Assembly: GCF_013205025.1 (NCBI RefSeq)
Contig: NZ_JABMLE010000002.1
Span: 1,131,670-1,195,669, forward strand
Direction of reading: 5' to 3'
DNA length: 64,000 nucleotides
Origin: Rathayibacter sp. VKM Ac-2857
Lineage (GTDB): Bacteria; Actinomycetota; Actinomycetes; Actinomycetales; Microbacteriaceae
Below are positions 1-64,000 of the stretch, piece after piece. Both the position numbers and the translations under genes were made by a program. The notes below the pieces were generated by a model. It saw nothing but the letters and a program-made list of their open reading frames with translations, was not told where the DNA came from and ran no database searches. Numbering within the stretch: position 1 is the stretch's first letter; every line of letters begins with the position of its first letter.

Positions 1-62
1 CCGCGCAGCGGGCCCCCCCTTGCTGGTCGAGTAGCCCGCTCCGCGGGCGTATCGAGACCCAC
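1..62. repeat. half copy of the CTGGTCGAGTAG palindromic repeat
   Basis: Contains CTGGTCGAGTAG, a GC hairpin (CCCGCTCCGCGGG) and CGTATCGAGACCC, the signature of the repeat family found in eight clusters in this window. It is cut by the window edge, so its full extent is unknown. Confidence 0.85.
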
Positions 63-162
63 CATCGCCGGACCCCCGGTCGCCTCCCCGCGCCCACCGC
101 CGCCCCTCGCCGGGTCACCACCCGCCGTTGCGCCCGCCGCGCCGACGCGCCACCCTCGGAGG

Positions 163-852
163 ATGTTCTACGACGAGAGCGCCCGCCTCGAGGACGTCCC
201 GGTCCCGCCGACCCTCGACGAGGTGGCGCGCGCCTTCCCGGGCCCGCTGTACGGCTTCGTCCCTCAGCCGTCGCTCGAGCCGTGGACGTCCGGCACGGCG
301 TCGAGCACCTCCGGCGGGCGCGTCGAGATCGAGTCCGCGGCGATCGGCTACACGCTCTGGCAGAACCCGGACGACCACGACGACCCCGCCAACCTCGCCG
401 AGCTCTCCGGCGAGCTGCGCGCCTCCCTCGACGCCCCGCCGGTGCGCCCGCTGCCCGACTGGATGACCGCGATCACCGCCCGGATGCGCTACCCGTGGCT
501 CTGGGAGGCGGTGCGGACCACCGTCGCGCACGAGCCGGCGCCGCCGTGGCACTCCGTCGAGAGCGTCCTCGTCGAGCACGTGAACCACATCCTGATGAAC
601 CGGTTCCGCGACGAGCGGGTCCGCGGCGGCTTCCCGGGCGAGCTGCTCGGCCCCGCGACCGAGAAGTGCGTCGAGCACGACGTCCCCCTCCTCCTCGACG
701 GCCGCTCGGTCCCCGGCCTCCGGATCGACACCGACGCGCACGTCCTCGGCGTCGGCGCCGACCTCGGCGACCGCGTCCTGACGGCCGTCGTCGACCGCGA
801 CCGCCTCCCCCTGATCGACCTCGCCTTCGCCACCCACCGCGTCCCCGCCTGA
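163..852 (+). CDS. conserved hypothetical protein, 229 aa
   Basis: A 229-residue soluble-looking protein with no signal peptide or membrane segment. I do not recognise a named domain. A central stretch rich in Trp and His (MRYPWLWEAVRTT, then PPWHSVESVLVEHVNHILMN around residues 108-145) looks like a conserved core. The coding frame follows the expected high-GC third-position pattern. The ATG is the only start codon available upstream in this frame. A GGAGG lies only one base before it, which is too close for a normal ribosome site, so the start is uncertain. It stands alone, flanked on both sides by palindromic repeats, and no function can be given. Confidence 0.7.
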   Translation: MFYDESARLEDVPVPPTLDEVARAFPGPLYGFVPQPSLEPWTSGTASSTSGGRVEIESAAIGYTLWQNPDDHDDPANLAELSGELRASLDAPPVRPLPDWMTAITARMRYPWLWEAVRTTVAHEPAPPWHSVESVLVEHVNHILMNRFRDERVRGGFPGELLGPATEKCVEHDVPLLLDGRSVPGLRIDTDAHVLGVGADLGDRVLTAVVDRDRLPLIDLAFATHRVPA

Positions 853-861
853 TCTCTCCCA

Positions 862-1260
862 GTGGTCGAGCGGCCCGCTCCGCGGACCCCCTCATGCTGG
901 TCGAGTAGCCCGCGCAGCGGTCCCCTTTGCTGGTCGAGTAGCCCGAGCAGCGGTCCCCCTTTGCTGGTCGAGTAGACCGCGCAGCGGGCGTATCGAGACC
1001 CACCATGGCCAGCAGCCGAGTCCGCAGAACACCCGTGCTGACGGGGTCGGGTCGCGATACGCCCCTGCGGGGCTACTCGACCAGCATGTCTGCGCTGAGC
1101 ACTCCCGCTGGAGACCCCCCCTGCTGGCGAGCAGCCCGCGCAGCGGGTCAGTCTGCTGGTCACGTAGCGCGCGCAGCGGTTCCTTGTGATTGTCGGTCAG
1201 CCCGCGCAGCGGGTCCTTCTGTTGGTCGAGTAGACCGCACAGCGGGCGTATCGAGACCCC
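862..1260. repeat. cluster of palindromic repeats, one full and several tandem half units
   Basis: Three half units with CTGGTCGAGTAG followed by a GCAGCGG stem stand in tandem from about 895 to 975. A complete element runs from about 962 to 1088: CTGGTCGAGTAG at one end, CTACTCGACCAGCATG at the other, with CGTATCGAGACCC and CGCGATACG inside. From 1120 to 1260 lie decayed half units. This fills the gap between the hypothetical gene and the bacteriocin ABC gene; no gene is supported here. Confidence 0.9.
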
Positions 1261-1295
1261 CGACCAGCACGATTCGGCCGATGGCTGCCTGCAGC

Positions 1296-1922
1296 TCAGG
1301 ACGCCGCGAGGTGGAGCCGCGCGTCGCACCAGCTCGCGATGGCGGGGTCGTGGGTCGCGACGACGACGCTCGCGCCGTGGCCGGCGAGCTCGGTCAGCAC
1401 GTCGAGCACCGTCTCGCTGTTCTCGGCGTCGAGGGCGCCGGTCGGCTCGTCGGCGAGGACGAGCGTCGGGCTCTTCACCAGCAGCCTGGCGAGCGCGACC
1501 CGCTGCTGCTCGCCGCCGCTCAGCCGGGCGACGCGCTCGCGGCCCCGCCCGGCGAGGCCGACGCGGTCGAGCGCGCGCTCGAACCGGTCGCTGCGGCCTC
1601 GCCGCTCGCCGAGCGCGATCGCGAGGTTCTGCTCGACGGTCGCGGTGTCGACGAGGGCGTAGCTCTGGAAGAGGTAGCCGAGTCGGTCCCGCCGGAAGCG
1701 CCGGCGGCCGTGCGCCCGGAGCCGGGTCAGCTCCTCGCCGTCGACCTCGATCGAGCCCGAGTCGGGGGCGTCGAGGAGCCCGAGGCAGTTGAGGAGCGTC
1801 GACTTGCCGCTGCCGCTCGCGCCGGTGAGGGCGAGGGTGCTGCCGGAGGCGACGGTCACATCGAGCCCGCTCCACAGCGTGCGTCGGCCGTAGCCCTTGG
1901 CGAGGTGGGTGGCGAGGATCAC
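1296..1922 (-). CDS. ABC transporter ATP-binding protein of the bacteriocin locus
   Basis: A 208-residue ATPase that should power the adjacent membrane protein. All motifs are present: Walker A GASGSGKST at 34-42, Q86 of the Q-loop, signature LSGGEQQ at 134-140, Walker B LVLADEP at 154-160 and the switch histidine H191. Size and sequence fit the MacB/LolD-like class. It lies 49 bases downstream of the membrane gene on the same strand, and the bacteriocin precursor is further upstream, which is the usual order for lactococcin-972-type loci. The start is GTG and no Shine-Dalgarno sequence precedes it; the DNA there reads CCTCCT on the coding strand. Translation may depend on the upstream gene. 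Role in export or immunity is inferred from context. Confidence 0.9.
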   Translation of the reverse strand: MILATHLAKGYGRRTLWSGLDVTVASGSTLALTGASGSGKSTLLNCLGLLDAPDSGSIEVDGEELTRLRAHGRRRFRRDRLGYLFQSYALVDTATVEQNLAIALGERRGRSDRFERALDRVGLAGRGRERVARLSGGEQQRVALARLLVKSPTLVLADEPTGALDAENSETVLDVLTELAGHGASVVVATHDPAIASWCDARLHLAAS

Positions 1923-1971
1923 AGGAGGACTTTCCGTTCGGTCGGGAGGGAGGAGTGGAGCGGGGAGCGCA

Positions 1972-4008
1972 TCAGGCGTCGACGACGGGCGAGCGGCTCG
2001 CCCTCCGGTGGGCGAGGGCCAGGCACGCGACGAGGAGGGCAGAGCTCGCCGCGACCACGCCGATGTCCAGCGCCGTCTGCTCGAGAAGGAAGTTCTCGGT
2101 GTCGACCGTGCCGAGGTCGATCACCGTGCGGACGTCCTTCGGATCGCGGAACCACTGCGGGACGACGGCGAGCGCCAGCGTCGCTGTCAGCAGCACACCC
2201 TCCAGCAGGAGCCCGCTCCGGTGCGCCGTGAGCGGTCCGAGCCCGGACAGCCGGTGCACGAACGCCCGCTTGCGGTCCTTCTCCACCAGCACCACCGCCG
2301 CGACCAGTCCGGTGAGCAGCACGACGATCCCGCCGCTCACGAAGCCGATCACGTTGATCGCGTGCGCACCGAGCGCCCGCCGGTACTGCTCGTTCGCCTG
2401 GTACGCCACTGGAGTGATGGAGGCCACGAAGGGGGAGAGACCGCCCATCTCGATCGCGGCCGGGAGCGCCGCGGGATCGGTGAAGATCACTCCGCCCTGG
2501 GTGATCACCGCGACCAGCTCGGAGGCGGCGAGCACCCCGACCGATGGCAGAACGACGACGATCGGATCGACGAGCTCGGGCTCCGGGCGGAAGCTGTGCT
2601 CACCGGAGCCCAAGGTGACGAGGGCCTGCCCTGACGGCACGACGTGCTCCGCGACGGGAAGACCGACGGTCGCGGGTGCCGGATCCGAGACGCTCGACTG
2701 CGTGTCCTGCCAGGAGTGCAGGTCGGCCAGCACGGACAGCCGGTACTCAGCAGACGTGTCCTCCGGCTCGAGGACAGTGAGGACGCCGTCGGGGACCTCG
2801 GTCATCCGGCGCCCGTCATCGCCGAGCACCTCGACCCTCCGGAGGTATCCCTCATTGACGAGCAGCACGTTTCCCTGGTCGCTGAGTCCCGGCGTGACGA
2901 AGATCATCCCTCCGGAGGCTTCCTGCGAGACGGCCAGATCGGCCAGTCGCCGATCAGCGGCGTGATACTCGGACGGGCTCAAGTAACCGCCGATGCTGAT
3001 CGTGACCGCGTCTTGCGCGGCACTCCGGAGCTCGCGGCTGCGCCCCTCGACCTCGGCGACCCGGGCGCTCTGCCCGAGCGCGGCGACGATCGCGAGGAGC
3101 ACCAGCACCGCCGGGACCCGGACGGCGTAGACGCCGAGCAGCACCCACCAGCCGTCGATCTCGCCCTTCACCTGGTCGACGAGCCGGCGGCCGTCGGTGA
3201 GGGCGATCGCGAGGATCTGCGCGACGACCGCGGCGAGCAGGAGGAGCGCGAGCAGCCGGCCGGAGAGCGCGAGGACCGTCGGCAGCTGCGCGAGGCCGTT
3301 CACAGCGGCCGTCGCGAGAGCGACCGCCGCCACTCCGCCGACCGAGAAGGCGACCACCGGGAGCGCGAGGAAGCGCCACTCCGACAGCAGGATGCGGAGG
3401 AGCCCCGCTCCGTGCAGCCGCTGCACACCGTGCGCCCTGCTGCGGAGCACAGTGCCAGCTCCCACAAGCACGATGATCCCGAGCAGCGCGACGGCGAGCG
3501 AGCGCATCAGATCGCCGTACTCGCGGTACGTGTCGACGTCGATGCCCGAGGCGTAGGGCGCGACCCGGCCCGACCAGCCGCCGTTCTCGATGACCGCGAG
3601 CACTGCCTCCGCATCCGCTCGATCACCCCCGACCAGCCAGGCCCCGCGCGGATCGAGCAGACCGAGGTCCTGCAGCGGCGCGACCGTCGTCGTGATCGCG
3701 GTGTCGACAGCGCCGTAGCCGTCGCGGAGCAGCTCCGCCGCGGCCCCCTCTCCTGCGACGTACAGGTGGCGGACGGTGGCCGGCTCCTCGGCGTCCTCGA
3801 CGAATCGGACCACGTCGATCCCGCGGGTTTCGACCAATACGGTGAGCTCGCGGTAGACATCAGCGGCGGAGACCCGCGGCTCGGCATCCCGCGACAACGA
3901 GAGCTGCCAGCCCCCGTTCCACACCGGGCCGCGCGCATCGAACGCGCGGACGAAGACGACGGCGAGCACTGTCGCCAGGACGACGGCCAGCGCGTAGCCG
4001 AGGATCAC
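1972..4008 (-). CDS. bacteriocin-associated integral membrane protein (ABC permease)
   Basis: A 678-residue membrane protein matching the architecture of the bacteriocin-associated 7-TM family found beside lactococcin 972 genes. It has one N-terminal membrane segment (residues 3-22), an exposed domain to about 165, and a cluster of helices from about 172 to 320. A second large exposed domain (about 330-550) and three C-terminal helices (about 558-580, 600-620, 650-668) follow. This resembles FtsX/MacB-type permeases with two extracytoplasmic domains. It should pair with the downstream ATPase and work in export of, or immunity to, the bacteriocin encoded just upstream. The start is GTG with a weak AAGAG ribosome site. 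Family assignment is from architecture and context, not a database search. Confidence 0.8.
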   Translation of the reverse strand: MILGYALAVVLATVLAVVFVRAFDARGPVWNGGWQLSLSRDAEPRVSAADVYRELTVLVETRGIDVVRFVEDAEEPATVRHLYVAGEGAAAELLRDGYGAVDTAITTTVAPLQDLGLLDPRGAWLVGGDRADAEAVLAVIENGGWSGRVAPYASGIDVDTYREYGDLMRSLAVALLGIIVLVGAGTVLRSRAHGVQRLHGAGLLRILLSEWRFLALPVVAFSVGGVAAVALATAAVNGLAQLPTVLALSGRLLALLLLAAVVAQILAIALTDGRRLVDQVKGEIDGWWVLLGVYAVRVPAVLVLLAIVAALGQSARVAEVEGRSRELRSAAQDAVTISIGGYLSPSEYHAADRRLADLAVSQEASGGMIFVTPGLSDQGNVLLVNEGYLRRVEVLGDDGRRMTEVPDGVLTVLEPEDTSAEYRLSVLADLHSWQDTQSSVSDPAPATVGLPVAEHVVPSGQALVTLGSGEHSFRPEPELVDPIVVVLPSVGVLAASELVAVITQGGVIFTDPAALPAAIEMGGLSPFVASITPVAYQANEQYRRALGAHAINVIGFVSGGIVVLLTGLVAAVVLVEKDRKRAFVHRLSGLGPLTAHRSGLLLEGVLLTATLALAVVPQWFRDPKDVRTVIDLGTVDTENFLLEQTALDIGVVAASSALLVACLALAHRRASRSPVVDA

Positions 4009-4040
4009 GCTCTTGCTTCTCTCAGCTCTCCCACTGCTCG

Positions 4041-4068
4041 GGCGGGCGGGGCCGAGACCCCGCCCGCC
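4041..4068 (-). terminator. strong GC hairpin between bacteriocin gene and transporter genes
   Basis: A perfect 11-bp stem (GGCGGGCGGGG with CCCCGCCCGCC) and a 6-base loop lie between the bacteriocin stop codon and the start of the transporter gene. There is no clear U-tract. It could act as a partial terminator or mRNA stabiliser, giving more bacteriocin message than transporter message. Confidence 0.6.
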
Positions 4069-4081
4069 GTTCGATCAAGAA

Positions 4082-4387
4082 TCAGCAGAAGCTGTAGTAG
4101 GCGTAGTCGACCTCGAAGATTCGAGCCGGCGCGCTGATCGCTGCGGGTACACCCGGTGCTTGGCAACTCGACCGGTGCAGCGTTCCGTTGTCGACAGACG
4201 TCCGATGCTTCTCGGACGAGTGCTCGTAGGCGGACAGCACGATCCCGCCGGTCGTCCCGTGGATCCACTTGCCTCCGTCCGGATACGACACGGTGTACGC
4301 CGCCGCGACCGGCGCGATCAGCATCGCCCCCGTCAGGGCGAGTCCGGTGATGAAGGACCGGCGGGAGCCGGGTGCTCGGAAGGACAT
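4082..4387 (-). CDS. lactococcin 972 family bacteriocin precursor
   Basis: A 101-residue secreted peptide. A Sec signal peptide (residues 1-30, ending in APVAAA) precedes a mature part with the family pattern: [10 protein letters not shown] near the mature N-terminus, then [14 protein letters not shown], and a tyrosine-rich tail DYAYYSF. In lactococcin 972 the same arrangement (WxHG, S-Y-H-K-H-SV, YY near the end) is known, and the peptide acts on cell-wall synthesis by binding lipid II. Here the mature peptide also carries two cysteines (C75 and the last residue), which could form a disulfide. The ATG at 4387 is preferred over the ATG at 4402 because GAGAGG sits 7 bases upstream. The transporter pair lies directly downstream. 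Confidence 0.85.
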
Positions 4388-4457
4388 GGTGGGACCTCTC
4401 ACTATTTCGGACCGCCGTCACCGTGACCGGTGAGGCGGGCTGCGCTGCGGCAGCGAG

Positions 4458-4492
4458 GGAACCGTATGCCCGGAACCATACTGATCTGACAA
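4458..4492 (-). promoter_or_regulatory. possible promoter/operator of the bacteriocin gene
   Basis: Read on the minus strand, TTGTCA is followed 20 bases later by TACGGT. Two direct GGAACC repeats 14 bases apart and an inverted GTATG/CATAC pair overlap this segment. The spacing is longer than ideal, so this is only a candidate. Confidence 0.35.
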
Positions 4493-4659
4493 TCTCAGCG
4501 AGGTATCACGACAACACGGCGCGTTACAGTGCCTGTGGAGGAGCCTCAACGCCTCCGTGCACCTCTCCGCACCCCTCCGACCGACCGGGCAAGCGCATAC
4601 CCGCCCCCACCCCGCGCTCACCGGCCGGAACCGGCTCCGAGCGGGAGTACCGTGACGCC

Positions 4660-6195
4660 ATGACAGCGCAGGACGACATCGGTGCGGAGCAGGCGCCCCC
4701 CAAGGACTTCTCGCACGAGCAGGAGGGCTACCAGCACGGTCTGAAGCCCCGCCAGCTCCAGATGATCGCGATCGGCGGTGCGATCGGAACTGGGCTCTTC
4801 CTCGGCGCCGGCGGCCGCCTCAACTCCGCCGGGCCGGCCCTCGCGATCGCCTACCTGGTCGCCGGGATCTTCGCGTTCTTCATCCTCCGCGCCCTCGGCG
4901 AGCTGGTCCTGCACCGCCCGTCGTCGGGGTCGTTCATCTCCTACGCCCGCGAGTTCTACGGCGAGAAGTTCGCCTACGCGGCCGGCTGGATGTACTTCCT
5001 CAACTGGGCGATGACCTCGATCGTCGACACCACCGCCGTCGCCGTCTACCTCAAGTACTGGTCGGCCTTCACCGCGGCGCCGCAGTGGCTCCTCGCCCTG
5101 ATCGCGCTGCTCGTCGTCCTCGCCGCGAACATGGTCGCGGTCAAGGTCTTCGGCGAGCTCGAGTTCTGGTTCGCCCTGATCAAGGTGACGGCGCTGGTCG
5201 CCTTCCTCGTCGTCGCGCTGATCTGGCTCGTCTTCGCCTTCCCGGTGCAGGCGGGCGGCGAGACCGTGCAGACCGGCGTCTCGATCCTCGGCGACAACGG
5301 CGGCATCCTCCCCAACGGCCTGCTCCCCGCAGTCCTGGTGATGCAGGGCGTGGTCTTCGCCTACGCCGCGATCGAGCTGGTCGGCACCGCCTCCGGCGAG
5401 ACGCAGGACACCGAGAAGGTGATCCCCCGCGCGATCAACTCGGTGATCTTCCGCATCGCGATCTTCTACGTCGGCTCGATCGTCCTGCTCTCGCTGCTGC
5501 TCCCGTACACCGCCTACAAGGAGGGCGAGAGCCCCTTCGTCACCTTCTTCTCCTCGATCGGCGGCCCCGAGGTCGGCACCATCGCGGGCTCGATCATGAA
5601 CTTCGTGGTTCTCACCGCGGCCCTCTCCTCCCTCAACGCCGGCCTCTACTCGACCGGCCGCGCACTGCACTCGATGGGGATGAACGGCTCCGCACCGAAG
5701 TGGACGACGCGGATGTCGCGCGGCGGCGTCCCCTACGCGGGCATCCTGCTCACCGCGACCTTCACGGTGGCGGGCGTGGTGCTGAACTACTTCGTGCCGA
5801 GCCAGGCCTTCGAGATCGCGCTCAACATCGCGAGCCTCGGCATCATCACGGCGTGGGGCACGATCATCCTCTGCCAGATGCGGCTGCGGCAGTGGGCGAA
5901 GAAGGGCCTCGCGAAGGAGCCGTCCTTCAAGCTCCCCGGCGCCCCGGTCACCTCCTGGCTGACCCTCGTCTTCCTCGCCGTGGTGCTCGTGCTGATGGCG
6001 ATCGACTTCCCGGTCGGCACCCTCACCATCGCCTCGCTGGTGATCATCGTCCCGCTGCTGGTGGCCGGCTGGTTCCTCCAGCGCGGGCGCATCCTCCGGA
6101 TCGCGGAGCTGCGCGACGGAGTGACGGGACCGTTCCCGGTGACCGGTCGCGACCCCGCGGCCCAGGTGCGCCGGGACCGCGACGACCAGGACTGA
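4660..6195 (+). CDS. amino acid permease (APC superfamily, AAT type)
   Basis: A 511-residue, 12-helix transporter for proton-coupled amino acid uptake. The hallmark of the AAT family is seen at the first helix (residues 24-50): [20 protein letters not shown]. The conserved EL and GE motifs of the sodium/proton APC fold follow, including [20 protein letters not shown] in the middle loop. The closest-looking relatives are the L-asparagine, GABA and D-serine/D-alanine/glycine permeases; the substrate cannot be read from sequence. An upstream in-frame start exists at 4372, but the family-typical N-terminus begins at the ATG at 4660. It is divergent from the bacteriocin gene and appears to be a single-gene unit. 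Confidence 0.9.
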
Positions 6196-6281
6196 CGCCG
6201 GCCGGCACCGACGCAGGCCGCACCCGCCCACCGATACTCTCGATCGCGCGGGCGCCCACGCGCCGGCGGAACGGGAGCGGC

Positions 6282-7028
6282 ATGGCCACGGTGGACTCCG
6301 CGGAGCGGCGCGCGCGCCTGATCGAGCTGCTCGAGCGCGACGGCGCGATCCGCCTCGACGACGCGGCGGCCGAGCTCGACGTCTCGACGATGACCGTGCG
6401 CCGCGACCTGGCCGACCTCGAGGCGGAGGGCCGGCTCAGCCGGGTCCGCGGCGGCGCGGTCGCCGCCCTCCGGCCGCGCCCCTTCGCCGAGCGCCTGGCC
6501 GCGGGTGCCGCCGCCAAGCGCGAGATCGCCCGCAAGGCCGTCGCCCTGCTGCCCGACTCCGGCGCGATCGCGGTCGACGCCTCCTCGACCGCCGGCACCC
6601 TCCTCGCCGCCGCCCCCGAGTCGCCGCGGCTGCTCATCGCGACCAACTCGCTGGAGAACCACGCCTCGGCCCGCGCCACCCGCGCCCGCGTCGTCCTGAT
6701 CGGCGGCGAGCTCCAGGCCGAGACCGACAGCTTCGTCGGCCCGCTCGCCTGCGCCGGCGCGGCCGAGCTGCACTACGACCGCTTCTTCACCTCCGCCTCG
6801 GCCGTCACCCGCGCGGGCACGAGCGAGGTGACACTCGAGGAGGCGCAGGTGAAGCGCGTGCTCGTCACCGCCTCCGCCGAGACGGTGCTGCTGGTCGACT
6901 CCTCCAAGCTCGAGCGCACGGCCCTCGCCCGGGCGCTCGACTGGGACGCGATCGCGGTGCTCGTCACCGAGCTCGACCCCGCGGACGAGCGACTCGACCC
7001 GTTCCGCGGACTCGCCGACGTGCGCTGA
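6282..7028 (+). CDS. DeoR/GlpR family transcriptional regulator
   Basis: A 248-residue sugar-responsive repressor. The N-terminal winged helix (about residues 5-60) contains the DeoR signature: LDDAAAELDVSTMTVRRDL, then GRLSRVRGGAV. The C-terminal half is the sugar-phosphate-isomerase-like sensor domain (IAVDASSTAGTLL, then ATNSL, VVLIGGEL, and LLVDSSKLER). Family members bind phosphorylated sugars and release DNA. Position immediately upstream of the rhamnose genes suggests it controls them through the site at 7064-7080. The ATG at 6282 has GGGAG a few bases upstream. Confidence 0.88.
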   Translation: MATVDSAERRARLIELLERDGAIRLDDAAAELDVSTMTVRRDLADLEAEGRLSRVRGGAVAALRPRPFAERLAAGAAAKREIARKAVALLPDSGAIAVDASSTAGTLLAAAPESPRLLIATNSLENHASARATRARVVLIGGELQAETDSFVGPLACAGAAELHYDRFFTSASAVTRAGTSEVTLEEAQVKRVLVTASAETVLLVDSSKLERTALARALDWDAIAVLVTELDPADERLDPFRGLADVR

Positions 7029-7034
7029 CGAGCA

Positions 7035-7080
7035 TTGACCGGAACGAGTCCGGCTGTTAGCTTCTGTGATAGTTAACACA
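7035..7080 (+). promoter_or_regulatory. promoter and candidate DeoR operator of the rhamnose operon
   Basis: TTGACC (7035-7040), a 17-base spacer and TAGCTT (7058-7063) form a good sigma-70-type promoter. The expected transcription start at about 7070 lies within GTGATAGTTAACACAC, which contains the GTTAAC palindrome. An AT-rich palindrome at the start site is a plausible repressor site in otherwise GC-rich DNA. Confidence 0.6.
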
Positions 7081-7104
7081 CTCGCTCAATCAGACGGAGA
7101 AGTC

Positions 7105-9141
7105 ATGGCAGCCTCGACCGCCGCGGAGCTCATCGCCCGCTCGAACCGCCTCGGGGCCGACCCGCGCAACACGAACTACGCCGGCGGCAACACCTCCGCG
7201 AAGGGCGTCGAGACCGACCCCGTCACCGGCGAGCCCGTCGAGCTGCTCTGGGTCAAGGGCTCCGGCGGCGACCTCGGCACGCTGAAGGAGTCGGGCCTCG
7301 CCGTCCTCCGCATGGACCGCCTCCGCGCGCTGACCAACGTCTACCCCGGCCTCGACCGCGAGGACGAGATGGTCGCCGCGTTCGACTACACGCTGCACGG
7401 CAAGGGCGGCGCCGCCCCCTCGATCGACACCGCGATGCACGGCCTCGTCGACGCCGCGCACGTCGACCACCTGCACCCCGACTCCGGCATCGCCTTCGCG
7501 ACCGCCGCCGACGGCGAGCGCCTCACCGCGGAGGCCTTCGGCGGCACCGTCGCCTGGGTCCCCTGGCGCCGCCCCGGCTTCCAGCTCGGCCTCGACATCG
7601 CCGCGATCAAGGAGGCGAACCCCGAGCTCATCGGCGCGATCCTCGGCGGCCACGGCATCACCGCCTGGGGCGACACCAGCGAGGAGGCGGAGGCGAACTC
7701 GCTCCGCATCATCGAGACCGCGAGCGCGTACATCGCCGAGCACGGCCGCCCCGAGCCCTTCGGCCCCGCCCTCGACGGCTACGCCGCCCTGCCCGAGGAG
7801 GAGCGCCGCGCCAAGGCCGCCGCCCTCGCCGCCCACCTGCGCTCGATCGCCTCGCACGACCGCCCCCAGGTCGGCCACTTCACCGACTCCGCCGAGGTCC
7901 TCGACTTCCTCGCGAGCACCGAGCACTCGCGCCTCGCCGCGCTCGGCACCTCATGCCCCGACCACTTCCTCCGCACCAAGGTGAAGCCGCTGCTCGTCGA
8001 CCTGCCGGCCAAGGCCTCCGTCGAGGAGATCCTCGAGCGCCTCCCCGCCCTGCACGAGGCGTACCGTGCCGACTACCAGGCCTACTTCGACGCGCACGCG
8101 ACGCCCGAGAGCCCCGCGATCCGCGGCGCCGACCCGCTGATCGTGCTCGTCCCGGGCGTGGGCATGTTCTCCTACGGCGCCAACAAGCAGACCGCCCGCG
8201 TCGCCGGCGAGTTCTACGTCAACGCCATCAATGTGATGCGCGGTGCTGAGGCGATCTCGACCTACGCGCCGATCGACGAGGCCGAGAAGTTCCGCATCGA
8301 GTACTGGGCCCTCGAGGAGGCGAAGCTCCAGCGGATGCCGAAGCCCAAGCCCCTCGCCTCCCGCATCGCGCTGGTGACCGGCGCCGCCTCCGGCATCGGC
8401 AAGGCCATCGCCACCCGCCTCGCCGCCGAGGGCGCCTGCGTCGTCGTCGCCGACCTCGACCTCGCCAAGGCGCAGGCCGCGGCCGCCGATCTCGGCTCGA
8501 CCGACGTCGCGGTGGGAGTCGCGGCGAACGTCTCCGACGCCGCCGCTGTGAAGGCCGCGATCGACGCCACCGTGCTCGCCTTCGGCGGTCTGGACCTGGT
8601 CGTCAACAACGCCGGCCTCTCGCTCTCGAAGTCGCTCTTCGACACCACCGAGGCCGACTGGGACCTCCAGCACGACGTGATGGCGAAGGGCTCGTTCCTC
8701 GTCTCGCAGGCCGCGGCCCGCGTGCTCGTCGACCAGAAGCTCGGCGGCGACATCGTCTACATCTCCTCGAAGAACTCGGTCTTCGCCGGCCCGAACAACA
8801 TCGCCTACTCCGCGACCAAGGCCGACCAGGCCCACCAGGTGCGCCTGCTGGCCGCCGAGCTCGGCGAGCACGGCATCAAGGTCAACGGCATCAACCCCGA
8901 CGGCGTCGTCCGCGGCTCCGGCATCTTCGCCTCCGGCTGGGGCGCGAACCGCGCCAAGACCTACGGCATCGACGAGGAGGACCTGGGCGCGTTCTACGCC
9001 AAGCGCACCATCCTCAAGCGCGAGGTCGTCCCCGAGAACGTGGCCAACGCCGTCTTCGCCCTCTGCACGTCGGACTTCTCGCACACGACGGGGCTGCACG
9101 TTCCTGTTGACGCTGGAGTCGCGGCGGCGTTCCTCCGATGA
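7105..9141 (+). CDS. rhaEW: bifunctional rhamnulose-1-phosphate aldolase / L-lactaldehyde dehydrogenase
   Basis: A 678-residue fusion. Residues 1 to about 420 are a class II aldolase/adducin-type domain with metal-binding histidines H119, H122 and H124 in HVDHLHPDS. This splits L-rhamnulose-1-phosphate into dihydroxyacetone phosphate and L-lactaldehyde. Residues about 422-678 are a short-chain dehydrogenase with TGAASGIG at about 424-431 and catalytic Y568 and K572 (YSATK), which should oxidise lactaldehyde to L-lactate. This fusion is known in actinobacteria and Bacillus. The ATG at 7105 is chosen because GGAGA lies just upstream and the earlier in-frame start at 7066 precedes the expected transcription start. 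First gene of a three-gene operon. Confidence 0.92.
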   Translation: MAASTAAELIARSNRLGADPRNTNYAGGNTSAKGVETDPVTGEPVELLWVKGSGGDLGTLKESGLAVLRMDRLRALTNVYPGLDREDEMVAAFDYTLHGKGGAAPSIDTAMHGLVDAAHVDHLHPDSGIAFATAADGERLTAEAFGGTVAWVPWRRPGFQLGLDIAAIKEANPELIGAILGGHGITAWGDTSEEAEANSLRIIETASAYIAEHGRPEPFGPALDGYAALPEEERRAKAAALAAHLRSIASHDRPQVGHFTDSAEVLDFLASTEHSRLAALGTSCPDHFLRTKVKPLLVDLPAKASVEEILERLPALHEAYRADYQAYFDAHATPESPAIRGADPLIVLVPGVGMFSYGANKQTARVAGEFYVNAINVMRGAEAISTYAPIDEAEKFRIEYWALEEAKLQRMPKPKPLASRIALVTGAASGIGKAIATRLAAEGACVVVADLDLAKAQAAAADLGSTDVAVGVAANVSDAAAVKAAIDATVLAFGGLDLVVNNAGLSLSKSLFDTTEADWDLQHDVMAKGSFLVSQAAARVLVDQKLGGDIVYISSKNSVFAGPNNIAYSATKADQAHQVRLLAAELGEHGIKVNGINPDGVVRGSGIFASGWGANRAKTYGIDEEDLGAFYAKRTILKREVVPENVANAVFALCTSDFSHTTGLHVPVDAGVAAAFLR

Positions 9142-9163
9142 CCGCGACCGAAGGAGTCCTCCG

Positions 9164-10606
9164 ATGAAGGCCGTCGCGGCGGTCGACCTCGGCGCCACCA
9201 GCGGGCGCGTCATCCTCGGCTACGTCGGCCACGACGAGCTGCGGATGCGGCACGTCGCGCGCTTCCCGAACCAGCCGGTCCGCGTCCAGGAGGGCGCCGA
9301 GTCCGCGCTGCACTGGAACATCCTCGAACTGCACCGCTCGCTGACGACCGGACTGACCAACGCGCTCCGCGACGAGCCGGAGGTCGTCTCGATCGGCATC
9401 GACTCCTGGGCCGTCGACTACGCCCTGCTGCGCCAGGGCCGGATGCTCGGCGCGCCGTACCACTACCGCGACGAGCGGACCGCGCGCGGCGTCGCCGACG
9501 TGCACGCGCGCATCGGCGCCGAGGAGCTCTACGCGCGCAACGGACTCCAGCACCTCCCCTTCAACACGCTGTTCCAGCTCGCCGACGAGCGCGACGTCCT
9601 CGCACTCGCCGACCAGGCGCTGCTCGTCCCGGACCTGATCGGCTACTGGCTGACCGGCGTCGCCGCGACCGAGATCACCAACGCCTCCACCACGGGTCTG
9701 CTCGACCCGCACACCCGCGCGTGGGACCACGAGCTCCTCACGCGCCTCGATCTGCCGCTCGGGATCCTCGCGCCCCTGATCGAGCCGGGCTCCCGGCTCG
9801 GCTCGCTCCTGCCCGCCGTCGCCGCCGAGCTCGGCGCCCCGGCCGGGCTCGGCGTCGTCGCCGTCGGCTCGCACGACACGGCCTCGGCCGTCGTCGCCGT
9901 GCCGGCCGCTGGCGAGGACTTCGCGTACATCTCCAGCGGCACCTGGTCGCTCGTCGGCGTCGAACTCGAGGAGCCGGTGGTCTCGCTGGAGGGTCGGGCC
10001 GCCAACTTCACCAACGAGGGCGGCGTCGACGGGCGAGTCCGATTCCTGAAGAACGTCTCCGGGCTCTGGCTGCTCTCCGAGTCGATCCGCACCTGGGAGC
10101 GCAGCACCGGCGAGCAGATCGACCTCGCCGAGCTGCTGCGGCAGGCGGCGGCGATCCGCGGACCGATCACCACCTTCGACCCCGCCGACGAGCGCTTCCT
10201 CGCCCCCGGCAACATGCCCGGCCGGATCGTCGAGTGGTGCGTCGAGCGCGGTCTCGCGCAGCCGCGCACGCGCCCCGAGTTCGTCCGCTCGATCCTGGAG
10301 TCGCTCGCCGAGGCCTACGCGAGCACCCTCATCGACGCCGTCCGGCTCAGCGGCAAGCGGGTCCGCACGATCCACATCGTCGGCGGCGGCTCGCAGAACG
10401 AGCTGCTCTGCCAGCTCACCGCCGACCGCACCGGCCTCCCGGTCGAGGCCGGTCCCAGCGAGGCCACGGCGATCGGGAACATCATCGTCCAGGCCCGCGC
10501 GCAGGGCCTCGTCTCCGGCTCGCTCGAGTCGCTGCGCGCGCTCGTGCGCCGGGCGTTCCCGCCGACGCGCTACGAACCCCGTCCCTCCTCCCCCGAGAAA
10601 GGCTGA
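9164..10606 (+). CDS. rhaB: rhamnulokinase (FGGY family)
   Basis: A 480-residue FGGY-family kinase that phosphorylates L-rhamnulose at O1 with ATP. The N-terminal phosphate-binding motif VDLGATSGR starts at residue 6. [12 protein letters not shown] follows, and the second ATPase lobe shows [17 protein letters not shown] and IVGGGSQN, all typical of RhaB. The ATG at 9164 has AAGGAG 7 bases upstream and starts 22 bases after the aldolase stop, so the two are co-transcribed. An upstream in-frame start at 9107 overlaps the aldolase and lacks this ribosome site. Length is normal for the family. Confidence 0.93.
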
Positions 10607-10611
10607 CCAGC

Positions 10612-11850
10612 ATGGTCCAGCGCCAGTTCCCGAAGCCCGTCGAGCTGCTCGAGTACCTCAGCTTCAAGAAGCCCGAGCTCGACGGCCGCAAGCGCCGCCT
10701 CGACGCCGCCCTCACCATCGAGGACCTCCGCACCATCGCGAAGCGCCGCACCCCCAAGGCCGCGTTCGACTACACGGACGGCTCCGCGGAGGGCGAGATC
10801 TCCATCGCCCGCGCCCGCCAGGCGTTCGAGGACGTCGAGTTCCACCCCCAGGTGCTCCGCGACGTCGCCGCCGTCGACACCACCGCCACCGTCCTCGGCG
10901 CGCCCTCCGCGATGCCGTTCGGGATCGCACCCACCGGCTTCACCCGCCTGATGCAGACCGAGGGCGAGACCGCGGGGGCCGGAGCGGCCGCCGCCGCGGG
11001 CATCCCGTTCACCCTCTCCACGCTCGGCACCACCTCGATCGAGAACGTGAAGAAGGCCAACCCGAACGGCCGCAACTGGTTCCAGCTGTACGTGATGCGC
11101 GACCGCGAGATCTCCTACGGCCTCGTCGAGCGCGCCGCCGCCGCCGGCTACGAGACGCTCTTCTTCACCGTCGACACCCCCGTCGCCGGCGCCCGCCTGC
11201 GCGACAAGCGCAACGGCTTCTCCATTCCGCCCCAGCTCACCGTCGGCACCGTCCTCGACGCACTCCCCCGCCCGTGGTGGTGGTTCGACTTCCTCACCAC
11301 CCAGAAGCTCGAGTTCGCGTCCCTCAGCGCCACCGGCGGCACCGTCGGCGACCTGCTCGACCTCGCCATGGACCCCACCATCAGCTACGAGGACCTCAAG
11401 GTCATCCGCGAGATGTGGCCCGGCAAGCTCGTCATCAAGGGCGTGCAGAGCGTCGAGGACGCCCACAAGTTCGCCGACTTCGGCGTCGACGGCATCGTGC
11501 TGTCGAACCACGGCGGCCGCCAGCTCGACCGCGCCCCGATCCCGTTCCACCTGCTGCCCGAGGTCGTCCGCGAGGTCGGCACCGACACCGAGGTGATGGT
11601 GGACACCGGCATCATGAACGGCGCCGACATCGTCTCCTCCATCGCCCTCGGAGCGAAGTTCACCCTCATCGGCCGCGCCTACCTCTACGGCCTCATGGCC
11701 GGCGGCCGCCAGGGCGTCGACCGCACCATCGCGATCCTCTCCGACCAGATCGTCCGCACCATGAAGCTCCTCGGCGCCCACTCCCTCGAGGAGCTGACCC
11801 CCGCCCACGTCACCCAGCTCGAGCGCCTGCAGCCCCGCCCCCGCCCCTGA
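10612..11850 (+). CDS. lldD: FMN-dependent alpha-hydroxy-acid (L-lactate) dehydrogenase
   Basis: A 412-residue FMN-dependent alpha-hydroxy-acid dehydrogenase/oxidase. The catalytic base is H300 in [13 protein letters not shown], and the C-terminal FMN-phosphate region reads [19 protein letters not shown], then [18 protein letters not shown] near the N-terminus is typical of the family. In this operon the obvious substrate is L-lactate produced by the upstream fusion enzyme, giving pyruvate. It begins 5 bases after the kinase stop with AAAGG upstream. Last gene of the rhamnose operon; repeats follow directly. Confidence 0.9.
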
Positions 11851-11857
11851 CCCGGCG

Positions 11858-12346
11858 AAGCATGCCGGTCGAGTAGCCCCCACAGGCGCCATCATGCTGA
11901 TCGAGTATCCGCCGCAGGCGCCATCATGCTGGTCGAGTAGCCGCCACAGGCCACCTCATGCTGGTCGAGTAGCCGCTGCAGGCGGCGTATCGAGACCCAC
12001 GTCCCCCGCACGAAGGATCTCGATACGCCCGCTCCGCGGCCTACTCGATCAGCATGCAAAAAGCTGACGCCTTCTCCGCCGCAGGCCACCTCATGCTGGT
12101 CGAGTAGCCGCCAGAGGCGGCGTATCGAGACCCGCCGACGCCAGCAGGGCGAGTCTGCAGACCTGCCTTCTGGCGGTGGCGGATCTCGATACGGCCGCAA
12201 TGCGGCCTACTCGATCAGCATGCAAGGGGCAGCCGCTCCACCGTCCCCCGTCCGCGCAGGCGCCCCCATGCCGGTCGAGTAGCCGCCGCAGGCGCCTCAT
12301 GCTGGTCGAGTAGCCGCCGCAGGCGGCGTATCGAGACCCGCCCGCA
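11858..12346. repeat. palindromic repeat cluster with two full elements
   Basis: Half units in tandem at about 11866-11950 each read CTGGTCGAGTAG with CCGCCACAGG or similar. One short full element runs 11957-12056 and one full element 12092-12222, bounded by CATGCTGGTCGAGTAG and CTACTCGATCAGCATG; the latter contains GTCTGCAGAC. A last half unit lies at about 12299-12346. No gene is seen in this stretch. Confidence 0.9.
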
Positions 12347-12355
12347 CCCAGCCTC

Positions 12356-12390
12356 TTGCCAGGAACTCCGTCGACCCGCTACGGTCGACG
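12356..12390 (+). promoter_or_regulatory. promoter with overlapping palindrome ahead of an 18-aa ORF
   Basis: TTGCCA (12356-12361), an 18-base spacer and TACGGT (12380-12385) match the actinobacterial promoter consensus. The -10 lies inside a perfect 8-bp inverted repeat, CGTCGACC (12369-12376) and GGTCGACG (12383-12390), a plausible repressor site. Confidence 0.6.
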
Positions 12391-12415
12391 AACGCCACCA
12401 CGAAAGGAGCCGACC

Positions 12416-12472
12416 ATGACGAACGCGCCGCACTTCACCACCGCCGGCTTCTTCGGCGCCCTCTCCGACTGA
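12416..12472 (+). CDS. putative 18-aa peptide, MTNAPHFTTAGFFGALSD
   Basis: An 18-residue open reading frame (MTNAPHFTTAGFFGALSD). GAAAGGAG lies 7 bases before its ATG and a consensus promoter ends 30 bases upstream. The combination of promoter, palindrome and strong ribosome site is more than expected by chance for so short a frame. It is not strongly hydrophobic and has no signal peptide. It could be a leader peptide or a small functional protein; I do not recognise it. The next gene on this strand (12718) is 245 bases away. Confidence 0.45.
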   Translation: MTNAPHFTTAGFFGALSD

Positions 12473-12717
12473 CCGGTCGAGCCTCCCGCTCGTCATCGCT
12501 CAGACGGTGACGGCGCAGAAGAAGCTCCCGGTCCGCGGCACCGCCGCACGGACCGTCGTCCCGTCCTCGACCCGAACCCCGGGTCCCGCGCGCCGCCCCT
12601 CCGGCGGCCGCTCCGCGCGCTCCGAGCGCGCTCCTCGCCGCGCCCACCAGGCGCTCTCCGGCGCGCCCGCGCGCCAGCCGCCCGGCACCGACCGGGCCTC
12701 GCACGAAGGACACCATC
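12473..12717. other. non-coding interval
   Basis: 245 bases with several open frames on both strands but no convincing start, ribosome site or protein pattern. The arginine- and proline-rich translations are typical artefacts of very GC-rich DNA. It may be the untranslated leader of the 12718 gene. Confidence 0.5.
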
Positions 12718-12936
12718 GTGAACACCGCAGCGACACTCGTCGCCCGCCTCCCCCGACCCCGCACCGCCCGCCTGCTCGACCGCCTCGCGCTCCGCGCGGG
12801 CATCGCCCTCGTGGCGTGGAGCACCCGGGAGCGCCGCCTCCCGCCCACCCACGCGGAGGTCGCCGCCCTCCGCCACGAGCGCGCCGCCCTCGAGGACCGC
12901 GAGCGCCGCACCGCACTCCAGCGCCTCCCGCGCTGA
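12718..12936 (+). CDS. small arginine-rich protein, 72 aa
   Basis: A 72-residue basic protein starting at GTG with GAAGGA 7 bases upstream. It has one short hydrophobic stretch (LRAGIALVAWSTR, residues 30-42) between arginine-rich segments and a charged helical tail (EVAALRHERAALEDRERR). Small proteins of this layout occur in related genomes without known function. It could bind membrane or nucleic acid, but nothing in the sequence decides this. A long perfect hairpin follows its stop codon. Confidence 0.6.
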   Translation: MNTAATLVARLPRPRTARLLDRLALRAGIALVAWSTRERRLPPTHAEVAALRHERAALEDRERRTALQRLPR

Positions 12937-12947
12937 CCCCGCCCACA

Positions 12948-12993
12948 ACGCAGAAGTTGCGGTAGTCGCACTCGACTACCGCAACTTCTGCGT
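12948..12993. terminator. perfect 21-bp palindromic hairpin between convergent genes
   Basis: The arms ACGCAGAAGTTGCGGTAGTC and its complement (21 bp including the next base pair) are perfect, with loop CACT. It sits 11 bases after the stop of the small protein and about 34 bases before the stop of the convergent secreted protein, so it probably works as a bidirectional terminator. There is no U-tract on either side. Confidence 0.75.
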
Positions 12994-13026
12994 ACTGAAC
13001 TGCTTCTCGGGAGAGAGCAGCGCCGG

Positions 13027-14358
13027 CTACAGCGTCCCCTCGAACAGGACACGCTCCGGAGCGTCTTCATCGGCACCGGACCCGTTGCCGCCTTCCAGGG
13101 TGACCTTCACCTGATCACCCGGTTGCACATCAGCTGTGAAGTACAGCCGGTGCCCCGAGTAGTAGGCGCCGGAGAGACCGGTGAGCTCGTCGTTCCAGAC
13201 CGATCCGATCTTCACGCCGTTCACAGAGATCCACACCCGCGCCGTACTGGTAGCAACGTCCTCCGACAGGGAGAAGACCGCTCGGTGATCCTCGTACGAC
13301 ACCGTCACCACCGGAGCATCCTTCGCAGTACCGGCCCCCGCGACAGGACCGGGCGTCGGTGCCTCGGTCGAGACCGGAGCCGGCTGCCCGCCCGTCGGAG
13401 CCGCATCGCCGAGCTGCGCCGTGTACAGCCTCGTCCGGCGGAGGGTGTCATCGAACCCGTCGTCCAGCGACCCCGCGTACTCCGTGACCGCCAGGCGATC
13501 GCCCGGCTTCACCCCGGGGATGTAGAGGACCGTCGGCCCATCAACGACATCGGGGACGACCCGCGCCACACCGCGGGTCTGCTTGTTCTGGATCTGCGCG
13601 ACGGGCTTCCCCTCGACGATCACCACGAACCGCTTGTCCGAGCGGTAGAGGTCATCGGACACCGACACCAGCACCCCCTCGTCCGAGAGCGTCGCGATCA
13701 CGAACGGCTGCTGCGCGATCGGCGCCGCTCCGGGAGCGGCCTCGGTCGACGCAGGAGCGGCATCGCCGAGCTGCGCCGCGTACAGCCTCGTACGGCGGAG
13801 GGAGTCGTCGAAGCCGTCGTCCAGCGACCCCACGTACTCGGTGACAGCCATGCGATCACCGGGCTTGACGCCCGGGATGTGGAGAACCGACCGACCATCG
13901 ACGGAATCGGGAGTCACTGTCGCCACACCGCGGGTCTGCTTGTTCTGGATCTGAGCGACAGGCTTCCCCTCGACGATCACGACGATCCGCTTCTCCGACC
14001 GGTACAGGTCGTCGGACAGTGACACCAGCGCCCCGTCGTCCGAGAGCGTCGCGATCACGAGCGCCGGCTGCGCGGACGGCGCCGCTCCCGGAGCGGGCTC
14101 GGCCGGCGTCGGAACCGCGGCGGGCTCGGCGGCAGCGGCCGTCGGCGTGGGCGCGATGGCCGTCGGAGTCGGTTCGGGCGCAGCGGTCGTCGGCGTGGGC
14201 GCGATGGTCGTCGGAGTCGGCTCGGGCGCAGCGGTCGTCGGCACGGGCGCGATGGTCGTCGGAGTCGGGGCCGGCTCGGCGATCGCCGGCGTCGCCGACA
14301 GCAGGCCGAACAGGGTGGTCGCGGCGAGACAGGCCGCGGCAGTGCGCGTGTTCCTCAT
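13027..14358 (-). CDS. secreted protein with three repeated beta-domains
   Basis: A 443-residue exported protein. A Sec signal peptide (residues 1-26, ending ATPAIA) precedes a Pro/Thr-rich linker with repeats of EPTPTTIAPTPTTA, then three copies of a domain of about 85 residues. The first two copies are nearly identical: IATLSDDGALVSLSDDLYRS, VIVEGKPVAQIQNKQTRGVA, then GVKPGD and AVTEY. The third is diverged (VTVSYEDHRAVFSLSEDV). The pattern suggests an all-beta, immunoglobulin- or carbohydrate-binding-like fold facing the outside. The same domain occurs once in the protein at 17198-17650. The start at 14358 has GAAGGGA upstream; an earlier in-frame start at 14484 would hide the signal peptide. 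Ligand unknown. Confidence 0.8.
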   Translation of the reverse strand: MRNTRTAAACLAATTLFGLLSATPAIAEPAPTPTTIAPVPTTAAPEPTPTTIAPTPTTAAPEPTPTAIAPTPTAAAAEPAAVPTPAEPAPGAAPSAQPALVIATLSDDGALVSLSDDLYRSEKRIVVIVEGKPVAQIQNKQTRGVATVTPDSVDGRSVLHIPGVKPGDRMAVTEYVGSLDDGFDDSLRRTRLYAAQLGDAAPASTEAAPGAAPIAQQPFVIATLSDEGVLVSVSDDLYRSDKRFVVIVEGKPVAQIQNKQTRGVARVVPDVVDGPTVLYIPGVKPGDRLAVTEYAGSLDDGFDDTLRRTRLYTAQLGDAAPTGGQPAPVSTEAPTPGPVAGAGTAKDAPVVTVSYEDHRAVFSLSEDVATSTARVWISVNGVKIGSVWNDELTGLSGAYYSGHRLYFTADVQPGDQVKVTLEGGNGSGADEDAPERVLFEGTL

Positions 14359-14640
14359 GGGTATCCCTTCGATGAAGGCGACCAGAGACGAAGGAGCCGG
14401 GCGCTTCGGGACGCCCGCGGCTGGTCGCGACGAGACATTCTCATCCGGCGGGACTCGCGGTCGCTCGGCCGTGGCGCAAGACACGTGTGCGGTGGCCCGG
14501 GTCTGCTGCGGGCGCCGGGAGTCACCCGGATGCGCAGCTCACCAGGCAGTCGCTCACAGTCGCCGCACATATCGCTGAGTATCGTTCGGAGCGACACGGT
14601 CGTTCGGAACGGCACACTCGGAAGACACTCGGAGGTCATC
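14359..14640. promoter_or_regulatory. divergent promoter region of the secreted protein and padR-type gene
   Basis: 282 bases between divergent genes, with no supported gene. Two direct TATCG repeats (ATATCGCTGAGTATCG, about 14567-14582) lie 60-75 bases ahead of the PadR gene and could be its own operator, since PadR proteins usually repress themselves. Confidence 0.4.
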
Positions 14641-15177
14641 ATGAAGAACCAGTCCTCGACCGGCGCGTTCGGCGCCGGCAACCCCATCGACGGCATCTGG
14701 CAGGCGATGGAGCAGGCCCGCGCCGGCTTCGAGAAGCGTACCGGCAGCCGCGTCGGCCGCGGCGACGTCCGCGCCGCCGTCCTCGCACTCCTCGCCGAGC
14801 AGCCGATGCACGGCTACCAGATCATCCACGAGATCGAGGAGCGCAGCGGCGGCAGCTGGAAGCCGAGCCCCGGCTCCGTCTACCCGACCCTGCAGCTGCT
14901 CGCCGACGAGGGCCTGATCGCCGCCGACGAGTCGAACGGCCGCAAGACCTACAGCCTCACCGACTCCGGTCGCGCTCAGGTCGCCGCGTCCGGCACCGAC
15001 GCCCCGTGGTCCGAGTCCGACCAGGTCGACTTCGGCGCCCTGCCGAAGGCCGGCGTCGCACTCGCCCAGGCCGCCGCGCAGGTCGGCCGCTCGGGCACCC
15101 CGGCTCAGATCCGGCAGGCCGTCTCCGAACTCGAGGACGTGCGCCGCCGCCTGTACGCGATCCTCGCGCAGGACTGA
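14641..15177 (+). CDS. PadR family transcriptional regulator
   Basis: A 178-residue repressor. A glycine-rich N-terminal tail leads into the PadR winged helix at about residues 40-115, with VLALLAEQPMHGYQIIHEIEERSGG, SPGSVYPTLQLLADEGLI and GRKTYSLTDSGRAQV, all diagnostic of the family. The C-terminal helices provide dimerisation. The ATG has GGAGG 5 bases upstream. The UbiB-type kinase gene begins 5 bases after its stop, a pairing often seen in actinobacteria, so the regulator probably controls its own two-gene operon. Confidence 0.9.
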   Translation: MKNQSSTGAFGAGNPIDGIWQAMEQARAGFEKRTGSRVGRGDVRAAVLALLAEQPMHGYQIIHEIEERSGGSWKPSPGSVYPTLQLLADEGLIAADESNGRKTYSLTDSGRAQVAASGTDAPWSESDQVDFGALPKAGVALAQAAAQVGRSGTPAQIRQAVSELEDVRRRLYAILAQD

Positions 15178-15182
15178 CCCGG

Positions 15183-16889
15183 GTGGCGCCGGTCCGCCCG
15201 GGTCTCACCGACCCGGGCCGCCGAGCCCGCAGCGACCAGCGTCGCTACCGCCGCATCCTGCGGTTCGCCTCCTGGCACCTCGCGGTGACCTGGTTCTTCG
15301 ATCTGCTGCTGCCCCGCATCGGGCTGACGGCGATCGCGCTGCGCACCCGCCCGCAGCGGATGCGGCGCTTCGCGCGCAGCTTCCACGTCCTGGCCGTCGA
15401 CCTCGGCGGTCTGATGATCAAGGTGGGCCAGTTCATGTCGTCGCGCCTGGACGTCCTGCCGCCCGAGATCACGCGCGAGCTGGAGGGCCTCCAGGACGAG
15501 GTGCCGCCGGTGCCGTTCCCGCGGATCCGCGCCCTCGCCGAGTCCGAGCTGGGGACGACGCTCGCGCGCGCCTACGCGGACGTCGACGAGACGCCCGTCG
15601 CCGCGGCGTCACTCGGGCAGGCGCACCGCGCCCGGCTCTCACCGGTGGACGCGGCCGACTCCGGACACGAGAACGCGATCGTCAAGGTCCAGCGGCCCGG
15701 CATCGACGAGATCGTCGAGGTCGACCTCGCGGCGCTCCGGCGCATCGGCGGCTGGCTGACCCACGTGCGGCTCGTCTCCGACCGCGTCGACGCGCCCGCG
15801 CTGGTCGAGGAGTTCGCGGTCACGAGCCTCGAGGAGATCGACTACCTGCGCGAGGCGGCCAACTCGGTGCGCTTCGCCGCCGACTTCGCGGGCGACCCGC
15901 GCGTCGGTGTCCCCGACGTGATCTGGGAGCGCTCGACCCGCAAGGTGCTGACGCTGCAGGACGTCACGGCGATCAAGATCACCGACGCGGAGGGTCTCGC
16001 CGCCGCCGGGATCGACCCGCGCGACGTCGCTCCGGTGTTCGCCGCGGTCATGTTCGACCAGCTCTTCACCAACGGCTGGTTCCACGCCGACCCGCACCCG
16101 GGCAACGTCTTCGTCACGCCGACCCCCGGCGGCGAGCTGCCCTGGCGGCTCACCTTCATCGACTTCGGGATGATGGGCGAGGTGCCGTCGTCGACGCGAG
16201 CGGGCCTGCGGGCGATGCTGATCGCCGCCGCCTCGCGCGACGGCAAGGGCCTCGTCGACGCGGCGCGCAACGTCGGCGTGCTGCTCCCCTCCGCCGACTC
16301 CCGCGAGCTCGAGCGCGCGATGACCCAGCTGTTCGCGCGCTTCGGCGGCATGGGCTTCGCCGAGCTGCGCGAGGTCGACCCGCGCGAGTTCCGCGACTTC
16401 GCGATCCAGTTCGGCGACGTGGTGCGCTCGCTGCCGTTCCAGCTGCCCGAGAACTTCCTGCTCATCATCCGGGCCATGTCGCTGACCTCCGGAGTCTGCA
16501 GCGCGCTCGATCCGTCGTTCAACCTCTGGGACTCGGTCGAGCCCTACGCGCAGCAGCTGATCCGGGAGGAGCGCGGCAACGTCGCGCAGGACGTCGGCCG
16601 ACAGGCGCTCGACACCCTCGGGCTCCTGGTGCGCCTGCCGCGGCGCCTGGACGAGCTCGCGACGACCCTCGAGGACGGGACCCTCGCTGTCACCGTGCCG
16701 ACGGTCGAGCGCCGGCTGAACCGGCTCGAGGGGACGGTCCGGCGGATCGTCTCGGCGGTGCTCTTCGCCGGGCTGCTCATCGCCGGCGCGGTCGTCCGGG
16801 CGGACGACACCGTGTTCGGCACGGTGCTGATGGCGGTGTCGGTGCTGCCTCTGCTGCACGCGCTGCTCTCGCGCTCGCGCCTGCTCTGA
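15183..16889 (+). CDS. ABC1/UbiB (AarF) family atypical kinase
   Basis: A 568-residue protein-kinase-like ATPase. The UbiB signature KxGQ appears in MIKVGQFMSSR. The ATP-lysine follows in IVKVQRPGID, the catalytic loop is HADPHPGN and the metal-binding motif is DFGMMG. The C-terminus carries two membrane helices (VLFAGLLIAGAVV and VLMAVSVLPLLHALL), typical of bacterial members. Relatives affect isoprenoid quinone biosynthesis or lipid handling; the precise substrate is unknown. The GTG at 15183 gives a short basic leader before the conserved YRRILRFASWHL; its ribosome site (CAGGA) is weak, consistent with translational coupling to the PadR gene. Confidence 0.9.
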   Translation: MAPVRPGLTDPGRRARSDQRRYRRILRFASWHLAVTWFFDLLLPRIGLTAIALRTRPQRMRRFARSFHVLAVDLGGLMIKVGQFMSSRLDVLPPEITRELEGLQDEVPPVPFPRIRALAESELGTTLARAYADVDETPVAAASLGQAHRARLSPVDAADSGHENAIVKVQRPGIDEIVEVDLAALRRIGGWLTHVRLVSDRVDAPALVEEFAVTSLEEIDYLREAANSVRFAADFAGDPRVGVPDVIWERSTRKVLTLQDVTAIKITDAEGLAAAGIDPRDVAPVFAAVMFDQLFTNGWFHADPHPGNVFVTPTPGGELPWRLTFIDFGMMGEVPSSTRAGLRAMLIAAASRDGKGLVDAARNVGVLLPSADSRELERAMTQLFARFGGMGFAELREVDPREFRDFAIQFGDVVRSLPFQLPENFLLIIRAMSLTSGVCSALDPSFNLWDSVEPYAQQLIREERGNVAQDVGRQALDTLGLLVRLPRRLDELATTLEDGTLAVTVPTVERRLNRLEGTVRRIVSAVLFAGLLIAGAVVRADDTVFGTVLMAVSVLPLLHALLSRSRLL

Positions 16890-16962
16890 CGCCGTCGCGG
16901 AGACCGACCGGATCCCGCCACCTCACTGGTCTGCGCCGATTGTTCGACGTCGCCCCGAACGA

Positions 16963-16978
16963 GGTTCACGGTGGAACC
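16963..16978 (+). promoter_or_regulatory. inverted repeat upstream of tiny peptide 1
   Basis: GGTTC-ACGGTG-GAACC, a perfect 5-bp inverted repeat, lies 50-65 bases before the first tiny hydrophobic ORF. Just upstream GTTCG and CGAAC form another pair. They could be regulator sites; no clear promoter was found. Confidence 0.3.
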
Positions 16979-17027
16979 GGGTCGCCCGACGATGGACGGC
17001 CGGTCAGGTTCTCGGAAAGGAGTCGAC

Positions 17028-17072
17028 ATGATATTCGCGTTGATCGCGTTCCTCGTCCAGGCCTACGGCTAG
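17028..17072 (+). CDS. tiny hydrophobic peptide 1, MIFALIAFLVQAYG (14 aa)
   Basis: A 14-residue frame, MIFALIAFLVQAYG, almost entirely hydrophobic. It is preceded by GGAAAGGAG at 5 bases, one of the strongest ribosome sites in the window, and followed by a hairpin (17087-17113). Two similar peptide frames lie 1.0 and 1.2 kb downstream with nearly the same start context (AAAGGAGTCGACATG here). Such peptides could be membrane-active toxins, signals or leaderless bacteriocins. No family is recognised; support comes from the repetition of the design. Confidence 0.5.
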   Translation: MIFALIAFLVQAYG

Positions 17073-17086
17073 CCCGGCGAAGCGAT

Positions 17087-17113
17087 CGCGGCCACCCGCG
17101 CAGGGTGACCGCG
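17087..17113 (+). terminator. hairpin after tiny peptide 1
   Basis: CGCGGCCACCC and GGGTGACCGCG pair over 11 positions with one mismatch around a 5-base loop, 14 bases after the tiny peptide stop. No U-tract is visible. Confidence 0.55.
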
Positions 17114-17197
17114 ACCCGGCCGGGGCCGGTCGGTTCCAGGCTTCCCGACCGTTCCCGAGTGCCGCTCGACGCCGAACGCCGAACGGCCGGATCGGAG

Positions 17198-17650
17198 CTA
17201 GGCCGCCGGCAGCCGCTCGTCGAACAGGTCGTACTGGCCGAAGCGGGAGCCGAGCGACTCGCCCGGACGGCCCCCGATCACCGCGACCCGCACCTCGTCG
17301 CCCGCCCTCGCCGGGCCCATCCGCAGGAAGACCCGGTCGCCCACGGACCAGCGGGTCGCGTAGTAGGCCGAGCCGAAGTAGGTCTCGCCGACGTACCGGT
17401 CGTTCACCAGCACGACGATCCGGGTCCGCGATTGCAGGAGTCCGGCCGACATGTCGATGACGACGTCGCCGTCGAGGAGATGGGCGTGGATCGAGGTGTC
17501 GGCGTGCGAGACGGACCCGTCGATCGGGACGAGGGAGGAGTCCGGAGTCCCGCTCGGGTCACTGGCAGCGGCCGTCGCCGGCGGCGCGGACGCGAGGCCG
17601 AGCAGCGCTGCGGCGATCACGCCGATCGTGAAGGTGCGAAGGGGCTTCAT
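17198..17650 (-). CDS. secreted single-domain beta protein
   Basis: A 150-residue exported protein. The signal peptide spans residues 1-28 (cut near PPATAAA), and a short linker leads to one domain of about 85 residues. That domain follows the plan of those in the 13027-14358 protein: an N-terminal strand with DTSIHAHLLDGDVVIDMSAG, then TRIVVLVNDRYVG, then VGDRVFLRM and AGDEVRVAVIGG. It is therefore a single-domain paralogue. GGAAAGAG lies about 4 bases before the ATG. It is flanked by the tiny hydrophobic peptide genes on the opposite strand. Function unknown; a surface ligand-binding or immunity-like role would be guesswork. Confidence 0.7.
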   Translation of the reverse strand: MKPLRTFTIGVIAAALLGLASAPPATAAASDPSGTPDSSLVPIDGSVSHADTSIHAHLLDGDVVIDMSAGLLQSRTRIVVLVNDRYVGETYFGSAYYATRWSVGDRVFLRMGPARAGDEVRVAVIGGRPGESLGSRFGQYDLFDERLPAA

Positions 17651-18067
17651 CGTTCTCTTTCCTCTCTCGATTCCCCGACCGGTCTCGGCGAGGAGCGCTC
17701 CGCGTCCTGGCTGACACGGGGACGTCTGAACACTGCCCCGACCTTCCGAGAGGAGCGACATCCCTGTCGCGGACCGACGCGAATGGCACGAGGCCGAACG
17801 TGTGCACCTGCCCGGGAGGACCGATTCCGCCGTCCCGATCGCAGAGCGCCACGGAGTTGAGCGTGTCAGGAGGTGTCGGCGAAAGTGAGTTCCGGTCCCG
17901 AGGACCGGTCCACCGATCCGACGACAGCCGCTCCGCCTCGCGTGAGGGAGGCCGTTCCGGTCGCTCTGCGCACCCGCGGCGGGGTCCGCACTCCTCGGCT
18001 TTTTCGCCCGACTGGGATCGCGGTCGTCCGGCCGCGAATCACGTCCGACCCGATGAAAGGAATTGAC
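17651..18067. other. intergenic region between secreted protein and tiny peptide 2
   Basis: About 417 bases. It must hold the promoter of the minus-strand secreted protein and that of tiny peptide 2. An 80-codon plus-strand frame from GTG 17873 reads into peptide 2, but its upper part is proline/arginine-rich and unlike a protein. A GAGAGGAGCGAC motif at about 17750 resembles the start context of the tiny peptides but is followed by ATC, not ATG, so it may be a decayed copy. Confidence 0.45.
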
Positions 18068-18115
18068 ATGTTCTGGGCTCTCGTCCAAGGAATCCTCTCG
18101 ATCTTCAAGTGCTGA
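18068..18115 (+). CDS. tiny hydrophobic peptide 2, MFWALVQGILSIFKC (15 aa)
   Basis: A 15-residue frame, MFWALVQGILSIFKC, hydrophobic with a terminal Lys-Cys. AAAGGA stands 6 bases before the ATG. The 20-odd bases ahead of the start (CGTCCGACCCGATGAAAGGA) are nearly identical to those ahead of tiny peptide 3, which indicates duplication. A long GC hairpin follows the stop. It could also be read as the end of an 80-codon frame, but that frame has no convincing upper part. Confidence 0.5.
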   Translation: MFWALVQGILSIFKC

Positions 18116-18121
18116 GTCCGT

Positions 18122-18169
18122 CCGCGGTCGTGGCCCCGCACCGGAATCGGTGACGTGCCGCGACCGCGG
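18122..18169 (+). terminator. nested hairpin after tiny peptide 2
   Basis: Outer arms CCGCGGTCG (18122-18130) and CGACCGCGG (18161-18169) are perfect. An inner CACCG-GAAT-CGGTG hairpin is nested inside. It separates peptides 2 and 3. Confidence 0.55.
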
Positions 18170-18228
18170 CGGCCCGGGCGCCCGGGTCCCCACCGCGCGT
18201 CCCGTCCGACCCGACGAGAGGAGCCGAC

Positions 18229-18273
18229 GTGGCCTTCTTCCTGCTGATGTTCAGCTGGCTGTTCCCCAGCTGA
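18229..18273 (+). CDS. tiny hydrophobic peptide 3, VAFFLLMFSWLFPS (14 aa)
   Basis: A 14-residue frame starting at GTG (MAFFLLMFSWLFPS if initiated with Met), rich in Phe, Leu and Trp. GAGAGGAG lies about 5 bases upstream, and the leader CGTCCGACCCGACGAGAGGA is a near copy of that of peptide 2. It ends before a GGAGGCGG/CCGCCTCC hairpin at 18332-18357. It forms a trio with the frames at 17028 and 18068. Confidence 0.45.
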   Translation: MAFFLLMFSWLFPS

Positions 18274-18331
18274 CGTGGCGCTCCCCTGACCGCGGAGTTC
18301 AGGGACGACGACCACGACACGACGGGCAGGG

Positions 18332-18357
18332 GGAGGCGGTTCTCCATTCCCGCCTCC
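18332..18357. terminator. hairpin downstream of tiny peptide 3 and of the convergent reductase gene
   Basis: GGAGGCGG (18332-18339) pairs with CCGCCTCC (18350-18357). It lies between the tiny peptide and the convergent minus-strand oxidoreductase, so it may serve both. Confidence 0.5.
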
Positions 18358-18407
18358 TCCTGCCTCCTCCCGGCCCTCGACTCCGCTTCGGCTCGTCGAG
18401 CGCGGAC

Positions 18408-19337
18408 TCATGCGAGGACGATCACCTTCCCGGTGATGCGGCCCTCGGCCGCCTCGGCGTGGATCGCCGCAAGCTCGGCCAGCGGCACTCGGCGGGTGAC
18501 CTCCACGGTCAGCTCCCCCGCGTCGACCAGGGCGACGAGCTCCGCGAGCCGGTCACGGTTCGGCAGCACGAAGACCGTCGCCGCGCGCACGCCGCGGCTG
18601 TCATCGCCCGGAGTCGTCAGGAAGGCCGTCGTGCTGACGACGACCCCGCCGTCGCGCACCGCGGCGACCGAGGCGGCGAACCGCTCCGGCTCGAGCGGAG
18701 CCAGGTTGAGCAGCACGTCCACCTGCTCACCGAGGGCCGCGAGGACGTCGGTCGCCGTGTGGTCGATGATCTCGTCGGCGCCCGCCGCCCGGACGGCGTC
18801 GATGCTGCGCGGACTCGCGGTCGCGATCACGTGCACGCCGGCGCGCTTCGCGAGCTGCACGGCGTACTTCCCGACCACTCCGCCCGCGCCGACGACGAGG
18901 ACCCGCTGGCCGGCGACGAGCCGGCCGTCGTCGAACAGCGCCTGCCAGGCGGTGAGCGCCACCGACGGCAGCGCGGCAGCGTCGGCGAGCGGAAGACTCG
19001 ACGGAGCGGCGACCACCGCCTCGGCCGGCGCCAGCACGTACTCGGCCGCTCCCCCGTCGCGCTCCATCGGCAGGAACGCGACGACCGCCTCGCCCACCGC
19101 CACTCCCTCGACGCCGTCACCGACCGCGTCGATCGTGCCGGACACGTCGTAGCCGGGTACGTGCGGAAGCTCGACCGGGATCGGCAGGAAGCCGCCGCGC
19201 ATGCCGGCGTCGGCTGCGTTGAAGGCCGAGGCTGCGATCCGGAGCCGCACCTGCCCGGCGCCGGGAACCGGGACCGGGATCTCCTCCTTGACGAGGACCT
19301 CGGGTCCGCCCACCTCGTGGAATCGCACTGCCTGCAT
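18408..19337 (-). CDS. NADP-dependent quinone-oxidoreductase-type MDR enzyme
   Basis: A 309-residue zinc-free medium-chain dehydrogenase/reductase. The GroES-like N-terminal half contains VPGYDVSGTIDAVGDGV. The Rossmann half has the nucleotide motif VVGAGGVVGKYAVQLAK, followed by IATASPRSIDAVRAAGADEIIDH, typical of quinone oxidoreductase/zeta-crystallin relatives. Zinc-binding cysteines are absent. It probably reduces reactive carbonyls or quinones with NADPH. GAGGGAGA lies before the ATG at 19337. It is divergent from a MarR gene, and two matching palindromes lie between them, so it is likely repressed by that MarR. Confidence 0.88.
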   Translation of the reverse strand: MQAVRFHEVGGPEVLVKEEIPVPVPGAGQVRLRIAASAFNAADAGMRGGFLPIPVELPHVPGYDVSGTIDAVGDGVEGVAVGEAVVAFLPMERDGGAAEYVLAPAEAVVAAPSSLPLADAAALPSVALTAWQALFDDGRLVAGQRVLVVGAGGVVGKYAVQLAKRAGVHVIATASPRSIDAVRAAGADEIIDHTATDVLAALGEQVDVLLNLAPLEPERFAASVAAVRDGGVVVSTTAFLTTPGDDSRGVRAATVFVLPNRDRLAELVALVDAGELTVEVTRRVPLAELAAIHAEAAEGRITGKVIVLA

Positions 19338-19357
19338 ATCGTCTCCCTCGCGTTATC

Positions 19358-19409
19358 GCTTCCAATTCGAAGCACCGCCGTGACGCTAACACTGCTTCCA
19401 GTTCGAAGC
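19358..19409. promoter_or_regulatory. two MarR-type operators in the MDR/MarR intergenic region
   Basis: GCTTCCAATTCGAAGC (19358-19373) and GCTTCCAGTTCGAAGC (19394-19409) are near-identical 16-bp palindromes, 36 bases apart centre to centre. One lies over each divergent promoter. TAGGAT at 19415-19420 is the likely -10 of the MarR gene. Confidence 0.8.
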
Positions 19410-19427
19410 AAGGGTAGGATCGCCGTC

Positions 19428-19955
19428 ATGACGGATGCAGCCCTCACCCCGACCCAGCTCTCGGCCTACCTCGCCTTCACCGAGGTGGGCAGCCTGCTGC
19501 GGCCCGCGGTCGAGCAGCAGCTGCGCGAGGCGGGCGACCTCAGCTACCTCCAGTTCCAGTTGCTGGCGCGCCTCGGCGACGCCCCGGACGGCCGGCAGCG
19601 GATGACCGACCTCGCCGACGGCGTCGTGCACAGCCGCAGCGGACTCACCTACCAGGCGCAGCTGCTCGAGCAGCGGGGGCTCGTCACCCGTTCCCCGTCA
19701 CCGGACGACGAGCGCAGCACCGTCGTCGCGCTCACCACCGCGGGGCGGGAGGCCCTCCGGGCCGTGTTCCCCGGGCACATCGAGACCGTGCACGGGCTGC
19801 TGTTCGCGCCCCTCACCGACGCCGACGCCGGCGAGCTCGCGCGCATCCTCGGGCGGGTCGGCGAGCACCTGCGGGCGGCGCCGCCGAGGTCGGCGCGACG
19901 GCGCCGGTCGAAGCCCGCGAACGGCTCCCCGCTGACCGGACCTCGCGAGCCCTAG
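19428..19955 (+). CDS. MarR family regulator (probable repressor of the MDR gene)
   Basis: A 175-residue MarR protein. The winged helix is recognisable in YLQFQLLARLGDAPDGRQRMTDLADGVVHSRSGLTYQAQLLEQRGLV and the wing in SPDDERSTVVALTTAG. The probable -10 (TAGGAT) ends 7 bases before the ATG, so the mRNA is predicted to be leaderless. Its stop codon overlaps the convergent SDR stop by 3 bases. MarR proteins release DNA on binding phenolic or oxidising ligands, which fits control of a quinone-reductase-like enzyme. Confidence 0.9.
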   Translation: MTDAALTPTQLSAYLAFTEVGSLLRPAVEQQLREAGDLSYLQFQLLARLGDAPDGRQRMTDLADGVVHSRSGLTYQAQLLEQRGLVTRSPSPDDERSTVVALTTAGREALRAVFPGHIETVHGLLFAPLTDADAGELARILGRVGEHLRAAPPRSARRRRSKPANGSPLTGPREP

Positions 19956-20743
19956 AGCAGACCGGTCAGCACGCCGCCGTCCGCACGGAGGACCGCGCCG
20001 TTCGTGGCGGAGGCGCGCGGGCTGGCGAGGTAGGTCACGAGCGAGGCGATCTCGTCCGGCTCGAGGAAGCGCTCGACGAGCGAGGTCGCGTTGCCGCCGA
20101 TGATCGCGGCCCGGAGGGCGTTGACCGGCACGCCCTGCGCGGCGGCGATGCCCTCGACGCTGCTCGCGACGCCGTCCGACCAGGTCGGACCGCCGAGGAC
20201 CGAGTTGACCGTGACCTCGGTGCCGCGGGTCAGCTTGGCCAGGCCGTTGCCGAGCGCGAGCATCCCCGCCTTGGTCACTCCGTAGTGCGTCATGTCGGCC
20301 GGGACGTTCACGCCGGACTCGCTGCTGACGAAGACGATGCGGCCCCAGCCGGCCTCGAGCATCGCGTCGAGGACGTGCCGGGACAGGCGGACGCCGCTCA
20401 TCACGTTCACCATGAAGTAGCGCAGCCACTGCTCGTCGGTGATCGCCGCGAAGGGAGCGACCTCGAACAGGCCGACGTTGTTGACCAGGACGTCCACCCG
20501 GCCGAGGCGCTTCAGGAGACGGTCCACGGACTCGGCGTCGGCGGCGTCGGCGGCGAGGCCGGAGACGACGGCGCCGGGGACCTGCGCGCCGAGACTCTCG
20601 ACCGCCGCCCCGACACCCGCCTCGGTCCGGCCGTTCACGACGACCTCGACGCCCTCCCGCAGCAGGGCGAGCGCGATCGCCCGGCCGATGCCCTGCGTCG
20701 AACCGCTCACGAAAGCGCGCTTGCCTGCCAGTTCCAGATCCAT
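19952..20743 (-). CDS. short-chain dehydrogenase/reductase
   Basis: A 263-residue classical SDR. The NAD(P) motif SGSTQGIG is at residues 14-21. NNVG follows at the fourth strand, with a catalytic serine in VSSESG and Y-x3-K in YGVTK. The C-terminus DGGVLTGLL closes the fold. Substrate unknown. It is clearly paralogous to the SDR at 28412-29209. The ATG at 20743 follows GGGAGACGACCGAG; a longer frame to 21154 is a shadow of the divergent MarR. Two palindromes in the divergent region suggest repression by that MarR. Confidence 0.9.
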   Translation of the reverse strand: MDLELAGKRAFVSGSTQGIGRAIALALLREGVEVVVNGRTEAGVGAAVESLGAQVPGAVVSGLAADAADAESVDRLLKRLGRVDVLVNNVGLFEVAPFAAITDEQWLRYFMVNVMSGVRLSRHVLDAMLEAGWGRIVFVSSESGVNVPADMTHYGVTKAGMLALGNGLAKLTRGTEVTVNSVLGGPTWSDGVASSVEGIAAAQGVPVNALRAAIIGGNATSLVERFLEPDEIASLVTYLASPRASATNGAVLRADGGVLTGLL

Positions 20744-20786
20744 CTCGGTCGTCTCCCTCGTCTGCCGCAGCCGATTGCTTGCCTGG

Positions 20787-20835
20787 GAAACTGTAGCTGT
20801 TTCACTTTCCTGGTCAAGTGAATCGGCGCTACGCT
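20787..20835. promoter_or_regulatory. operators and promoter between SDR and MarR genes
   Basis: GAAAC-TGTAGCT-GTTTC (20787-20803) and TTCACTT-N8-AAGTGAA (20801-20822) are overlapping palindromes in an AT-richer patch. TACGCT at 20830-20835 is a likely -10 for the MarR gene, whose GTG at 20842 would then be the first base of a leaderless mRNA. Confidence 0.7.
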
Positions 20836-20841
20836 CAGGAC

Positions 20842-21342
20842 GTGACCGACCCTGATCCCGCCCCGCTGTGCGGCGACGACCTCGCCGCCTGGAGCGCGCT
20901 CGCGACCGTGCTCGAGTGGCTCCCAGCGACGCTCGACGCGCAGCTGCTGCGCGACTCCGGCCTGAGTCACTTCGAGTACGGCGTCCTCTACGCCCTCGCG
21001 GCCGCGCCCGAGCGGACCCTGCGGATGAGCGCGCTGGCGGGCTTCGCGAACAGCTCGCTGTCACGGCTGTCGCGCGCGGTCGCGCGGCTGGAGACGCGCG
21101 GCTGGGTGGAGCGGCGACCGGACCCGGGCGACGGGCGGACCACCCTCGCGACACTGACCGCGGCCGGCGCCGCCCAGCAGGAGCAGGCGGCGCCCGGACA
21201 CGAGACCCTGGTCCGCGCCGTGGTCCTCGATCCGCTGAGTGCGCGGCAGCGCCGGGAGCTGCAGGCGATCGCGGCGACCATCGCGCGAGCCATCCGCCCG
21301 GACGGCTCCTGGACGACGCCGGAGGGCCGCGCCTCCCGGTGA
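20842..21342 (+). CDS. MarR family regulator (probable repressor of the SDR gene)
   Basis: A 166-residue MarR protein with HFEYGVLYALAAAPERTLRMSALAGFANSSLSRLSRAVARLETRGWV as the helix-turn-helix and DPGDGRTTLATLTAAG as the wing. The GTG at 20842 is preferred to the one at 20818, which lies inside the operator palindrome. It mirrors the MDR/MarR pair 1.4 kb upstream: divergent enzyme gene, palindromic operator, leaderless start. Confidence 0.88.
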   Translation: MTDPDPAPLCGDDLAAWSALATVLEWLPATLDAQLLRDSGLSHFEYGVLYALAAAPERTLRMSALAGFANSSLSRLSRAVARLETRGWVERRPDPGDGRTTLATLTAAGAAQQEQAAPGHETLVRAVVLDPLSARQRRELQAIAATIARAIRPDGSWTTPEGRASR

Positions 21343-21375
21343 TCCGGCGAGGCGCGGCCCAGCGGTGCTATCGGG

Positions 21376-21984
21376 TCACCAGTTGAAGGTGTAGCCGGGG
21401 AGGCGGAAGTAGCTCAACTGCTCCCAGTGGACGGAGGGGTCCCCGGCGGGCGGCTCTCCGGGGTAGCTCCGCTCGGCGATGATCGCGCCGGACGCGTCGT
21501 GCACCTGCACGTCGACGTCCTGCACATCGCCCATGATCGACGCACTCCATCCGGGGCCGGAGGGATCCAGCAGCGGAGACACCTCCTCGAAGTGCGTGCC
21601 GTTGCTCTGCAGGTAGCTCACCGTCAGGGAGACGGCATGCGGAGCCCCTCCGTTCGAGAACGTCAGGATGTGCCTGGGGCGGGACACCTCGGACTCGTCG
21701 ACGATTCGAGAGGAGACCGTCCTGTCCTCGACCTGGACGAGGTCGTAGCCGGGAACGGAGAACGGCTGGGCAGCCCGCGGTCCGGGAGTGGTCAGCTCCT
21801 GAGCCGGCGAGGCCGCGGTGGCGACCGCCGTCGCGTCGGCGCTCCCGGAGGTGAGAGAGGCTGCGGCCGCGACGGCCGTCGCAGTCGCGTCCGAGTCCGG
21901 AGCCGCCATCGCCGGCGAGACGGCGGAGAGCCCCACGAGCACCGCCGCCGTCGAACCGATGGCCGTCGTCTTCCAGAGTTTCAC
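21376..21984 (-). CDS. secreted protein of unknown function, 202 aa
   Basis: A 202-residue exported protein. The signal peptide is residues 1-28 (ending SPAMA). An Ala/Thr-rich linker runs to about residue 70, and a globular beta-rich domain of about 130 residues ends in PGYTFNW. The GTG start has GGAAGGAA about 6 bases upstream. I do not recognise the domain. The end of the mature part carries several aromatic residues (VHWEQLSYFRLPGYTFNW). It may belong with the other small secreted proteins of the 12-22 kb region, but no direct similarity was seen. Confidence 0.7.
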   Translation of the reverse strand: MKLWKTTAIGSTAAVLVGLSAVSPAMAAPDSDATATAVAAAASLTSGSADATAVATAASPAQELTTPGPRAAQPFSVPGYDLVQVEDRTVSSRIVDESEVSRPRHILTFSNGGAPHAVSLTVSYLQSNGTHFEEVSPLLDPSGPGWSASIMGDVQDVDVQVHDASGAIIAERSYPGEPPAGDPSVHWEQLSYFRLPGYTFNW

Positions 21985-22215
21985 AGTGATTCCTTCCGTC
22001 GCCGCGGGCAGTGGCGGAGGGACCCGGGTCGCCGGGACACCGCTCGCGGATCATGAAGCGCTCATTGTTCTCGCCCGGCCGCCGAAGCACGTCCTGCACG
22101 TCGGAGAACGGTCGGGGTGGCACGGGATGGGCAGAACGGCGCCGGTCGTGGACGGCGGGCGAGGCCGTCGGGGGGCGGCCGGGCGGGGGCGGGTGGCAGT
22201 CGCTCCGCGCTCGGA

Positions 22216-22776
22216 TCAGCTCACGACGATGCGGGTGAAGACGGTCGCCTCGCCGTCGGAGGCGTTCGCGTAGGCGTAGTGCCGGGCGGTCGAGAAGGCG
22301 ATGTGCTGGCCGACGGCGAGGCGGACGTCCGGCTCGCCCTCGCGCTCGAGGAGGAGCGCGCCGGCGGTGACGAGGAGGATCTCGTGCCAGCCGTCGGGGT
22401 CGGGCTGTGCCAGGTAGCGGTCGCCGGGGCCGAGGGTCCAGGTCCAGAGTTGCGCCTCGGCGCGGGCCGGGACGGACGCGAGCAGGACGGCGACGCTGGC
22501 CGCGTCGCCACCGCGCCAGGCCACCTCGTCGATCGCGGCGGCGACCGAGCCGGGCGCGGAGACGAGGGCGGTGAAGCTGGATCCGAGCGCGACGGCGAGG
22601 CGGTCGACGCCGGTGAGGCTGATGTTCGCCTCACCCGCCTCGACGTTGACGATGGTGCGCCGGCTGATGCCGGAGAGCTCGGCGAGCGCCGCCTGACTCA
22701 GCCCGGCCTCCAGCCGCGACCGGCGGAGGTTGCTGCCGACGTGAGCGAGGACGGCGGAGGGCTCTGGCGTGCGCAT
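22216..22776 (-). CDS. XRE-type regulator with C-terminal cupin
   Basis: A 186-residue regulator. The helix-turn-helix lies at about residues 12-66: LRRSRLEAGLSQAALAELSGISRRTIVNVEAG. A cupin sensor domain follows (about 105-186), with DGWHEILLVTAGALLLEREG. This class senses small molecules and often controls a neighbouring exporter or enzyme. The ATG at 22776 is preferred; the longer frame to 22887 overlaps the divergent transporter. A near-perfect 24-bp palindrome shared with that transporter lies directly upstream. Confidence 0.88.
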   Translation of the reverse strand: MRTPEPSAVLAHVGSNLRRSRLEAGLSQAALAELSGISRRTIVNVEAGEANISLTGVDRLAVALGSSFTALVSAPGSVAAAIDEVAWRGGDAASVAVLLASVPARAEAQLWTWTLGPGDRYLAQPDPDGWHEILLVTAGALLLEREGEPDVRLAVGQHIAFSTARHYAYANASDGEATVFTRIVVS

Positions 22777-22778
22777 CG

Positions 22779-22802
22779 TTCTGCACTCTATAGTGTGCAG
22801 AA
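22779..22802. promoter_or_regulatory. 24-bp palindromic operator with face-to-face -10 elements
   Basis: TTCTGCAC and GTGCAGAA flank a CTATAG core; only one symmetric pair mismatches. TATAGT on the plus strand (22789-22794) and TATAGA on the minus strand (22792-22787) are probable -10 boxes of the two divergent genes. Both genes then start within a few bases of the mRNA start. A regulator bound here would block both. Confidence 0.75.
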
Positions 22803-23776
22803 TGCTGCGCAACTCCCTCCTCTCGGCCGTCCGGTTCTCGCGACCCGAGTGGGCGCTGATCGGCATCACGGCGCTCTGGGGCGGCACCTTCCTGGCGGTG
22901 CACGTGGCGATGCAGCACAGCGGTCCGCTCTTCTTCGTCGGGCTGCGGTTCCTCGCGGCGGGCGTGATCAGCGCGGTGGTCTTCCACCGGTCGCTGCGTG
23001 GGATGCGGCGGATCGACCTCGGGGCGGGGGCGGCGATCGGCGCGATGATCTTTCTCGGCTACGGGCTCCAGACCTACGGACTGCAGACGATCCCGAGCAG
23101 CACCTCCGCCTTCCTCACCGCGCTGTACGTGCCGCTGGTGCCGCTGCTGCAGTGGGTCGTGCTGCGGAAGCGGCCCGGCGTGCTGACCCTCGTCGGCGTC
23201 GGGCTCGCGTTCGTCGGACTGCTGCTGATCGCGGGGCCGCAGACCGGAGTGGGGCTGGGCCCGGGCGAGCTGGCGACGCTGATCAGCACCCTCCCGATCG
23301 CCGCGGAGATCATCCTGATCAGCGCGTTCGCCGGCCGGGTCGACCTCGGCCGAGTGACGGTCGTGCAGCTCCTGGTCGCCGGGGGCCTCTCCTTCGCCGG
23401 CATGCCGTTCGCCGGGGAGACCGTCCCCGCGTTCTCCTGGGTCTGGCTCGTCGCTGCGCTCGCCCTGGGCGCCAGCAGCTGTCTCATCCAGCTGATGATG
23501 AACTGGGCGCAGCGCTCCGTCTCGCCGACCCGGGCGACGATCATCTACTCCGCCGAGCCGGTCTGGGGCGGCGTGATCGGGCGGCTGGCCGGCGACCGGC
23601 TGCCGCCGCTCGCGCTGGTGGGGGCGGCGCTGATCGTCGCGGGGACGCTGGTGAGCGAGCTGCGGCCGCGGGGGGCGAGCGAGAACGCGGCGGAGGTGGA
23701 TGCGCGAGGACCGGAGGAGCCTCTCGAGGCGGCCACCCCCTCTTCGGAGCCGCTCGACCGCACCTCAGGCTCGTGA
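22802..23776 (+). CDS. EamA/DMT superfamily transporter
   Basis: A 324-residue protein with ten predicted helices in two EamA repeats. The first helix contains WALIGITALWGGTFLAVHVAMQ, typical of the drug/metabolite transporter superfamily. Members export amino acids, metabolites or drugs; the substrate is unknown. The ATG at 22802 lies 8 bases after the -10 TATAGT, so the message is probably leaderless; the upstream start at 22769 falls before the promoter. Divergent from and probably controlled by the XRE-cupin regulator. Confidence 0.88.
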   Translation: MLRNSLLSAVRFSRPEWALIGITALWGGTFLAVHVAMQHSGPLFFVGLRFLAAGVISAVVFHRSLRGMRRIDLGAGAAIGAMIFLGYGLQTYGLQTIPSSTSAFLTALYVPLVPLLQWVVLRKRPGVLTLVGVGLAFVGLLLIAGPQTGVGLGPGELATLISTLPIAAEIILISAFAGRVDLGRVTVVQLLVAGGLSFAGMPFAGETVPAFSWVWLVAALALGASSCLIQLMMNWAQRSVSPTRATIIYSAEPVWGGVIGRLAGDRLPPLALVGAALIVAGTLVSELRPRGASENAAEVDARGPEEPLEAATPSSEPLDRTSGS

Positions 23777-23809
23777 GTGCTCGCCCGAGACTGGCCCACG
23801 GCCAGGAAG

Positions 23810-23828
23810 TTAGGTTAGGTTAACCTTC
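23810..23828 (+). promoter_or_regulatory. DtxR/IdeR-type iron box
   Basis: TTAGGTTAGGTTAACCTTC closely follows the DtxR/IdeR 19-bp consensus and contains the perfect palindrome AGGTTAACCT. It stands 32 bases before the siderophore-binding protein gene, so the four-gene importer should be repressed when iron is plentiful. Confidence 0.85.
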
Positions 23829-23859
23829 GCAACCCCGTCACCCCCTCCGAAGGATCGCC

Positions 23860-24921
23860 GTGCCCGTCTCCCGCACCCCCCTCCGCCGCACGCCCCTGCG
23901 CGTCACCGCCGTCGCCGCGCTCGGCCTCTCCGCGCTGCTGCTCACGGCCTGCTCCGCGGGGGCCGACGCCGCCGGCACCGACAGCGGCACCGACGCCGCC
24001 GCGACCGGTGCGGGCTTCCCCGTCACCGTCGAGCACGCGTTCGGCGAGACGACCGTCGAGTCGGCCGACCGCGTCGTCGCGACCAGCTGGACCAACCAGG
24101 ACGTCGCGCTCGCGCTCGGCGTGACCCCGGTCGGCTTCGCGAAGGCCTCCTACGGCGACGAGGACGGCGACGGCCTGCTCGCCTGGACCAAGGAGGCGCT
24201 CGACGCGAGCGGCGCCGAGACGCCGACCCTCTTCGACGAGACCGACGGCGTGCCGTTCGAGGCCATCTCCGACCTCACGCCCGACGTGATCCTCTCCGCC
24301 TACTCCGGCCTCACGCAGCAGGACTACGACACCCTCACGCAGATCGCCCCGACCGTCGCCTACCCGGGTCTGCCCTGGGCGACCACCTGGCAGGACTCGG
24401 CGAAGCTCGACGGCGAGGCGCTCGGACTGGGCGACGAGGCCGAGGCGAAGGTCGCCGAGGTCGAGGACGAGATCGACGCCGCCGTCGCCGCGAAGCCCTC
24501 GCTCGCGGGCAAGACCTTCACCTACGGCTGGTACGACCCGACCGACGCCAGCACCTTCACCTACTACACCGGCAACGACGCGCGGGTGAAGTTCGTCGAG
24601 GACCTCGGTCTCGAGCTCGCCCCGAGCGTCGTCTCGCTCACCGGCGACTCCGAGCTGTTCAGCGGCACCGTCAGCTCCGAGAACGCCGACCAGCTCGACG
24701 CCGACGTCCTCATCGTCTACGGCGACGACACCACCCTCGCGGCGCTGCAGGCCGACCCGCTGCTCTCCAAGATCCCCGCGGTCGCCCGCGGCTCGGTCTA
24801 CGTCCTCACCGACGACTCCTCCGAGGCGATGGCGACCTCGTCGCCGAACCTGCTGAGCATCCCGTGGGTGCTCGACGAGTACACGACCGGCCTCGCGACC
24901 GCCGCCGACAAGGTGTCGTGA
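23860..24921 (+). CDS. iron-siderophore ABC transporter substrate-binding lipoprotein
   Basis: A 353-residue FecB/FepB-like periplasmic-binding-type lipoprotein. The signal peptide ends in the lipobox LTAC (lipidated Cys at residue 31). The mature part is the two-lobed helical-hinge fold, with RVVATSWTNQDVALALGV near its start and AVARGSVYVLTDD near its end. It should capture a ferric siderophore at the cell surface. The GTG has AAGGA upstream. It leads a tightly coupled operon: its stop overlaps the next gene start. The iron box upstream fits. Confidence 0.92.
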   Translation: MPVSRTPLRRTPLRVTAVAALGLSALLLTACSAGADAAGTDSGTDAAATGAGFPVTVEHAFGETTVESADRVVATSWTNQDVALALGVTPVGFAKASYGDEDGDGLLAWTKEALDASGAETPTLFDETDGVPFEAISDLTPDVILSAYSGLTQQDYDTLTQIAPTVAYPGLPWATTWQDSAKLDGEALGLGDEAEAKVAEVEDEIDAAVAAKPSLAGKTFTYGWYDPTDASTFTYYTGNDARVKFVEDLGLELAPSVVSLTGDSELFSGTVSSENADQLDADVLIVYGDDTTLAALQADPLLSKIPAVARGSVYVLTDDSSEAMATSSPNLLSIPWVLDEYTTGLATAADKVS

Positions 24922-25979
24922 CCGCCGAGGCCACGGCACCCCACCGGCGCCCCGGACGCGACGACACTCGCCTCCGGGGCGCCGGTGCGCGCTGGCGCAT
25001 CCCGGCGCTCATCGCAGTGCTCGCCGCGCTGGTCGTCGCGTCGGTGCTCTCGCTCGTCTACGGCTCCCGCGAGATCCCGCTCGGCGAGATCTGGCCGGCG
25101 CTGACCGCGCCCGATCCGGACTCGATCGTCGACGCGGCGGTGCAGGGGCGCGTCCCGCGGACGGTCCTGGCGCTGCTCGTCGGCGCCGCGCTCGGGCTCG
25201 CCGGCGCGGTGATGCAGGGGATGACCCGCAACCCGCTCGCCGACCCGGGGATCCTCGGGCTCAACGCGGGCGCCTCCCTCGCCGTCGTGCTCGGGATCAC
25301 CTGGCTCGGTGCGGCGACGCTCCCCCAGTTCATCTGGCTCGCCTTCCTCGGCGCGGCGGCGGCCGGAGCCTTCGTCTACTCGGTCGCCTCGCTCGGCCGC
25401 GAGGGTGCGACCCCGCTCAAGCTCGCGCTCGCCGGCGCCGCGACCGCCGCGGCCCTCGCCTCGCTGATCAGCGCGGTGCTGCTCACCCAGGACGCGACGC
25501 TCAACCGGTTCCGGTTCTGGCAGGTCGGCGGAGTGGGTGGCGCCGAGTTCACGAGCATCCTGCAGGTCCTGCCCTTCCTCGCCGTCGGCGGGGCGCTCGC
25601 GATCGGCAGCGCCCGCGGACTCGACGCCCTCGCCCTCGGCGACGACCTCGCGAAGGGGCTCGGCCGCCGCGTCGGCCGCACGCGCCTGGTCGCCGGCCTC
25701 GCCGCGGTGCTGCTCTGCGGAGCGGCCACCGCCATCGCGGGGCCGATCGGCTTCATCGGGCTCACCGTCCCGCACCTCGCGCGGCGCGTCGCCGGGCCCT
25801 CGCACGCGTGGCTGCTCCCCTCCTCCGCGCTGCTCGGCGCACTGCTGCTGCTGGTCGCCGACGTGATCGGCCGGGTCGTCGCGCGACCGAGCGACGTGGA
25901 GGTGGGCATCGTCACCGCGCTGATCGGGGCGCCGGTGCTGATCGCGATCGTGCGGCGCTCGAAGGTGCGGGCCCTGTGA
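24918..25979 (+). CDS. FecCD-family siderophore ABC permease 1
   Basis: A 353-residue BtuC/FecCD-type permease of about ten helices. Diagnostic segments are GRVPRTVLALLVGAALGLAG, MQGMTRNPLADPGILGLNAGASLAVV and, near the end, GPIGFIGLTVPHLARRVAG, the cytoplasmic contact with the ATPase. It forms a heterodimeric channel with the next gene product. GTG start overlapping the previous stop (GTGA), so translation is coupled. Confidence 0.93.
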   Translation: MTAEATAPHRRPGRDDTRLRGAGARWRIPALIAVLAALVVASVLSLVYGSREIPLGEIWPALTAPDPDSIVDAAVQGRVPRTVLALLVGAALGLAGAVMQGMTRNPLADPGILGLNAGASLAVVLGITWLGAATLPQFIWLAFLGAAAAGAFVYSVASLGREGATPLKLALAGAATAAALASLISAVLLTQDATLNRFRFWQVGGVGGAEFTSILQVLPFLAVGGALAIGSARGLDALALGDDLAKGLGRRVGRTRLVAGLAAVLLCGAATAIAGPIGFIGLTVPHLARRVAGPSHAWLLPSSALLGALLLLVADVIGRVVARPSDVEVGIVTALIGAPVLIAIVRRSKVRAL

Positions 25980-27052
25980 GCGCCGCCCCGTCACTCCGCT
26001 CTTCTGCGGGCGCTCCCCCGCTCGGCGTCGCCGCGGGCCGTCGCCGCCGGGCGCGCCGCACCGTCCTCGGCTGCACGGTGCTCGCGCTGGTCGCCCTCGC
26101 GCTCGTCGTCGTGTCGCTCACCGTCGGCAGCACCGTGTACTCGCCGCTCGAGGTGCTGCGGGTGATGCTCGGCGAGACCGTGCCGGGCGCCTCCTTCACC
26201 GTCGGCACCCTGCGCCTGCCCCGCACGCTGACCGCCGTTCTGGTCGGCCTCGGCTTCGGGATGGGCGGCGTGATCTTCCAGACGATGCTGCGGAACGCGC
26301 TCGCCAGCCCGGACATCATCGGCATCACCTCGGGTGCGAGTGCGGCAGCGGTCGTCGCGATCGCGTTCTTCGGGCTGTCCGGCGGCGCGGTCTCGGTGAT
26401 CGCGGTCGCGGCGGCCCTCGTCACGGCGCTGCTGATCGCCTGGCTCGCCGACGGCAGCGGCGTGATCGGCGCCCGGCTGATCCTGATCGGCATCGGGATC
26501 GCGGCGATGCTGCAGAGCGTCATCGCCTACGTGCAGACGCGCGCGCAGTTCGAGGACGTGCAGGAGTCGCTGCGCTGGCTGACCGGCAGCCTCAACTCCG
26601 CGTCCTGGGCGGGGGTGCCCGCGCTCGCGCTGTCGATGCTGGTGCTCGTGCCGATCGCGCTGCTGCTGGCCGGGCGGCTCTCGATGCTGCAGCTCGGCGA
26701 CGAGTCGGCGACCGCGCTGGGCGTGGACGTGCGGCGCAGCCGGCTGGGGCTGCTCGCGGTGGCGGTGTGCCTGGTCGCCGTCGCAACCGCGGCCACCGGT
26801 CCGATCGCGTTCGTCGCGTTCGTCTCCGGGCCGATCGCGCGGCGGCTCCTGCCGGATGCGCGCGTGCCGCTGATCCCGTCCGCGCTGGTCGGGATCGTCG
26901 TCGTGCTCGCGGCGGACCTGGTCGCGCAGCACGTCGCGGGGCTCGCCTTCTCGGGCGCCCGCTTCCCCGTCGGAGTGGTGACCGGTGCGCTCGGTGCGCC
27001 GTTCCTGCTCTGGCTCCTCGCCCGCCGCAACCGCACTGGAGGATCCCTGTGA
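25976..27052 (+). CDS. FecCD-family siderophore ABC permease 2
   Basis: A 358-residue partner permease. LRLPRTLTAVLVGLGFGMGGVIFQTMLRNALASPDIIGITSGAS matches the conserved family region in several short blocks. GPIAFVAFVSGPIARRLL is the ATPase-contact segment. It starts with GTG overlapping the stop of permease 1. The two permeases differ enough to be a normal C/D-type heterodimer rather than a recent duplication. Confidence 0.93.
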   Translation: MSAAPSLRSSAGAPPLGVAAGRRRRARRTVLGCTVLALVALALVVVSLTVGSTVYSPLEVLRVMLGETVPGASFTVGTLRLPRTLTAVLVGLGFGMGGVIFQTMLRNALASPDIIGITSGASAAAVVAIAFFGLSGGAVSVIAVAAALVTALLIAWLADGSGVIGARLILIGIGIAAMLQSVIAYVQTRAQFEDVQESLRWLTGSLNSASWAGVPALALSMLVLVPIALLLAGRLSMLQLGDESATALGVDVRRSRLGLLAVAVCLVAVATAATGPIAFVAFVSGPIARRLLPDARVPLIPSALVGIVVVLAADLVAQHVAGLAFSGARFPVGVVTGALGAPFLLWLLARRNRTGGSL

Positions 27053-27876
27053 CCGCCCCGACCTCCCCCGTGGCCGCCGGTCACTCCACGCTGTCCGTCG
27101 ACGGTGTGACGCTCGCCTACGACGAGCGCGTGGTCGTCGACGGGCTGTCGCTGACGGTGCCGACCGGCGCGATCAGCGTCATCGTCGGGGCGAACGCCTG
27201 CGGCAAGTCGACGCTGCTGCGCGCGATGGCGCGGCTGATCACGCCGAGCGCGGGGGCCGTGCTGCTGGACGGCGAAGCGATCCACCGGCTCCCGACGCGG
27301 CAGGTCGCGCAGCGGGTGGGGCTGCTGCCGCAGACGCCGATCGCGCCCGAGGGGATCGCCGTGGCGGATCTGGTGGCGCGCGGCCGGTACCCGCACCGCG
27401 GCTGGTTCGGGCGGGGCGCCTCCGCGGACGACGACGCGATCGTCGAGGACGCTCTGCGCGCGACCGGGACGCTGGAGATCGCGGACCGGCCGGTCGACGA
27501 GCTGTCCGGCGGGCAGCGGCAGCGGGTGTGGATCGCGCTGGCGCTCGCTCAGCGGACCGACGTGCTGCTGCTCGACGAGCCGACGACCTACCTCGACGTG
27601 TCGCACCAGATCGAGGTGCTCGACCTGCTGACCGACCTCAACCGCGAGCGCGGCACGACGATCGTGATCGTGCTGCACGACCTGAACCTGGCGGCGCGGT
27701 ACGCCGACCACCTCTTCGCGGTGCGGGCGGGCGCGCTGTACGCGTCGGGCACGCCGGCCGAGGTGGTGACCGCGGAGACGGTGCGCGCGGTGTTCGGGAT
27801 GGAGTCGCGCGTGATCGCGGACCCGGTGTCCGGGACGCCGCTGGTGCTGCCGATCGGCCGGCACCACTCGGGCTGA
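27049..27876 (+). CDS. siderophore ABC transporter ATP-binding protein
   Basis: A 275-residue FecE/FepC-like ATPase. It has Walker A GANACGKST (Ala replacing the usual Gly), LLPQTP Q-loop, signature LSGGQRQR, Walker B LLLDEPTTYLD and the HDLN switch histidine. GTG start overlapping the previous stop completes the four-gene SBP-permease-permease-ATPase order. Repeats begin just after its stop. Confidence 0.95.
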   Translation: MTAPTSPVAAGHSTLSVDGVTLAYDERVVVDGLSLTVPTGAISVIVGANACGKSTLLRAMARLITPSAGAVLLDGEAIHRLPTRQVAQRVGLLPQTPIAPEGIAVADLVARGRYPHRGWFGRGASADDDAIVEDALRATGTLEIADRPVDELSGGQRQRVWIALALAQRTDVLLLDEPTTYLDVSHQIEVLDLLTDLNRERGTTIVIVLHDLNLAARYADHLFAVRAGALYASGTPAEVVTAETVRAVFGMESRVIADPVSGTPLVLPIGRHHSG

Positions 27877-27896
27877 CGGGTGTCGACATGTTGCGC

Positions 27897-27966
27897 CGAG
27901 GCGTCCTCGGACGGTCGAGGCGTCCCGGTGCTGCTGGACGCCTCGACCGTTGCAGGACGCCTCGGC
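27897..27966. repeat. 70-bp double-stem hairpin repeat, copy 1
   Basis: The element is an inverted repeat. Outer CGAGGCGTCCT/AGGACGCCTCG and inner CGGTCGAGGCGTCC/GGACGCCTCGACCG are both perfect. A 4-base internal bulge separates the stems and the loop has 10 bases. A second copy lies at 28114-28183 with one base changed. It follows the siderophore operon and could terminate it. Confidence 0.85.
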
Positions 27967-27979
27967 GAGGTGCGCTCCC

Positions 27980-28106
27980 TGCTGATCGAGTAGCCCGTGG
28001 AGCGGGCGTATCGAGATCCACCTGCGTCAGAAGTCGAGTCTGCAGACCCGCCCTGCTGGTGGTGGCGGGTCTCGATACGCCCCTGCGGGGCTACTCGACC
28101 AGCATG
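27980..28106. repeat. full palindromic repeat element, inverted orientation
   Basis: Bounded by CTGATCGAGTAG and CTACTCGACCAGCATG, with CGTATCGAGAT and GGTCTCGATACG inside and GTCTGCAGAC at the centre. The GATCAG/GACCAG ends are swapped relative to most copies, so it lies in the opposite orientation. Confidence 0.9.
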
Positions 28107-28113
28107 AGGGCGG

Positions 28114-28183
28114 CGAGACGTCCTCGGACGGTCGAGGCGTCCCGGTGCTGCTGGACGCCTCGACCGTTGCAGGACGCCTCGGC
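28114..28183. repeat. 70-bp double-stem hairpin repeat, copy 2
   Basis: Near-identical to 27897-27966, differing at one outer-stem base (GAGACG for GAGGCG). The two copies sandwich a full palindromic repeat element. Confidence 0.85.
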
Positions 28184-28197
28184 TGGGCGCGCTCCAT

Positions 28198-28312
28198 GCT
28201 GATCGAGTAGGCCGCGCAGCGGGCGTATCGAGATCCACCGGTGCCGAACGGGCGGTCTGCAGACCAGCCGTCCTCCTGACGGCGGGTCTCGCTACGCCTC
28301 GGCGGGGTGCGG
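28198..28312. repeat. degenerate palindromic repeat element
   Basis: Begins ATGCTGATCGAGTAG with a GCGCAGCGGGCGTATCGAGAT stem and holds GGTCTGCAGACC at its centre. The right end (GGTCTCGCTACGCC) decays before the terminal arm is reached. Confidence 0.8.
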
Positions 28313-28411
28313 CGGGAGGTGGGCGGCGGGAGCCGTTTCCTGGGGCCGGTGTCGGAGGCGTGTGGCACCCTCTGCGAGGAGTCCGCAGGCGGCGGACGGA
28401 GCGGAGCGGCA

Positions 28412-29209
28412 ATGATCGAGCTGGACCTGAACGGACGGACGGCCCTGGTGACGGGGTCGGGGCAGGGCATCGGACTCGCGATCGCCGTCGGGCTGGCGCG
28501 GGCCGGCGCCGAGGTGGTCGTCAACGCGCGGTCGGAGCGCTCGGTGCGGCGTGCGATCAAGGACGTGCGCGCGGCTGTGCCCGACGCCTCTGTGCGCGGT
28601 GTGGCCGCCGACGTCTCGAGCGAGGCCGGGACGGCGAAGCTGCTCGAGTCGGTGCCGCGCGTGGACGTGCTGGTCAACAACCTCGGCATCTTCGGCAGCA
28701 CCGAGCCGCTCGACATCACCGACGACGAGTGGCGGCGCTACTTCGAGGTCAACGTGCTCACCGGCGTCCGCCTCACCCGCGCCTACCTGCCCGCGATGAC
28801 GGAGGCGGGCTGGGGCCGCGTCCTCTACATCGGCAGCGACTCCGCCGTCGTCACGCCCGCCGAGATGATCCACTACGGCGTCTCGAAGACCGCGCTGCTC
28901 GGCGTCTCCCGCGGCTTCGCGAAGGCCGCCGCCGGCACCGGCGTCACCGTCAACAGCGTCCTGGCCGGGCCGACCCACACCGGCGGCGTCGAGGACTTCG
29001 TCTACGAGCTCGTCGACCACTCCCTCCCGTGGGAGGAGGCGCAGCGCGAGTTCATGCGGCTGCACCGCCCGCAGTCGCTGCTCCAGCGCCTGATCGAGCC
29101 GGAGGAGATCGCGAACATGGTCGTCTACCTGGCGTCGCCGCTCGCCTCGGCGACCACGGGCGCCGCGGTGCGGGTGGACGGCGGGTACATCGACGCGATC
29201 GTGCCGTGA
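28412..29209 (+). CDS. short-chain dehydrogenase/reductase, paralogue of the 19952 SDR
   Basis: A 265-residue classical SDR: TGSGQGIG at about residues 14-21, NNLG, catalytic Ser in IGSDSA, YGVSK, and a C-terminal RVDGGYIDAIVP. It shares blocks with the SDR at 19952-20743 (EVVVN, RVDVLVNN, GVRL, AGWGR, TVNSVL.GPT). They are paralogues, but this copy has no MarR beside it. The ATG at 28412 has GGAG 5 bases upstream; the longer frame from 28307 starts inside repeat-like DNA. Substrate unknown. Confidence 0.88.
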   Translation: MIELDLNGRTALVTGSGQGIGLAIAVGLARAGAEVVVNARSERSVRRAIKDVRAAVPDASVRGVAADVSSEAGTAKLLESVPRVDVLVNNLGIFGSTEPLDITDDEWRRYFEVNVLTGVRLTRAYLPAMTEAGWGRVLYIGSDSAVVTPAEMIHYGVSKTALLGVSRGFAKAAAGTGVTVNSVLAGPTHTGGVEDFVYELVDHSLPWEEAQREFMRLHRPQSLLQRLIEPEEIANMVVYLASPLASATTGAAVRVDGGYIDAIVP

Positions 29210-29242
29210 CGCCTGCACTCGAGGCGCCAGGCGCCGGAGGCC

Positions 29243-30100
29243 TCAGCGTGCCGGTGCCGGCGCCGGGGACGGGAACGTCAGCGACGTGAAGCGCCGCACC
29301 TGCTCCGTCAGGGCGCGCTCCGTCGGCAGCCGCTCCATCGAGGAGGCGCCGTAGAAGCCGTCGAGGCCGACCGCGTTGCTGAGCACGTACTGCGCGTCCT
29401 CCGGCTCGGCGACGGGGCCGCCGTGCACGAGCACGATCACGTCGCTGCGGACGCGGCGGGCTGCGGCCGCCCAGGCCGTGGCCAGCTGGACGCCGTCGTC
29501 GAGGGTCCGTGCGGTCTCGGCGCCGATCGAGCCGCCGGTGGTCAGACCCAGATGCACCACGACGACGTCTGCGCCCGCCTCGGTCATCGCGACCGCGTCC
29601 TCCTCCGAGAACACGTACGGCGTGGTCAGCAGGTCCTCGGCCCGCGCAGCGCGGATGAGCTCGACCTCCTTGTCGTAGCCCATCCCCGTCTCCTCGAGGT
29701 TGGCGCGGAAGTTGCCGTCGATGAGGCCGACGGTCGGGAAGTTCTGCACGCCCGAGAAACCCTGGTCCTTCAGCTGCCGGAGGAAGCGCGGCACGTCCAG
29801 GAACGGATCCGTGCCGTTCACCCCGGCGAGCACCGGCGTGCGCTGCGGCACGCCGAGGATCTCGCGCCCCATGTCGACGACGATGTCGTTCGCGTTGCCG
29901 TAGGCGAGCAGGCCGCTGAGCGAGCCGCGGCCCGCCATCCGGAAGCGACCGGAGTTGTAGATGATGATCAGATCGGCTCCGCCGTCCTCCTCGCACTTCG
30001 CCGAGAGGCCGGTGCCGGCGCCGGCGCCGACGATCGGCTCGCCGAGGGCGACCTTGGTGCGGAGACGGTCGAGGATGTCGGTGCGGGCGACGAAGGTCAT
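29243..30100 (-). CDS. PEP-hydrolase-like TIM-barrel protein (Tm-1 C-terminal-domain type)
   Basis: A 285-residue TIM-barrel protein of the phosphoenolpyruvate-hydrolase-like family: [34 protein letters not shown] near the N-terminus, then [13 protein letters not shown] and [14 protein letters not shown]. The family is known beside, or fused to, Tm-1-like ATP-binding proteins, as in the tomato antiviral protein Tm-1. Its ATG overlaps the stop of the upstream gene by 4 bases (ATGA), so the two work together. Biochemical role is not settled. Confidence 0.88.
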
Positions 30101-31344
30101 GAGTGCGCTCCCTGGAGGGTCGGTGTGCGGGGTGCGGTGATCGCCGCGTGCAGCCGGTCGACGGCCGCCTCGGCGAAGGCCGGATCGTTGATGTCGGTGT
30201 CGAGCTCGACGAGCTCGACCGGGGAGCCGGCGAGTCCGGCCCGGACCGCTCCGAAGAGCGCGTCGTCGGCCTCGCTGTCGGCGAAGGGTCCGCCGGGCAC
30301 GGCGATCGCCGAGACTCCGCCGAGCGGGAGCAGCACGGTGGTGGGCCCGGAGGACTCCGCGACCCGCGCGGCCAGGCGCGCGCCCAGCTCGGCGCACTCC
30401 GCGGCGGTCGTCCGCATCAGCGTGACGCTCGAGTTGTGGACGTGCAGCCGGCGCTCGTGGAAGCGCTCCGGGACCGTGTCGACGGCGCCGAAGTTCACCA
30501 TGTCGAGCGCGCCGACCGAGACCACCTGCGGCACGCCGGCGGCGGCCGCGGCGCGCAGGCGGTCGGGCCCCGCGGAGAACACTCCCCCGACGAGCTCGTC
30601 GGCCAGCTCGGTCGTCGTCAGGTCGAGCACCCCGGCGAAGAAGCCCTGCCGGATCAGCGACTCCATCGCCTTCCCGCCCGACCCGGTCATGTGGAAGACG
30701 AGCACCTCGTAGCCGAGCTCCTCCAGCCGCTCGCGCGCCCGGGTCACGCACCGGGTCGTCACGCCGAACATGCTGGCGGCGATCATCGGGCGCACGCCGT
30801 CGTCGGGAACGGGCTCGGCGGTGACCATCCCGGCCATCGCCGCCGCGGCGTTGGCGAGGATGCGCAGCGAGATCCGGTTCAGCCCGGCGATGTCGACGAC
30901 CGAGGGCGCGAGGATCAGGTCGCTGCTCCCGACGTACTGCTCGGTCGCTCCCGACGCGGCCGTCGAGACGATCAGCTTCGGGAAGCCCAGCGGCAGACCG
31001 CCGAACGCGGTCGCCGCCAGCGAGGTGCCGCCCGTCCCGCCGAGCGCGAGCGCGCCCTGCACGGAGCCCTGCGCGACGAGGTCGCGGACGACGGCCGTCG
31101 CTCCGGCCGCCATGACGGCCATCGCGGCGCCCCGGTCCCCGGCGGCGGCGAGCGCCGCAGCGCTCGAGCCGCCGGCGCGGGCCACCGTGTCGCGATCGAT
31201 GTCCGGCGCGAGTCCGGGTACGCCGAGCACTCCGGCGTCGATCACGATCGAGTCGACGCCCGCCGATCTCAAGCGGTCGCGGAGGAACGCGTACTCCTCG
31301 CCCTTGGTGTCGAGCGTTCCGAGCAACACGACGGTGTGCGGCAT
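30097..31344 (-). CDS. Tm-1-like ATP-binding protein (UPF0261)
   Basis: A 415-residue protein of the UPF0261/Tm-1-like N-terminal family. Diagnostic parts are [22 protein letters not shown] at the N-terminus, [28 protein letters not shown], and [19 protein letters not shown] near the end. Members bind ATP and act with the TIM-barrel partner encoded downstream. AAGGA lies about 7 bases before the ATG at 31344. The pair is divergent from a MocR regulator that may control it. Confidence 0.9.
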
Positions 31345-31385
31345 CGCGAGGTCCTTCCTCCTCCGGCCCCGTCGCCATCGGTCGA

Positions 31386-31414
31386 TTGACCCGGCCGGGG
31401 ATTGCTCCCATGAT
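31386..31414 (+). promoter_or_regulatory. promoter of the MocR gene, leaderless
   Basis: TTGACC (31386-31391), a 17-base spacer and CATGAT (31409-31414) stand just before the ATG at 31421. The transcription start is expected at or next to the A of ATG, so the message is leaderless. The 76-base divergent region also holds the promoter of the Tm-1-like operon. Confidence 0.6.
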
Positions 31415-31420
31415 GTGCCG

Positions 31421-32866
31421 ATGACGTATCAGGCAGCGAGTGCCAATGCCTTCCGATTGGTCGCGGTCGGCGCGAACCGGCTCCTCCGGTTGCTCGGCGA
31501 GTGGCAGCAGGGCGAGAGCGCGCTGCACGAGGAGCTCGGCGCGGCGCTGCGCACGCTCATCCGCAGCGGGGCTCTGCCGTCGGGGTCGCGGCTGCCGTCC
31601 GAGCGGATTCTCGGCGCGGCACTCGGCGTCAGCCGCAACACGGTGACCAAGGCGCTCGACGATCTCCGCGCCGAGGGCCTGCTCTCGAGCAGACGGGGCG
31701 ACGGGACGTACGTCAGCGCTTCACCGCACCCGCAGACCAGTCGCGGCGGTGACCGCCTCCGCTCGTTCGTCGGCGAGGCCGCGGCCGTCGACCGCATCGA
31801 CCTGCGGAGTGCGGCGCTGCCCGGCCTGCCGATGGTCGCGGACGAGTTCAACGCGATCGACAGCTCGCGCACCCGCGATCTCGTGGCCGGCCACGGGTAC
31901 ATCCCGGCAGGCCTCGCCGAGCTCCGACTGGCGGTCGCCGGGTACTACTCCGACCTCGGGCTGCCGACGACGCCGGAGCACATCCTGATCACCTCCGGGG
32001 CGCAGCAGGCACTCCGGCTCGCCGCCGCGGTGTTCGTCGCCCCGGGCGCCACCGTGCTCGTGGAGGAGCCGACGTTCCGCGGGGCCATCGAGTCGCTCAA
32101 GGCGCTGGGCGCGCGCCTGGTCGGCGTGACCTCCGGGCCGGACGGCATCGACGTCGACGAGCTCGCGAAGCTGACCGTCGCCCTGAAGCCGGCGCTGATC
32201 GTGGTGCAGTCCACCGCGCAGAATCCGACGGGCTCGGTGCTCGACCACTTCCGCCGGAGCCGCCTGGCCACCCTCTCGGCGCGGCACGGCGTCCCGGTCA
32301 TCGACGACGCGACACTCGCCGACACGATCATCGACGGCGAGCGCCGCCCCATTCCGCTGGCCGCGGGCGGCGACTCGATCATGACCGTGGGCTCGGTGAG
32401 CAAGTCGTTCTGGGGCGGGCTGCGCGTCGGCTGGCTGCGCGCCCGGCCGGACCTCGTGGCCGAGCTCGCCGCGGTGAAGGGCGGCGAGGATCTGGGCACC
32501 TCGGTCCTCGCGCAGATCGTGGCCGCGCGACTGCTCGGGCGGATCGAGCGCGCTCGCGACGAGCGGCTGCTCCTGCTGTCGGAGCACCGGCGCCTGGTGC
32601 TCGACGCCGTGGCGGAGCACCTGCCGAGCTGGTCGCCGCAGATCCCGCAGGGCGGCGGCTCGCTCTGGATCCGGCTCCCCGAGCCTCGCGCGACGGCCCT
32701 GGCGCAGCGCGCGGAGCGGGCGGGAGTGCGGATCCTGCCCGGTCCGACCTTCAGCGTCGACGACCGCCTCGACGACCACGTCCGGATCTCCTACGCCAAC
32801 GACCCGGCGCTCACCCGGGCCGGGATCGAGATCCTGGCGACGACCTGGAACACGCTTCCCGACTGA
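31421..32866 (+). CDS. MocR-type GntR/aminotransferase regulator
   Basis: A 481-residue fusion. A GntR winged helix (about residues 30-100: [46 protein letters not shown]) precedes a fold-type-I PLP aminotransferase-like domain. PLP lysine is K328 in [19 protein letters not shown] and QNPTG are the usual PLP-fold motifs. MocR proteins sense amino acids or PLP intermediates and usually regulate a divergent gene, here the Tm-1-like pair. The next operon begins 140 bases downstream. A longer frame from 30770 is a shadow of the divergent gene. Confidence 0.9.
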
Positions 32867-33006
32867 GCGCGGACCGTGGGCCATCGCGCCGCTATTGGCT
32901 CTCTCCTCGACCGGATCGGCCCTCCAAGCTGAACTCGAAGCGGCGACCGTGCCGCTCGACGCCGAGGTCGAACACCCTGACCTCGTCGTCCGACGAGGAG
33001 GTCCGG

Positions 33007-34077
33007 ATGAACGACAGCGCACGAGAGACCGACAGCGCAGGACGAACCGACAGCGCGGAGCAGAACGAGCGCGCGGAGCAGACGAGACGGCACCGCGTCG
33101 CGGTGGTGGGCGCCGGCGGCGTCAGCGAGATGCACTTCGACGGCTTCCGCCTGCGGCCCGAGCGGATCGACGTGGTCGCCGTGATCGACCCCTCGCCCGA
33201 GCGGCGGGAGTGGGCCACCTCGACCTACGGCGTGCCGAGCGCCTTCGCCAGCATCGCAGAGGCCCTCGCCGACGTCGAGTTCGACGTCGCCGTGGTCTGC
33301 ACCCCGAGCCACGTCCGGCTCGAGACCGTCCGCGAGCTCGCTGCGGCGGGCAAGCACCTCCTGGTCGAGAAGCCCTTCGCCGACGGGATCGACGAGGCGC
33401 GCGAGCTGGTCCGCATCACCGACGAGGCGGGAGTGCAGCTGGCGGTCGACCAGAACTTCCGCGAGCACTACGGCTTCGAGCTCGCCCGTGAGCTGATCCA
33501 GGCGGGCCGGATCGGCCGGGTCCGCGTGATCAACCACCGCGAGCTGATGCACCGCGTCGACGAGGGCTGGCGCAACGATCAGCCGCACCACGCTCTGATG
33601 GTGATGGGCGTGCACTGGCTCGACGGCTTCCGCCGGCTGATCGACCAGGACGCCACCTGGCTCACCGCGACCACCTTCTCGTCGCCGTCCGTCCCCGCTG
33701 TCGGCGAGACCGACGCGAACCTGCAGATCCGCTTCGGCGACGTCACCGTCACCTACACCGACAGCTTCTCGAGCTGGATCACCCAGTGGGACACCATCGT
33801 CCTGGGTGACGAGGGCACCCTGCACATCACCGGTGGCGGCATCGTCCTCGCCGGCCCCGACGGCACGGAGCGGATCGAGAACCCGCTGTCGACAGGCGAG
33901 GCGAAGCCGCTCACCGCCTACGGTGCGCTGGCCGGTCTCCTCGACGCCGTCGAGACCGGGGTCGAGGCGCCCAACTCCGGCCGCGACAACCTCAAGACGG
34001 TGTCGCTGATCGACGGGGCCTACCGCTCGGCCGAGACGGGTGCGCCGATCGATCTGGTGAACGGGCTCCTGCCGTGA
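33007..34077 (+). CDS. Gfo/Idh/MocA family oxidoreductase
   Basis: A 356-residue NAD(P)-dependent sugar or polyol dehydrogenase. The Rossmann motif VAVVGAGGVSEMHFDGF is at about residues 31-47, and the substrate-site EKPF is conserved. The C-terminal beta-sheet domain contains HWLDGFRRL. It leads a six-gene operon with a sugar importer, cupin and isomerase, so it should oxidise the imported sugar or polyol. The first 28 residues are charged and low-complexity, unlike the family. GAGGAGG upstream supports the ATG, but a later start cannot be excluded. Confidence 0.88.
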   Translation: MNDSARETDSAGRTDSAEQNERAEQTRRHRVAVVGAGGVSEMHFDGFRLRPERIDVVAVIDPSPERREWATSTYGVPSAFASIAEALADVEFDVAVVCTPSHVRLETVRELAAAGKHLLVEKPFADGIDEARELVRITDEAGVQLAVDQNFREHYGFELARELIQAGRIGRVRVINHRELMHRVDEGWRNDQPHHALMVMGVHWLDGFRRLIDQDATWLTATTFSSPSVPAVGETDANLQIRFGDVTVTYTDSFSSWITQWDTIVLGDEGTLHITGGGIVLAGPDGTERIENPLSTGEAKPLTAYGALAGLLDAVETGVEAPNSGRDNLKTVSLIDGAYRSAETGAPIDLVNGLLP

Positions 34078-35033
34078 CCACCGTGCTGGAGCCGGCGCGT
34101 CGCACGCCCGCACCGCCGCCCGCGGTGACCCCGCCGGCGCGCACTCCCGTCGCGGCGTTCCGCGAGCTCCTCCAGGTCCGCGCCTTCGCGATCCCGCTGC
34201 TCCTCGTGTTCGCGGTGCTGTTCGCGTATCCGCTGGTGCAGTCGCTCTACTGGAGCTTCACCGACTTCGGCGGCTACAGCACCGAGGTGTCCTTCGTCGG
34301 CCTCGACAACTACGCGGCGATCTTCACCGACCCGTCGATGATCGCCGGCCTCGGCTTCACGATCCTCTTCACGCTCGGTACGACGGTCCTCGTCACGGTG
34401 ATCGCGATCCCGGCCGCGGTCGTGCTCAACCGGGCCTTCCTCGGCCGGAACTTCGTCCGCTCGGTCTTCTTCTTCCCGTCGATCCCGAGCGTCGCGATCC
34501 TCGGCCTCGTCTGGGGGTTCATCCTCTCGCCGCTCGGCTCCGGCGCCCTGAACTCGCTGCTGCGGAGCACCCTCGGCATCGGACCCGTGCCGTGGCTGTC
34601 CGACTCCGCGCTCGCCCAGCTCTCGGTGATCGTGGTGGGGGTGTGGTCGACCGCCGGCTGGCACGCGATCCTCTACCTCGCCTACCTGCAGTCCATCCCG
34701 GCCGATCTCTACGAGGTCGCGACGGTGGACGGGGCGAGCGCCCTGCAGAAGTTCCGGCACATCACCGTTCCGCTGCTCACCCCGGCGCTGACGATCAGCT
34801 GCCTGCTGCTGATGACCAGCGGCCTCAAGGTCTACGAGCTGCCGTTCACGCTGACCAGCGGCGGACCCGGATTCTCGACCAACACGATCACGCAGACGAT
34901 CATCCAGAACGGCATCTCGCAGGCCCAATTCGGCCGCGCCTCGGCCCTGGCCGTCGTCTTCATGCTGCTCGTCGGCGCCATCGTCGCCGTGCAGCTCCTG
35001 CTCTCGAACCGACTCGAACGGAGGACGTCATGA
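34074..35033 (+). CDS. CUT1 sugar ABC transporter permease (MalF type)
   Basis: A 319-residue, six-helix permease. Conserved features are PLVQSLYWSFTDF near the N-terminus and the EAA-type loop DLYEVATVDGASALQKFRHITVPLL, which docks to the ATPase. The GTG start overlaps the stop of the dehydrogenase gene. Forms a heterodimer with the next permease. Confidence 0.92.
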   Translation: MTTVLEPARRTPAPPPAVTPPARTPVAAFRELLQVRAFAIPLLLVFAVLFAYPLVQSLYWSFTDFGGYSTEVSFVGLDNYAAIFTDPSMIAGLGFTILFTLGTTVLVTVIAIPAAVVLNRAFLGRNFVRSVFFFPSIPSVAILGLVWGFILSPLGSGALNSLLRSTLGIGPVPWLSDSALAQLSVIVVGVWSTAGWHAILYLAYLQSIPADLYEVATVDGASALQKFRHITVPLLTPALTISCLLLMTSGLKVYELPFTLTSGGPGFSTNTITQTIIQNGISQAQFGRASALAVVFMLLVGAIVAVQLLLSNRLERRTS

Positions 35034-35932
35034 GCCGCACCGTCGCCGCTCCCGCGCCCGCGACCGCCCCCGATCCGGCGAGCACTCCTGCCCCCGCCCG
35101 GTCCGCCGCCCGTCGCTCGGAGGTCCTGCGGCCGGGTGCCCTGCTGACCAGCGCGATCATGCTGCCGCTGGCGCTGATCGTCGGCCTGCCGTTCTACTAC
35201 ATCGTCGTCAACACCTTCAAGACGCAGGCCGAGACGGCCGCCGCTCCGCTCGCGCTGCCGACGGTCTGGCGGCTCGACACCTACACCCGCGTGCTCGAGA
35301 GCGTGCCGATCGTCCAGGCCTTCGGCAACACGCTGCTGGTCACCGCCGTCTCGATCGTGCTGATGCTGCTGATCGGCTCGCTGGCCGCCTTCTCGGTGAT
35401 CCTGCGCCGGTCGCGGTTCGTCACCATCGTCTTCGTGATCGCCTTCCTCGTGCCCGGGCAGGTGACGCTGATCCCGCTCTACCGGCTCTTCGCGCAACTC
35501 GGCCTGGTCGACTCGCTGTGGGGGCTGATCCTGATGTACACCGCAGGATCGGTCTTCTGCTACTTCCTGATCGTCGGTTACATGCGCACCATTCCGGGCG
35601 AGATGATCGAGGCCGCCAAGCTCGACGGCGCGAGCCCGTTCCAGATCTACTGGCGCATCGCGCTGCCGCTCATCCGGCCGATCCTGATCACGGTCGGCGT
35701 GTTCCAGACGATGTGGGTGTGGAACGACTTCCTCACCCCGGTCGTCTTCCTCAGCTCCCCGCAGAACCAGACGCTGGTGCTGCAGGTGTACAAGGCGGTC
35801 GGCGAGTTCTCGGTCGACTGGCCGGCGTTCCTCGCCCTCTCCGTCCTCGCCCTGATCCCGATGGTGATCTTCTTCGTCGCCATGCAGCGGCACATCGTCA
35901 ACGGCCTGCTCGCCGGCAGCGTCAAGGGCTGA
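35030..35932 (+). CDS. CUT1 sugar ABC transporter permease (MalG type)
   Basis: A 300-residue partner permease with LPFYYIVVNTFKTQAE near the N-terminus and the EAA loop EMIEAAKLDGASPFQIYWRIALPLI. A Pro/Ala-rich cytoplasmic leader of about 30 residues precedes the first helix. The ATG overlaps the previous stop and has GGAGGA upstream. No ATPase gene is found in the operon. Confidence 0.92.
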   Translation: MSRTVAAPAPATAPDPASTPAPARSAARRSEVLRPGALLTSAIMLPLALIVGLPFYYIVVNTFKTQAETAAAPLALPTVWRLDTYTRVLESVPIVQAFGNTLLVTAVSIVLMLLIGSLAAFSVILRRSRFVTIVFVIAFLVPGQVTLIPLYRLFAQLGLVDSLWGLILMYTAGSVFCYFLIVGYMRTIPGEMIEAAKLDGASPFQIYWRIALPLIRPILITVGVFQTMWVWNDFLTPVVFLSSPQNQTLVLQVYKAVGEFSVDWPAFLALSVLALIPMVIFFVAMQRHIVNGLLAGSVKG

Positions 35933-35935
35933 CCC

Positions 35936-35978
35936 CTTCCTCCCTCTCCCTCTCCCTCTCCTTCTCCTCTCTCCTCCA
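35936..35978 (+). repeat. pyrimidine-only tract before the binding-protein gene
   Basis: Forty-three bases of C and T only, including three tandem CCCTCT units. It separates the second permease from the binding-protein gene. It carries no ribosome site and could affect mRNA structure, transcript processing or copy-number slippage. Confidence 0.7.
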
Positions 35979-35994
35979 GAAAGCGAATCCTGCA

Positions 35995-37242
35995 ATGACG
36001 CACAGATCCCGCACCCGCACCCGACTGCGCACCGCACTTCTCGGCGGTGTCGCGCTCGCCCTCGTGCTGAGCGGCTGCTCCGCCGCCGGTGGCGACGGGC
36101 GCACGACCCTCACCTTCATGACCTGGGACAGCCCCGAGGTGATGGAGCCGGTGGTCGCCGCCTTCGAGGAGGCGAATCCGGACATCCGCGTCGAGGTCTC
36201 GCACGCGCCTCCGGTCGCCGAGTACATCTCGACGCTGCAGAACCGACTCCTGGCCGGCACCGCCGCCGACGTCTTCGTGATGGGCTCCGAGAACAAGACG
36301 AACCTCATCGACGGCGAGCTCGTCGTCGACATCACCGACGAGCCCTACATGGACGTCATCGCGCCCCTCAACAAGGAGATCCGCGGCAGGGACGGCCGGA
36401 CCTACGGCCTCTCGATCTCGTCCTGGTCGACGGGGCTGGCCTACGACGCCGATCTCGTGGCGTCGCTCGGCTACGACGAGTTCCCGACCGAGTGGGACGA
36501 CTTCGTGCAGCTGCTCCGCGACCTCAAGGAGACGGGCACGACCCCGTACCTCGAGCCGTGGAGCGCGCTGCCCGACAGCATCGCCTCGAGCGTCGGCGCC
36601 GCGAACGCCCGCAACGGCGTGAGTGATCTCGACGCCTTCGACGGCGGCGGCTCCTTCGAGGAGAACTGGGCGGAGCCGCTCGGCCAGTGGGCCGAGCTGT
36701 TCGACGAGGGCCTGATCTCGCAGGACGTCGTCGGGGTGAACGGCGACCAGGTGCTGGAGGAGTTCGTCACCGGTCGCGCCGCGATGATCCCGATGGGTCC
36801 GTGGAACGTCACGAAGGTGCCGGAGCTGAACCCCGACCTGAACTGGGCGATCGCGGGCTTCCCGCAGCCCGACGGCGAGCCGTGGTTCTCGGGCAACGCC
36901 TCGCCCGGCTGGGTGATCAACGCGAAGGCGAAGCAACCGGAGGCCGCGCAGGCGTTCCTCGGCTTCCTCGCCAGCCCCGAGGGCGTCGCCGCCTTCCAGA
37001 AGGCGACCAACTCGATGACGACGACGACCAACTACGAGCCCGCGATCGACGAGCACCTCGCGCCCAACCTGCTCGCTCTGCAGGAGGACCGGGTGTACCT
37101 GCCGCAGGCCGCCTGGCCGCGCTATCAGGACGCGCTGAACGTCGAGATGGTCGCGCAGCTGCAGCTGATGGCGCAGGGGCAGCTGACTCCCGCCGAGGTC
37201 GGGGCGGCGCTGGACGCGAAGGTCGCGCAGCTCGGGGGCTGA
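35995..37242 (+). CDS. extracellular sugar-binding lipoprotein (CUT1)
   Basis: A 415-residue substrate-binding protein. The signal peptide ends in the lipobox LSGC (lipidated Cys28). The mature part is the family 1 binding fold, with LTFMTWDSPEVMEPVVAAFEEANPDI, GRAAMIPMGPWN and a Trp/Gly-rich ligand region (NASPGWVINAKAKQPEAAQAFLGFL). It delivers sugar to the two upstream permeases. The ATG is chosen by the lipoprotein start; the ribosome site (AGAAAG) is weak, and a pyrimidine tract precedes it. Confidence 0.93.
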   Translation: MTHRSRTRTRLRTALLGGVALALVLSGCSAAGGDGRTTLTFMTWDSPEVMEPVVAAFEEANPDIRVEVSHAPPVAEYISTLQNRLLAGTAADVFVMGSENKTNLIDGELVVDITDEPYMDVIAPLNKEIRGRDGRTYGLSISSWSTGLAYDADLVASLGYDEFPTEWDDFVQLLRDLKETGTTPYLEPWSALPDSIASSVGAANARNGVSDLDAFDGGGSFEENWAEPLGQWAELFDEGLISQDVVGVNGDQVLEEFVTGRAAMIPMGPWNVTKVPELNPDLNWAIAGFPQPDGEPWFSGNASPGWVINAKAKQPEAAQAFLGFLASPEGVAAFQKATNSMTTTTNYEPAIDEHLAPNLLALQEDRVYLPQAAWPRYQDALNVEMVAQLQLMAQGQLTPAEVGAALDAKVAQLGG

Positions 37243-37331
37243 CGCTCTCGGCGCCCGGCCTGCCCGGGCCGGGCGCCCCTTATTGACTGCCATTTGTTTC
37301 GACTGCCACTGATTCTGACGAAGGAGACGAC

Positions 37332-37706
37332 ATGATCGAGAACCAGACCCGCCGCGGCGGCTTCGTGCCCGCCGGAGGCGCCACCACGGTCCCGCAGGAC
37401 TGGGGCCGGCTCGAGTGGATGATCGCCGGATCGGAGGGGAACTCCGACGTCCTCACCGTCGGCAAGTGCTTCATCCAGCCCGGCCGCAACAACCCGGTGC
37501 ATCACCACCCCAACTGCGACGAGGTGCTCACCGTCATCCGCGGCCGCATCCGCAACCGGGTGAACGACGACTACGTCGAGATGGGGCCGGGCGACACCAT
37601 CTCCATCCCCCTCGGCGCCACCCACAACGCCGTGAACATCGGCGACGAGGAGTGCGAGCTGCTCATCGTGTTCGACACGGCCGAGCGCGAGGTGATCGGA
37701 GAATGA
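37332..37706 (+). CDS. single-domain cupin protein
   Basis: A 124-residue cupin. Metal ligands are visible in NPVHHHPNCDEVLTVIRG (His-x-His and Glu) and PLGATHNAVNIG (His). It could be a sugar isomerase/epimerase or a mutarotase-like enzyme, or a sugar sensor. AAGGAG lies before the ATG. Its stop overlaps the next gene start, so it belongs to the sugar operon. Confidence 0.85.
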   Translation: MIENQTRRGGFVPAGGATTVPQDWGRLEWMIAGSEGNSDVLTVGKCFIQPGRNNPVHHHPNCDEVLTVIRGRIRNRVNDDYVEMGPGDTISIPLGATHNAVNIGDEECELLIVFDTAEREVIGE

Positions 37707-38494
37707 GCGTGTCGCGGCTGGCGTTCTCGAAGTTCCTGGAGCCTGCGGAGGTTCCGGTGCTGGTGTCGAGCTTCCGGGCGGAGGGGTACGAGGGGCTGCA
37801 GCTGAAGGGGGCGCAGTACGCCGAGTACGTGAACGACCCATCTCGCGCCTTGGCTTCGCTGGGTGAGGATCCGGGGGTCTACTCGGCGCTGATCACCGGG
37901 GATTCTCTGGACGAGGCGGGGCAGGAGCGGATCGCGGCGACCATCGCTTTCGCCGCGGCGGTGGGGGCCGAGCGGATCGTGTTCTGCCACGGGCATCCGC
38001 ACGAGGGGGTGGATGCCGCGATGCGGCGCTCGTTCGCTTCGACGCTGACCGATATCGCCTCTCGGTCGCGGGACGCCGGCGTGGCGTTCTCGCTGCACCA
38101 CCACACGGACCAGCCGGTGATGGAGCTGGCGGACTTCCGCGAGTTCTTCGACGGGCTGGAGCCGGGGGTGCTCGGGCTGACCGTGGACACGGCGCATCTG
38201 GCGCGGTCGGGGGTCGAGGATCTGCCGGGCTTCATCGACGAGTTCGGGGCCTTCGTCGACAACCTGCATCTGAAGGACTACTCGATCCCGGTCGGGCGGG
38301 ACGGGGAGTGGCGGATCGCCGGGGAGGGCGTGCTCGACCTGGGCGGGGTGCTGGACGCGCTCGGGCGGGCGGGGTACGACGGGTGGATCTGCGTGGACGA
38401 GGAGAGCGACGCGACGCTCGAGGAGGGGCTGCGGCGGTCGAAGGGGTGGCTGGGCCGGCACGCCGACGAGGCGCCGGAGCCGCGGGCCACCTGA
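37703..38494 (+). CDS. sugar phosphate isomerase/epimerase (AP-endonuclease-2 TIM barrel)
   Basis: A 263-residue TIM-barrel enzyme of the xylose-isomerase-like/IolE-IolI class. Metal-binding residues appear in SLHHHTDQPVM, LGLTVDTAHLARSG, DNLHLKDY and WICVDEES. It probably interconverts the sugar produced by the dehydrogenase in the same operon. The ATG overlaps the cupin stop. The operon content (dehydrogenase, importer, cupin, isomerase) suggests inositol- or ketose-like catabolism, but the substrate cannot be named. Confidence 0.87.
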   Translation: MSVSRLAFSKFLEPAEVPVLVSSFRAEGYEGLQLKGAQYAEYVNDPSRALASLGEDPGVYSALITGDSLDEAGQERIAATIAFAAAVGAERIVFCHGHPHEGVDAAMRRSFASTLTDIASRSRDAGVAFSLHHHTDQPVMELADFREFFDGLEPGVLGLTVDTAHLARSGVEDLPGFIDEFGAFVDNLHLKDYSIPVGRDGEWRIAGEGVLDLGGVLDALGRAGYDGWICVDEESDATLEEGLRRSKGWLGRHADEAPEPRAT

Positions 38495-38611
38495 TCGGCG
38501 TCGGCGCTCCGCGGTTCGTCACTTTCCGCGCCTCTGCCGCTTCCTTGGCAACGAAAAGTGCCGAACGGCGCGGCCGCCCGGAGCGGAGGCGCTCGACCGC
38601 CTCGAGAACGA

Positions 38612-38631
38612 TGCACTTCCGGGGATGTGCA
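38612..38631 (+). promoter_or_regulatory. inverted repeat upstream of the CHAT gene
   Basis: TGCAC-N10-GTGCA, 56 bases before the chosen start of the CHAT gene, is the best candidate operator for the CHAT/metacaspase operon. No convincing -35/-10 pair was identified. Confidence 0.35.
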
Positions 38632-38686
38632 ATACCCGCTTCAGGAGCACACTGTCGAGCAGAAAGCCCCGACGGAGGGAGTGCTC

Positions 38687-40855
38687 GTGCAGCCGCTCGT
38701 CTCGACGCCGTGGAGCAGCTTCGCCTCGAAGGAGAGGAACCGGCGCGCGATCGGTCTTCTCGACTCCGTCGGCGGCGTCTTCGGCCTCGGACCGCAGGAC
38801 GTCGTCCGGGTCCGCTTCGCGCCGGGGCGCGCGAGCACTGTCTCCCTGGACCTGAACGACTGGGCCGGGCCGGCCGTCGTGATGGGCGGCGGCGAGATCG
38901 TCGCTGTCATCGGCCGGTCACCGCACGGCCGGGACTCCCGACGCCTGAGCTTCCTCGTCGGGCCGCTCCTCCGGGAGCTGCTGATCGTGCTCGTGCGCGA
39001 GGCGCCGTCGTGGGAGCGGGCACCCGGCGGACCGCCGCCGGCGCAGCTGGTCGCTTCCGTCTCGAAGCCGCCCGCCGACGATCTGCGGGAGGCACCCGCC
39101 GACGACGGACGACAGCCGGAGCACGAGGACCGGTGGTCACCCGGCAAGGCAGGAAGGGGGAAGCCGTCCAGGATCGTCCCCGACCTGAGCATGCTCGGCG
39201 GCGGGGACGCGCCCGCTCCGCCGCCGCGCAGTCCTCGCCCGCCGGGGCGCCGGGTCGCCGAGCCAGCGGCGCCGCGGGCGGGCGGGTTCGTGCGGAAGCC
39301 GGTCCCGGCCGCGGCCGCGAACGCGGCGGTGGATCTGCCCGAGACGCTTCGCCTCGGGGTGCTGGAGGATCTCCTCGTCACGGTCGCCGGCGAGGAGGTC
39401 GACCTCGCGACCGTCGCGCATCGGAGCCTCGGCAGCATCCGGGGAGTCGTCGGCCGGCCGGTCCTCGTGCGCTTCGCGGCGGAGCGGGCGATCGTCGAGC
39501 CGGCCGAGCTCTGGCTCCCGTTCCCCGGCGCGGAGGACCGCGGCGAGAGAACGGCAGGGGTCAGAGCCCTGGTGACCGGCCGGGTGAGCGTCTGGGTGCG
39601 CTTCGAGCAGGACGGCGCACTCCTCGGCGTCATCAGGATCGAGTCGGACGCGATCGAGGGCGGAGCGGCGGCCGCGCCGACCCGGCGCCAGGACAGGCTC
39701 GATGCCGAAGCGCACCCCCAGACCGACCGGCTGGACATCACGGAGACGACGGTCGAGATCACCCCGGCGACCGAGATGGCACCGGCGGTCTGCGGCACCG
39801 TGATCGAGTACGACCTGCACACCGCGGGAAAGACCGTGACGGCGACGATGCCGGTCGATCGCCCCGCCCTCCTCCACGACCTCTACACGGGGATCGAGAA
39901 GGTCTGGGTCGAGATCCAGAACGACGTCGGCCGGAACCCGCGCACGAACGGCCGCGCCCGCAGCGCGGGAGCCGAGTTCACCATCCGGCTGCGGGAGATC
40001 GGCGAGAACCTCGCCGAGAAGCTCCTGCCGCCAGAGCTCCGCGCCTTCCTGCACGCGCACCGGAAGGAGATCGAGGGCATCACCTTCTTCACGACCGGGG
40101 CCGCGCTGCCGTGGGAGATCGTGCACCTCTCCGACTCGTCGGGCGGGAACGGCGTGTTCCTCGGCGAACTCGGCATGGTGCGCTGGCTGCAGGGCACGCA
40201 TCCGTCCGCTCACCTCAGCGTCTCGATGGCGCGCGCCCGCTGGCTGATCCCGGAGTACCAGGACCCGCTGCCCTTCCTCACCAACGAGAGGGCCTTCCTG
40301 GAGAAGAGGATGCGCGCGCAGCCTCTCGCCCCCGCCGACCACACGGGACTCGTCTCGGAGCTGACCGCCCGCGGATTCGATCTGCTGCACTTCGCCGGTC
40401 ACGGCGACGTCGATGCGGACGAGCCGCTGACGCAGTACCTCCTGGTCGACCCGGGCGCCACCGTCCGCTACGCGGACACCGAGGTCCGCGCCGGCTTCCT
40501 CCCGCTGACTCCGCCGCCGACGCGGACCGGGCCGATCGTGATGCTGAACGCCTGCCGCACCGGCGAGCTCCGAGCGGATCACGGCGGATTCGCCACAGCG
40601 TTCCTCCAGGGCGGGGCCGAGATCTTCGTGGGATGCCGCTGGTCGGTCGGGTCGCGGGCCGCCTCCAGCTTCACCAGCGCCTTCTACCTGGCGCTCCGCG
40701 ACGGGGCCACTCTCGCACAGGCGTCCTGCCGTGCCCGCGAGAGCGCTCGGAGCGACGACGACGCGAGCTGGATCGCGTACACCGTCTACGGCAACCCGCA
40801 GGCCACCGTCGACTTCGTCGACTGGACGGACGACCACTTGGAGGAGACGCCATGA
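38687..40855 (+). CDS. CHAT-domain caspase-like protease
   Basis: A 722-residue protein with a C-terminal CHAT domain (about residues 450-710), the caspase-related cysteine protease fold. The catalytic dyad is intact: H572 in LLHFAGHGD and C623 in VMLNACRTGE. The usual CHAT sequence before them, LPWEIVHL, and the final DASWIAYTVYGNP are present. The N-terminal 440 residues hold two beta-rich segments joined by a Pro-rich linker and match no domain I know; they may bind partner or substrate. CHAT proteases cut partner proteins in defence and cell-death systems (e.g. Craspase). The GTG at 38687 is chosen for GGAGGGA 6 bases upstream; 38681 and 38558 are alternatives. Its stop overlaps the metacaspase gene. 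Confidence 0.88.
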   Translation: MQPLVSTPWSSFASKERNRRAIGLLDSVGGVFGLGPQDVVRVRFAPGRASTVSLDLNDWAGPAVVMGGGEIVAVIGRSPHGRDSRRLSFLVGPLLRELLIVLVREAPSWERAPGGPPPAQLVASVSKPPADDLREAPADDGRQPEHEDRWSPGKAGRGKPSRIVPDLSMLGGGDAPAPPPRSPRPPGRRVAEPAAPRAGGFVRKPVPAAAANAAVDLPETLRLGVLEDLLVTVAGEEVDLATVAHRSLGSIRGVVGRPVLVRFAAERAIVEPAELWLPFPGAEDRGERTAGVRALVTGRVSVWVRFEQDGALLGVIRIESDAIEGGAAAAPTRRQDRLDAEAHPQTDRLDITETTVEITPATEMAPAVCGTVIEYDLHTAGKTVTATMPVDRPALLHDLYTGIEKVWVEIQNDVGRNPRTNGRARSAGAEFTIRLREIGENLAEKLLPPELRAFLHAHRKEIEGITFFTTGAALPWEIVHLSDSSGGNGVFLGELGMVRWLQGTHPSAHLSVSMARARWLIPEYQDPLPFLTNERAFLEKRMRAQPLAPADHTGLVSELTARGFDLLHFAGHGDVDADEPLTQYLLVDPGATVRYADTEVRAGFLPLTPPPTRTGPIVMLNACRTGELRADHGGFATAFLQGGAEIFVGCRWSVGSRAASSFTSAFYLALRDGATLAQASCRARESARSDDDASWIAYTVYGNPQATVDFVDWTDDHLEETP

Positions 40856-43011
40856 CATCGACCACCGATCGCCTCAGCCGAGCGAGCGTCGCACGACTGC
40901 GGACGTGCGTCGTCTCGACCGATGACGGCTACCTGGCCACCACGTCCGGCGACCCGGAGCCGTTCCCGGAGGACTTCGCAACCACCTCAGACCACGTGCG
41001 GCAGCTCGTCTTCGACCACTTCGCCACCTACGTCGACGCCCTGCCCGCCGGAATTCCACCCCGGATCATGCTGCACGCGCACGGCGGGCTGGTCTCGGCG
41101 ACGTCCGCCCTCGCCTATGCCGACGTGACGGCCGACTTCTGGCGGGCGCACCACGTCTTCCCCGTCTACTTCGTCTGGCGGAGCGGCAAGGGGAAGACCT
41201 TCTTCGACGTCCTCGACGAGACGCTCTCCGGAGGCGACGACGGCACCCGCTCCGCTCCGACCGACGACATCGTCGAACTGCTCTGCCGGTTCGGTCAGGG
41301 CCGGCGCTTCTGGCGGGAGATGAAGGAGGACGCTCGCCGGTGCTCCAGGCCGGAGGGCGGGGCGCTCGCCTTCGCTGAGGTGCTGCAGGAGTACCTCGCC
41401 GACCGGGCGACATCGGAAGAGGCACTCGCGCCCGCGGACCGGCATCCACCCGTCGAGCTGCACGCCGTGGGCCACAGCGCCGGCTCGATCTTCCATTCCG
41501 CGTTCGTCCCCGCGGCCCGGAGGGTCGGCCTGCCGGCGTTCACCAGCCTCGCCCTGCTCGCGCCCGCCATCCGGATCGACGAGTTCCGCAGCACGCTCGC
41601 GAAGGCCGTCAAGAGGAGGGACATCCTCAGCCTGACCCTGTTCACGATGCGGGATGCGGTCGAGAGCGAGGACGACTGCGGACCGTACCGGAAGTCGCTG
41701 CTCTACCTGATCCACGGAGCGCTCGAGAACACGCGGCACGTGCCGCTGCTCGGACTCCAGAAGTGCGTCGACGCCGACCCGGACATGAGCGCCTTCTTCT
41801 CCACCGATCCGAGGATCGCCGAGGCCGTGTACGCCCACACGGAGGCGACAGCGGGCCGGAGCGCCTCCCACGGGGAGCACCACGGCGACTTCGACGACGA
41901 CCTCGCCACGATGAACAGCGTCGCCCGGCGGATCCTGCGGCTGCGCGACGACCAGGCGCTCGCGCGGGACTTCCCGTCCGACGACGCGCACTCCGCGAAG
42001 GCGCCGCGCGCGGGGCGCGATGCGGGGCCGATCGTCCCTGTGCCCGTGCCGGAGCATCACCGGATGCGCGCCCTCTGCATCGGGATCAGCGCCTATGCGG
42101 GCCACGACGCTCTGAACAGCGGCGTGAAGGATGCAGAGCGCTGGGCCGCGGTGCTGGCGGGTTTGGGCTTCGCGCCGACGATCCTGCGCGACAAGGAGGC
42201 TTCCAAGGAGGGGATCATGCTGGCGATCCTGGACCTCGTGCTCACCGCCCGACCGGGCGACGTCATCGTGATCCACTACTCCGGTCACGGAGTGGCCGTG
42301 CCGGACCTCGACGGCGACGAGCGCTTCCGGCACGGCCGCCGTCGAATGGATTCCGCACTCTGCCCGATCGGCTTCCGCGACGGCACCGTCATCGTCGACG
42401 ACGAGCTCGCGCTGATCTGGGAGCAGCTCCGGGAGGGAGTCAACGCGACCCTGTTCTTCGATTCCTGCTACGCCGGCGACGCGGCCCGGAACGCCGGAGG
42501 CGGCGCCCGAGCGGCCCTCGACGGCGGCGCCGTGACAGCCGGCGCGCTGCGGACGGCCGACGATCCGGGGCGGAACATGCGAACCGTCGAGCTGTCGGCC
42601 GCCGAGAGCGCCGCGGCAGGATCGGACTACCGCCAGGCGGGCCCGATCGAAGCGCCCTCTCCGCAGCCCGTCGTGCTGTACAGCGCCTGCTCCCCGACGC
42701 AGGTCGCGTACGAAGGGGCCGAGGCCGGCGACTTCACCGCCCTCGTCGTGCCGCTGGTCGAGGACGCCTACCGTCAGCGACTCACGAACCGCGAGTTCCT
42801 CGACCGGATCATCGTGGCGTTCGGCACGAACCCCGGCCAGGACCCGATGATGACCCCCGCCCTCGAGTTCGACGAGCGTCCGTTCCTCCGGCCGGTGGTC
42901 CCCGTGCCGAGCAGCGGGCAGACCGGGATCGATGCGAGACCTGCTGCCTCGGAGCGGCTCGCCGCCGCAGCCGATCTACTGCGGGCCGCAGCCCGGTTGC
43001 TCGAGAGCTGA
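40852..43011 (+). CDS. alpha/beta-hydrolase-like domain fused to a metacaspase
   Basis: A 719-residue two-domain protein. Residues about 50-330 look like an alpha/beta hydrolase: IMLHAHGGLVSA near the oxyanion position and AVGHSAGSIFHS with nucleophile S209. A His/Asp-rich linker (about 335-395) follows. Residues about 400-680 are a peptidase C14 metacaspase: ALCIGISAYAGHDALNSGVKDAERWA, then H479 in IHYSGHG and C539 in LFFDSCYAGD, both catalytic residues present, and an Asp-rich DLDGDE after the histidine. A C-terminal Ala-rich helix closes it. The ATG overlaps the CHAT stop (ATGA), so the two proteases are made together. This fusion is unusual; a role in regulated cell death or phage defence is inferred from the families. 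Confidence 0.88.
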   Translation: MTSTTDRLSRASVARLRTCVVSTDDGYLATTSGDPEPFPEDFATTSDHVRQLVFDHFATYVDALPAGIPPRIMLHAHGGLVSATSALAYADVTADFWRAHHVFPVYFVWRSGKGKTFFDVLDETLSGGDDGTRSAPTDDIVELLCRFGQGRRFWREMKEDARRCSRPEGGALAFAEVLQEYLADRATSEEALAPADRHPPVELHAVGHSAGSIFHSAFVPAARRVGLPAFTSLALLAPAIRIDEFRSTLAKAVKRRDILSLTLFTMRDAVESEDDCGPYRKSLLYLIHGALENTRHVPLLGLQKCVDADPDMSAFFSTDPRIAEAVYAHTEATAGRSASHGEHHGDFDDDLATMNSVARRILRLRDDQALARDFPSDDAHSAKAPRAGRDAGPIVPVPVPEHHRMRALCIGISAYAGHDALNSGVKDAERWAAVLAGLGFAPTILRDKEASKEGIMLAILDLVLTARPGDVIVIHYSGHGVAVPDLDGDERFRHGRRRMDSALCPIGFRDGTVIVDDELALIWEQLREGVNATLFFDSCYAGDAARNAGGGARAALDGGAVTAGALRTADDPGRNMRTVELSAAESAAAGSDYRQAGPIEAPSPQPVVLYSACSPTQVAYEGAEAGDFTALVVPLVEDAYRQRLTNREFLDRIIVAFGTNPGQDPMMTPALEFDERPFLRPVVPVPSSGQTGIDARPAASERLAAAADLLRAAARLLES

Positions 43012-43362
43012 GTCGGCACCCCCGCGATTCACGACGGGAAGCAGCCACTTCACGCAGTCTCTTACCCTTCCGTGACTGCGCGTCTCCGGCGTCCGCCCAC
43101 CACCGCTGCCCCCCGGCCGTGGGCCGCACCGTGGGTCGTCCAGCTGGCTGTTGCCCCGCCGAACGGCCTCGCGGCCCGGCGGAGCGCACGAAACCGCCTG
43201 TAAGCCGGCTGTGCGAACGCTCTCCCAGAGGGCGCAGACGAGCGCCTCCGCACCCCCGCGGGCGATCTTGACCGTTTTCTCAGCCGCCGGTTACGTTCCG
43301 CCTGGAGCGAGGGGCCGCTACGAAGCCGCCCGGGTACTCCTGCGGGGAACAGGACCATCACG
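43012..43362. other. intergenic region upstream of the SipW operon
   Basis: About 350 bases. Apart from the promoter at 43268-43297 nothing is recognised. Inverted GC-rich segments around 43108-43130 (GGCCGTGGGCCGCACC) could terminate the protease operon. Confidence 0.5.
43268..43297 (+). promoter_or_regulatory. promoter of the SipW export operon
   Basis: TTGACC (43268-43273), an 18-base spacer and TACGTT (43292-43297) form a good promoter about 65 bases before the first substrate gene. Confidence 0.65.
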
Positions 43363-43908
43363 ATGAAGAAGACGACCAAGGGCGCCATCGCGGCCGGCGC
43401 GGCTGCTGTACTGCTGCTCGGCGGCGCGGGCACGCTCGCGTTCTGGAGCGACTCGGAGCCGATCGACGCCGGTGCGATCGAGTCGGGCAACCTGACTCTG
43501 GACGTGGCCGCGGGAACGTGGGCCGACGTGACGCCGGGGACCACCACAGGAGCGCTCTTCGACCCCGCCACCGACCTCATCGTGCCGGGTGACATCATCA
43601 CGTACACGACCGCAGCGACCGTCAGCGGCATCGGCAAGAACCTCGAGGCGACGTTCTCGGCGGTCCTGCCCGCCGCCGCCGGCACCCTCGCCCCGTACGT
43701 CGACACCGCGCTCACCGTCGCCGGCGAGACCGACGGCGGCGACTCGCTCGTCTTCGACTTCGAGGACGGCGACACCCAGACGTTCCCGGTCGTCGTCACC
43801 TTCACCTTCGACCCCGCCACCGCAGGTCTCGACGGCCAGGACTCGACCCTCGACCTGGCCGAGTTCCAGCTCCTGCTCGCGCAGAACCCCAACGGCGTCA
43901 CGCCGTAG
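43363..43908 (+). CDS. SipW-dependent (alternate-type signal peptide) envelope protein
   Basis: A 181-residue exported protein. The N-terminus KKTTKGAIAAGAAAVLLLGGAGTLAFWSDSE is the alternate-type signal peptide processed by SipW-like signal peptidases; the cleavage region is at TLAFWSD. The mature part is a beta-rich domain with GNLTLDVAAGTW and PGDIITYTTAATV, like TasA/CalY-type fibre proteins. The first gene of the operon, it is probably the major extracellular subunit. Fibre formation is inferred from TasA/SipW systems of Bacillus. Confidence 0.85.
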   Translation: MKKTTKGAIAAGAAAVLLLGGAGTLAFWSDSEPIDAGAIESGNLTLDVAAGTWADVTPGTTTGALFDPATDLIVPGDIITYTTAATVSGIGKNLEATFSAVLPAAAGTLAPYVDTALTVAGETDGGDSLVFDFEDGDTQTFPVVVTFTFDPATAGLDGQDSTLDLAEFQLLLAQNPNGVTP

Positions 43909-43935
43909 TCAGCGCGCGACTCACCCAGCAGCCCC

Positions 43936-44496
43936 ATGCCCTCTCGGCTCTCCGCCGTCGCCCTCGGTGCAGCGGCCGTGCTCACCCTCGCTCTCGCGGG
44001 GATCGGCACGGCCGCCTACTGGAGCGACGCGGAGACCGTGCCGGGCACCACGCTCCGCTCCGGCAGCCTCGATCTGCTCGCGGGGTCGGCGGCTGCGCAG
44101 GTGCAGGACCACGTCTTCACCGCCCTCGATGCGAGGAACGCGGGGCCGGGCAACGTCGCCCAGGCACCGCTCACGCTCCGCAACGCCGGGACCGAGGACC
44201 TGCGCTACCGGCTGGACAGCACCGTCGTGACGCCGGCGGCCGCGGCCTCGGCGTTCACCACCGCCGCGACCCTCGTGTCGTCGGCGGCCTCGTGCCCGGC
44301 GACGGGCACGCCCACCGGTCTCGCGCTCGTGACCACCGCGCCGCTCGGCTCGGCGACCTCGGCGTACCGGAACCTGCAGAAGGGGAGCAGCGAGGTGTGG
44401 TGCATCCGCGTGACCCTGTCGCCGTCCGCGCCGCAGGCCTCCCTGCAGAGCACCAGCACCACCATCGTGTTCCGCTTCCGGGCGGAGCAGCTGTGA
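43936..44496 (+). CDS. SipW-dependent envelope protein, minor subunit
   Basis: A 186-residue exported protein with the same signal type (LTLALAGIGTAAYWSDAETV), then RSGSLDLLAG and a TasA-like beta domain. Two cysteines (in ASCPATG and EVWCIRV) may form a disulfide. Its stop overlaps the signal peptidase start (GTGA). No ribosome site is obvious before the ATG, so the start is judged by the signal peptide. Confidence 0.8.
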   Translation: MPSRLSAVALGAAAVLTLALAGIGTAAYWSDAETVPGTTLRSGSLDLLAGSAAAQVQDHVFTALDARNAGPGNVAQAPLTLRNAGTEDLRYRLDSTVVTPAAAASAFTTAATLVSSAASCPATGTPTGLALVTTAPLGSATSAYRNLQKGSSEVWCIRVTLSPSAPQASLQSTSTTIVFRFRAEQL

Positions 44497-45110
44497 GCGC
44501 CCCCGCGAGCATCGAGGCGGAGGCCGGAGCGGGGCGGCACGCCGCCGTGCGCTCGAGGGCTCCGCGGCTCAAGGAGGACGGCGCGCTGGTCTGGGTGGGC
44601 CGGGTGCTCTCCTGGCTGGCGCTGTTCGTGACCGTGGGCGTGCTGCTGGCGACGGTGGTGGTGCCCCGCGTGACCGGGGCGACCGCCTACACCGTCCTCA
44701 CCGGCTCGATGCGGCCGGGGCTGCCGCCCGGCGAGCTCGTGGTGATGCGGCCGGTCCCCGCCGACTCGATCGGCGTCGGCACGGTGATCACCTACCAGCT
44801 CGCCTCGGGCGAGGGCGCCGTCGTGACGCACCGGGTGATCGCCACGGCCGAGAACGCGCGGGGCGAGCGCACCTTCGTCACCCAGGGCGACGCGAACAAC
44901 GTGGCGGACCAGGAGCCGGTGCGCGAGGTGCAGGTCCGCGGCGTCCTCTGGTACCACCTGCCGTGGCTCGGCTACCTGAACAGCGCTCTCACCGGTCCGC
45001 AGCGCGGCATCGCGACGATCGTCGCCGTGAGCCTCCTCGGCGGCTACGCCCTCGTGATGTTCGGCGGAGCCCTGCTCGACCGCCGCCGGAAATCCAGGAG
45101 GGTCTCGTGA
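44493..45110 (+). CDS. sipW: SipW-type signal peptidase I
   Basis: A 205-residue membrane peptidase. Helices near residues 36-58 and 173-195 flank the catalytic domain. The nucleophile is S72 in LTGSMRPGLPPGE. The general base is H113 in VVTHRVI, a histidine where bacterial SPase I has lysine, as in SipW and archaeal/ER-type enzymes. GDANNVAD is the conserved box E. It should cleave the flanking alternate-type signal peptides. GTG start overlapping the previous stop. Confidence 0.92.
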   Translation: MSAPASIEAEAGAGRHAAVRSRAPRLKEDGALVWVGRVLSWLALFVTVGVLLATVVVPRVTGATAYTVLTGSMRPGLPPGELVVMRPVPADSIGVGTVITYQLASGEGAVVTHRVIATAENARGERTFVTQGDANNVADQEPVREVQVRGVLWYHLPWLGYLNSALTGPQRGIATIVAVSLLGGYALVMFGGALLDRRRKSRRVS

Positions 45111-45901
45111 CCGGCCGCTCCCGGCGCGCGCGGACTGCGCGGCTCGCCGTCGCCGTCGCCGCGGTGGCGCTCGGTGCGATCGCCCCGCCGGTCCTCGCGC
45201 CGGCCATCGCCCTCGCCTCCCCCGGATCGCTGCCGGTGCCGGAGGAGGGGCTCGAGCTCAGCACCGACGGCGACGCGTTCGCTCCGCGGATCGACGAGCC
45301 CCTGCTCCGCACGGACGAGCGCATCGTGCCCGGCGGCACCTCGACCGCCGTGCTGTACGTGCGCAACACCCGCGCCGAGGACGCCCAGGTGACAGTGGTG
45401 CTCGACACCCCGCCGAGCACGCCGCTCTGGGAGGTGCTGGACGTGACGGCCACGGCGGAGGGACGCAGCCTGCCGGTCGCCGAGTCGCTCGAGGTGAGCC
45501 CCGCGGGCACGAGGAGCGACCAGCGATCGGTGAGCCTTGGCACGCTCCCGGTCCCTCCCGGCGGCGTCCTGCCGGTGCGGTTGACCTTCACGATGGATCC
45601 GGCGGCGGGCAACGAGTACCAGAGCATCAGCGCGTCGGTGCGTCTGAACGTGACCCTGAGCGAGCGCCTCGACGGAGCCGGAGCCGGAGCCGCGTCCGCC
45701 GACGACCACGGTCCGTGGCCGCTCCACCTGCCGTCCACCGGCCTCTCCCTCTCGCCGCCGCTGCTCCTCGCCGCCGCCGGCGCGATGGCCGCGGGCCTCG
45801 CCCTCCTCCTCGCGATGCGCTCCCGGCGCGCGCCGTCCGCCACCGCGATCTCCGACCCGCACGACCGACCCCGAAGGCAGTCCCCGGATGTCCCGTCCTG
45901 A
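45107..45901 (+). CDS. cell-surface protein with LPSTG-like anchor
   Basis: A 264-residue exported protein. A basic N-terminus and hydrophobic signal (residues 14-37) precede a beta-rich domain with RIVPGGTSTAVLYVRNTRAEDAQVTVVL. The C-terminus is LPSTGLSLSPPLLLAAAGAMAAGLALLLAMRSRR: a sortase-like LPSTG motif, membrane helix and basic tail. It probably anchors the fibre to the envelope. GTG start overlapping the signal peptidase stop. Confidence 0.82.
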   Translation: MTGRSRRARTARLAVAVAAVALGAIAPPVLAPAIALASPGSLPVPEEGLELSTDGDAFAPRIDEPLLRTDERIVPGGTSTAVLYVRNTRAEDAQVTVVLDTPPSTPLWEVLDVTATAEGRSLPVAESLEVSPAGTRSDQRSVSLGTLPVPPGGVLPVRLTFTMDPAAGNEYQSISASVRLNVTLSERLDGAGAGAASADDHGPWPLHLPSTGLSLSPPLLLAAAGAMAAGLALLLAMRSRRAPSATAISDPHDRPRRQSPDVPS

Positions 45902-46538
45902 ACTCCCGCAGAGCACCTCGGCCTCGCCGCGCTCCCGCCACGCCGCGGAACGCCGCCCGAGGCGCTTCCGTTCGCGCAGTGTCCAGGTGCGCGCCCTGCT
46001 CTCCGTCGGCATCCTGCTCGGCGGCGGCGGCGTCGCCACCCTCGCGGCCTGGTCGGACAACGCGACGGCCACCACCACGTTCAGCACGGGCAACGTCGAC
46101 CTGAAGCTCAACACCTTCGACACCATCACCATCCCCGCCTGGACCAACCTGCGCCCGGGCAGCACGCAGGCGGTGGCGATCGCGGTGAGCAACACCGGCA
46201 CGCTCCCCGTGACCTACACCGTCGTCGGCGCCGGCAGCGGCACGCTCGGCCCCGCGCTCACCGCGGCCGTCTACACCGGCGGCACGCCCTCGAACCCCAC
46301 CGGTGGCACCACCTCCTCCTGCAGCGGCACCGCGATCACCGCCACGGGCACGTCGGCACCCTCCTTGGTGGGCACCCTCGTCGGCACGGGCCGCCCGCTG
46401 GCCGGCGCCACCGCCACCCCAGCCGTGACCCCGTCGGAGACGCTCTGCGTGCTCTTCACCCTGCCCACCACCGCGGCGACCACCCTGCAGTCGCAGACCA
46501 CGAACATCACCCTCACGTTCACCGCGACCACCACCTGA
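45888..46538 (+). CDS. SipW-dependent envelope protein with long basic N-terminus
   Basis: A 216-residue exported protein. About 30 polar, arginine-rich residues precede the alternate-type signal LLSVGILLGGGGVATLAAWSDN, then GNVDLKLNTFDTI. Thr-rich beta domain with two cysteines (SSCSG and TLCVLF). The gene overlaps the end of the previous one by 14 bases. The long basic leader may mean a later start. Confidence 0.8.
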   Translation: MSRPELPQSTSASPRSRHAAERRPRRFRSRSVQVRALLSVGILLGGGGVATLAAWSDNATATTTFSTGNVDLKLNTFDTITIPAWTNLRPGSTQAVAIAVSNTGTLPVTYTVVGAGSGTLGPALTAAVYTGGTPSNPTGGTTSSCSGTAITATGTSAPSLVGTLVGTGRPLAGATATPAVTPSETLCVLFTLPTTAATTLQSQTTNITLTFTATTT

Positions 46539-46542
46539 GCCC

Positions 46543-47664
46543 GTGTCGACCGCCCACCACCTCGCCGAGTCGCCGGACGCCTCCCACCGGGACGATCCGC
46601 CGCACGACGCGATCGAGCCCGCCGGAGAGGCGGCGCGCGCGGACGCGCCCGCGCGCCCCGGGCGGATGCGGGCCGCGCTCCGCGAGTTCCTGCTCACGGT
46701 CGGAGCGGTGCTCGGCACCCTCTGCCTGCTGTCCGCGCTCGCGGCGCTGCTGTTCGGCATCACCCCGCTCGTCTTCCAGAGCGGATCGATGGGGCCCGCG
46801 ATCGAGACGGGGGCGCTGGGGATCGCCCGCGACATCCCCGCCGCCGACGCGCGGCCCGGCGACGTGGTGAGCGTGGAGCTGCCCACGGGAGTGCGGATCA
46901 CCCACCGCGTGGTGTCGAGCACCCCGGTCGGCGGCGATCGGGTGTCCCTCGTGCTCCGCGGCGACGCGAACGCGGTGGACGACGCGGAGCCGTACGTCGT
47001 CGACCGGGTGGACCTGCTCCTCACGAGCGTGAACCGCGTGGGCTACGTGGTGAGCGCGCTCGCGAGCCCGCCGGCGCTGTTCCTGGGCGGGCTGCTGGCC
47101 GGGCTGCTGCTGATGGTGGCGTTCGCTCCGACCAGGGCTGCGCGCCCAGCGGCGACTCAGGAGGCGGGCACCGCCCCTCGCCGCCGGCACCGGCACGCGG
47201 CAGGAGGCGCCCTCGGTCTCACCGCCGTGCTGCTCGCGGGCGCGGGGGTCGTCGCTCCCCCGCCGGTGGGGACCACGGCCGCCTTCACGGATGCCGCGCT
47301 CGCGACGACCACGGCCGCGACCGGGGCCCTGCCGGTGCCGACGATCACACGCTGCGACGTGAACCTCCTGGGACAGGTGACGCTGACCTTCACCGTGCCC
47401 ACCGCATCGCTCGCTCAGACCGGGATCGTGGCCACCTACGGCACGGGCGCCGCCACGACGTCGACGACGCCGGTCGAGCCGACGATCCGCACCATCAGCT
47501 TCACCCCCGTCAACACCCTGCTGGCCGTCGGCTCCTCCTGGCCCGTGACGGTCTCCACGGTGCTCTCCGGCACCACGTGGCGGGGCACCTCGCCGTCCTA
47601 CACCGTGACGAACGTGCTGGGCATCGGGAACATCACCGTGCGCAGCTGCAACCCGACCCCTTAG
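46543..47664 (+). CDS. SipW-type signal peptidase fused to a substrate-like domain
   Basis: A 373-residue fusion. Residues 1-200 form a signal peptidase I: helix at about 47-72, nucleophile S82 in FQSGSMGPAI, base H121 in ITHRVV, GDANAVDD box E, and a second helix at about 175-197. After a basic linker a hydrophobic segment (about 217-240) leads to GTTAAFTDAALAT, which resembles the cleavage region of alternate-type signal peptides. A Thr-rich beta domain to the C-terminus follows, resembling the exported subunits. The enzyme may therefore process its own C-terminal part. It starts 4 bases after the preceding stop. Confidence 0.82.
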   Translation: MSTAHHLAESPDASHRDDPPHDAIEPAGEAARADAPARPGRMRAALREFLLTVGAVLGTLCLLSALAALLFGITPLVFQSGSMGPAIETGALGIARDIPAADARPGDVVSVELPTGVRITHRVVSSTPVGGDRVSLVLRGDANAVDDAEPYVVDRVDLLLTSVNRVGYVVSALASPPALFLGGLLAGLLLMVAFAPTRAARPAATQEAGTAPRRRHRHAAGGALGLTAVLLAGAGVVAPPPVGTTAAFTDAALATTTAATGALPVPTITRCDVNLLGQVTLTFTVPTASLAQTGIVATYGTGAATTSTTPVEPTIRTISFTPVNTLLAVGSSWPVTVSTVLSGTTWRGTSPSYTVTNVLGIGNITVRSCNPTP

Positions 47665-47690
47665 GCGTCCGGCCCTGCTTCACTGGACTG

Positions 47691-48980
47691 ATGACCTCCC
47701 GCGCCGACCACCTCGCCGACTTCGCCGAGTTCCTCACCGCCTCGCCGTCCTCCTTCCACGCCGCGGCCGAGACGGCGCGGCGGCTGGCCGCGGCGGGGTT
47801 CACCGCCGTCGACGAGACCGCCGCGTGGCCCACCGCCGCCGGGCGCTACTGCGTGGTGCGCGATGGGGCGGTCATCGCCTGGCGCGTGCCGGCCGGAGCC
47901 ACCGCGGTCACGCCGTTCCGCATCCTCGGCGCGCACACCGACTCCCCCGGCTTCAAGCTCAAGCCGCGACCGACGGTGGAGTCGAAGGGCTGGCTGCAGG
48001 CCGGCGTCGAGGTCTACGGCGGGCCGCTGCTCAACTCCTGGCTCGACCGCGAGCTCGAGCTGGCGGGGCGGATCGTCACCCGCGACGGCGCCGAGGTGCT
48101 CGTGCGGACCGGCCCGTTCCTGCGGATCCCGCAGCTCGCGATCCACCTCGACCGGGACGCGAACGACGGCCTCAAGCTCGACCGGCAGAAGCACACGGTC
48201 CCCGTCTACGGCCTGGGCGATGCGGAGGGGAACGACCTGCTCGAGATCCTCGCCGCGAAGGCCGGGCTCGACGGTGCCGCCGACATCGCCGGCTACGACC
48301 TCATCACCGCGGACACTCAGCCGCCCGCGCGCTTCGGGCTCGACGACGCGCTCTTCGCGGCCGGGCGGATGGACGACCTCAGCTCGGTGCACGCGGGGCT
48401 CGTGGCGCTGCTCGCGGCGGGCGAGGGCGACGCCGCCGAACCCGGGCACATCAGCATGCTCGCCGCGTTCGACCACGAGGAGCTCGGCTCGGCCAGCCGC
48501 TCCGGAGCGAGCGGCCCCTTCCTCGAGGACGTGCTCACCCGCATCGGCGCCGCACTCGGCGCGGGCGTCGACGAGCGCGCCCGGGCGATGGCCGGCTCCT
48601 GGTGCCTCTCCGCCGACGCCGGCCACTCCGTGCACCCGAACTATCCGGAGAAGCACGACCCCGTGAACCAGCCGGTGGCCGGCAAGGGGCCGCTGCTGAA
48701 GATCAACGCCTCGCAGCGCTACGCGACCGACGCGCGTGGTGCGGCGCTCTGGGCCGGAGTCTGCGCGCGGGCGGGTGTCGAGTTCCAGGAGTTCGTCTCC
48801 AACAACACCGTGCCCTGCGGCTCCACGATCGGGCCGCTCACCGCGACCCGGCTGGGGATCTCGACCGTCGACGTCGGGGTGCCGCTGCTGTCGATGCACT
48901 CCGCGCGCGAGCTGGCGCACGTGGACGACCTCGTGGGACTGACCCGCGCGATCGAGGCGTTCTTCACCGCGGCCGACTGA
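47691..48980 (+). CDS. M18 family aspartyl-type aminopeptidase
   Basis: A 429-residue di-zinc metallo-aminopeptidase. Metal ligands and active-site motifs of M18 are visible: HTDSPGFKLKP (H82), FAAGRMDD, FDHEELGSASRSGASG and SADAGHSVHPNYPEKHD, ending with DVGVPLLSMHSARE. It removes N-terminal Asp/Glu-type residues from peptides in the cytoplasm. The ATG at 47691 begins the family N-terminus; the longer frame overlaps the fusion peptidase. Probably a separate transcript, 26 bases after the previous stop. Confidence 0.95.
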   Translation: MTSRADHLADFAEFLTASPSSFHAAAETARRLAAAGFTAVDETAAWPTAAGRYCVVRDGAVIAWRVPAGATAVTPFRILGAHTDSPGFKLKPRPTVESKGWLQAGVEVYGGPLLNSWLDRELELAGRIVTRDGAEVLVRTGPFLRIPQLAIHLDRDANDGLKLDRQKHTVPVYGLGDAEGNDLLEILAAKAGLDGAADIAGYDLITADTQPPARFGLDDALFAAGRMDDLSSVHAGLVALLAAGEGDAAEPGHISMLAAFDHEELGSASRSGASGPFLEDVLTRIGAALGAGVDERARAMAGSWCLSADAGHSVHPNYPEKHDPVNQPVAGKGPLLKINASQRYATDARGAALWAGVCARAGVEFQEFVSNNTVPCGSTIGPLTATRLGISTVDVGVPLLSMHSARELAHVDDLVGLTRAIEAFFTAAD

Positions 48981-49440
48981 CGCCGGCGGGCCTGTAGACC
49001 GCCGTCTCGACGGTGGGCGGATCTCGATACGCGCGCTGCGCGCGCTACTCGATCAGCATGGAGGGGGTGCTGCGCGCGCTGCCCGATCGGCATGGTGGGG
49101 CGCTGCGCGCGCTGCCGGATCAGCATGGAGGGGGCGCGCTGCGCGCGCTGCTCGATCGGGAGGCAAAGCGGCCTCTGCCTGATCATGCTGGTCGAGTAGC
49201 CCCGCAGGGGCGTATCGAGACCCGCCGTCATCAGCAGGGCGGGTCTGCAGACTCAGCGTCCTGACGGTGGTGGATCTCGATACGCCCGCTCCGCGGGCTA
49301 CTCGATCAGCATGGCTTTTCCCATACGTACTAGGTGATCTTTCCTAAGCGACCCGCCGCCACGAGGGCGGCTCTGGAGACTCGACTTCTAATGCCGGCGG
49401 CTCTCGATACGGGCGTTGCGCCTGCCACTCGATCAGCAAG
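48981..49440. repeat. repeat cluster: tandem half units, one full element and a decayed copy
   Basis: At 49016-49165 three or four tandem half units read GCTGCGCGCGCT-x-C-x-CGATCxGCATGG with GGGG spacers. A full 130-bp element runs 49184-49313 with CATGCTGGTCGAGTAG and CTACTCGATCAGCATG ends (15 of 16 complementary) and central GTCTGCAGAC. A decayed half unit lies at 49370-49440. No gene is supported. Confidence 0.9.
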
Positions 49441-49454
49441 GGCCGGACCCGGCC

Positions 49455-49509
49455 CATTCGACGAGAAGTGTCGGTAAGGCTCGCGCAGAACAGCATTTCT
49501 CGTCGAATG
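49455..49509. repeat. 13-bp perfect inverted repeat
   Basis: CATTCGACGAGAA (49455-49467) and TTCTCGTCGAATG (49497-49509) are perfect complements, 29 bases apart, about 105 bases before the Rieske gene. Could be a terminator, an operator or the ends of a small mobile palindrome. Confidence 0.7.
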
Positions 49510-49613
49510 GACGCGTCACTCCCGAGCGAGGATCGTCGCGGGCGGGCGATCAACGGGCTCCCCCGGATCGCAACCCCCTTGCCGCGCCACCCGGGCACGC
49601 GGTGCCCTGGGAC

Positions 49614-50489
49614 ATGCGCGAAGTGAAGCTCGTCCGTCTCGTCAGCCGTCTCGAGAACGTGGCCGCCCTCGATCCGCTCTTCGACCGGGTCAAGAAGGTG
49701 GTCGACGCGGTCATCCGCCCGCAGCCCGTGCGCGACGTGCTGCACGGCGTCCCGATCGGGCACCCGGTGCATCCGCTGCTCGTGCTCGTGCCCACCGGCG
49801 CGTGGGTGTCGGCGGCGGTCCTGGATCTGCTGCCCGGCAACGAGCGCGCCGCTCGCACCCTGATCGCCCTGGGCGTCGTCAGCGTGCTGCCCACCGCCGC
49901 CGCCGGCTACACCGACTGGTCCGAGCTGCACGAGCAGCAGAAGCGGGTCGGACTCGTCCACGCGGCGGCCAACGTGGCCGGGACCGTCCTCTACACGGCG
50001 TCCTTCGTCCAGCGCGTGCGCGGTCGGCAGGCGAGCGGGAAGGCGCTCGGCATGCTCGGCCTCGCCGTCGTCTCCGGCGGCGGCTACCTCGGCGGCCACC
50101 TCAGCTATCGGCAGGCGGCGGGAGCGAATCACACCGAGGACGTCCCGCACCGCTTCCCCACCGGCTGGCAGCCCCTCGGACCGCTCGCCGAGCTGCCCGA
50201 GAGCACCCCCGTGAAGAAGACCGTCGCCGAGACCCCGCTGCTCGCCGTCCGCCGCGGCGACCGCGTCGACGTGCTCTCGAACGTCTGCAGCCATCTCTCC
50301 GGCCCGCTCGACGAGGGCGAGCTCGGCGGCACCGGCGCCGACGCCTGCATCAGCTGCCCCTGGCACGCGAGCGCCTTCTCGCTCGAGACCGGCGAGGTCG
50401 TCCGCGGCCCGGCCACCTCGCCGCAGCCGCGCTTCGAGACGCGCGTCACCGACGGCCTGGTGGAGGTGCTGCTCCCGCACGCGGGCTGA
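49614..50489 (+). CDS. DUF2231 membrane protein with C-terminal Rieske [2Fe-2S] domain
   Basis: A 291-residue redox protein. The N-terminal half is a DUF2231-type membrane domain of four helices (about residues 50-175), opening with GVPIGHPVHPLLVLVPTGAW. The C-terminal Rieske domain binds a 2Fe-2S cluster through C225 and H227 (NVCSHLSGP) and C248 and H251 (CPWHASAF). It could pass electrons at the membrane; the donor and acceptor are unknown. The ATG at 49614 is preferred; the upstream stretch of the frame is repeat DNA. Confidence 0.9.
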   Translation: MREVKLVRLVSRLENVAALDPLFDRVKKVVDAVIRPQPVRDVLHGVPIGHPVHPLLVLVPTGAWVSAAVLDLLPGNERAARTLIALGVVSVLPTAAAGYTDWSELHEQQKRVGLVHAAANVAGTVLYTASFVQRVRGRQASGKALGMLGLAVVSGGGYLGGHLSYRQAAGANHTEDVPHRFPTGWQPLGPLAELPESTPVKKTVAETPLLAVRRGDRVDVLSNVCSHLSGPLDEGELGGTGADACISCPWHASAFSLETGEVVRGPATSPQPRFETRVTDGLVEVLLPHAG

Positions 50490-50507
50490 GCGGGACCACC
50501 GCGCGCC

Positions 50508-50708
50508 TCACTCCACTCGCGGCCACTCGCTCGTCAGTGACGCCTCGATCGCCCGATGGCGGAACCCGTAGAGCTTTCCGCGGTCGATGATCCCGCGGAC
50601 GGTGTCGAGCCGCTGCGCCGTCGTCCCCACCTCCGACGGCTTCGACAGACCGAGCGCGCGGGCGATCCGGGTGAGCTCCGCTGTCGACTGACGCGTGCGG
50701 TTCTGCAG
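50508..50708 (-). pseudogene. C-terminal remnant of an unidentified gene, broken by repeats
   Basis: Read on the minus strand, 66 codons ending in TGA at 50508 form a protein-like sequence, with ELTRIARALGLSKPSEVG and RGIIDRGKLYGFRHRAIEA. No start codon gives a full gene. At about 50704 the frame runs into the palindromic-repeat sequence (CTGCAGxC). The remnant looks like the end of a gene whose front part was lost or displaced by repeat DNA. Identity unknown. Confidence 0.5.
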
Positions 50709-50729
50709 GCCGCTGTCTCGACGGTGGGC

Positions 50730-50897
50730 GGATCTCCTTGGAAGAGATGCCCGCAGACATGCTGGTCGAGTAGCCCCGCAGGGGCGTATCGAGACCCTCC
50801 CACCCCAAGGACGTCGGTCTCTTCCCCGCCCTGCGCTGGCGCCGAAGGCGCCCCCTCCGCTCGATACGCGCGCTGCACGCGCTACTCGATCAGCATG
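50730..50897. repeat. 168-bp composite repeat, copy 1
   Basis: A GGATCT...CGATACG half element is interrupted by about 120 bp beginning CCTTGGAAGAGA and containing CTGGTCGAGTAG, CGTATCGAGACCC, GACGTCGGTCTCTTCC and GGCGCCGAAGGCGCC. GGAAGAGA and TCTCTTCC form inverted ends. A copy of equal length lies at 58960-59127. Confidence 0.85.
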
Positions 50898-50944
50898 GTG
50901 GGGCGCCCGCCGGTCGAAGTGGGGCGCCCGCCGGTGGGCCCCGT

Positions 50945-51163
50945 CATGCTGGTCGAGTAGCGCCCGAGGGGCGTATCGATCGGTGAAGCCGCTTCGCGTC
51001 TGGGTGACGGGGGAAGGACGCGGTTGCGCCGCAACATGCTGGTCGAGTAACGCCGGAGGGGCGTATCGAGACCCGCCGTCGTCAGCAGGGCGGGTCTGCG
51101 GACTCGACTTCTGACGCTGGTGGGCCTCGATACGCCCGCTGCGCGGGCTACTCGATCAGCATG
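50945..51163. repeat. palindromic repeats: half unit plus a full 129-bp element
   Basis: A half unit at about 50945-50978 carries CTGGTCGAGTAG with a CGCCCGAGGGGCGTATCGA stem. The full element 51035-51163 has CATGCTGGTCGAGTAA and CTACTCGATCAGCATG ends and GGGTCTGCGGACTC at its centre. Intervening DNA has no gene. Confidence 0.88.
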
Positions 51164-51164
51164 A

Positions 51165-51290
51165 CTGGACGCGAACCGGGCCTCAGCCGGCCAGGGGACC
51201 CCGTCAGCCGTCCAGTCGCCGGCGAGCGACGCGACGAATGGACGCGGACGGGGCTCTGCGACGGAAGCAGGCCCCGTTCGGGGTCCACTC
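51165..51290. repeat. two TGGAC-type hairpins
   Basis: ACTGGACG...CGTCCAGT (51165-51219) and ATGGACGCGGACGGGGC...GCCCCGTTCGGGGTCCA (51238-51290) are imperfect inverted repeats. Similar hairpins lie at 59127-59264, also next to the palindromic element. The remaining 100 bases to 51390 hold nothing recognised. Confidence 0.6.
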
Positions 51291-51390
51291 GACGTCAGGG
51301 ACGCGAGCCGGGTGCGCTTCCCAAGGGATGTCGTCACGACGCGCTCGGGCAGCGCTTCTCGTCCGACGGAGCCGGATAACGGGCGCCGCC

Positions 51391-53298
51391 TCAGCGGTCG
51401 GCTCGGTTCCCTTCCTCGGCGAGCACCGCGAGTTGCGCGCGGTAGTGCGCCAGCTGCGCGTCCTTGTCGGTCTGCGGGTCGCGCGGGAAGAGCGGGTCGG
51501 CGCGGGACCACTCGCCGGACGCGGGGATCCGGTGCTCCTCCTCGATCCACTGCGCGAAGGCGGCCGTCAGCCGGGCCGCCTCCGCTGCGCGCCCGAGGCG
51601 CTGCAGCGCGCGGACCGCAGAGACCGTCTGCCCGTCGAAGCGCGGAGCCGTCACTGTGCCGCCGGTCAGGCCCGCCGCCGCCTCCCAGTCGTCGCGGGCG
51701 CCGGCGTCGTCGCCGAGCCGCGAGCGCGCGTCGCCGCGGCGGAGAAGGAGGTCCGCGGTGCCGTCGAGCGGAGGGCGCGACTCGCCGAGGCACGCGGGCG
51801 GGGCGAGCGCGGCGCAGAGGAAGGTGAGGGCGTCGGTCGGCGACGAGGCGTCGGCGAGCGCGATCATCGTCGCGTCCCACACCTCGAGGACGCGGCCCTC
51901 GAGAACGCGACCGTCGAGCCCGCGACCGTCACGCCCCTCCCCCGGCGCGAACCGGCGCCCCAGCAGCAGCCGCTGGGCGCACCCGGCCCGGCCCGCCGCG
52001 ACGAGCAGCGCGGCGTACTCGAGGGTCAGGTCGTCGCGCTCGAGGACGACGGCCTCGTTCTCCTCGAGCAGGGCGAGCCTCCCCTCGTGCCCGAGGTGCG
52101 CGCGGAGCCGGTCGTACTCGAGGAGGAGCTCCGCGTCGCCGGGGGCGATCGACCGCGCGCGCTCGACGTAGGCGAGCGCCGCCTCCGGATCGCCGTACGC
52201 GGAGCAGGACGCGGCCCCGAGGCCGCGCAGGGCGAGCACGCGCACCGAGGCCCTCGCGTCGTGCGCGGCGACGAACCACCGGGCGGCGAAGGCGTCCTCG
52301 ATCCGGCCCTTCCGGTCGTACCAGTCGCCGAGGAGGAAGCGGGCGGTGGTGTCGTCGGCGCCGGCCGCCTCGAGCGCCTCGACGTCCTCGAGGCGGATCG
52401 CCCGGCGGCGCTCGAGCGGAGAGAGCCGGGCCGCCCGCCGCGCGGCCCGCGCCTGCTCCGTCCGGCCCTCGCGCTCGTGCAGGAGCGCGGCGTGGTACTG
52501 CGCCGGCACCCCGATCCGCCCGCGCGGGGCCTGCTCCTCCGCCTCGACCGCGAGGGCGAGCACGCGCAGCGCGTCGTCCGGCAGCCCCGCCGCCCGGTAC
52601 TCGAGCGCCACCTCGACCAGCACGGCGGCGTCGTCGTCGGGGAGCGGCCGGCCGGCGAGGTCGCGGGCCCACGGGTCGAGCGGGTCCCGCTCGAGCAGGG
52701 CCCGGAGCAGCGCCGACGACTCCTCCTCCCGACCGGTCCGCCGGAGCACGGTGACGAGCAGCGCCGTCGCCCGCGCATGCTGCGCCTCGGTCGCGAGCAC
52801 CTCGCGCAGCACGGCCTCGGCCTCCCGCGGTCGATCCGCCGCCGCGTGCAGCTGCCCGAGCGCGACGCCGGCCGGGACGCGCCAGGCCGCCGTCCGTCGC
52901 GCCGCGCCGAGGGCCTCGACCGCCTCGTCCACCCGCCCCTGCCGCGTGAGGAGCACCCCCAGCCGGTAGTGCGCCTCGGAGTCGGCCGGCCGCGCGCCGC
53001 GCGAGGTCAGCCGCTCGATCGCGACGCGGAGGTGGCGCTCCGCCTCGTCGAAGCGAGCGGCGTCGGTCAGCGTCCGCGCGAGCGCCACGAGGCAGCGGAC
53101 GTCGCCGGGATCCCGCCAGACCGCCTCCTCCCAGTAGTGCTCCGGCACGCAGGCGGCGCGGGGACGCTCCTCCAGGTCGCGGCCGAGGAGGAACAGCTCG
53201 TCGTTCGAGTCCACGTCCTCGGGCAGGGGCGGAGGCGGGCCGGTCCTGGACGTTCGGCCGGTTCCGAGCTCGAGAATGGCAGCGTTGTCATTGCGCAT
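51391..53298 (-). CDS. TPR-rich protein resembling the C-terminal part of DUF5107 proteins
   Basis: A 635-residue all-helical protein of tetratricopeptide repeats. It opens with SNDELFLLGRDLEER, HYWEEAVWRDPGDVRCLVALARTL and AERHLRVAIERLTSRGARPADSEAHYRLGVLL. This matches the layout of the C-terminal helical part of the large DUF5107 proteins of actinobacteria, but the N-terminal DUF5107 domain is missing. It may be a partner or scaffold in sugar metabolism, given the neighbouring sugar genes. The start is 53298 or 53307 with no strong ribosome site. The frame runs on upstream, opposite to the AraC gene, without protein-like content. Confidence 0.75.
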   Translation of the reverse strand: MRNDNAAILELGTGRTSRTGPPPPLPEDVDSNDELFLLGRDLEERPRAACVPEHYWEEAVWRDPGDVRCLVALARTLTDAARFDEAERHLRVAIERLTSRGARPADSEAHYRLGVLLTRQGRVDEAVEALGAARRTAAWRVPAGVALGQLHAAADRPREAEAVLREVLATEAQHARATALLVTVLRRTGREEESSALLRALLERDPLDPWARDLAGRPLPDDDAAVLVEVALEYRAAGLPDDALRVLALAVEAEEQAPRGRIGVPAQYHAALLHEREGRTEQARAARRAARLSPLERRRAIRLEDVEALEAAGADDTTARFLLGDWYDRKGRIEDAFAARWFVAAHDARASVRVLALRGLGAASCSAYGDPEAALAYVERARSIAPGDAELLLEYDRLRAHLGHEGRLALLEENEAVVLERDDLTLEYAALLVAAGRAGCAQRLLLGRRFAPGEGRDGRGLDGRVLEGRVLEVWDATMIALADASSPTDALTFLCAALAPPACLGESRPPLDGTADLLLRRGDARSRLGDDAGARDDWEAAAGLTGGTVTAPRFDGQTVSAVRALQRLGRAAEAARLTAAFAQWIEEEHRIPASGEWSRADPLFPRDPQTDKDAQLAHYRAQLAVLAEEGNRADR

Positions 53299-53424
53299 GG
53301 ATCCCATTGAAGGCGGATGCTGACGCACGGCGCAGGATTCATCCGAGGGAAGATCTGGACAGAACGCTGATCCGGCGGGCAAGCTCGCCGGATGAGGATC
53401 GGAGCGGGGTTCCCGGGGGAGACC

Positions 53425-54252
53425 ATGCACGTGCTGCCCCGCCCCCGCGTTCGGGAGGCGCTGACGCAGCCGGGGACGGCGCACCTCCTCGTCACCGACT
53501 GCGGCCACTTCCCCGAGGCGCGCTCGCACGGGCGGCTGCGGAGCCGGCCCATCGCGGACGCCGTCGTCCTGGTCTGCACCCGGGGCCGCGGCTGGTGCAC
53601 GACGACGGCGGGCACCTTCGCCGTGACCGCGGGGCAGGTCGTCCTCCTGCCGCCCGGCGAGCCGCACGGCTACGGAGCCGACGACGAGGACCCGTGGACG
53701 CTGTGGTGGCTGCACCTCACCGGCAGCGATCTGCCCGAGTTCCTCCGGGCGGCCCGCGCGACGGCCGACGCTCCGGTCCGGACCCTGTCCGACGTCTACG
53801 CCGCGGTCGCGCTGATCTCGGCGGTGATCTCGCACCTGGAGCGCGACGCGACGACGAACAGCCTGCTGGCCGCTTCGGGGGCCGCCTGGCACCTGATGGC
53901 GGTCCTCGCCTCGGACCGACCGCCGGGCGACGCGCGCAGCACTGCGCTGGACCGTGCCGCGCAGTTCCTCCGCGACCACCTCACCGAGAGCATCGAGGTC
54001 GCGGAGCTCGCGGCGATGGCGCGGCTGAGCCCGTCGCACTTCGCCGCGCTCTTCCGCCGCCGGTTCGGGATGCCGGTGCTGCGCTACCGGACCGAGCTGC
54101 GGATGGCGCGGGCGCGCGAGCTGCTCGACATGACGGAGCGGCCGATCGCCGAGGTCGCCGCGGCGGCCGGCTACGACGACTCCTTCTACTTCGCGCGGCA
54201 GTTCAAGCGGATCCACGGCCTGACGCCGCACGCGTACCGGACGCGGAACTGA
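53425..54252 (+). CDS. AraC family transcriptional regulator
   Basis: A 275-residue regulator. The N-terminal cupin-type sugar-binding arm has VTAGQVVLLPPGEPHGYG. The C-terminal double helix-turn-helix contains IEVAELAAMARLSPSHFAALFRRRFGMPVLRYRTELRMARARELL and AGYDDSFYFARQFKRIHGLTPHAYR. Divergent from the TPR gene; convergent with the glycosidase gene, overlapping its 3-prime end by 50 bases. The ATG at 53425 has GGGGGA just upstream; 53392 is possible. Probably activates nearby sugar genes. Confidence 0.92.
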   Translation: MHVLPRPRVREALTQPGTAHLLVTDCGHFPEARSHGRLRSRPIADAVVLVCTRGRGWCTTTAGTFAVTAGQVVLLPPGEPHGYGADDEDPWTLWWLHLTGSDLPEFLRAARATADAPVRTLSDVYAAVALISAVISHLERDATTNSLLAASGAAWHLMAVLASDRPPGDARSTALDRAAQFLRDHLTESIEVAELAAMARLSPSHFAALFRRRFGMPVLRYRTELRMARARELLDMTERPIAEVAAAAGYDDSFYFARQFKRIHGLTPHAYRTRN

Positions 54253-55648
54253 GCGGCGCCGGATCGAGCGGCGCGGGATCGAGCGGCGCCGGGTCGAGCG
54301 GCGCCGGATCGAGCGACGCGGGCCGGGGCGACCCGGCCGCCCAGGACTCCCCCGCCTGCTCCGCCGCCCCGGACGCCAGGACGAGTCCGTTGAGCCGGCG
54401 CTGCAGCTCGACGTTCGCCCAGCCCGGGTGCTGCGGAGCCGAGTTGGAGCCCACGAGCGTGCCCCAGTAGCCGAGGTCGACGCAGCGCTGGACGGCGTGG
54501 GCGGCGAGGACCTGGCCGGCCGGCCCGTCCTCGAACTCCGCCTCCAGCGGCGTGTAGCCGATCCAGCCCTCGCCGACGACGGCGGGGATCCCGCGGCGCG
54601 CGGCCCAGATCGCGACCGCGCGCAGCCGGACGTCGATCGCCTCCCGCATCGCCACCTCGTAGCGGCCGTAGTGCGCGTACAGCCAGGCGTCCCAGGCGAC
54701 CGGATCGACCTGGTCGTAGGCGTAGAACATGCTCGGGCTGATGCCGGTCGCCGCGAGCCGCCAGGGCTCGACGGTGTCGGCCTGCTCGTCGAAGGCGGGC
54801 GCGTCCTCGCGCAGCAGCGACCGCAGCTCGGCGCTCGGGAAGACCGGCGGCTCGGCCCGCACTCCGGCCCACTCCTCCAGCGCCGCGAGGACCCCGTAGA
54901 CGTAGAAGTGCACGTGCGCGACCTGCGCGTTCTCGGGCACGGACTCCAGGTCGAGGAAGGGCGGGATCCCGTAGCAGACGGTCGACAGGACGTCCGGATG
55001 CTCCGCCTGCAGGATCTCCAGCGCGGCGGTCAGGTAGGGCTTCTGCGCCCAGAAGGTGTCGAGCCCCTCCGCGGGCACCTCGCTGAGACGCGAGAGATCG
55101 ACCTCGTTGTGCACCTCGACGTAGGCGATCCGGTCGGCCAGTCCCTCGGCCTCGAGGAAGGCGATCAGCCGGGACTCGGCGCGGGCGAGGGCCGCGTGCC
55201 GCTCGGTCGGCGGGATCGCCGTCAGCATGTCGTGCCAGGACGAGTCGCTGAGGAAGGCGGGGCTCTGCTGGTACTCCCAGGAGGAGACGACGACGAACAT
55301 GTCGTGCGCGGCGGCCTCACGGAACAGCTCGACCAGGCGCGCGCGCAGGTCGAGCACCGCGCCTCCCGCGGCGTCGTACCAGCGGGTGCCCCGGCCGACG
55401 TCGCCGCCCATGGTCGCGAAGCGCAGCCGCGAGGTGTCGAGCGAGTGCTCGCCGAACAGCAGGAGTGGAGCCGCGCAGACGCGGACGGTGTTGCAGCCGC
55501 GCTCCTGCGCCTCGTCGAAGGCGCGGCCGAGGTCGTCGAACGGCTCCCCCGGCGTGGTCCTCGTGTACCAGGAGAAGTCCCAGAGCGTGAGGGTCAGTCG
55601 CGGCGGCAGGTGGGCGGGCGGGCGGGGTGAGCGGGTCGAGCGGGTCAT
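54203..55648 (-). CDS. glycoside-hydrolase-like TIM-barrel protein (clan GH-A type)
   Basis: A 481-residue cytoplasmic protein with the layout of clan GH-A glycosidases. E182 in VEVHNEVDLSRL is the likely acid/base and E360 in AVVGEGWIGYTPL the likely nucleophile. LTLWDFSWYTRTTPGEPFDDL opens the barrel. There is no signal peptide, so the substrate would be an imported oligosaccharide. The C-terminus ends in tandem LDPAP units coded by a 15-base repeat, which overlaps the AraC 3-prime end. AAGGAG precedes the ATG. Exact family is not named here. Confidence 0.8.
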   Translation of the reverse strand: MTRSTRSPRPPAHLPPRLTLTLWDFSWYTRTTPGEPFDDLGRAFDEAQERGCNTVRVCAAPLLLFGEHSLDTSRLRFATMGGDVGRGTRWYDAAGGAVLDLRARLVELFREAAAHDMFVVVSSWEYQQSPAFLSDSSWHDMLTAIPPTERHAALARAESRLIAFLEAEGLADRIAYVEVHNEVDLSRLSEVPAEGLDTFWAQKPYLTAALEILQAEHPDVLSTVCYGIPPFLDLESVPENAQVAHVHFYVYGVLAALEEWAGVRAEPPVFPSAELRSLLREDAPAFDEQADTVEPWRLAATGISPSMFYAYDQVDPVAWDAWLYAHYGRYEVAMREAIDVRLRAVAIWAARRGIPAVVGEGWIGYTPLEAEFEDGPAGQVLAAHAVQRCVDLGYWGTLVGSNSAPQHPGWANVELQRRLNGLVLASGAAEQAGESWAAGSPRPASLDPAPLDPAPLDPAPLDPAPLSSASGTRAASGRGSA

Positions 55649-55836
55649 GCCGGGTGCTCCTTCGGGACGGAACGGCGCTCTCACGCTAGGCCTCGCAGCG
55701 CCCGATCCGTACGGGTGATCCTCCGGAGATGACTGGAGGATTCGCTGATTCTCCAGGAACCGCCACGAATTCCCGGTTCGCGCCACCTGGACGATGCGAC
55801 GGTCGGACGACCAGTGCAGCGCGAGCGTGCAGACCG

Positions 55837-56838
55837 TCAGCCCCGCGGCCCCGCGACCGAGCCGCCCGGGCGCCACGGGCCGCCGATGCGCTCCTGCAGG
55901 AGCGGGGCTGCGGAGTCGGCGAGGCGGGCGAGCAGCGCCTCCACCCCGCGGCGCCCGAGCGCGTGGCCCGGCGCGACCAGCACGTCGAGCGCCGGGTCGG
56001 CGAGGTCGGCGACGTCGGGGTCGGAGGCGAGCAGGACGATCGAGAGGTCCTCGGGCACCCGCACGCCGCGGTGGCGCAGCTCGTGCGCGAAGCCGACCGC
56101 GGCGCCGCCGTTGATCACGAGGACCGCCGTGGCCGCCTCCGGGTCGAGCGAGCGGGCCAGCGCGCGTCCGCCGGCCGGCGTCTCCTCGCAGCGCAGCAGG
56201 ACAGCGGTCAGCCCGCGGGCCTCCGCCGCGCGCTCGAAGGCCTCGCGCGTCCGGGCGTACGGGCCGAAGTCGGCGCCGCCCTCCGGTCCGACCACCAGCG
56301 CGATGCGGCGATGCCCGAGCGCGGTCAGGCGCTCGAGCGCCTCCTCGACCATGCCCTCGAAGTCGATGTCGACCCAGTCCAGCGCCGAGGGGTCGCGGGT
56401 GCGGCCGAGCAGGGCGAACGGGGTGCCGGAGTCGCGGAGGATCGCGACCCGCTCGTCCTCGGAGGTCACCTGCATCAGCACGACGCCGTCGAGCAGCCCG
56501 TCGGCGCGCAGATCGGCGAGCTTCTCCGAGCCGCCGACGGTGGGCCAGAGCACGATCGAGTAGCCGCTCTCGGCGGCGGCCTCGGCGGCGCCCGCGAGGA
56601 ACGTGGTCGCCGTGTTCAGCGGGCGCGAGGGGACCAGCGGGTAGACGATCGCGATCATCATCGAGCGCCGGCGGGCCAGAGCGCGGGCCAGGGCGTGCGG
56701 GCGGTAGCCGAGCTCGCGCATCGCCTCGCGGACCCGGGCGGCGGTCTCGGGCGAGACCGGCTTGCTGGCGTTGACGACGAAGGAGACGGTCGCGATCGAC
56801 ACGCCCGCGCGCCGCGCGACGTCCTGCATGGTCGCCAT
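55837..56838 (-). CDS. LacI family transcriptional regulator
   Basis: A 333-residue repressor. The helix-turn-helix and hinge at the N-terminus are clear: ATMQDVARRAGVSIATVSFVVNASKPVSPETAARVREAMRELGYRPHALAR. The periplasmic-binding-type sensor domain follows (SMMIAIVYPLV, DWVDIDFEGMVEEALERL, HRRIALVVGPEGG). GGAGGAG lies 6-7 bases before the ATG at 56838. A LacI-type palindrome overlaps its own promoter and lies between it and the ThuA gene, so it should repress both. Confidence 0.93.
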   Translation of the reverse strand: MATMQDVARRAGVSIATVSFVVNASKPVSPETAARVREAMRELGYRPHALARALARRRSMMIAIVYPLVPSRPLNTATTFLAGAAEAAAESGYSIVLWPTVGGSEKLADLRADGLLDGVVLMQVTSEDERVAILRDSGTPFALLGRTRDPSALDWVDIDFEGMVEEALERLTALGHRRIALVVGPEGGADFGPYARTREAFERAAEARGLTAVLLRCEETPAGGRALARSLDPEAATAVLVINGGAAVGFAHELRHRGVRVPEDLSIVLLASDPDVADLADPALDVLVAPGHALGRRGVEALLARLADSAAPLLQERIGGPWRPGGSVAGPRG

Positions 56839-56897
56839 CGCGTCTCCTCCCGGGTGCCGCGGCCCGGCGCGGTTGACGCGGGGGCGCGGTGTCCCGC

Positions 56898-56932
56898 AGT
56901 CTAGGAGCACTCGCCGGTAAAGCGCTTAACCG
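56898..56932. promoter_or_regulatory. LacI-type operator and lacI-gene promoter
   Basis: CGGTAAAGCGCTTAACCG (56915-56932) is an 18-bp palindrome with the AGCGCT core typical of LacI-family sites; only one symmetric pair mismatches. On the minus strand TAGACT (56903-56898) is a likely -10, with the operator over its -35. Confidence 0.85.
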
Positions 56933-56976
56933 CTGCGCCGGCGCCCTCGACACCCTCCGACGAAGAAGGACCACCC

Positions 56977-57756
56977 GTGACCACATCCGCCGCTCCCCTC
57001 CGCGTCCTCGTCTGGGGCGAGAACCGCCACGAGCAGATCGAGGAGAAGGTCCGCACCCTCTACCCCGACGGCATGCACACCACGATCGCCGCCGGCATCA
57101 CCGAGAACCTGGGCGAGCGCGCGAGCGTCTCGACCACCACGCTCGACGAGCCGGAGCACGGCCTCACCGAGGAGGTCCTCTCCGGCACCGACGTGCTGGT
57201 CTGGTGGGGCCACATGGCGCACGACGCCGTCGCCGACGAGATCGTCGAGCGGGTGCACCGCCACGTCCTCTCCGGGATGGGGCTGGTCGTCCTGCACTCC
57301 GGCCACTGGTCGAAGATCTTCGGCAAGCTGATGGGCACCACCTGCACGCTGCGCTGGCGCTCGGCCGAGGACCGCGAGATCGTCTGGACCGTCGACCCGA
57401 CGCACCCCATCGCGCAGGGCGTGCCGCACCCCTTCACGATCCCGCAGCAGGAGATGTACGGCGAGTTCTTCGACGTCCCCGCGCCCGACGAGCTGGTCTT
57501 CCTCTCCACCTTCTCCGGCGGCGAGGTCTTCCGCTCCGGAATGACCTGGAAGCGCGGTCACGGGAGGATCTTCTTCTTCTCGCCCGGCGACCAGGACTTC
57601 CCCGTCTATCACCACACCGACGTCCGCCGCGTGATCGCGAACGGCGTCGAGTGGGCGCGCTCCGACCGGCCCGAGCGCTCGCTCCCGGTGCTGCAGCGCT
57701 ACGAGTCCGGCGAGTTCTTCGCCGGCGAGGACTACCAGGGGGCGCTCGTCCGATGA
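56977..57756 (+). CDS. thuA: ThuA domain protein
   Basis: A 259-residue ThuA-like protein (class-I glutamine-amidotransferase fold): [25 protein letters not shown] at the start, [26 protein letters not shown] and [18 protein letters not shown]. ThuA family members act with Gfo/Idh dehydrogenases in trehalose and related disaccharide oxidation. GTG start with AAGGA upstream. It overlaps the following dehydrogenase gene by 4 bases, and the pair lies behind the LacI operator. Substrate is inferred only. Confidence 0.9.
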
Positions 57757-58844
57757 CCGTCCGTCTCGTCCAGGTCGGAGCGGGCGCCATGGGGCGCGCG
57801 TGGATCCGCACCATCCGCGATCACCCCGACGCCGAGCTGGTCGGCCTCGTCGACCTCGACGTCGAGCTCGCCGAGCGGGCCGCCGAGGAGGAGGGGGTCG
57901 GCCCGATCGCGGTCGGCAGCTCCGTCGCCGAGGTCGCCGCGCGCTCCGGCGCGGACGCGGTCGTCAACGTGACCGTGCCGCGCGCGCACCTGCCCGTCAG
58001 CAGCGAGGCGCTCTTCGCCGGGCTGCCGGTGCTGTCGGAGAAGCCGATCGCGCCGACGATCGCCGAGTCGCTGATCCTCGCCGCGACGAGCGAGGTCGCC
58101 GGGCGGCTGCTGATGACCAGCCAGTCGCGGCGGTACTACCCCGCGATCGCCGCGTTCCGCGAGCAGGTCGCCGGGCTCGGGCAGCTGGGGACGGCGTCGG
58201 TGACCTTCGCGAAGGCGCCGCACTTCGGCGGCTTCCGCGAGGAGATGCCGCACGTGCTGCTCGTCGACATGGCGATCCATGCGTTCGACGCGGCGCGCTA
58301 CGTCCTCGACCGCGACCCGGTCGCCGTCTACTGCGAGGAGTACAACCCGGGCTGGAGCTGGTACGCCGACGGCGCCGCGGCGAGCGCCGTCTTCGAGTTC
58401 GGCGGCGGCGTCCGCTTCAGTTACACCGGCAGCTGGTGCGCCGACGGGCTCGAGACGTCCTGGAACGGCGACTGGCGCGTGACCGGCGCGGGCGGCACCG
58501 CGCACTGGGACGGCGAGGGCGCCCCCTCGTGGCAGGCGCGCGAGTCGGAGCCGGTGCAGACCGCGGCGCTCGAGCCCGGGCCGCAGGAGATCGCGGGCTC
58601 GCTCGCCGAGTTCGTGCGGGTGCTCGGCTCCGGCGCCGTGCCCTCCGGCGAGGTGCACGCGAACGTGCGGAGCCTCGCGATGGTCGAGGCCGCGGTGCGC
58701 TCGTCCGAGACGGGCGCGCGCATCCGGATCGACGACGTCCTCGAGGAGGGCTACGCCGAGGCCCTCGGCCTCGCGCGCGACGAGCGCGTGCGCGCGGCCC
58801 TGGCCGGCTGGGGCTCGGCGGCGGCGGGCCTCGCGGCCCGCTGA
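57753..58844 (+). CDS. Gfo/Idh/MocA family oxidoreductase (ThuB type)
   Basis: A 363-residue NAD(P)-dependent sugar dehydrogenase. [15 protein letters not shown] at the N-terminus is the Rossmann motif; EKPIAPT is the conserved substrate-site lysine; [19 protein letters not shown] lies in the C-terminal domain. It is the expected partner of ThuA. ATG overlaps the ThuA stop (ATGA). Different from the Gfo/Idh protein at 33007, with which it shares only the family core. Confidence 0.92.
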
Positions 58845-58870
58845 GCTCTGACGGCGAGGGCGCGCCGACC

Positions 58871-59127
58871 CATGCTGGTCGAGTAGCCGCGGCACGCGGC
58901 GTATCGAGACCCACCGTCACCAGCAGGGCGGCTCTGCAGACCTCACTTCTGACGCCTGTGGATCTACTTGGAAGAGACGCCCGCAGACATGCTGGTCGAG
59001 TAGCCGCGAAGCGGCGTATCGAGACCCTCCCACCCCAAGGACGTCGGTCTCTTCCCCGCCCTGCGCTGGCGCCGAAGGCGCCCCCTCCGCTCGATACGGC
59101 CGCTCCGCGCCCTACTCGGTCAGCATG
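58871..59127. repeat. repeat element followed by the 168-bp composite repeat, copy 2
   Basis: A left half element (58871-58959, CATGCTGGTCGAGTAGCCGCGGCACGCGGCGTATCGAG in blocks, then CTCTGCAGAC) runs into the composite at 58960-59127. The composite has the same length and nearly the same sequence as 50730-50897; differences concentrate in the two hairpin stems. Confidence 0.88.
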
Positions 59128-59264
59128 CATCCGCCAATGGACCCGCGACGGGGCTCGAGCTCCGAGCAGCCCCCCGCACGCGTCCAGTCGCGAGCGCCGC
59201 CCCCCGCGAGTGGACGCACATCGGGCCCTGCGCTTCGGCCGGACCCCGTCCCGGGTCCACTCGC
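59127..59264. repeat. two TGGAC-type hairpins, second locus
   Basis: TGGACCCGCGACGGGGCT pairs imperfectly with AGCCCCCCGCACGCGTCCA (about 59134-59187). GAGTGGAC (59208-59215) and GTCCACTC (59255-59262) enclose another hairpin. They parallel the pair at 51165-51290. Confidence 0.6.
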
Positions 59265-59265
59265 C

Positions 59266-59640
59266 CATGCTGGTCGAGTAGCCGCGGCACGCGGCGTATC
59301 GAGACCCACCGTCCTCAACAGGGCGGCTCTGCAGACTCCCCTTCTGACGCCGGTGGATCTCGATACGCCCGCTCCGCGGACTACTCGCCCGCGTCGGCAA
59401 GATCGGCATGCCCCCGCTCCATGCTGGTCGAGTAGCCGCGGCACGCGGCGTATCGAGACCCGGCGTCCTCAGCAGGGCGGGTCTGCAGACCACTGTTCTG
59501 ACGCAGGTGGATCTCGATACGGCCGCTGCGCGGCCTACTCGATCAGCATGCTGGCGCCCGCGTCGGCAAGATCGGGATGCCCCGCTCCATGCTGGTCGAG
59601 TAGCCGCGGCACGCGGCGTATCGAGACCCGCCGCCCCCGG
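59266..59640. repeat. three palindromic repeat elements upstream of the surface esterase gene
   Basis: Copies at 59266-59387 (right end cut), 59420-59550 (full, 131 bp, GGTCTGCAGACC centre) and 59588-59636 (half). All use the CCGCGGCACGCGG left stem, so this cluster has been homogenised. GTCGGCAAGATCGG stands between copies twice. No gene in this interval. Confidence 0.9.
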
Positions 59641-59730
59641 GCGTTCGCCCGCCGGACACCTGCGCGCGTCGGCGCGTTCACCCGGGGCGGCCAGCGTGGG
59701 CGGGTTCCTTCGAAACCGCTCAGGAGATCC

Positions 59731-62319
59731 GTGCCCCGTCACTTCGCCCCCCGCCGCACCGCCGGCGCCGCGCTCACCCTCGTCCTCGCGAGCTGCACGC
59801 TCGGCGCCGCACTGCCCGCCAGCGCCGCCGCCGGCGACTCCTTCTTCACCCGCGTCGCCACGGTACCCGCGTACCTCAACGCCGCCGACCCGGCCGTCGA
59901 CTCCGCCGTCGCCGAGATCTCCAGCGCCTCGCCCGACGGCCGCCTGGTCTACTCCACCGACTCCGCGGGGCAGCGGATCACCGTCCTCGACATCAGCGAC
60001 CCCGACGCACCGAAGCCCCTCGGCGGCGTCGGTGTCGGCGGCGAGCCCACCTCGGTCTACGCGACCGGCGAGTACGTGCTCGCGGTCGTCGACACCTCCG
60101 ACGGCGACTTCGCCAACCCCTCCGGCCACGTCAGCGTGCTGCACGCGAGCGATCTCGCCCCGGTCGCGACGATCGAGCTCGGCGGCCAGCCCGACTCCAT
60201 CGACGTCACAACCGCCGGCGACCTCGCCGTCATCGCGATCGAGAACCAGCGCGACGAGGAGTTCACCCCCGAGGGCGCCGAGGAGGGCGACCTCCCGCAG
60301 GCCCCCGCGGGCGAGCTCGTCGTGATGGACCTCACCGCCGACCCGTCCGCCTGGGTCGCCGAGCACATCGCGCTCACCGACCTCGCGGGCCTCGACACCC
60401 CGAGCGACCCGGAGCCCGAGTACGTCTCGATCAACCCGGCCGACACCGCCGTCGCGGTGACCCTGCAGGAGAACAACGCCGTCGCGATCCTCGACCTGGC
60501 CACCCGCACCGTCACCGCGTCCTACTCGGCCGGCACCGCCTCCGTCTCCGGCATCGACACGCTCGACGACGACCACATCGCGCTGACCGACTCGATCACC
60601 GACGTCCCCCGCGAGCCCGACGCGATCGGCTGGGTCGGCGACGACCACGTCGCGATCGCGAACGAGGGCGACTGGAAGGGCGGCACCCGCGGCTGGTCGA
60701 TCCTCGACGCGGCCTCGGGCGACGTGGTCTGGGACGCCGGCAACACCTTCGACCACCTCGCGGTGAGCCTCGGCCTCTACCCCGACAAGCGCTCGGACGC
60801 GAAGGGCTCCGAGCCCGAGGGCCTGCTCTCGGCGACCTTCGACGGCGTGCCGTACGTCTTCGTCGGCGCCGAGCGCGCCAACTTCGTCGCGGTCTACGAC
60901 GTCTCCGACCCCACCGCGCCGCGTCTCGTGCAGGCGCTGCCGTCCACGCCCGGGCCGGAGGGGCTGCTCGCCCTGCCCGAGCGCGACCTGCTGGTCGTCT
61001 CGAGCGAGACCGACGACGTCGAGGCCGCGGTGCGCGCGAGCGTGCAGCTCTACGCGCTCGGCGCCTCCTCCCCCGCCTTCCCGACGATCGCGTCGGCCGA
61101 CGTCGACGGCTCGCCGCTGCCGTGGGGCGCGCTCTCCGGCCTCTCGGGCGACCCGGCCTCCGCTGATCGGCTCTACGCCGTGAGCGACAGCGCGTACGCG
61201 CCGAGCACGATCTACTCGGTCGACACGTCCGTCGTGCCGGCGCTGATCGACGCCTCGTTGACCGTCACCGAGGCGGGTGAGCCGGCCGCCCTCGACCTCG
61301 AGGGCATCGCCGCGCGCGAGGACGGCGGCTTCTGGGCCGTGACCGAGGGCGCGACCGGACCGGAGAACGCGCTGCTGCGCCTCGACGCCTCCGCCGCGGT
61401 GCTCGAGCGCATCGCGCTCCCCGCCGAGCTGGGCGACGCGCTCGGCTCGCAGGGCTTCGAGGGCGTCACCGTCGAGGCGAGCGAGGACGGCGAGATCGTC
61501 TGGACCGCGCTGCAGCGCGAGGCGTCGATCGACGCCGACGGGATCGTGCGGCTCGGCCGCTACGACGTCGCGGCCGGCACCTGGAGCTTCTTCGGCTACC
61601 CGCTGGAGGCTCCGTCCGGCGCCGAGGGCGACTGGAACGGCCTCTCCGAGATCACGCTGACGCCCGCCGGGACCCTCGCGGTCATCGAGCGCGACAAGCG
61701 CAACGGACCGGACGCGGCGCTCAAGGCCGTGTACACGGTGCCGCTGCCGACGGGGCCGGGCGCCGCGATCGGCGAGGAGCTCCCCGTGCTGGAGAAGACG
61801 CTCGCCGTCGACGTCCTGCCCGCGCTGGAGGCCGGCCACGGCTGGACGCAGGAGAAGCTCGAGGGCCTGGGCATCACCGGCGCCGGCGAGGTCTTCGCGG
61901 TGACCGACAACGACGGCGTCGACGACGCGAACGGCGAGACGGTGCTCGCGTCGCTCGGCTCCGCGGCGGACGTGTTCGGAGCGGCGGCGACGCCGACTCC
62001 GGTGCCGACGGCCGAGCCGACCGCGGTGCCGACGGCCGAGCCGACGGCGGAGCCCACGGCCGAGCCGACCGCTGCGCCCACCGCACAGCCCACGGCCGGA
62101 CCCACGGCTGAGCCCACCACCGCGCCGACCGCGCAGCCGACCGTCGCGCCGACGCACCCCGCCAGTGCCGTGCCGCCGCGCGCAGGCTCGGGCTCGGGCT
62201 CCGGCTCGCTCGCCTCGACCGGCGTCGAGTCCGGCTGGCTCTCGGCCGCCGCGCTGTCGCTCCTCGCCGGCGGAGCCCTCGTGCTCGGCCTCGCCCGGAG
62301 GCGCCGCACCGCGCGCTGA
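59731..62319 (+). CDS. surface-anchored esterase-like phytase-family protein
   Basis: An 862-residue exported protein. The signal peptide is residues 1-33 (ending LPASAAA). The first half is a beta-propeller of the surface-antigen type (GRLVYSTDSAGQRITVLDISDPDAPKPLGGV; GEYVLAVVDTSDGDF). The second half is the esterase-like/phytase domain, with DLEGIAAREDGGFWAVTEGA and LGDALGSQGFEGVTVEAS. About 60 residues of PTAEPTA repeats then span the wall, before LASTG, a membrane helix and RRRR. It likely acts on phosphate esters outside the cell. GTG start with AGGAG 4 bases upstream. Confidence 0.87.
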   Translation: MPRHFAPRRTAGAALTLVLASCTLGAALPASAAAGDSFFTRVATVPAYLNAADPAVDSAVAEISSASPDGRLVYSTDSAGQRITVLDISDPDAPKPLGGVGVGGEPTSVYATGEYVLAVVDTSDGDFANPSGHVSVLHASDLAPVATIELGGQPDSIDVTTAGDLAVIAIENQRDEEFTPEGAEEGDLPQAPAGELVVMDLTADPSAWVAEHIALTDLAGLDTPSDPEPEYVSINPADTAVAVTLQENNAVAILDLATRTVTASYSAGTASVSGIDTLDDDHIALTDSITDVPREPDAIGWVGDDHVAIANEGDWKGGTRGWSILDAASGDVVWDAGNTFDHLAVSLGLYPDKRSDAKGSEPEGLLSATFDGVPYVFVGAERANFVAVYDVSDPTAPRLVQALPSTPGPEGLLALPERDLLVVSSETDDVEAAVRASVQLYALGASSPAFPTIASADVDGSPLPWGALSGLSGDPASADRLYAVSDSAYAPSTIYSVDTSVVPALIDASLTVTEAGEPAALDLEGIAAREDGGFWAVTEGATGPENALLRLDASAAVLERIALPAELGDALGSQGFEGVTVEASEDGEIVWTALQREASIDADGIVRLGRYDVAAGTWSFFGYPLEAPSGAEGDWNGLSEITLTPAGTLAVIERDKRNGPDAALKAVYTVPLPTGPGAAIGEELPVLEKTLAVDVLPALEAGHGWTQEKLEGLGITGAGEVFAVTDNDGVDDANGETVLASLGSAADVFGAAATPTPVPTAEPTAVPTAEPTAEPTAEPTAAPTAQPTAGPTAEPTTAPTAQPTVAPTHPASAVPPRAGSGSGSGSLASTGVESGWLSAAALSLLAGGALVLGLARRRRTAR

Positions 62320-62324
62320 CCGGA

Positions 62325-62739
62325 GCGGATCCCGATGCGGCCGCTGCGCGGCCTACTCGATCAGCATGATTCGTCTGCTGGTCGAGCAGGCCGCGATACG
62401 CGGCCCCCATGCTGGTCGGGCAGCCGCGGCACGCGGCCCCACATGCGGGTCGAGTAGCCGCGGGACGCGGCGTATCGAGACCCACCGCCGTCAGCAGGCC
62501 GGTCTGCAGACTCCACTCGTGACGCGGGTGGATCTCGATACGGCCGCTCCGCGGCCTACTCGATCAGCATGATTCCTCTGCTGGGGAGCAGCCACGGGAC
62601 GCGGCCGCACATGCTGGTCGAGTAGCCGCGGGACGCGGCGTATCGAGACCCACCGCCGTCAGCAGGCCGGGCTGCAGACTCCACTTCTGGCACGTACGGA
62701 TCTCGATGCGCCCGCTGGGCGGTCTACTCGATCAGCACG
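62325..62739. repeat. palindromic repeat cluster with two full elements
   Basis: A right half unit at 62325-62368 follows the esterase stop and may end its transcript. Full elements lie at 62442-62571 (130 bp) and 62610-62739, both with a CCGCGGGACGCGG left stem and CTGCAGAC centre. Between them are decayed fragments. No gene is seen. Confidence 0.9.
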
Positions 62740-62784
62740 CCTGCGCGGCCGCCGCTCGCCGAGGACCTCCGGCACGCAGAAACG

Positions 62785-62825
62785 CCTCCGGCTCGCCGGA
62801 ATCCGTGGATTCGACGAGCCGGAGG
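62785..62825 (-). terminator. hairpin downstream of the proline-rich surface protein
   Basis: CCTCCGGCTCG (62785-62795) and CGAGCCGGAGG (62815-62825) are perfect complements, and GAATCC-GT-GGATTC is nested in the loop. Further CCGGAGGT copies flank it at 62765 and 62838. It lies just after the stop of the minus-strand gene. Confidence 0.7.
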
Positions 62826-62857
62826 TCGTTCCGCGAGCCGGAGGTCCGGCCCGGAGG

Positions 62858-63715
62858 TCAGCTGCCGGAGGGAGCGTCCGACTCCTCCGCGGAGGGGGCG
62901 TCGCTCGGGGCGTCGGGGGTTGAGCCGGCGTCGGGAGCGTCACCGGCGGCGGGGCCGGTGCCGGGTCGCGCGGGACCGGCGGGCGCCTCACCGGCGGCCG
63001 GCGGCGCGGGCGGGGTCGGCGCGGAGCCGTCCGCCGGGGGCGTCGGGAGCTCGCAGTCACCCGAGGGGGCAGTCGGCGGGGTCGGCGGGGTCACGGCGTC
63101 GCCGTCCGCGGGCGCGGCGGGCGGGTTCGGGAGCACTCCGTCGGCGGGCGGGGTCGCGGTCGCGCCGTCCGTGGGCGCGGCGGGAGGCGTGGGCGCCTCA
63201 CCGTCAGCCGGCGCGGCGGGCGGGGTCGGCATCGCGCCGTCGGCGGGAGCGGCCGGAGGCGTCGGCGCCTCGCCGTCGGCAGGGGCGGCGGGCGGGGTCG
63301 GCATCTCGCCGTCGGCGGGAGCGGCCGGAGGCGTCGGCGCCTCGCCGTCGGCGGGCGCTGCCGGCGGGGTCGGCATCGAGCCGTCCGCACCGGGCGCCGG
63401 AGGCTTCGGCAGTCCGGCGCCCACGGGTCCGCAGGCGGCCGGGCCGGTCGAGGCCGGTCCGGTGAGGGTCGGCGCGTCGCTGGAGTCCGGGGTCGGCGTC
63501 GCACTGGCCGTCGCGCTCGGCGTCGTCTCGATCGTGCTCGAGCTCGTCGAGCCGGAGGTGGGCGCCGAGTCGGCGAAGGCGGCGGTCGAGCCGATCGCCG
63601 CGAAGCCGAGAGCGCCGGCGACGATGCAGAGCGCGATCGTGCGGGTCCGGGGGCGGCGCGGGCCGAAGCCCGAGCCCTGGGTCCCGGGGGTGCGGCTGTC
63701 GGGGGTCTTGCTCAT
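62858..63715 (-). CDS. secreted proline-rich repeat protein
   Basis: A 285-residue exported protein. A basic N-terminus and hydrophobic signal (residues 25-48, ending AAFA) lead to a Ser/Thr-rich segment. Repeats of about 12 residues, PTPPAAPADGEA with the variable position E/A, A/M, follow, at least seven times between residues about 112 and 205, then a Pro/Ala/Asp-rich tail. No membrane anchor or sortase motif is seen. Two cysteines (ACGPVG and DCELP) bracket the repeat region. It looks like a wall-spanning stalk or a release-type surface protein. GAGGAG upstream supports the ATG. Confidence 0.78.
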   Translation of the reverse strand: MSKTPDSRTPGTQGSGFGPRRPRTRTIALCIVAGALGFAAIGSTAAFADSAPTSGSTSSSTIETTPSATASATPTPDSSDAPTLTGPASTGPAACGPVGAGLPKPPAPGADGSMPTPPAAPADGEAPTPPAAPADGEMPTPPAAPADGEAPTPPAAPADGAMPTPPAAPADGEAPTPPAAPTDGATATPPADGVLPNPPAAPADGDAVTPPTPPTAPSGDCELPTPPADGSAPTPPAPPAAGEAPAGPARPGTGPAAGDAPDAGSTPDAPSDAPSAEESDAPSGS

Positions 63716-63861
63716 GGGAGTCTCCTCGGTCCGGCCCGGTGCCGTTCCCGTTCGGGAGCGGTTGCGGCCGGTTCCTTTTCAGATTCCGAGCCGAGTCTGA
63801 AGCGGTCCTTAAGAACAGAGGCTCCCCAGCCGAGTGGCGGTCGACGCCGATCCGCGCCCCC

Positions 63862-63867
63862 TACGGT
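63862..63867 (+). promoter_or_regulatory. -10 element of the response regulator gene
   Basis: TACGGT ends 6 bases before the ATG, so the regulator message is predicted to be leaderless. No strong -35 is seen, which suits an activated promoter. CAGATTC and GAGTCTG form an imperfect inverted pair at 63780-63800. Confidence 0.5.
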
Positions 63868-63873
63868 CGGAGC

Positions 63874-64000
63874 ATGCTCCCCTCCGCCCGCGTGCTCCTC
63901 GTCGAGGACGACGACGCCATCCGCTCCTCCGTCGAGGCCGCCCTCCGCGGCGAGCGCTACACGGTGCGCGCCCTGCCGACCGGCGAGGACCTCGCCCGCG
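63874..64000 (+). CDS. response regulator receiver domain (partial, cut by window end)
   Basis: The first 42 codons read MLPSARVLLVEDDDAIRSSV, then EAALRGERYTVRALPTGEDLAR. The VLLVEDDD acidic pocket is the start of a CheY-like receiver domain. The phosphorylated Asp and any output domain lie beyond the window. Probably a two-component DNA-binding regulator, possibly with a sensor kinase downstream, divergent from the proline-rich surface protein. Confidence 0.85.
   Translation, partial: MLPSARVLLVEDDDAIRSSVEAALRGERYTVRALPTGEDLAR

Follow-up and report, generated by a model that had tools for sequence, protein, structure and literature searches.

A CHAT protease and a hydrolase-metacaspase encoded by overlapping genes in Rathayibacter: a candidate two-protein immune or self-killing module with an exchangeable protease partner

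The window examined here is a stretch of 64,000 nucleotides from Rathayibacter sp. VKM Ac-2857. Two plus-strand genes lie in it head to tail: ORF1, from a GTG at 38687 to a TGA at 40855 (722 amino acids), and ORF2, from an ATG at 40852 to a TGA at 43011 (719 amino acids), both taken from the ORF call and its translation. A GGAGG is found 5' of ORF1 at 38674-38678, and translation of this gene could also begin at an in-frame GTG at 38681. The original prediction described two protease genes coupled by an ATGA overlap, which is borne out at 40852-40855. The features of the locus are the following:

38451..38460, no strand: left end of the variable segment, where flank homology with five sister genomes ends
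38687..40855, + strand: ORF1, CHAT-protease gene (translation, Pfam CHAT, Foldseek)
38999..39298, + strand: ORF1 residues 105-204, low-confidence linker (pLDDT < 50)
39305..39655, + strand: ORF1 residues 207-323, predicted all-beta DUF7363-like domain (DSSP of the model, DUF7363 matches)
40262..40792, + strand: ORF1 residues 526-702, CHAT catalytic domain (Pfam)
40400..40402, + strand: ORF1 His572 codon, CHAT catalytic (kept in 18/18 CHAT ORFs)
40553..40555, + strand: ORF1 Cys623 codon, CHAT catalytic (kept in 18/18 CHAT ORFs)
40852..40855, + strand: ATGA stop/start overlap of ORF1 and ORF2 (sequence)
40852..43011, + strand: ORF2, hydrolase-metacaspase gene (translation, Pfam, predicted model)
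40969..41937, + strand: ORF2 residues 40-362, predicted alpha/beta-hydrolase domain (conservation, strand/helix order, weak fold matches)
41476..41478, + strand: ORF2 Ser209 codon, nucleophile in GHSAGS (81/81)
41671..41673, + strand: ORF2 Asp274 codon, candidate catalytic acid (81/81, after strand 261-266)
41881..41883, + strand: ORF2 His344 codon, catalytic His (81/81, after the last hydrolase strand 323-328)
41986..42051, + strand: ORF2 residues 379-400, disordered hydrolase/caspase linker, putative cleavage site (pLDDT < 50)
42055..42897, + strand: ORF2 residues 402-682, metacaspase domain
42286..42288, + strand: ORF2 His479 codon, caspase dyad (kept in 63/66 hydrolase-caspase loci)
42466..42468, + strand: ORF2 Cys539 codon, caspase dyad (kept in 64/66 hydrolase-caspase loci)
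42946..43005, + strand: ORF2 residues 699-718, C-terminal helix, LLRAAARLLES (model, alignment)
43019..43025, no strand: right end of the variable segment, where flank homology with genomes G005 and G006 restarts

ORF1 carries both marks of a CHAT protease, the domain (Pfam CHAT at residues 526-702, E 9.8e-20) and the His/Cys dyad. The latter, claimed at H572/C623, is present and is kept in all 18 aligned CHAT ORFs, that is, the window's own and 17 from related loci, three of which (in L013, in L053 and the second in L062) are other than the direct partner. The ORF1 model (mean pLDDT 67.8, 13 rows) begins rich in beta strands, is disordered over 105-204 and all-beta over about 207-323, and then enters the protease region. 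DUF7363 matches residues 217-313 weakly (E 0.089) and also matches relative L003 (E 0.0067), both under the Pfam cut-off, and it is strong in two fused relatives (L016, E 1.8e-15; L060, E 2.9e-17). Residues 207-323 are thus predicted to form an all-beta domain related to DUF7363. The N-terminal 440 residues, a possible sensor in the original prediction, had been left unassigned; this holds for the poorly predicted remainder but not for the DUF7363-like part. By Foldseek, the ORF1 model is closest to separases and to Csx29/TPR-CHAT (E from 5e-11; Csx29 chains 8eey_B, E 1e-10, and 7y9x_B, E 2.9e-9), followed by SAVED-CHAT (8tl0, E 4e-7).

ORF2 combines two enzymatic domains. Its C-terminal half has the caspase fold (Peptidase_C14 at residues 406-626, E 1.6e-16) and the His/Cys dyad H479/C539, found as first claimed, which together define a metacaspase; fold and profile matches to metacaspase GSU0716 and to plant and yeast metacaspases concern this half alone. 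The first 400 residues have no Pfam family, and the hydrolase call was therefore made from the motif, the triad, the predicted strand order and distant matches. The GHSAG serine announced at S209 is intact (GHSAGS), and Ser209, Asp274 and His344 are invariant in all 81 aligned sequences (the window's and 80 others, one per locus). The GxSxG elbow and Ser-Asp-His triad come with the strand and helix order of an alpha/beta-hydrolase around them in the predicted model (mean pLDDT 83.9). Direct searches were less informative: PGAP1-like and lipase proteins were matched weakly in a viral-library fold search (E no lower than 0.004), the hydrolase profile had one irrelevant match among PDB sequences (E 0.33), and caspase folds made up all 50 matches listed for the full ORF2 model against PDB folds, masking any hydrolase match. 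In one relative, L084, a DUF900 match exceeds the cut-off (E 9.7e-6). We regard the predicted alpha/beta-hydrolase domain as real on the motif, the triad and the predicted strand order.

Between the two domains, residues 379-400 have pLDDT < 50, and the stretch aligned to ORF2 366-404 contains at least two Lys/Arg in 56 of the 56 rows listed. Metacaspases prefer a basic P1 residue. Given this preference, the disorder and the Lys/Arg residues, the linker is a plausible metacaspase cleavage site. At the other end of the protein, a C-terminal helix similar to FLRATADLLE is found in most of the actinobacterial clade, whether the partner is a CHAT protease or a metalloprotease.

CHAT proteases and caspases are established immune proteases. 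Neither gene of the pair strongly matches any known system in PADLOC (2023 database), where the two proteins have only domain-level matches, to BovA for ORF1 (E 6.5e-5) and to a caspase for ORF2 (E 2.8e-11); NCBIfam returns a single caspase match for the pair, far below its cut-off. ORF1 shares the CHAT fold with Craspase (type III-E gRAMP with TPR-CHAT/Csx29) and SAVED-CHAT, but it has no TPR or SAVED match and its N-terminus is beta-rich and partly disordered. No gRAMP lies beside it, ORF1 and ORF2 filling 38687-43011, and membership in Craspase was ruled out on these three grounds (no TPR, beta-rich N-terminus, no gRAMP). A bacterial gasdermin operon was ruled out as well: neither protein has a gasdermin match by Pfam or PADLOC, and the two genes fill the segment. 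In Canu (caspase-nuclease) and other gated nuclease-protease pairs, as outlined in PMC12799240, a protease unmasks a partner effector, and the gated nuclease co-occurs with several protease families. The likeness to our pair lies in the protease-activated partner effector, in the several protease families and in the caspase, and this precedent of protease-gated effectors, by analogy, counts in favour of an immune module. However, the effector described there for Canu is an MBL-type nuclease, whereas here we have a lipase-like hydrolase fused to a caspase, plus a second protease; Pfam finds no nuclease domain in the pair, which excludes it from Canu.

How widespread is this gene pair? Among 99 genomes, ORF2 has matches in six, including the window's own, and one of these loci (L006, outside the caspase-less set discussed below) has no peptidase match. 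Presence in the genus is patchy, at 3 of 15 genomes: full-length orthologues occur in the window's genome and in two of the 14 others (loci L012 and L018), at about 41% identity. Both relatives have a CHAT ORF directly upstream, so that the pairing, whose conservation had been set as a test, is kept in 3 of 3 cases in the genus. A query with the hydrolase domain over 84,980 species genomes returned 184 stretches encoding relatives, and we analysed the best 80 of them. Hydrolase and caspase occur in one ORF at 66 of these 80 loci, the two genus relatives included. The caspase His is kept in 63 of the 66 (lost in L014, L032 and L060) and the Cys in 64 (lost in L014 and L032), the L014 caspase being a fragment only. 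The loss of the dyad in L032 and L014 counts against an immune module, as does the His to Gln change in L060.

The second protease, defined as lying within 2.5 kb or fused, is a CHAT protease at 16 of the 66 loci, a metalloprotease at 41, neither at 9 and both at none; these counts are phylogenetically non-independent (many come from Cryobacterium and Polaromonas, and one genome supplies both L008 and L009 as contigs), and the profiles for metalloprotease and trypsin derive from these same neighbours, two properties that we count against the immune reading. Conservation of the pairing was borne out over this wider set too, with CHAT at 16 of 66 loci and a metalloprotease instead at 41 of the other 50; that CHAT is only one of the partners had been overlooked. 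The 16 CHAT partners lie upstream in ten cases, downstream in four (all Hymenobacter) and fused in two (L016 and L060), and more remote CHAT genes occur 4.1 kb away in L013 and 5.7 kb away in L053. The metalloproteases are on the same strand in 27 cases and on the opposite strand in 14, those of L008, L032 and L047 being matched only in pieces or partly. All three domains stand on one polypeptide in two Agromyces genomes, as CHAT-hydrolase-caspase in L016 (1497 amino acids) and as hydrolase-caspase-CHAT in L060 (1927 amino acids). Should the pair be a chance juxtaposition of two unrelated peptidases, to which the 9 of 66 relatives with no recognised partner might point? We rejected this reading, which is very improbable in view of the conserved pair in the genus and in the wider set (a partner in 57 of 66), the fusions and the overlap of the window genes.

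The metalloprotease partners have a motif of the form HExxH plus HExxxD, and its residues (H238, E239, H242, H264, E265 and D269 in L020 numbering) are invariant in the 31 that were aligned. As Pfam yields weak thermolysin (M4) matches in 11 of these 31 (best E 0.02) and a PDB profile search gives thermolysin at E 0.18, our label 'thermolysin-like' relies on the invariant motif. Neither a CHAT protease nor a metalloprotease accompanies any of the 14 loci whose hydrolase ORF lacks a caspase match. Seven of these 14 were scanned against Pfam: papain-like Peptidase_C1 is above cut-off in five (L070, L080, L082, L084 and L085, weakest E 1e-4), L054 has Amidase_2 and L071 has nothing. We had considered the caspase-less relatives as stand-alone hydrolases and partly dropped this idea, as five of the seven carry Peptidase_C1. 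L054, a Sphingomonas relative with no recognisable caspase, has a trypsin-like neighbour.

Related pairs span several bacterial phyla, and the second protease varies by clade. In a quick tree of 56 hydrolase-caspase rows (SH-aLRT support only, 13 forks left open, the window on a long branch), the window clusters with the two genus relatives (support 95), and the CHAT-linked rows of Hymenobacter stand far from the actinobacterial ones. The partner label, CHAT or metalloprotease, requires at least three changes on this tree, partnerless rows excluded. Plasmid records yielded 28 matches to ORF2 and 122 to the Polaromonas relative L020, in each search with a single one at 80% coverage or more, on the same Kovacikia minuta plasmid, where a metalloprotease follows the relative. 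Matches to L020 were found in three of 50,697 phage records, none at 80% coverage and all limited to the amidase or caspase parts.

That the hydrolase-metacaspase stays constant while its protease partner changes suggests an executor whose initiator can be replaced. We give about an even chance to the reading that the two proteins form a portable module for immunity or self-killing, the conserved hydrolase-metacaspase being the executor and the exchangeable protease the initiator that controls it; the window copy is probably an immune or self-destruct switch. We infer zymogen control, a direction of cleavage, a hydrolase substrate and a trigger, and the steps would be as follows. ORF1, the CHAT initiator, would sense a trigger or restrain ORF2, the executor, whose metacaspase is joined by a flexible linker to a hydrolase of lipase/esterase type. 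Once activated, ORF1 would cut ORF2, or permit its self-cleavage in the basic linker, and the freed metacaspase and hydrolase would attack the cell's proteins and an ester, most likely a membrane lipid, after which the infected cell would stop or die. In other clades a thermolysin-like metalloprotease would take the initiator's place, as might the trypsin-like neighbour in the Sphingomonas relative. The hydrolase could also have a non-lipid substrate, or be a peptidase.

The order of events may be the reverse, with the metacaspase as the input protease that activates the CHAT protease or itself, and the CHAT protease as a parallel effector. Metacaspases commonly self-process, both dyads are conserved and the linker has its Lys/Arg residues, all of which would suit this order. 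We nevertheless find it rather unlikely, since a constant hydrolase-caspase with a partner of varying fold better fits a constant executor with a variable input. In animals, several initiator caspases feed into shared executioners. By this parallel, the executor-initiator reading may be extended, tentatively, to a proteolytic cascade in which the executor is fixed and initiators (CHAT, thermolysin-like, possibly trypsin-like) plug in, and whose final blow would be a protease-released lipase. In most non-actinobacterial caspase-bearing members a peptidoglycan amidase might, just as tentatively, be added to this blow.

The position of the pair in the chromosome bears on its function. Five of the 14 other genus genomes (G003, G005, G006, G007 and G009) hold the isomerase of the left flank, at 74-94% identity; homology with all five ends at 38451-38460 and, on the right, restarts at 43019 in G005 and 43025 in G006. 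Restriction or other defence-type genes follow this junction in four of the five, a count for this junction alone. G005 has a type II methyltransferase (PADLOC E 1.3e-130), an 869-amino-acid protein (an SMC-type ATPase by eye) with no Pfam or PADLOC match, a 370-amino-acid protein without PADLOC match and a SIR2-like protein (E 6.6e-7). G006 has GmrSD (Pfam E 2e-27), HipA (E 1.1e-42) and a 232-amino-acid protein without PADLOC match. In G003, the junction is followed by a McrB-like protein (REase_II E 2.8e-20) and McrC (Pfam E 4.3e-46), with a type I restriction enzyme (E 1.7e-24) farther along, while G007 has one unassigned ORF and then McrB and McrC 87% and 89% identical to those of G003. 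Both McrC proteins are identified by Pfam and have no PADLOC match; together with the 869- and 370-amino-acid proteins of G005, they were counted against the immune module. In G009, the junction is followed by metabolic genes (by eye), the one tested having no PADLOC match.

From this same-site exchange and from the company of the module, we infer a defence function. The two genes flanking the variable segment have no PADLOC match, and the other two genus copies (G004 and G009) sit at a different site, where no defence genes were seen by eye in the three sister equivalents G006, G011 and G012 (0/3). Both facts were counted against an immune module, and so were the housekeeping neighbours of some relatives: L037 and L042 lie beside rpoB/rpoC and L024 near a YchF GTPase gene. 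A second marker of the G004/G009 site, of 251 amino acids, is a common dehydrogenase-like gene and is uninformative.

The company of the module is best seen in Agromyces cavernae (L060), in an operon of four genes, a predicted conflict system. The first encodes a 398-amino-acid protein with LAHSLGG, hydrolase-like by eye; the second a caspase-VMAP (VMAP-C E 2.4e-10); the third a MoxR-like ATPase, which falls below the bpMoxR cut-off (E 1.5e-5) and just exceeds that of AAA_5; and the fourth is the 1927-amino-acid fusion, vWA-like by eye at its N-terminus, the remainder being hydrolase-caspase-DUF7363-CHAT. In MoxR-vWA-VMAP systems, effector domains are typically C-terminal to vWA (PMC8195603, restating Kaur et al. 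2020), and given this order the place of the module in L060 seems to be that of an effector. Its caspase His is replaced there by Gln. According to PMC7159879, about 70% of effector-position caspase domains are inactive. The same account has caspases always accompanied by a neighbouring alpha/beta-hydrolase gene, with joint action suggested, and, as in L060, caspases on the VMAP protein as well as on the protein that bears the effector. In our pair, however, hydrolase and caspase are one polypeptide and a second protease is added. The window pair was ruled out as a plain VMAP system: MoxR, vWA and VMAP are absent from it by Pfam and from the neighbouring window ORFs by eye. A setting that looks like defence, which had been proposed as a check, is seen in the genes at the same site in sister genomes and in the L060 operon.

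An envelope maintenance or stress response, in which a cell-wall/lipid hydrolase under proteolytic control would remodel or repair membrane and wall, would find support in other neighbours and domains. Amidase_2 is present in 30, and Peptidase_C14 in 35, of the 37 non-actinobacterial members that were scanned, a set without the papain-type members and L009; one of 14 neighbours that cluster by Arthrobacter/Cryobacterium loci is a confirmed flotillin/SPFH protein (L036); and a Tle1-like phospholipase gene follows the Magnetococcales member L065. This alternative is doubtful, as no signal peptide is apparent by eye at the ORF2 N-terminus or in the family alignment consensus, and as the patchy presence in the genus, the exchange with restriction genes and the MoxR-VMAP operon all speak against it. 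General programmed cell death, or a stress response of cells that aggregate or starve, with no phage specificity, is another alternative, and bacterial metacaspases, including Amidase_2-metacaspase proteins, were proposed to act in cell death in 2012 (PMC3501461). We consider it improbable for the same-site replacement by restriction and defence-type genes and the patchy distribution, which favour immunity.

The Amidase_2-metacaspases of Polaromonas in PMC3501461 are probably of the same kind as L020, L021 and L028. What that article says of Polaromonas names no alpha/beta-hydrolase between the domains and no partner protease, and the article mentions a GDSL-like lipase in one Chitinophaga protein. 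The original prediction could put no name to the pairing and did not note that a hydrolase-caspase partnership had already been predicted in conflict systems in 2020 (PMC7159879, whose main text does not contain the word CHAT and whose passages on these caspases describe neither the fusion nor partner exchange). No open-access title or abstract opening among those listed by our searches describes the two-protease module or the partner exchange; with the same-site evidence, they are what this analysis adds.

If the module reading is true, two protease families and a lipase-like enzyme would act in one bacterial immune pathway, in which evolution swapped the initiator protease and kept the executor. 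The long-standing question of the role of bacterial metacaspases, and of their switch, could then be put to a direct test with just two genes. The partnership of alpha/beta-hydrolase and caspase, predicted in 2020 (PMC7159879), would take a concrete form, and the Amidase_2-metacaspase proteins noted in 2012 (PMC3501461) would gain a middle domain and a partner. The partners themselves may be composite: that of the Hymenobacter relative L030 comprises CHAT, an LCAT-like hydrolase and an M17 N-domain.

Downstream of the isomerase gene, the segment at 38460-43019 of the window, which holds the CHAT protease gene and the overlapping hydrolase-caspase gene, is a variable site carrying different cargo in five sister genomes of the genus Rathayibacter. 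In four of the five, the cargo at this junction consists of restriction or other defence-type genes. Beside the pair, genes for secreted proteins and signal-peptidase-like proteins are clustered, by eye, at 43363-47664; by eye, the arrangement looks like that of TasA/SipW-type surface-fibre clusters. Counting the window's own genome, 3 of the 15 Rathayibacter genomes hold a match to its gene at 43363.

Among the best 80 of 184 loci encoding relatives of the hydrolase domain (L numbers), several have CHAT or CHAT-related neighbours. The Hymenobacter CHAT partner at L030 (10142-13414) contains two further domains besides CHAT, one an LCAT-like hydrolase and the other the N-domain of an M17 aminopeptidase; the partners at L045, L051 and L063 fall in the same cluster (domains were scanned in the L030 member alone). 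At L062 of Rhodococcus zopfii (3445-8007), the hydrolase-caspase gene follows two successive CHAT genes, which are themselves preceded by a metallopeptidase of matrixin type (PF00413, E = 2.4e-8). In Sinomonas (L041), an upstream ORF of 127 amino acids (7621-8001) clusters with the CHAT partners and has no CHAT match itself; it is possibly the remnant of a lost CHAT partner. At the Desulfopila locus L013 (2046-7077), CHAT-CHASE2, FecR-PASTA and one caspase-only gene all lie upstream of the hydrolase-caspase gene.

Other relatives adjoin a metalloprotease. Plasmid pA of the cyanobacterium Kovacikia minuta (L090) bears a hydrolase-caspase gene whose product is 46.3% identical to the Polaromonas protein (L020) over 96%; a metalloprotease comes next, its match split over two overlapping ORFs. 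In L010 (4083-7578) and related Cryobacterium/Arthrobacter loci, the metalloprotease is on the strand opposite the hydrolase-caspase gene, and in most of these loci another gene encodes a caspase alone. Among the neighbours of the Cryobacterium/Arthrobacter loci, one cluster of 14 members contains a flotillin-type protein, an assignment confirmed for L036 alone. L010 also has a RelA/SpoT-domain gene upstream.

Directly 3' of the hydrolase-caspase gene of L065 is a Tle1-like phospholipase gene (10105-11481; PF09994, E = 9.1e-70). In five hydrolase fusions (L070, L080, L082, L084 and L085), a papain-like Peptidase_C1 domain replaces the caspase. Related proteins of about 486 amino acids adjoin the hydrolase genes of L070, L073, L078 and the caspase-bearing L019; CxxCH haem motifs were seen by eye at L019, L070 and L073.
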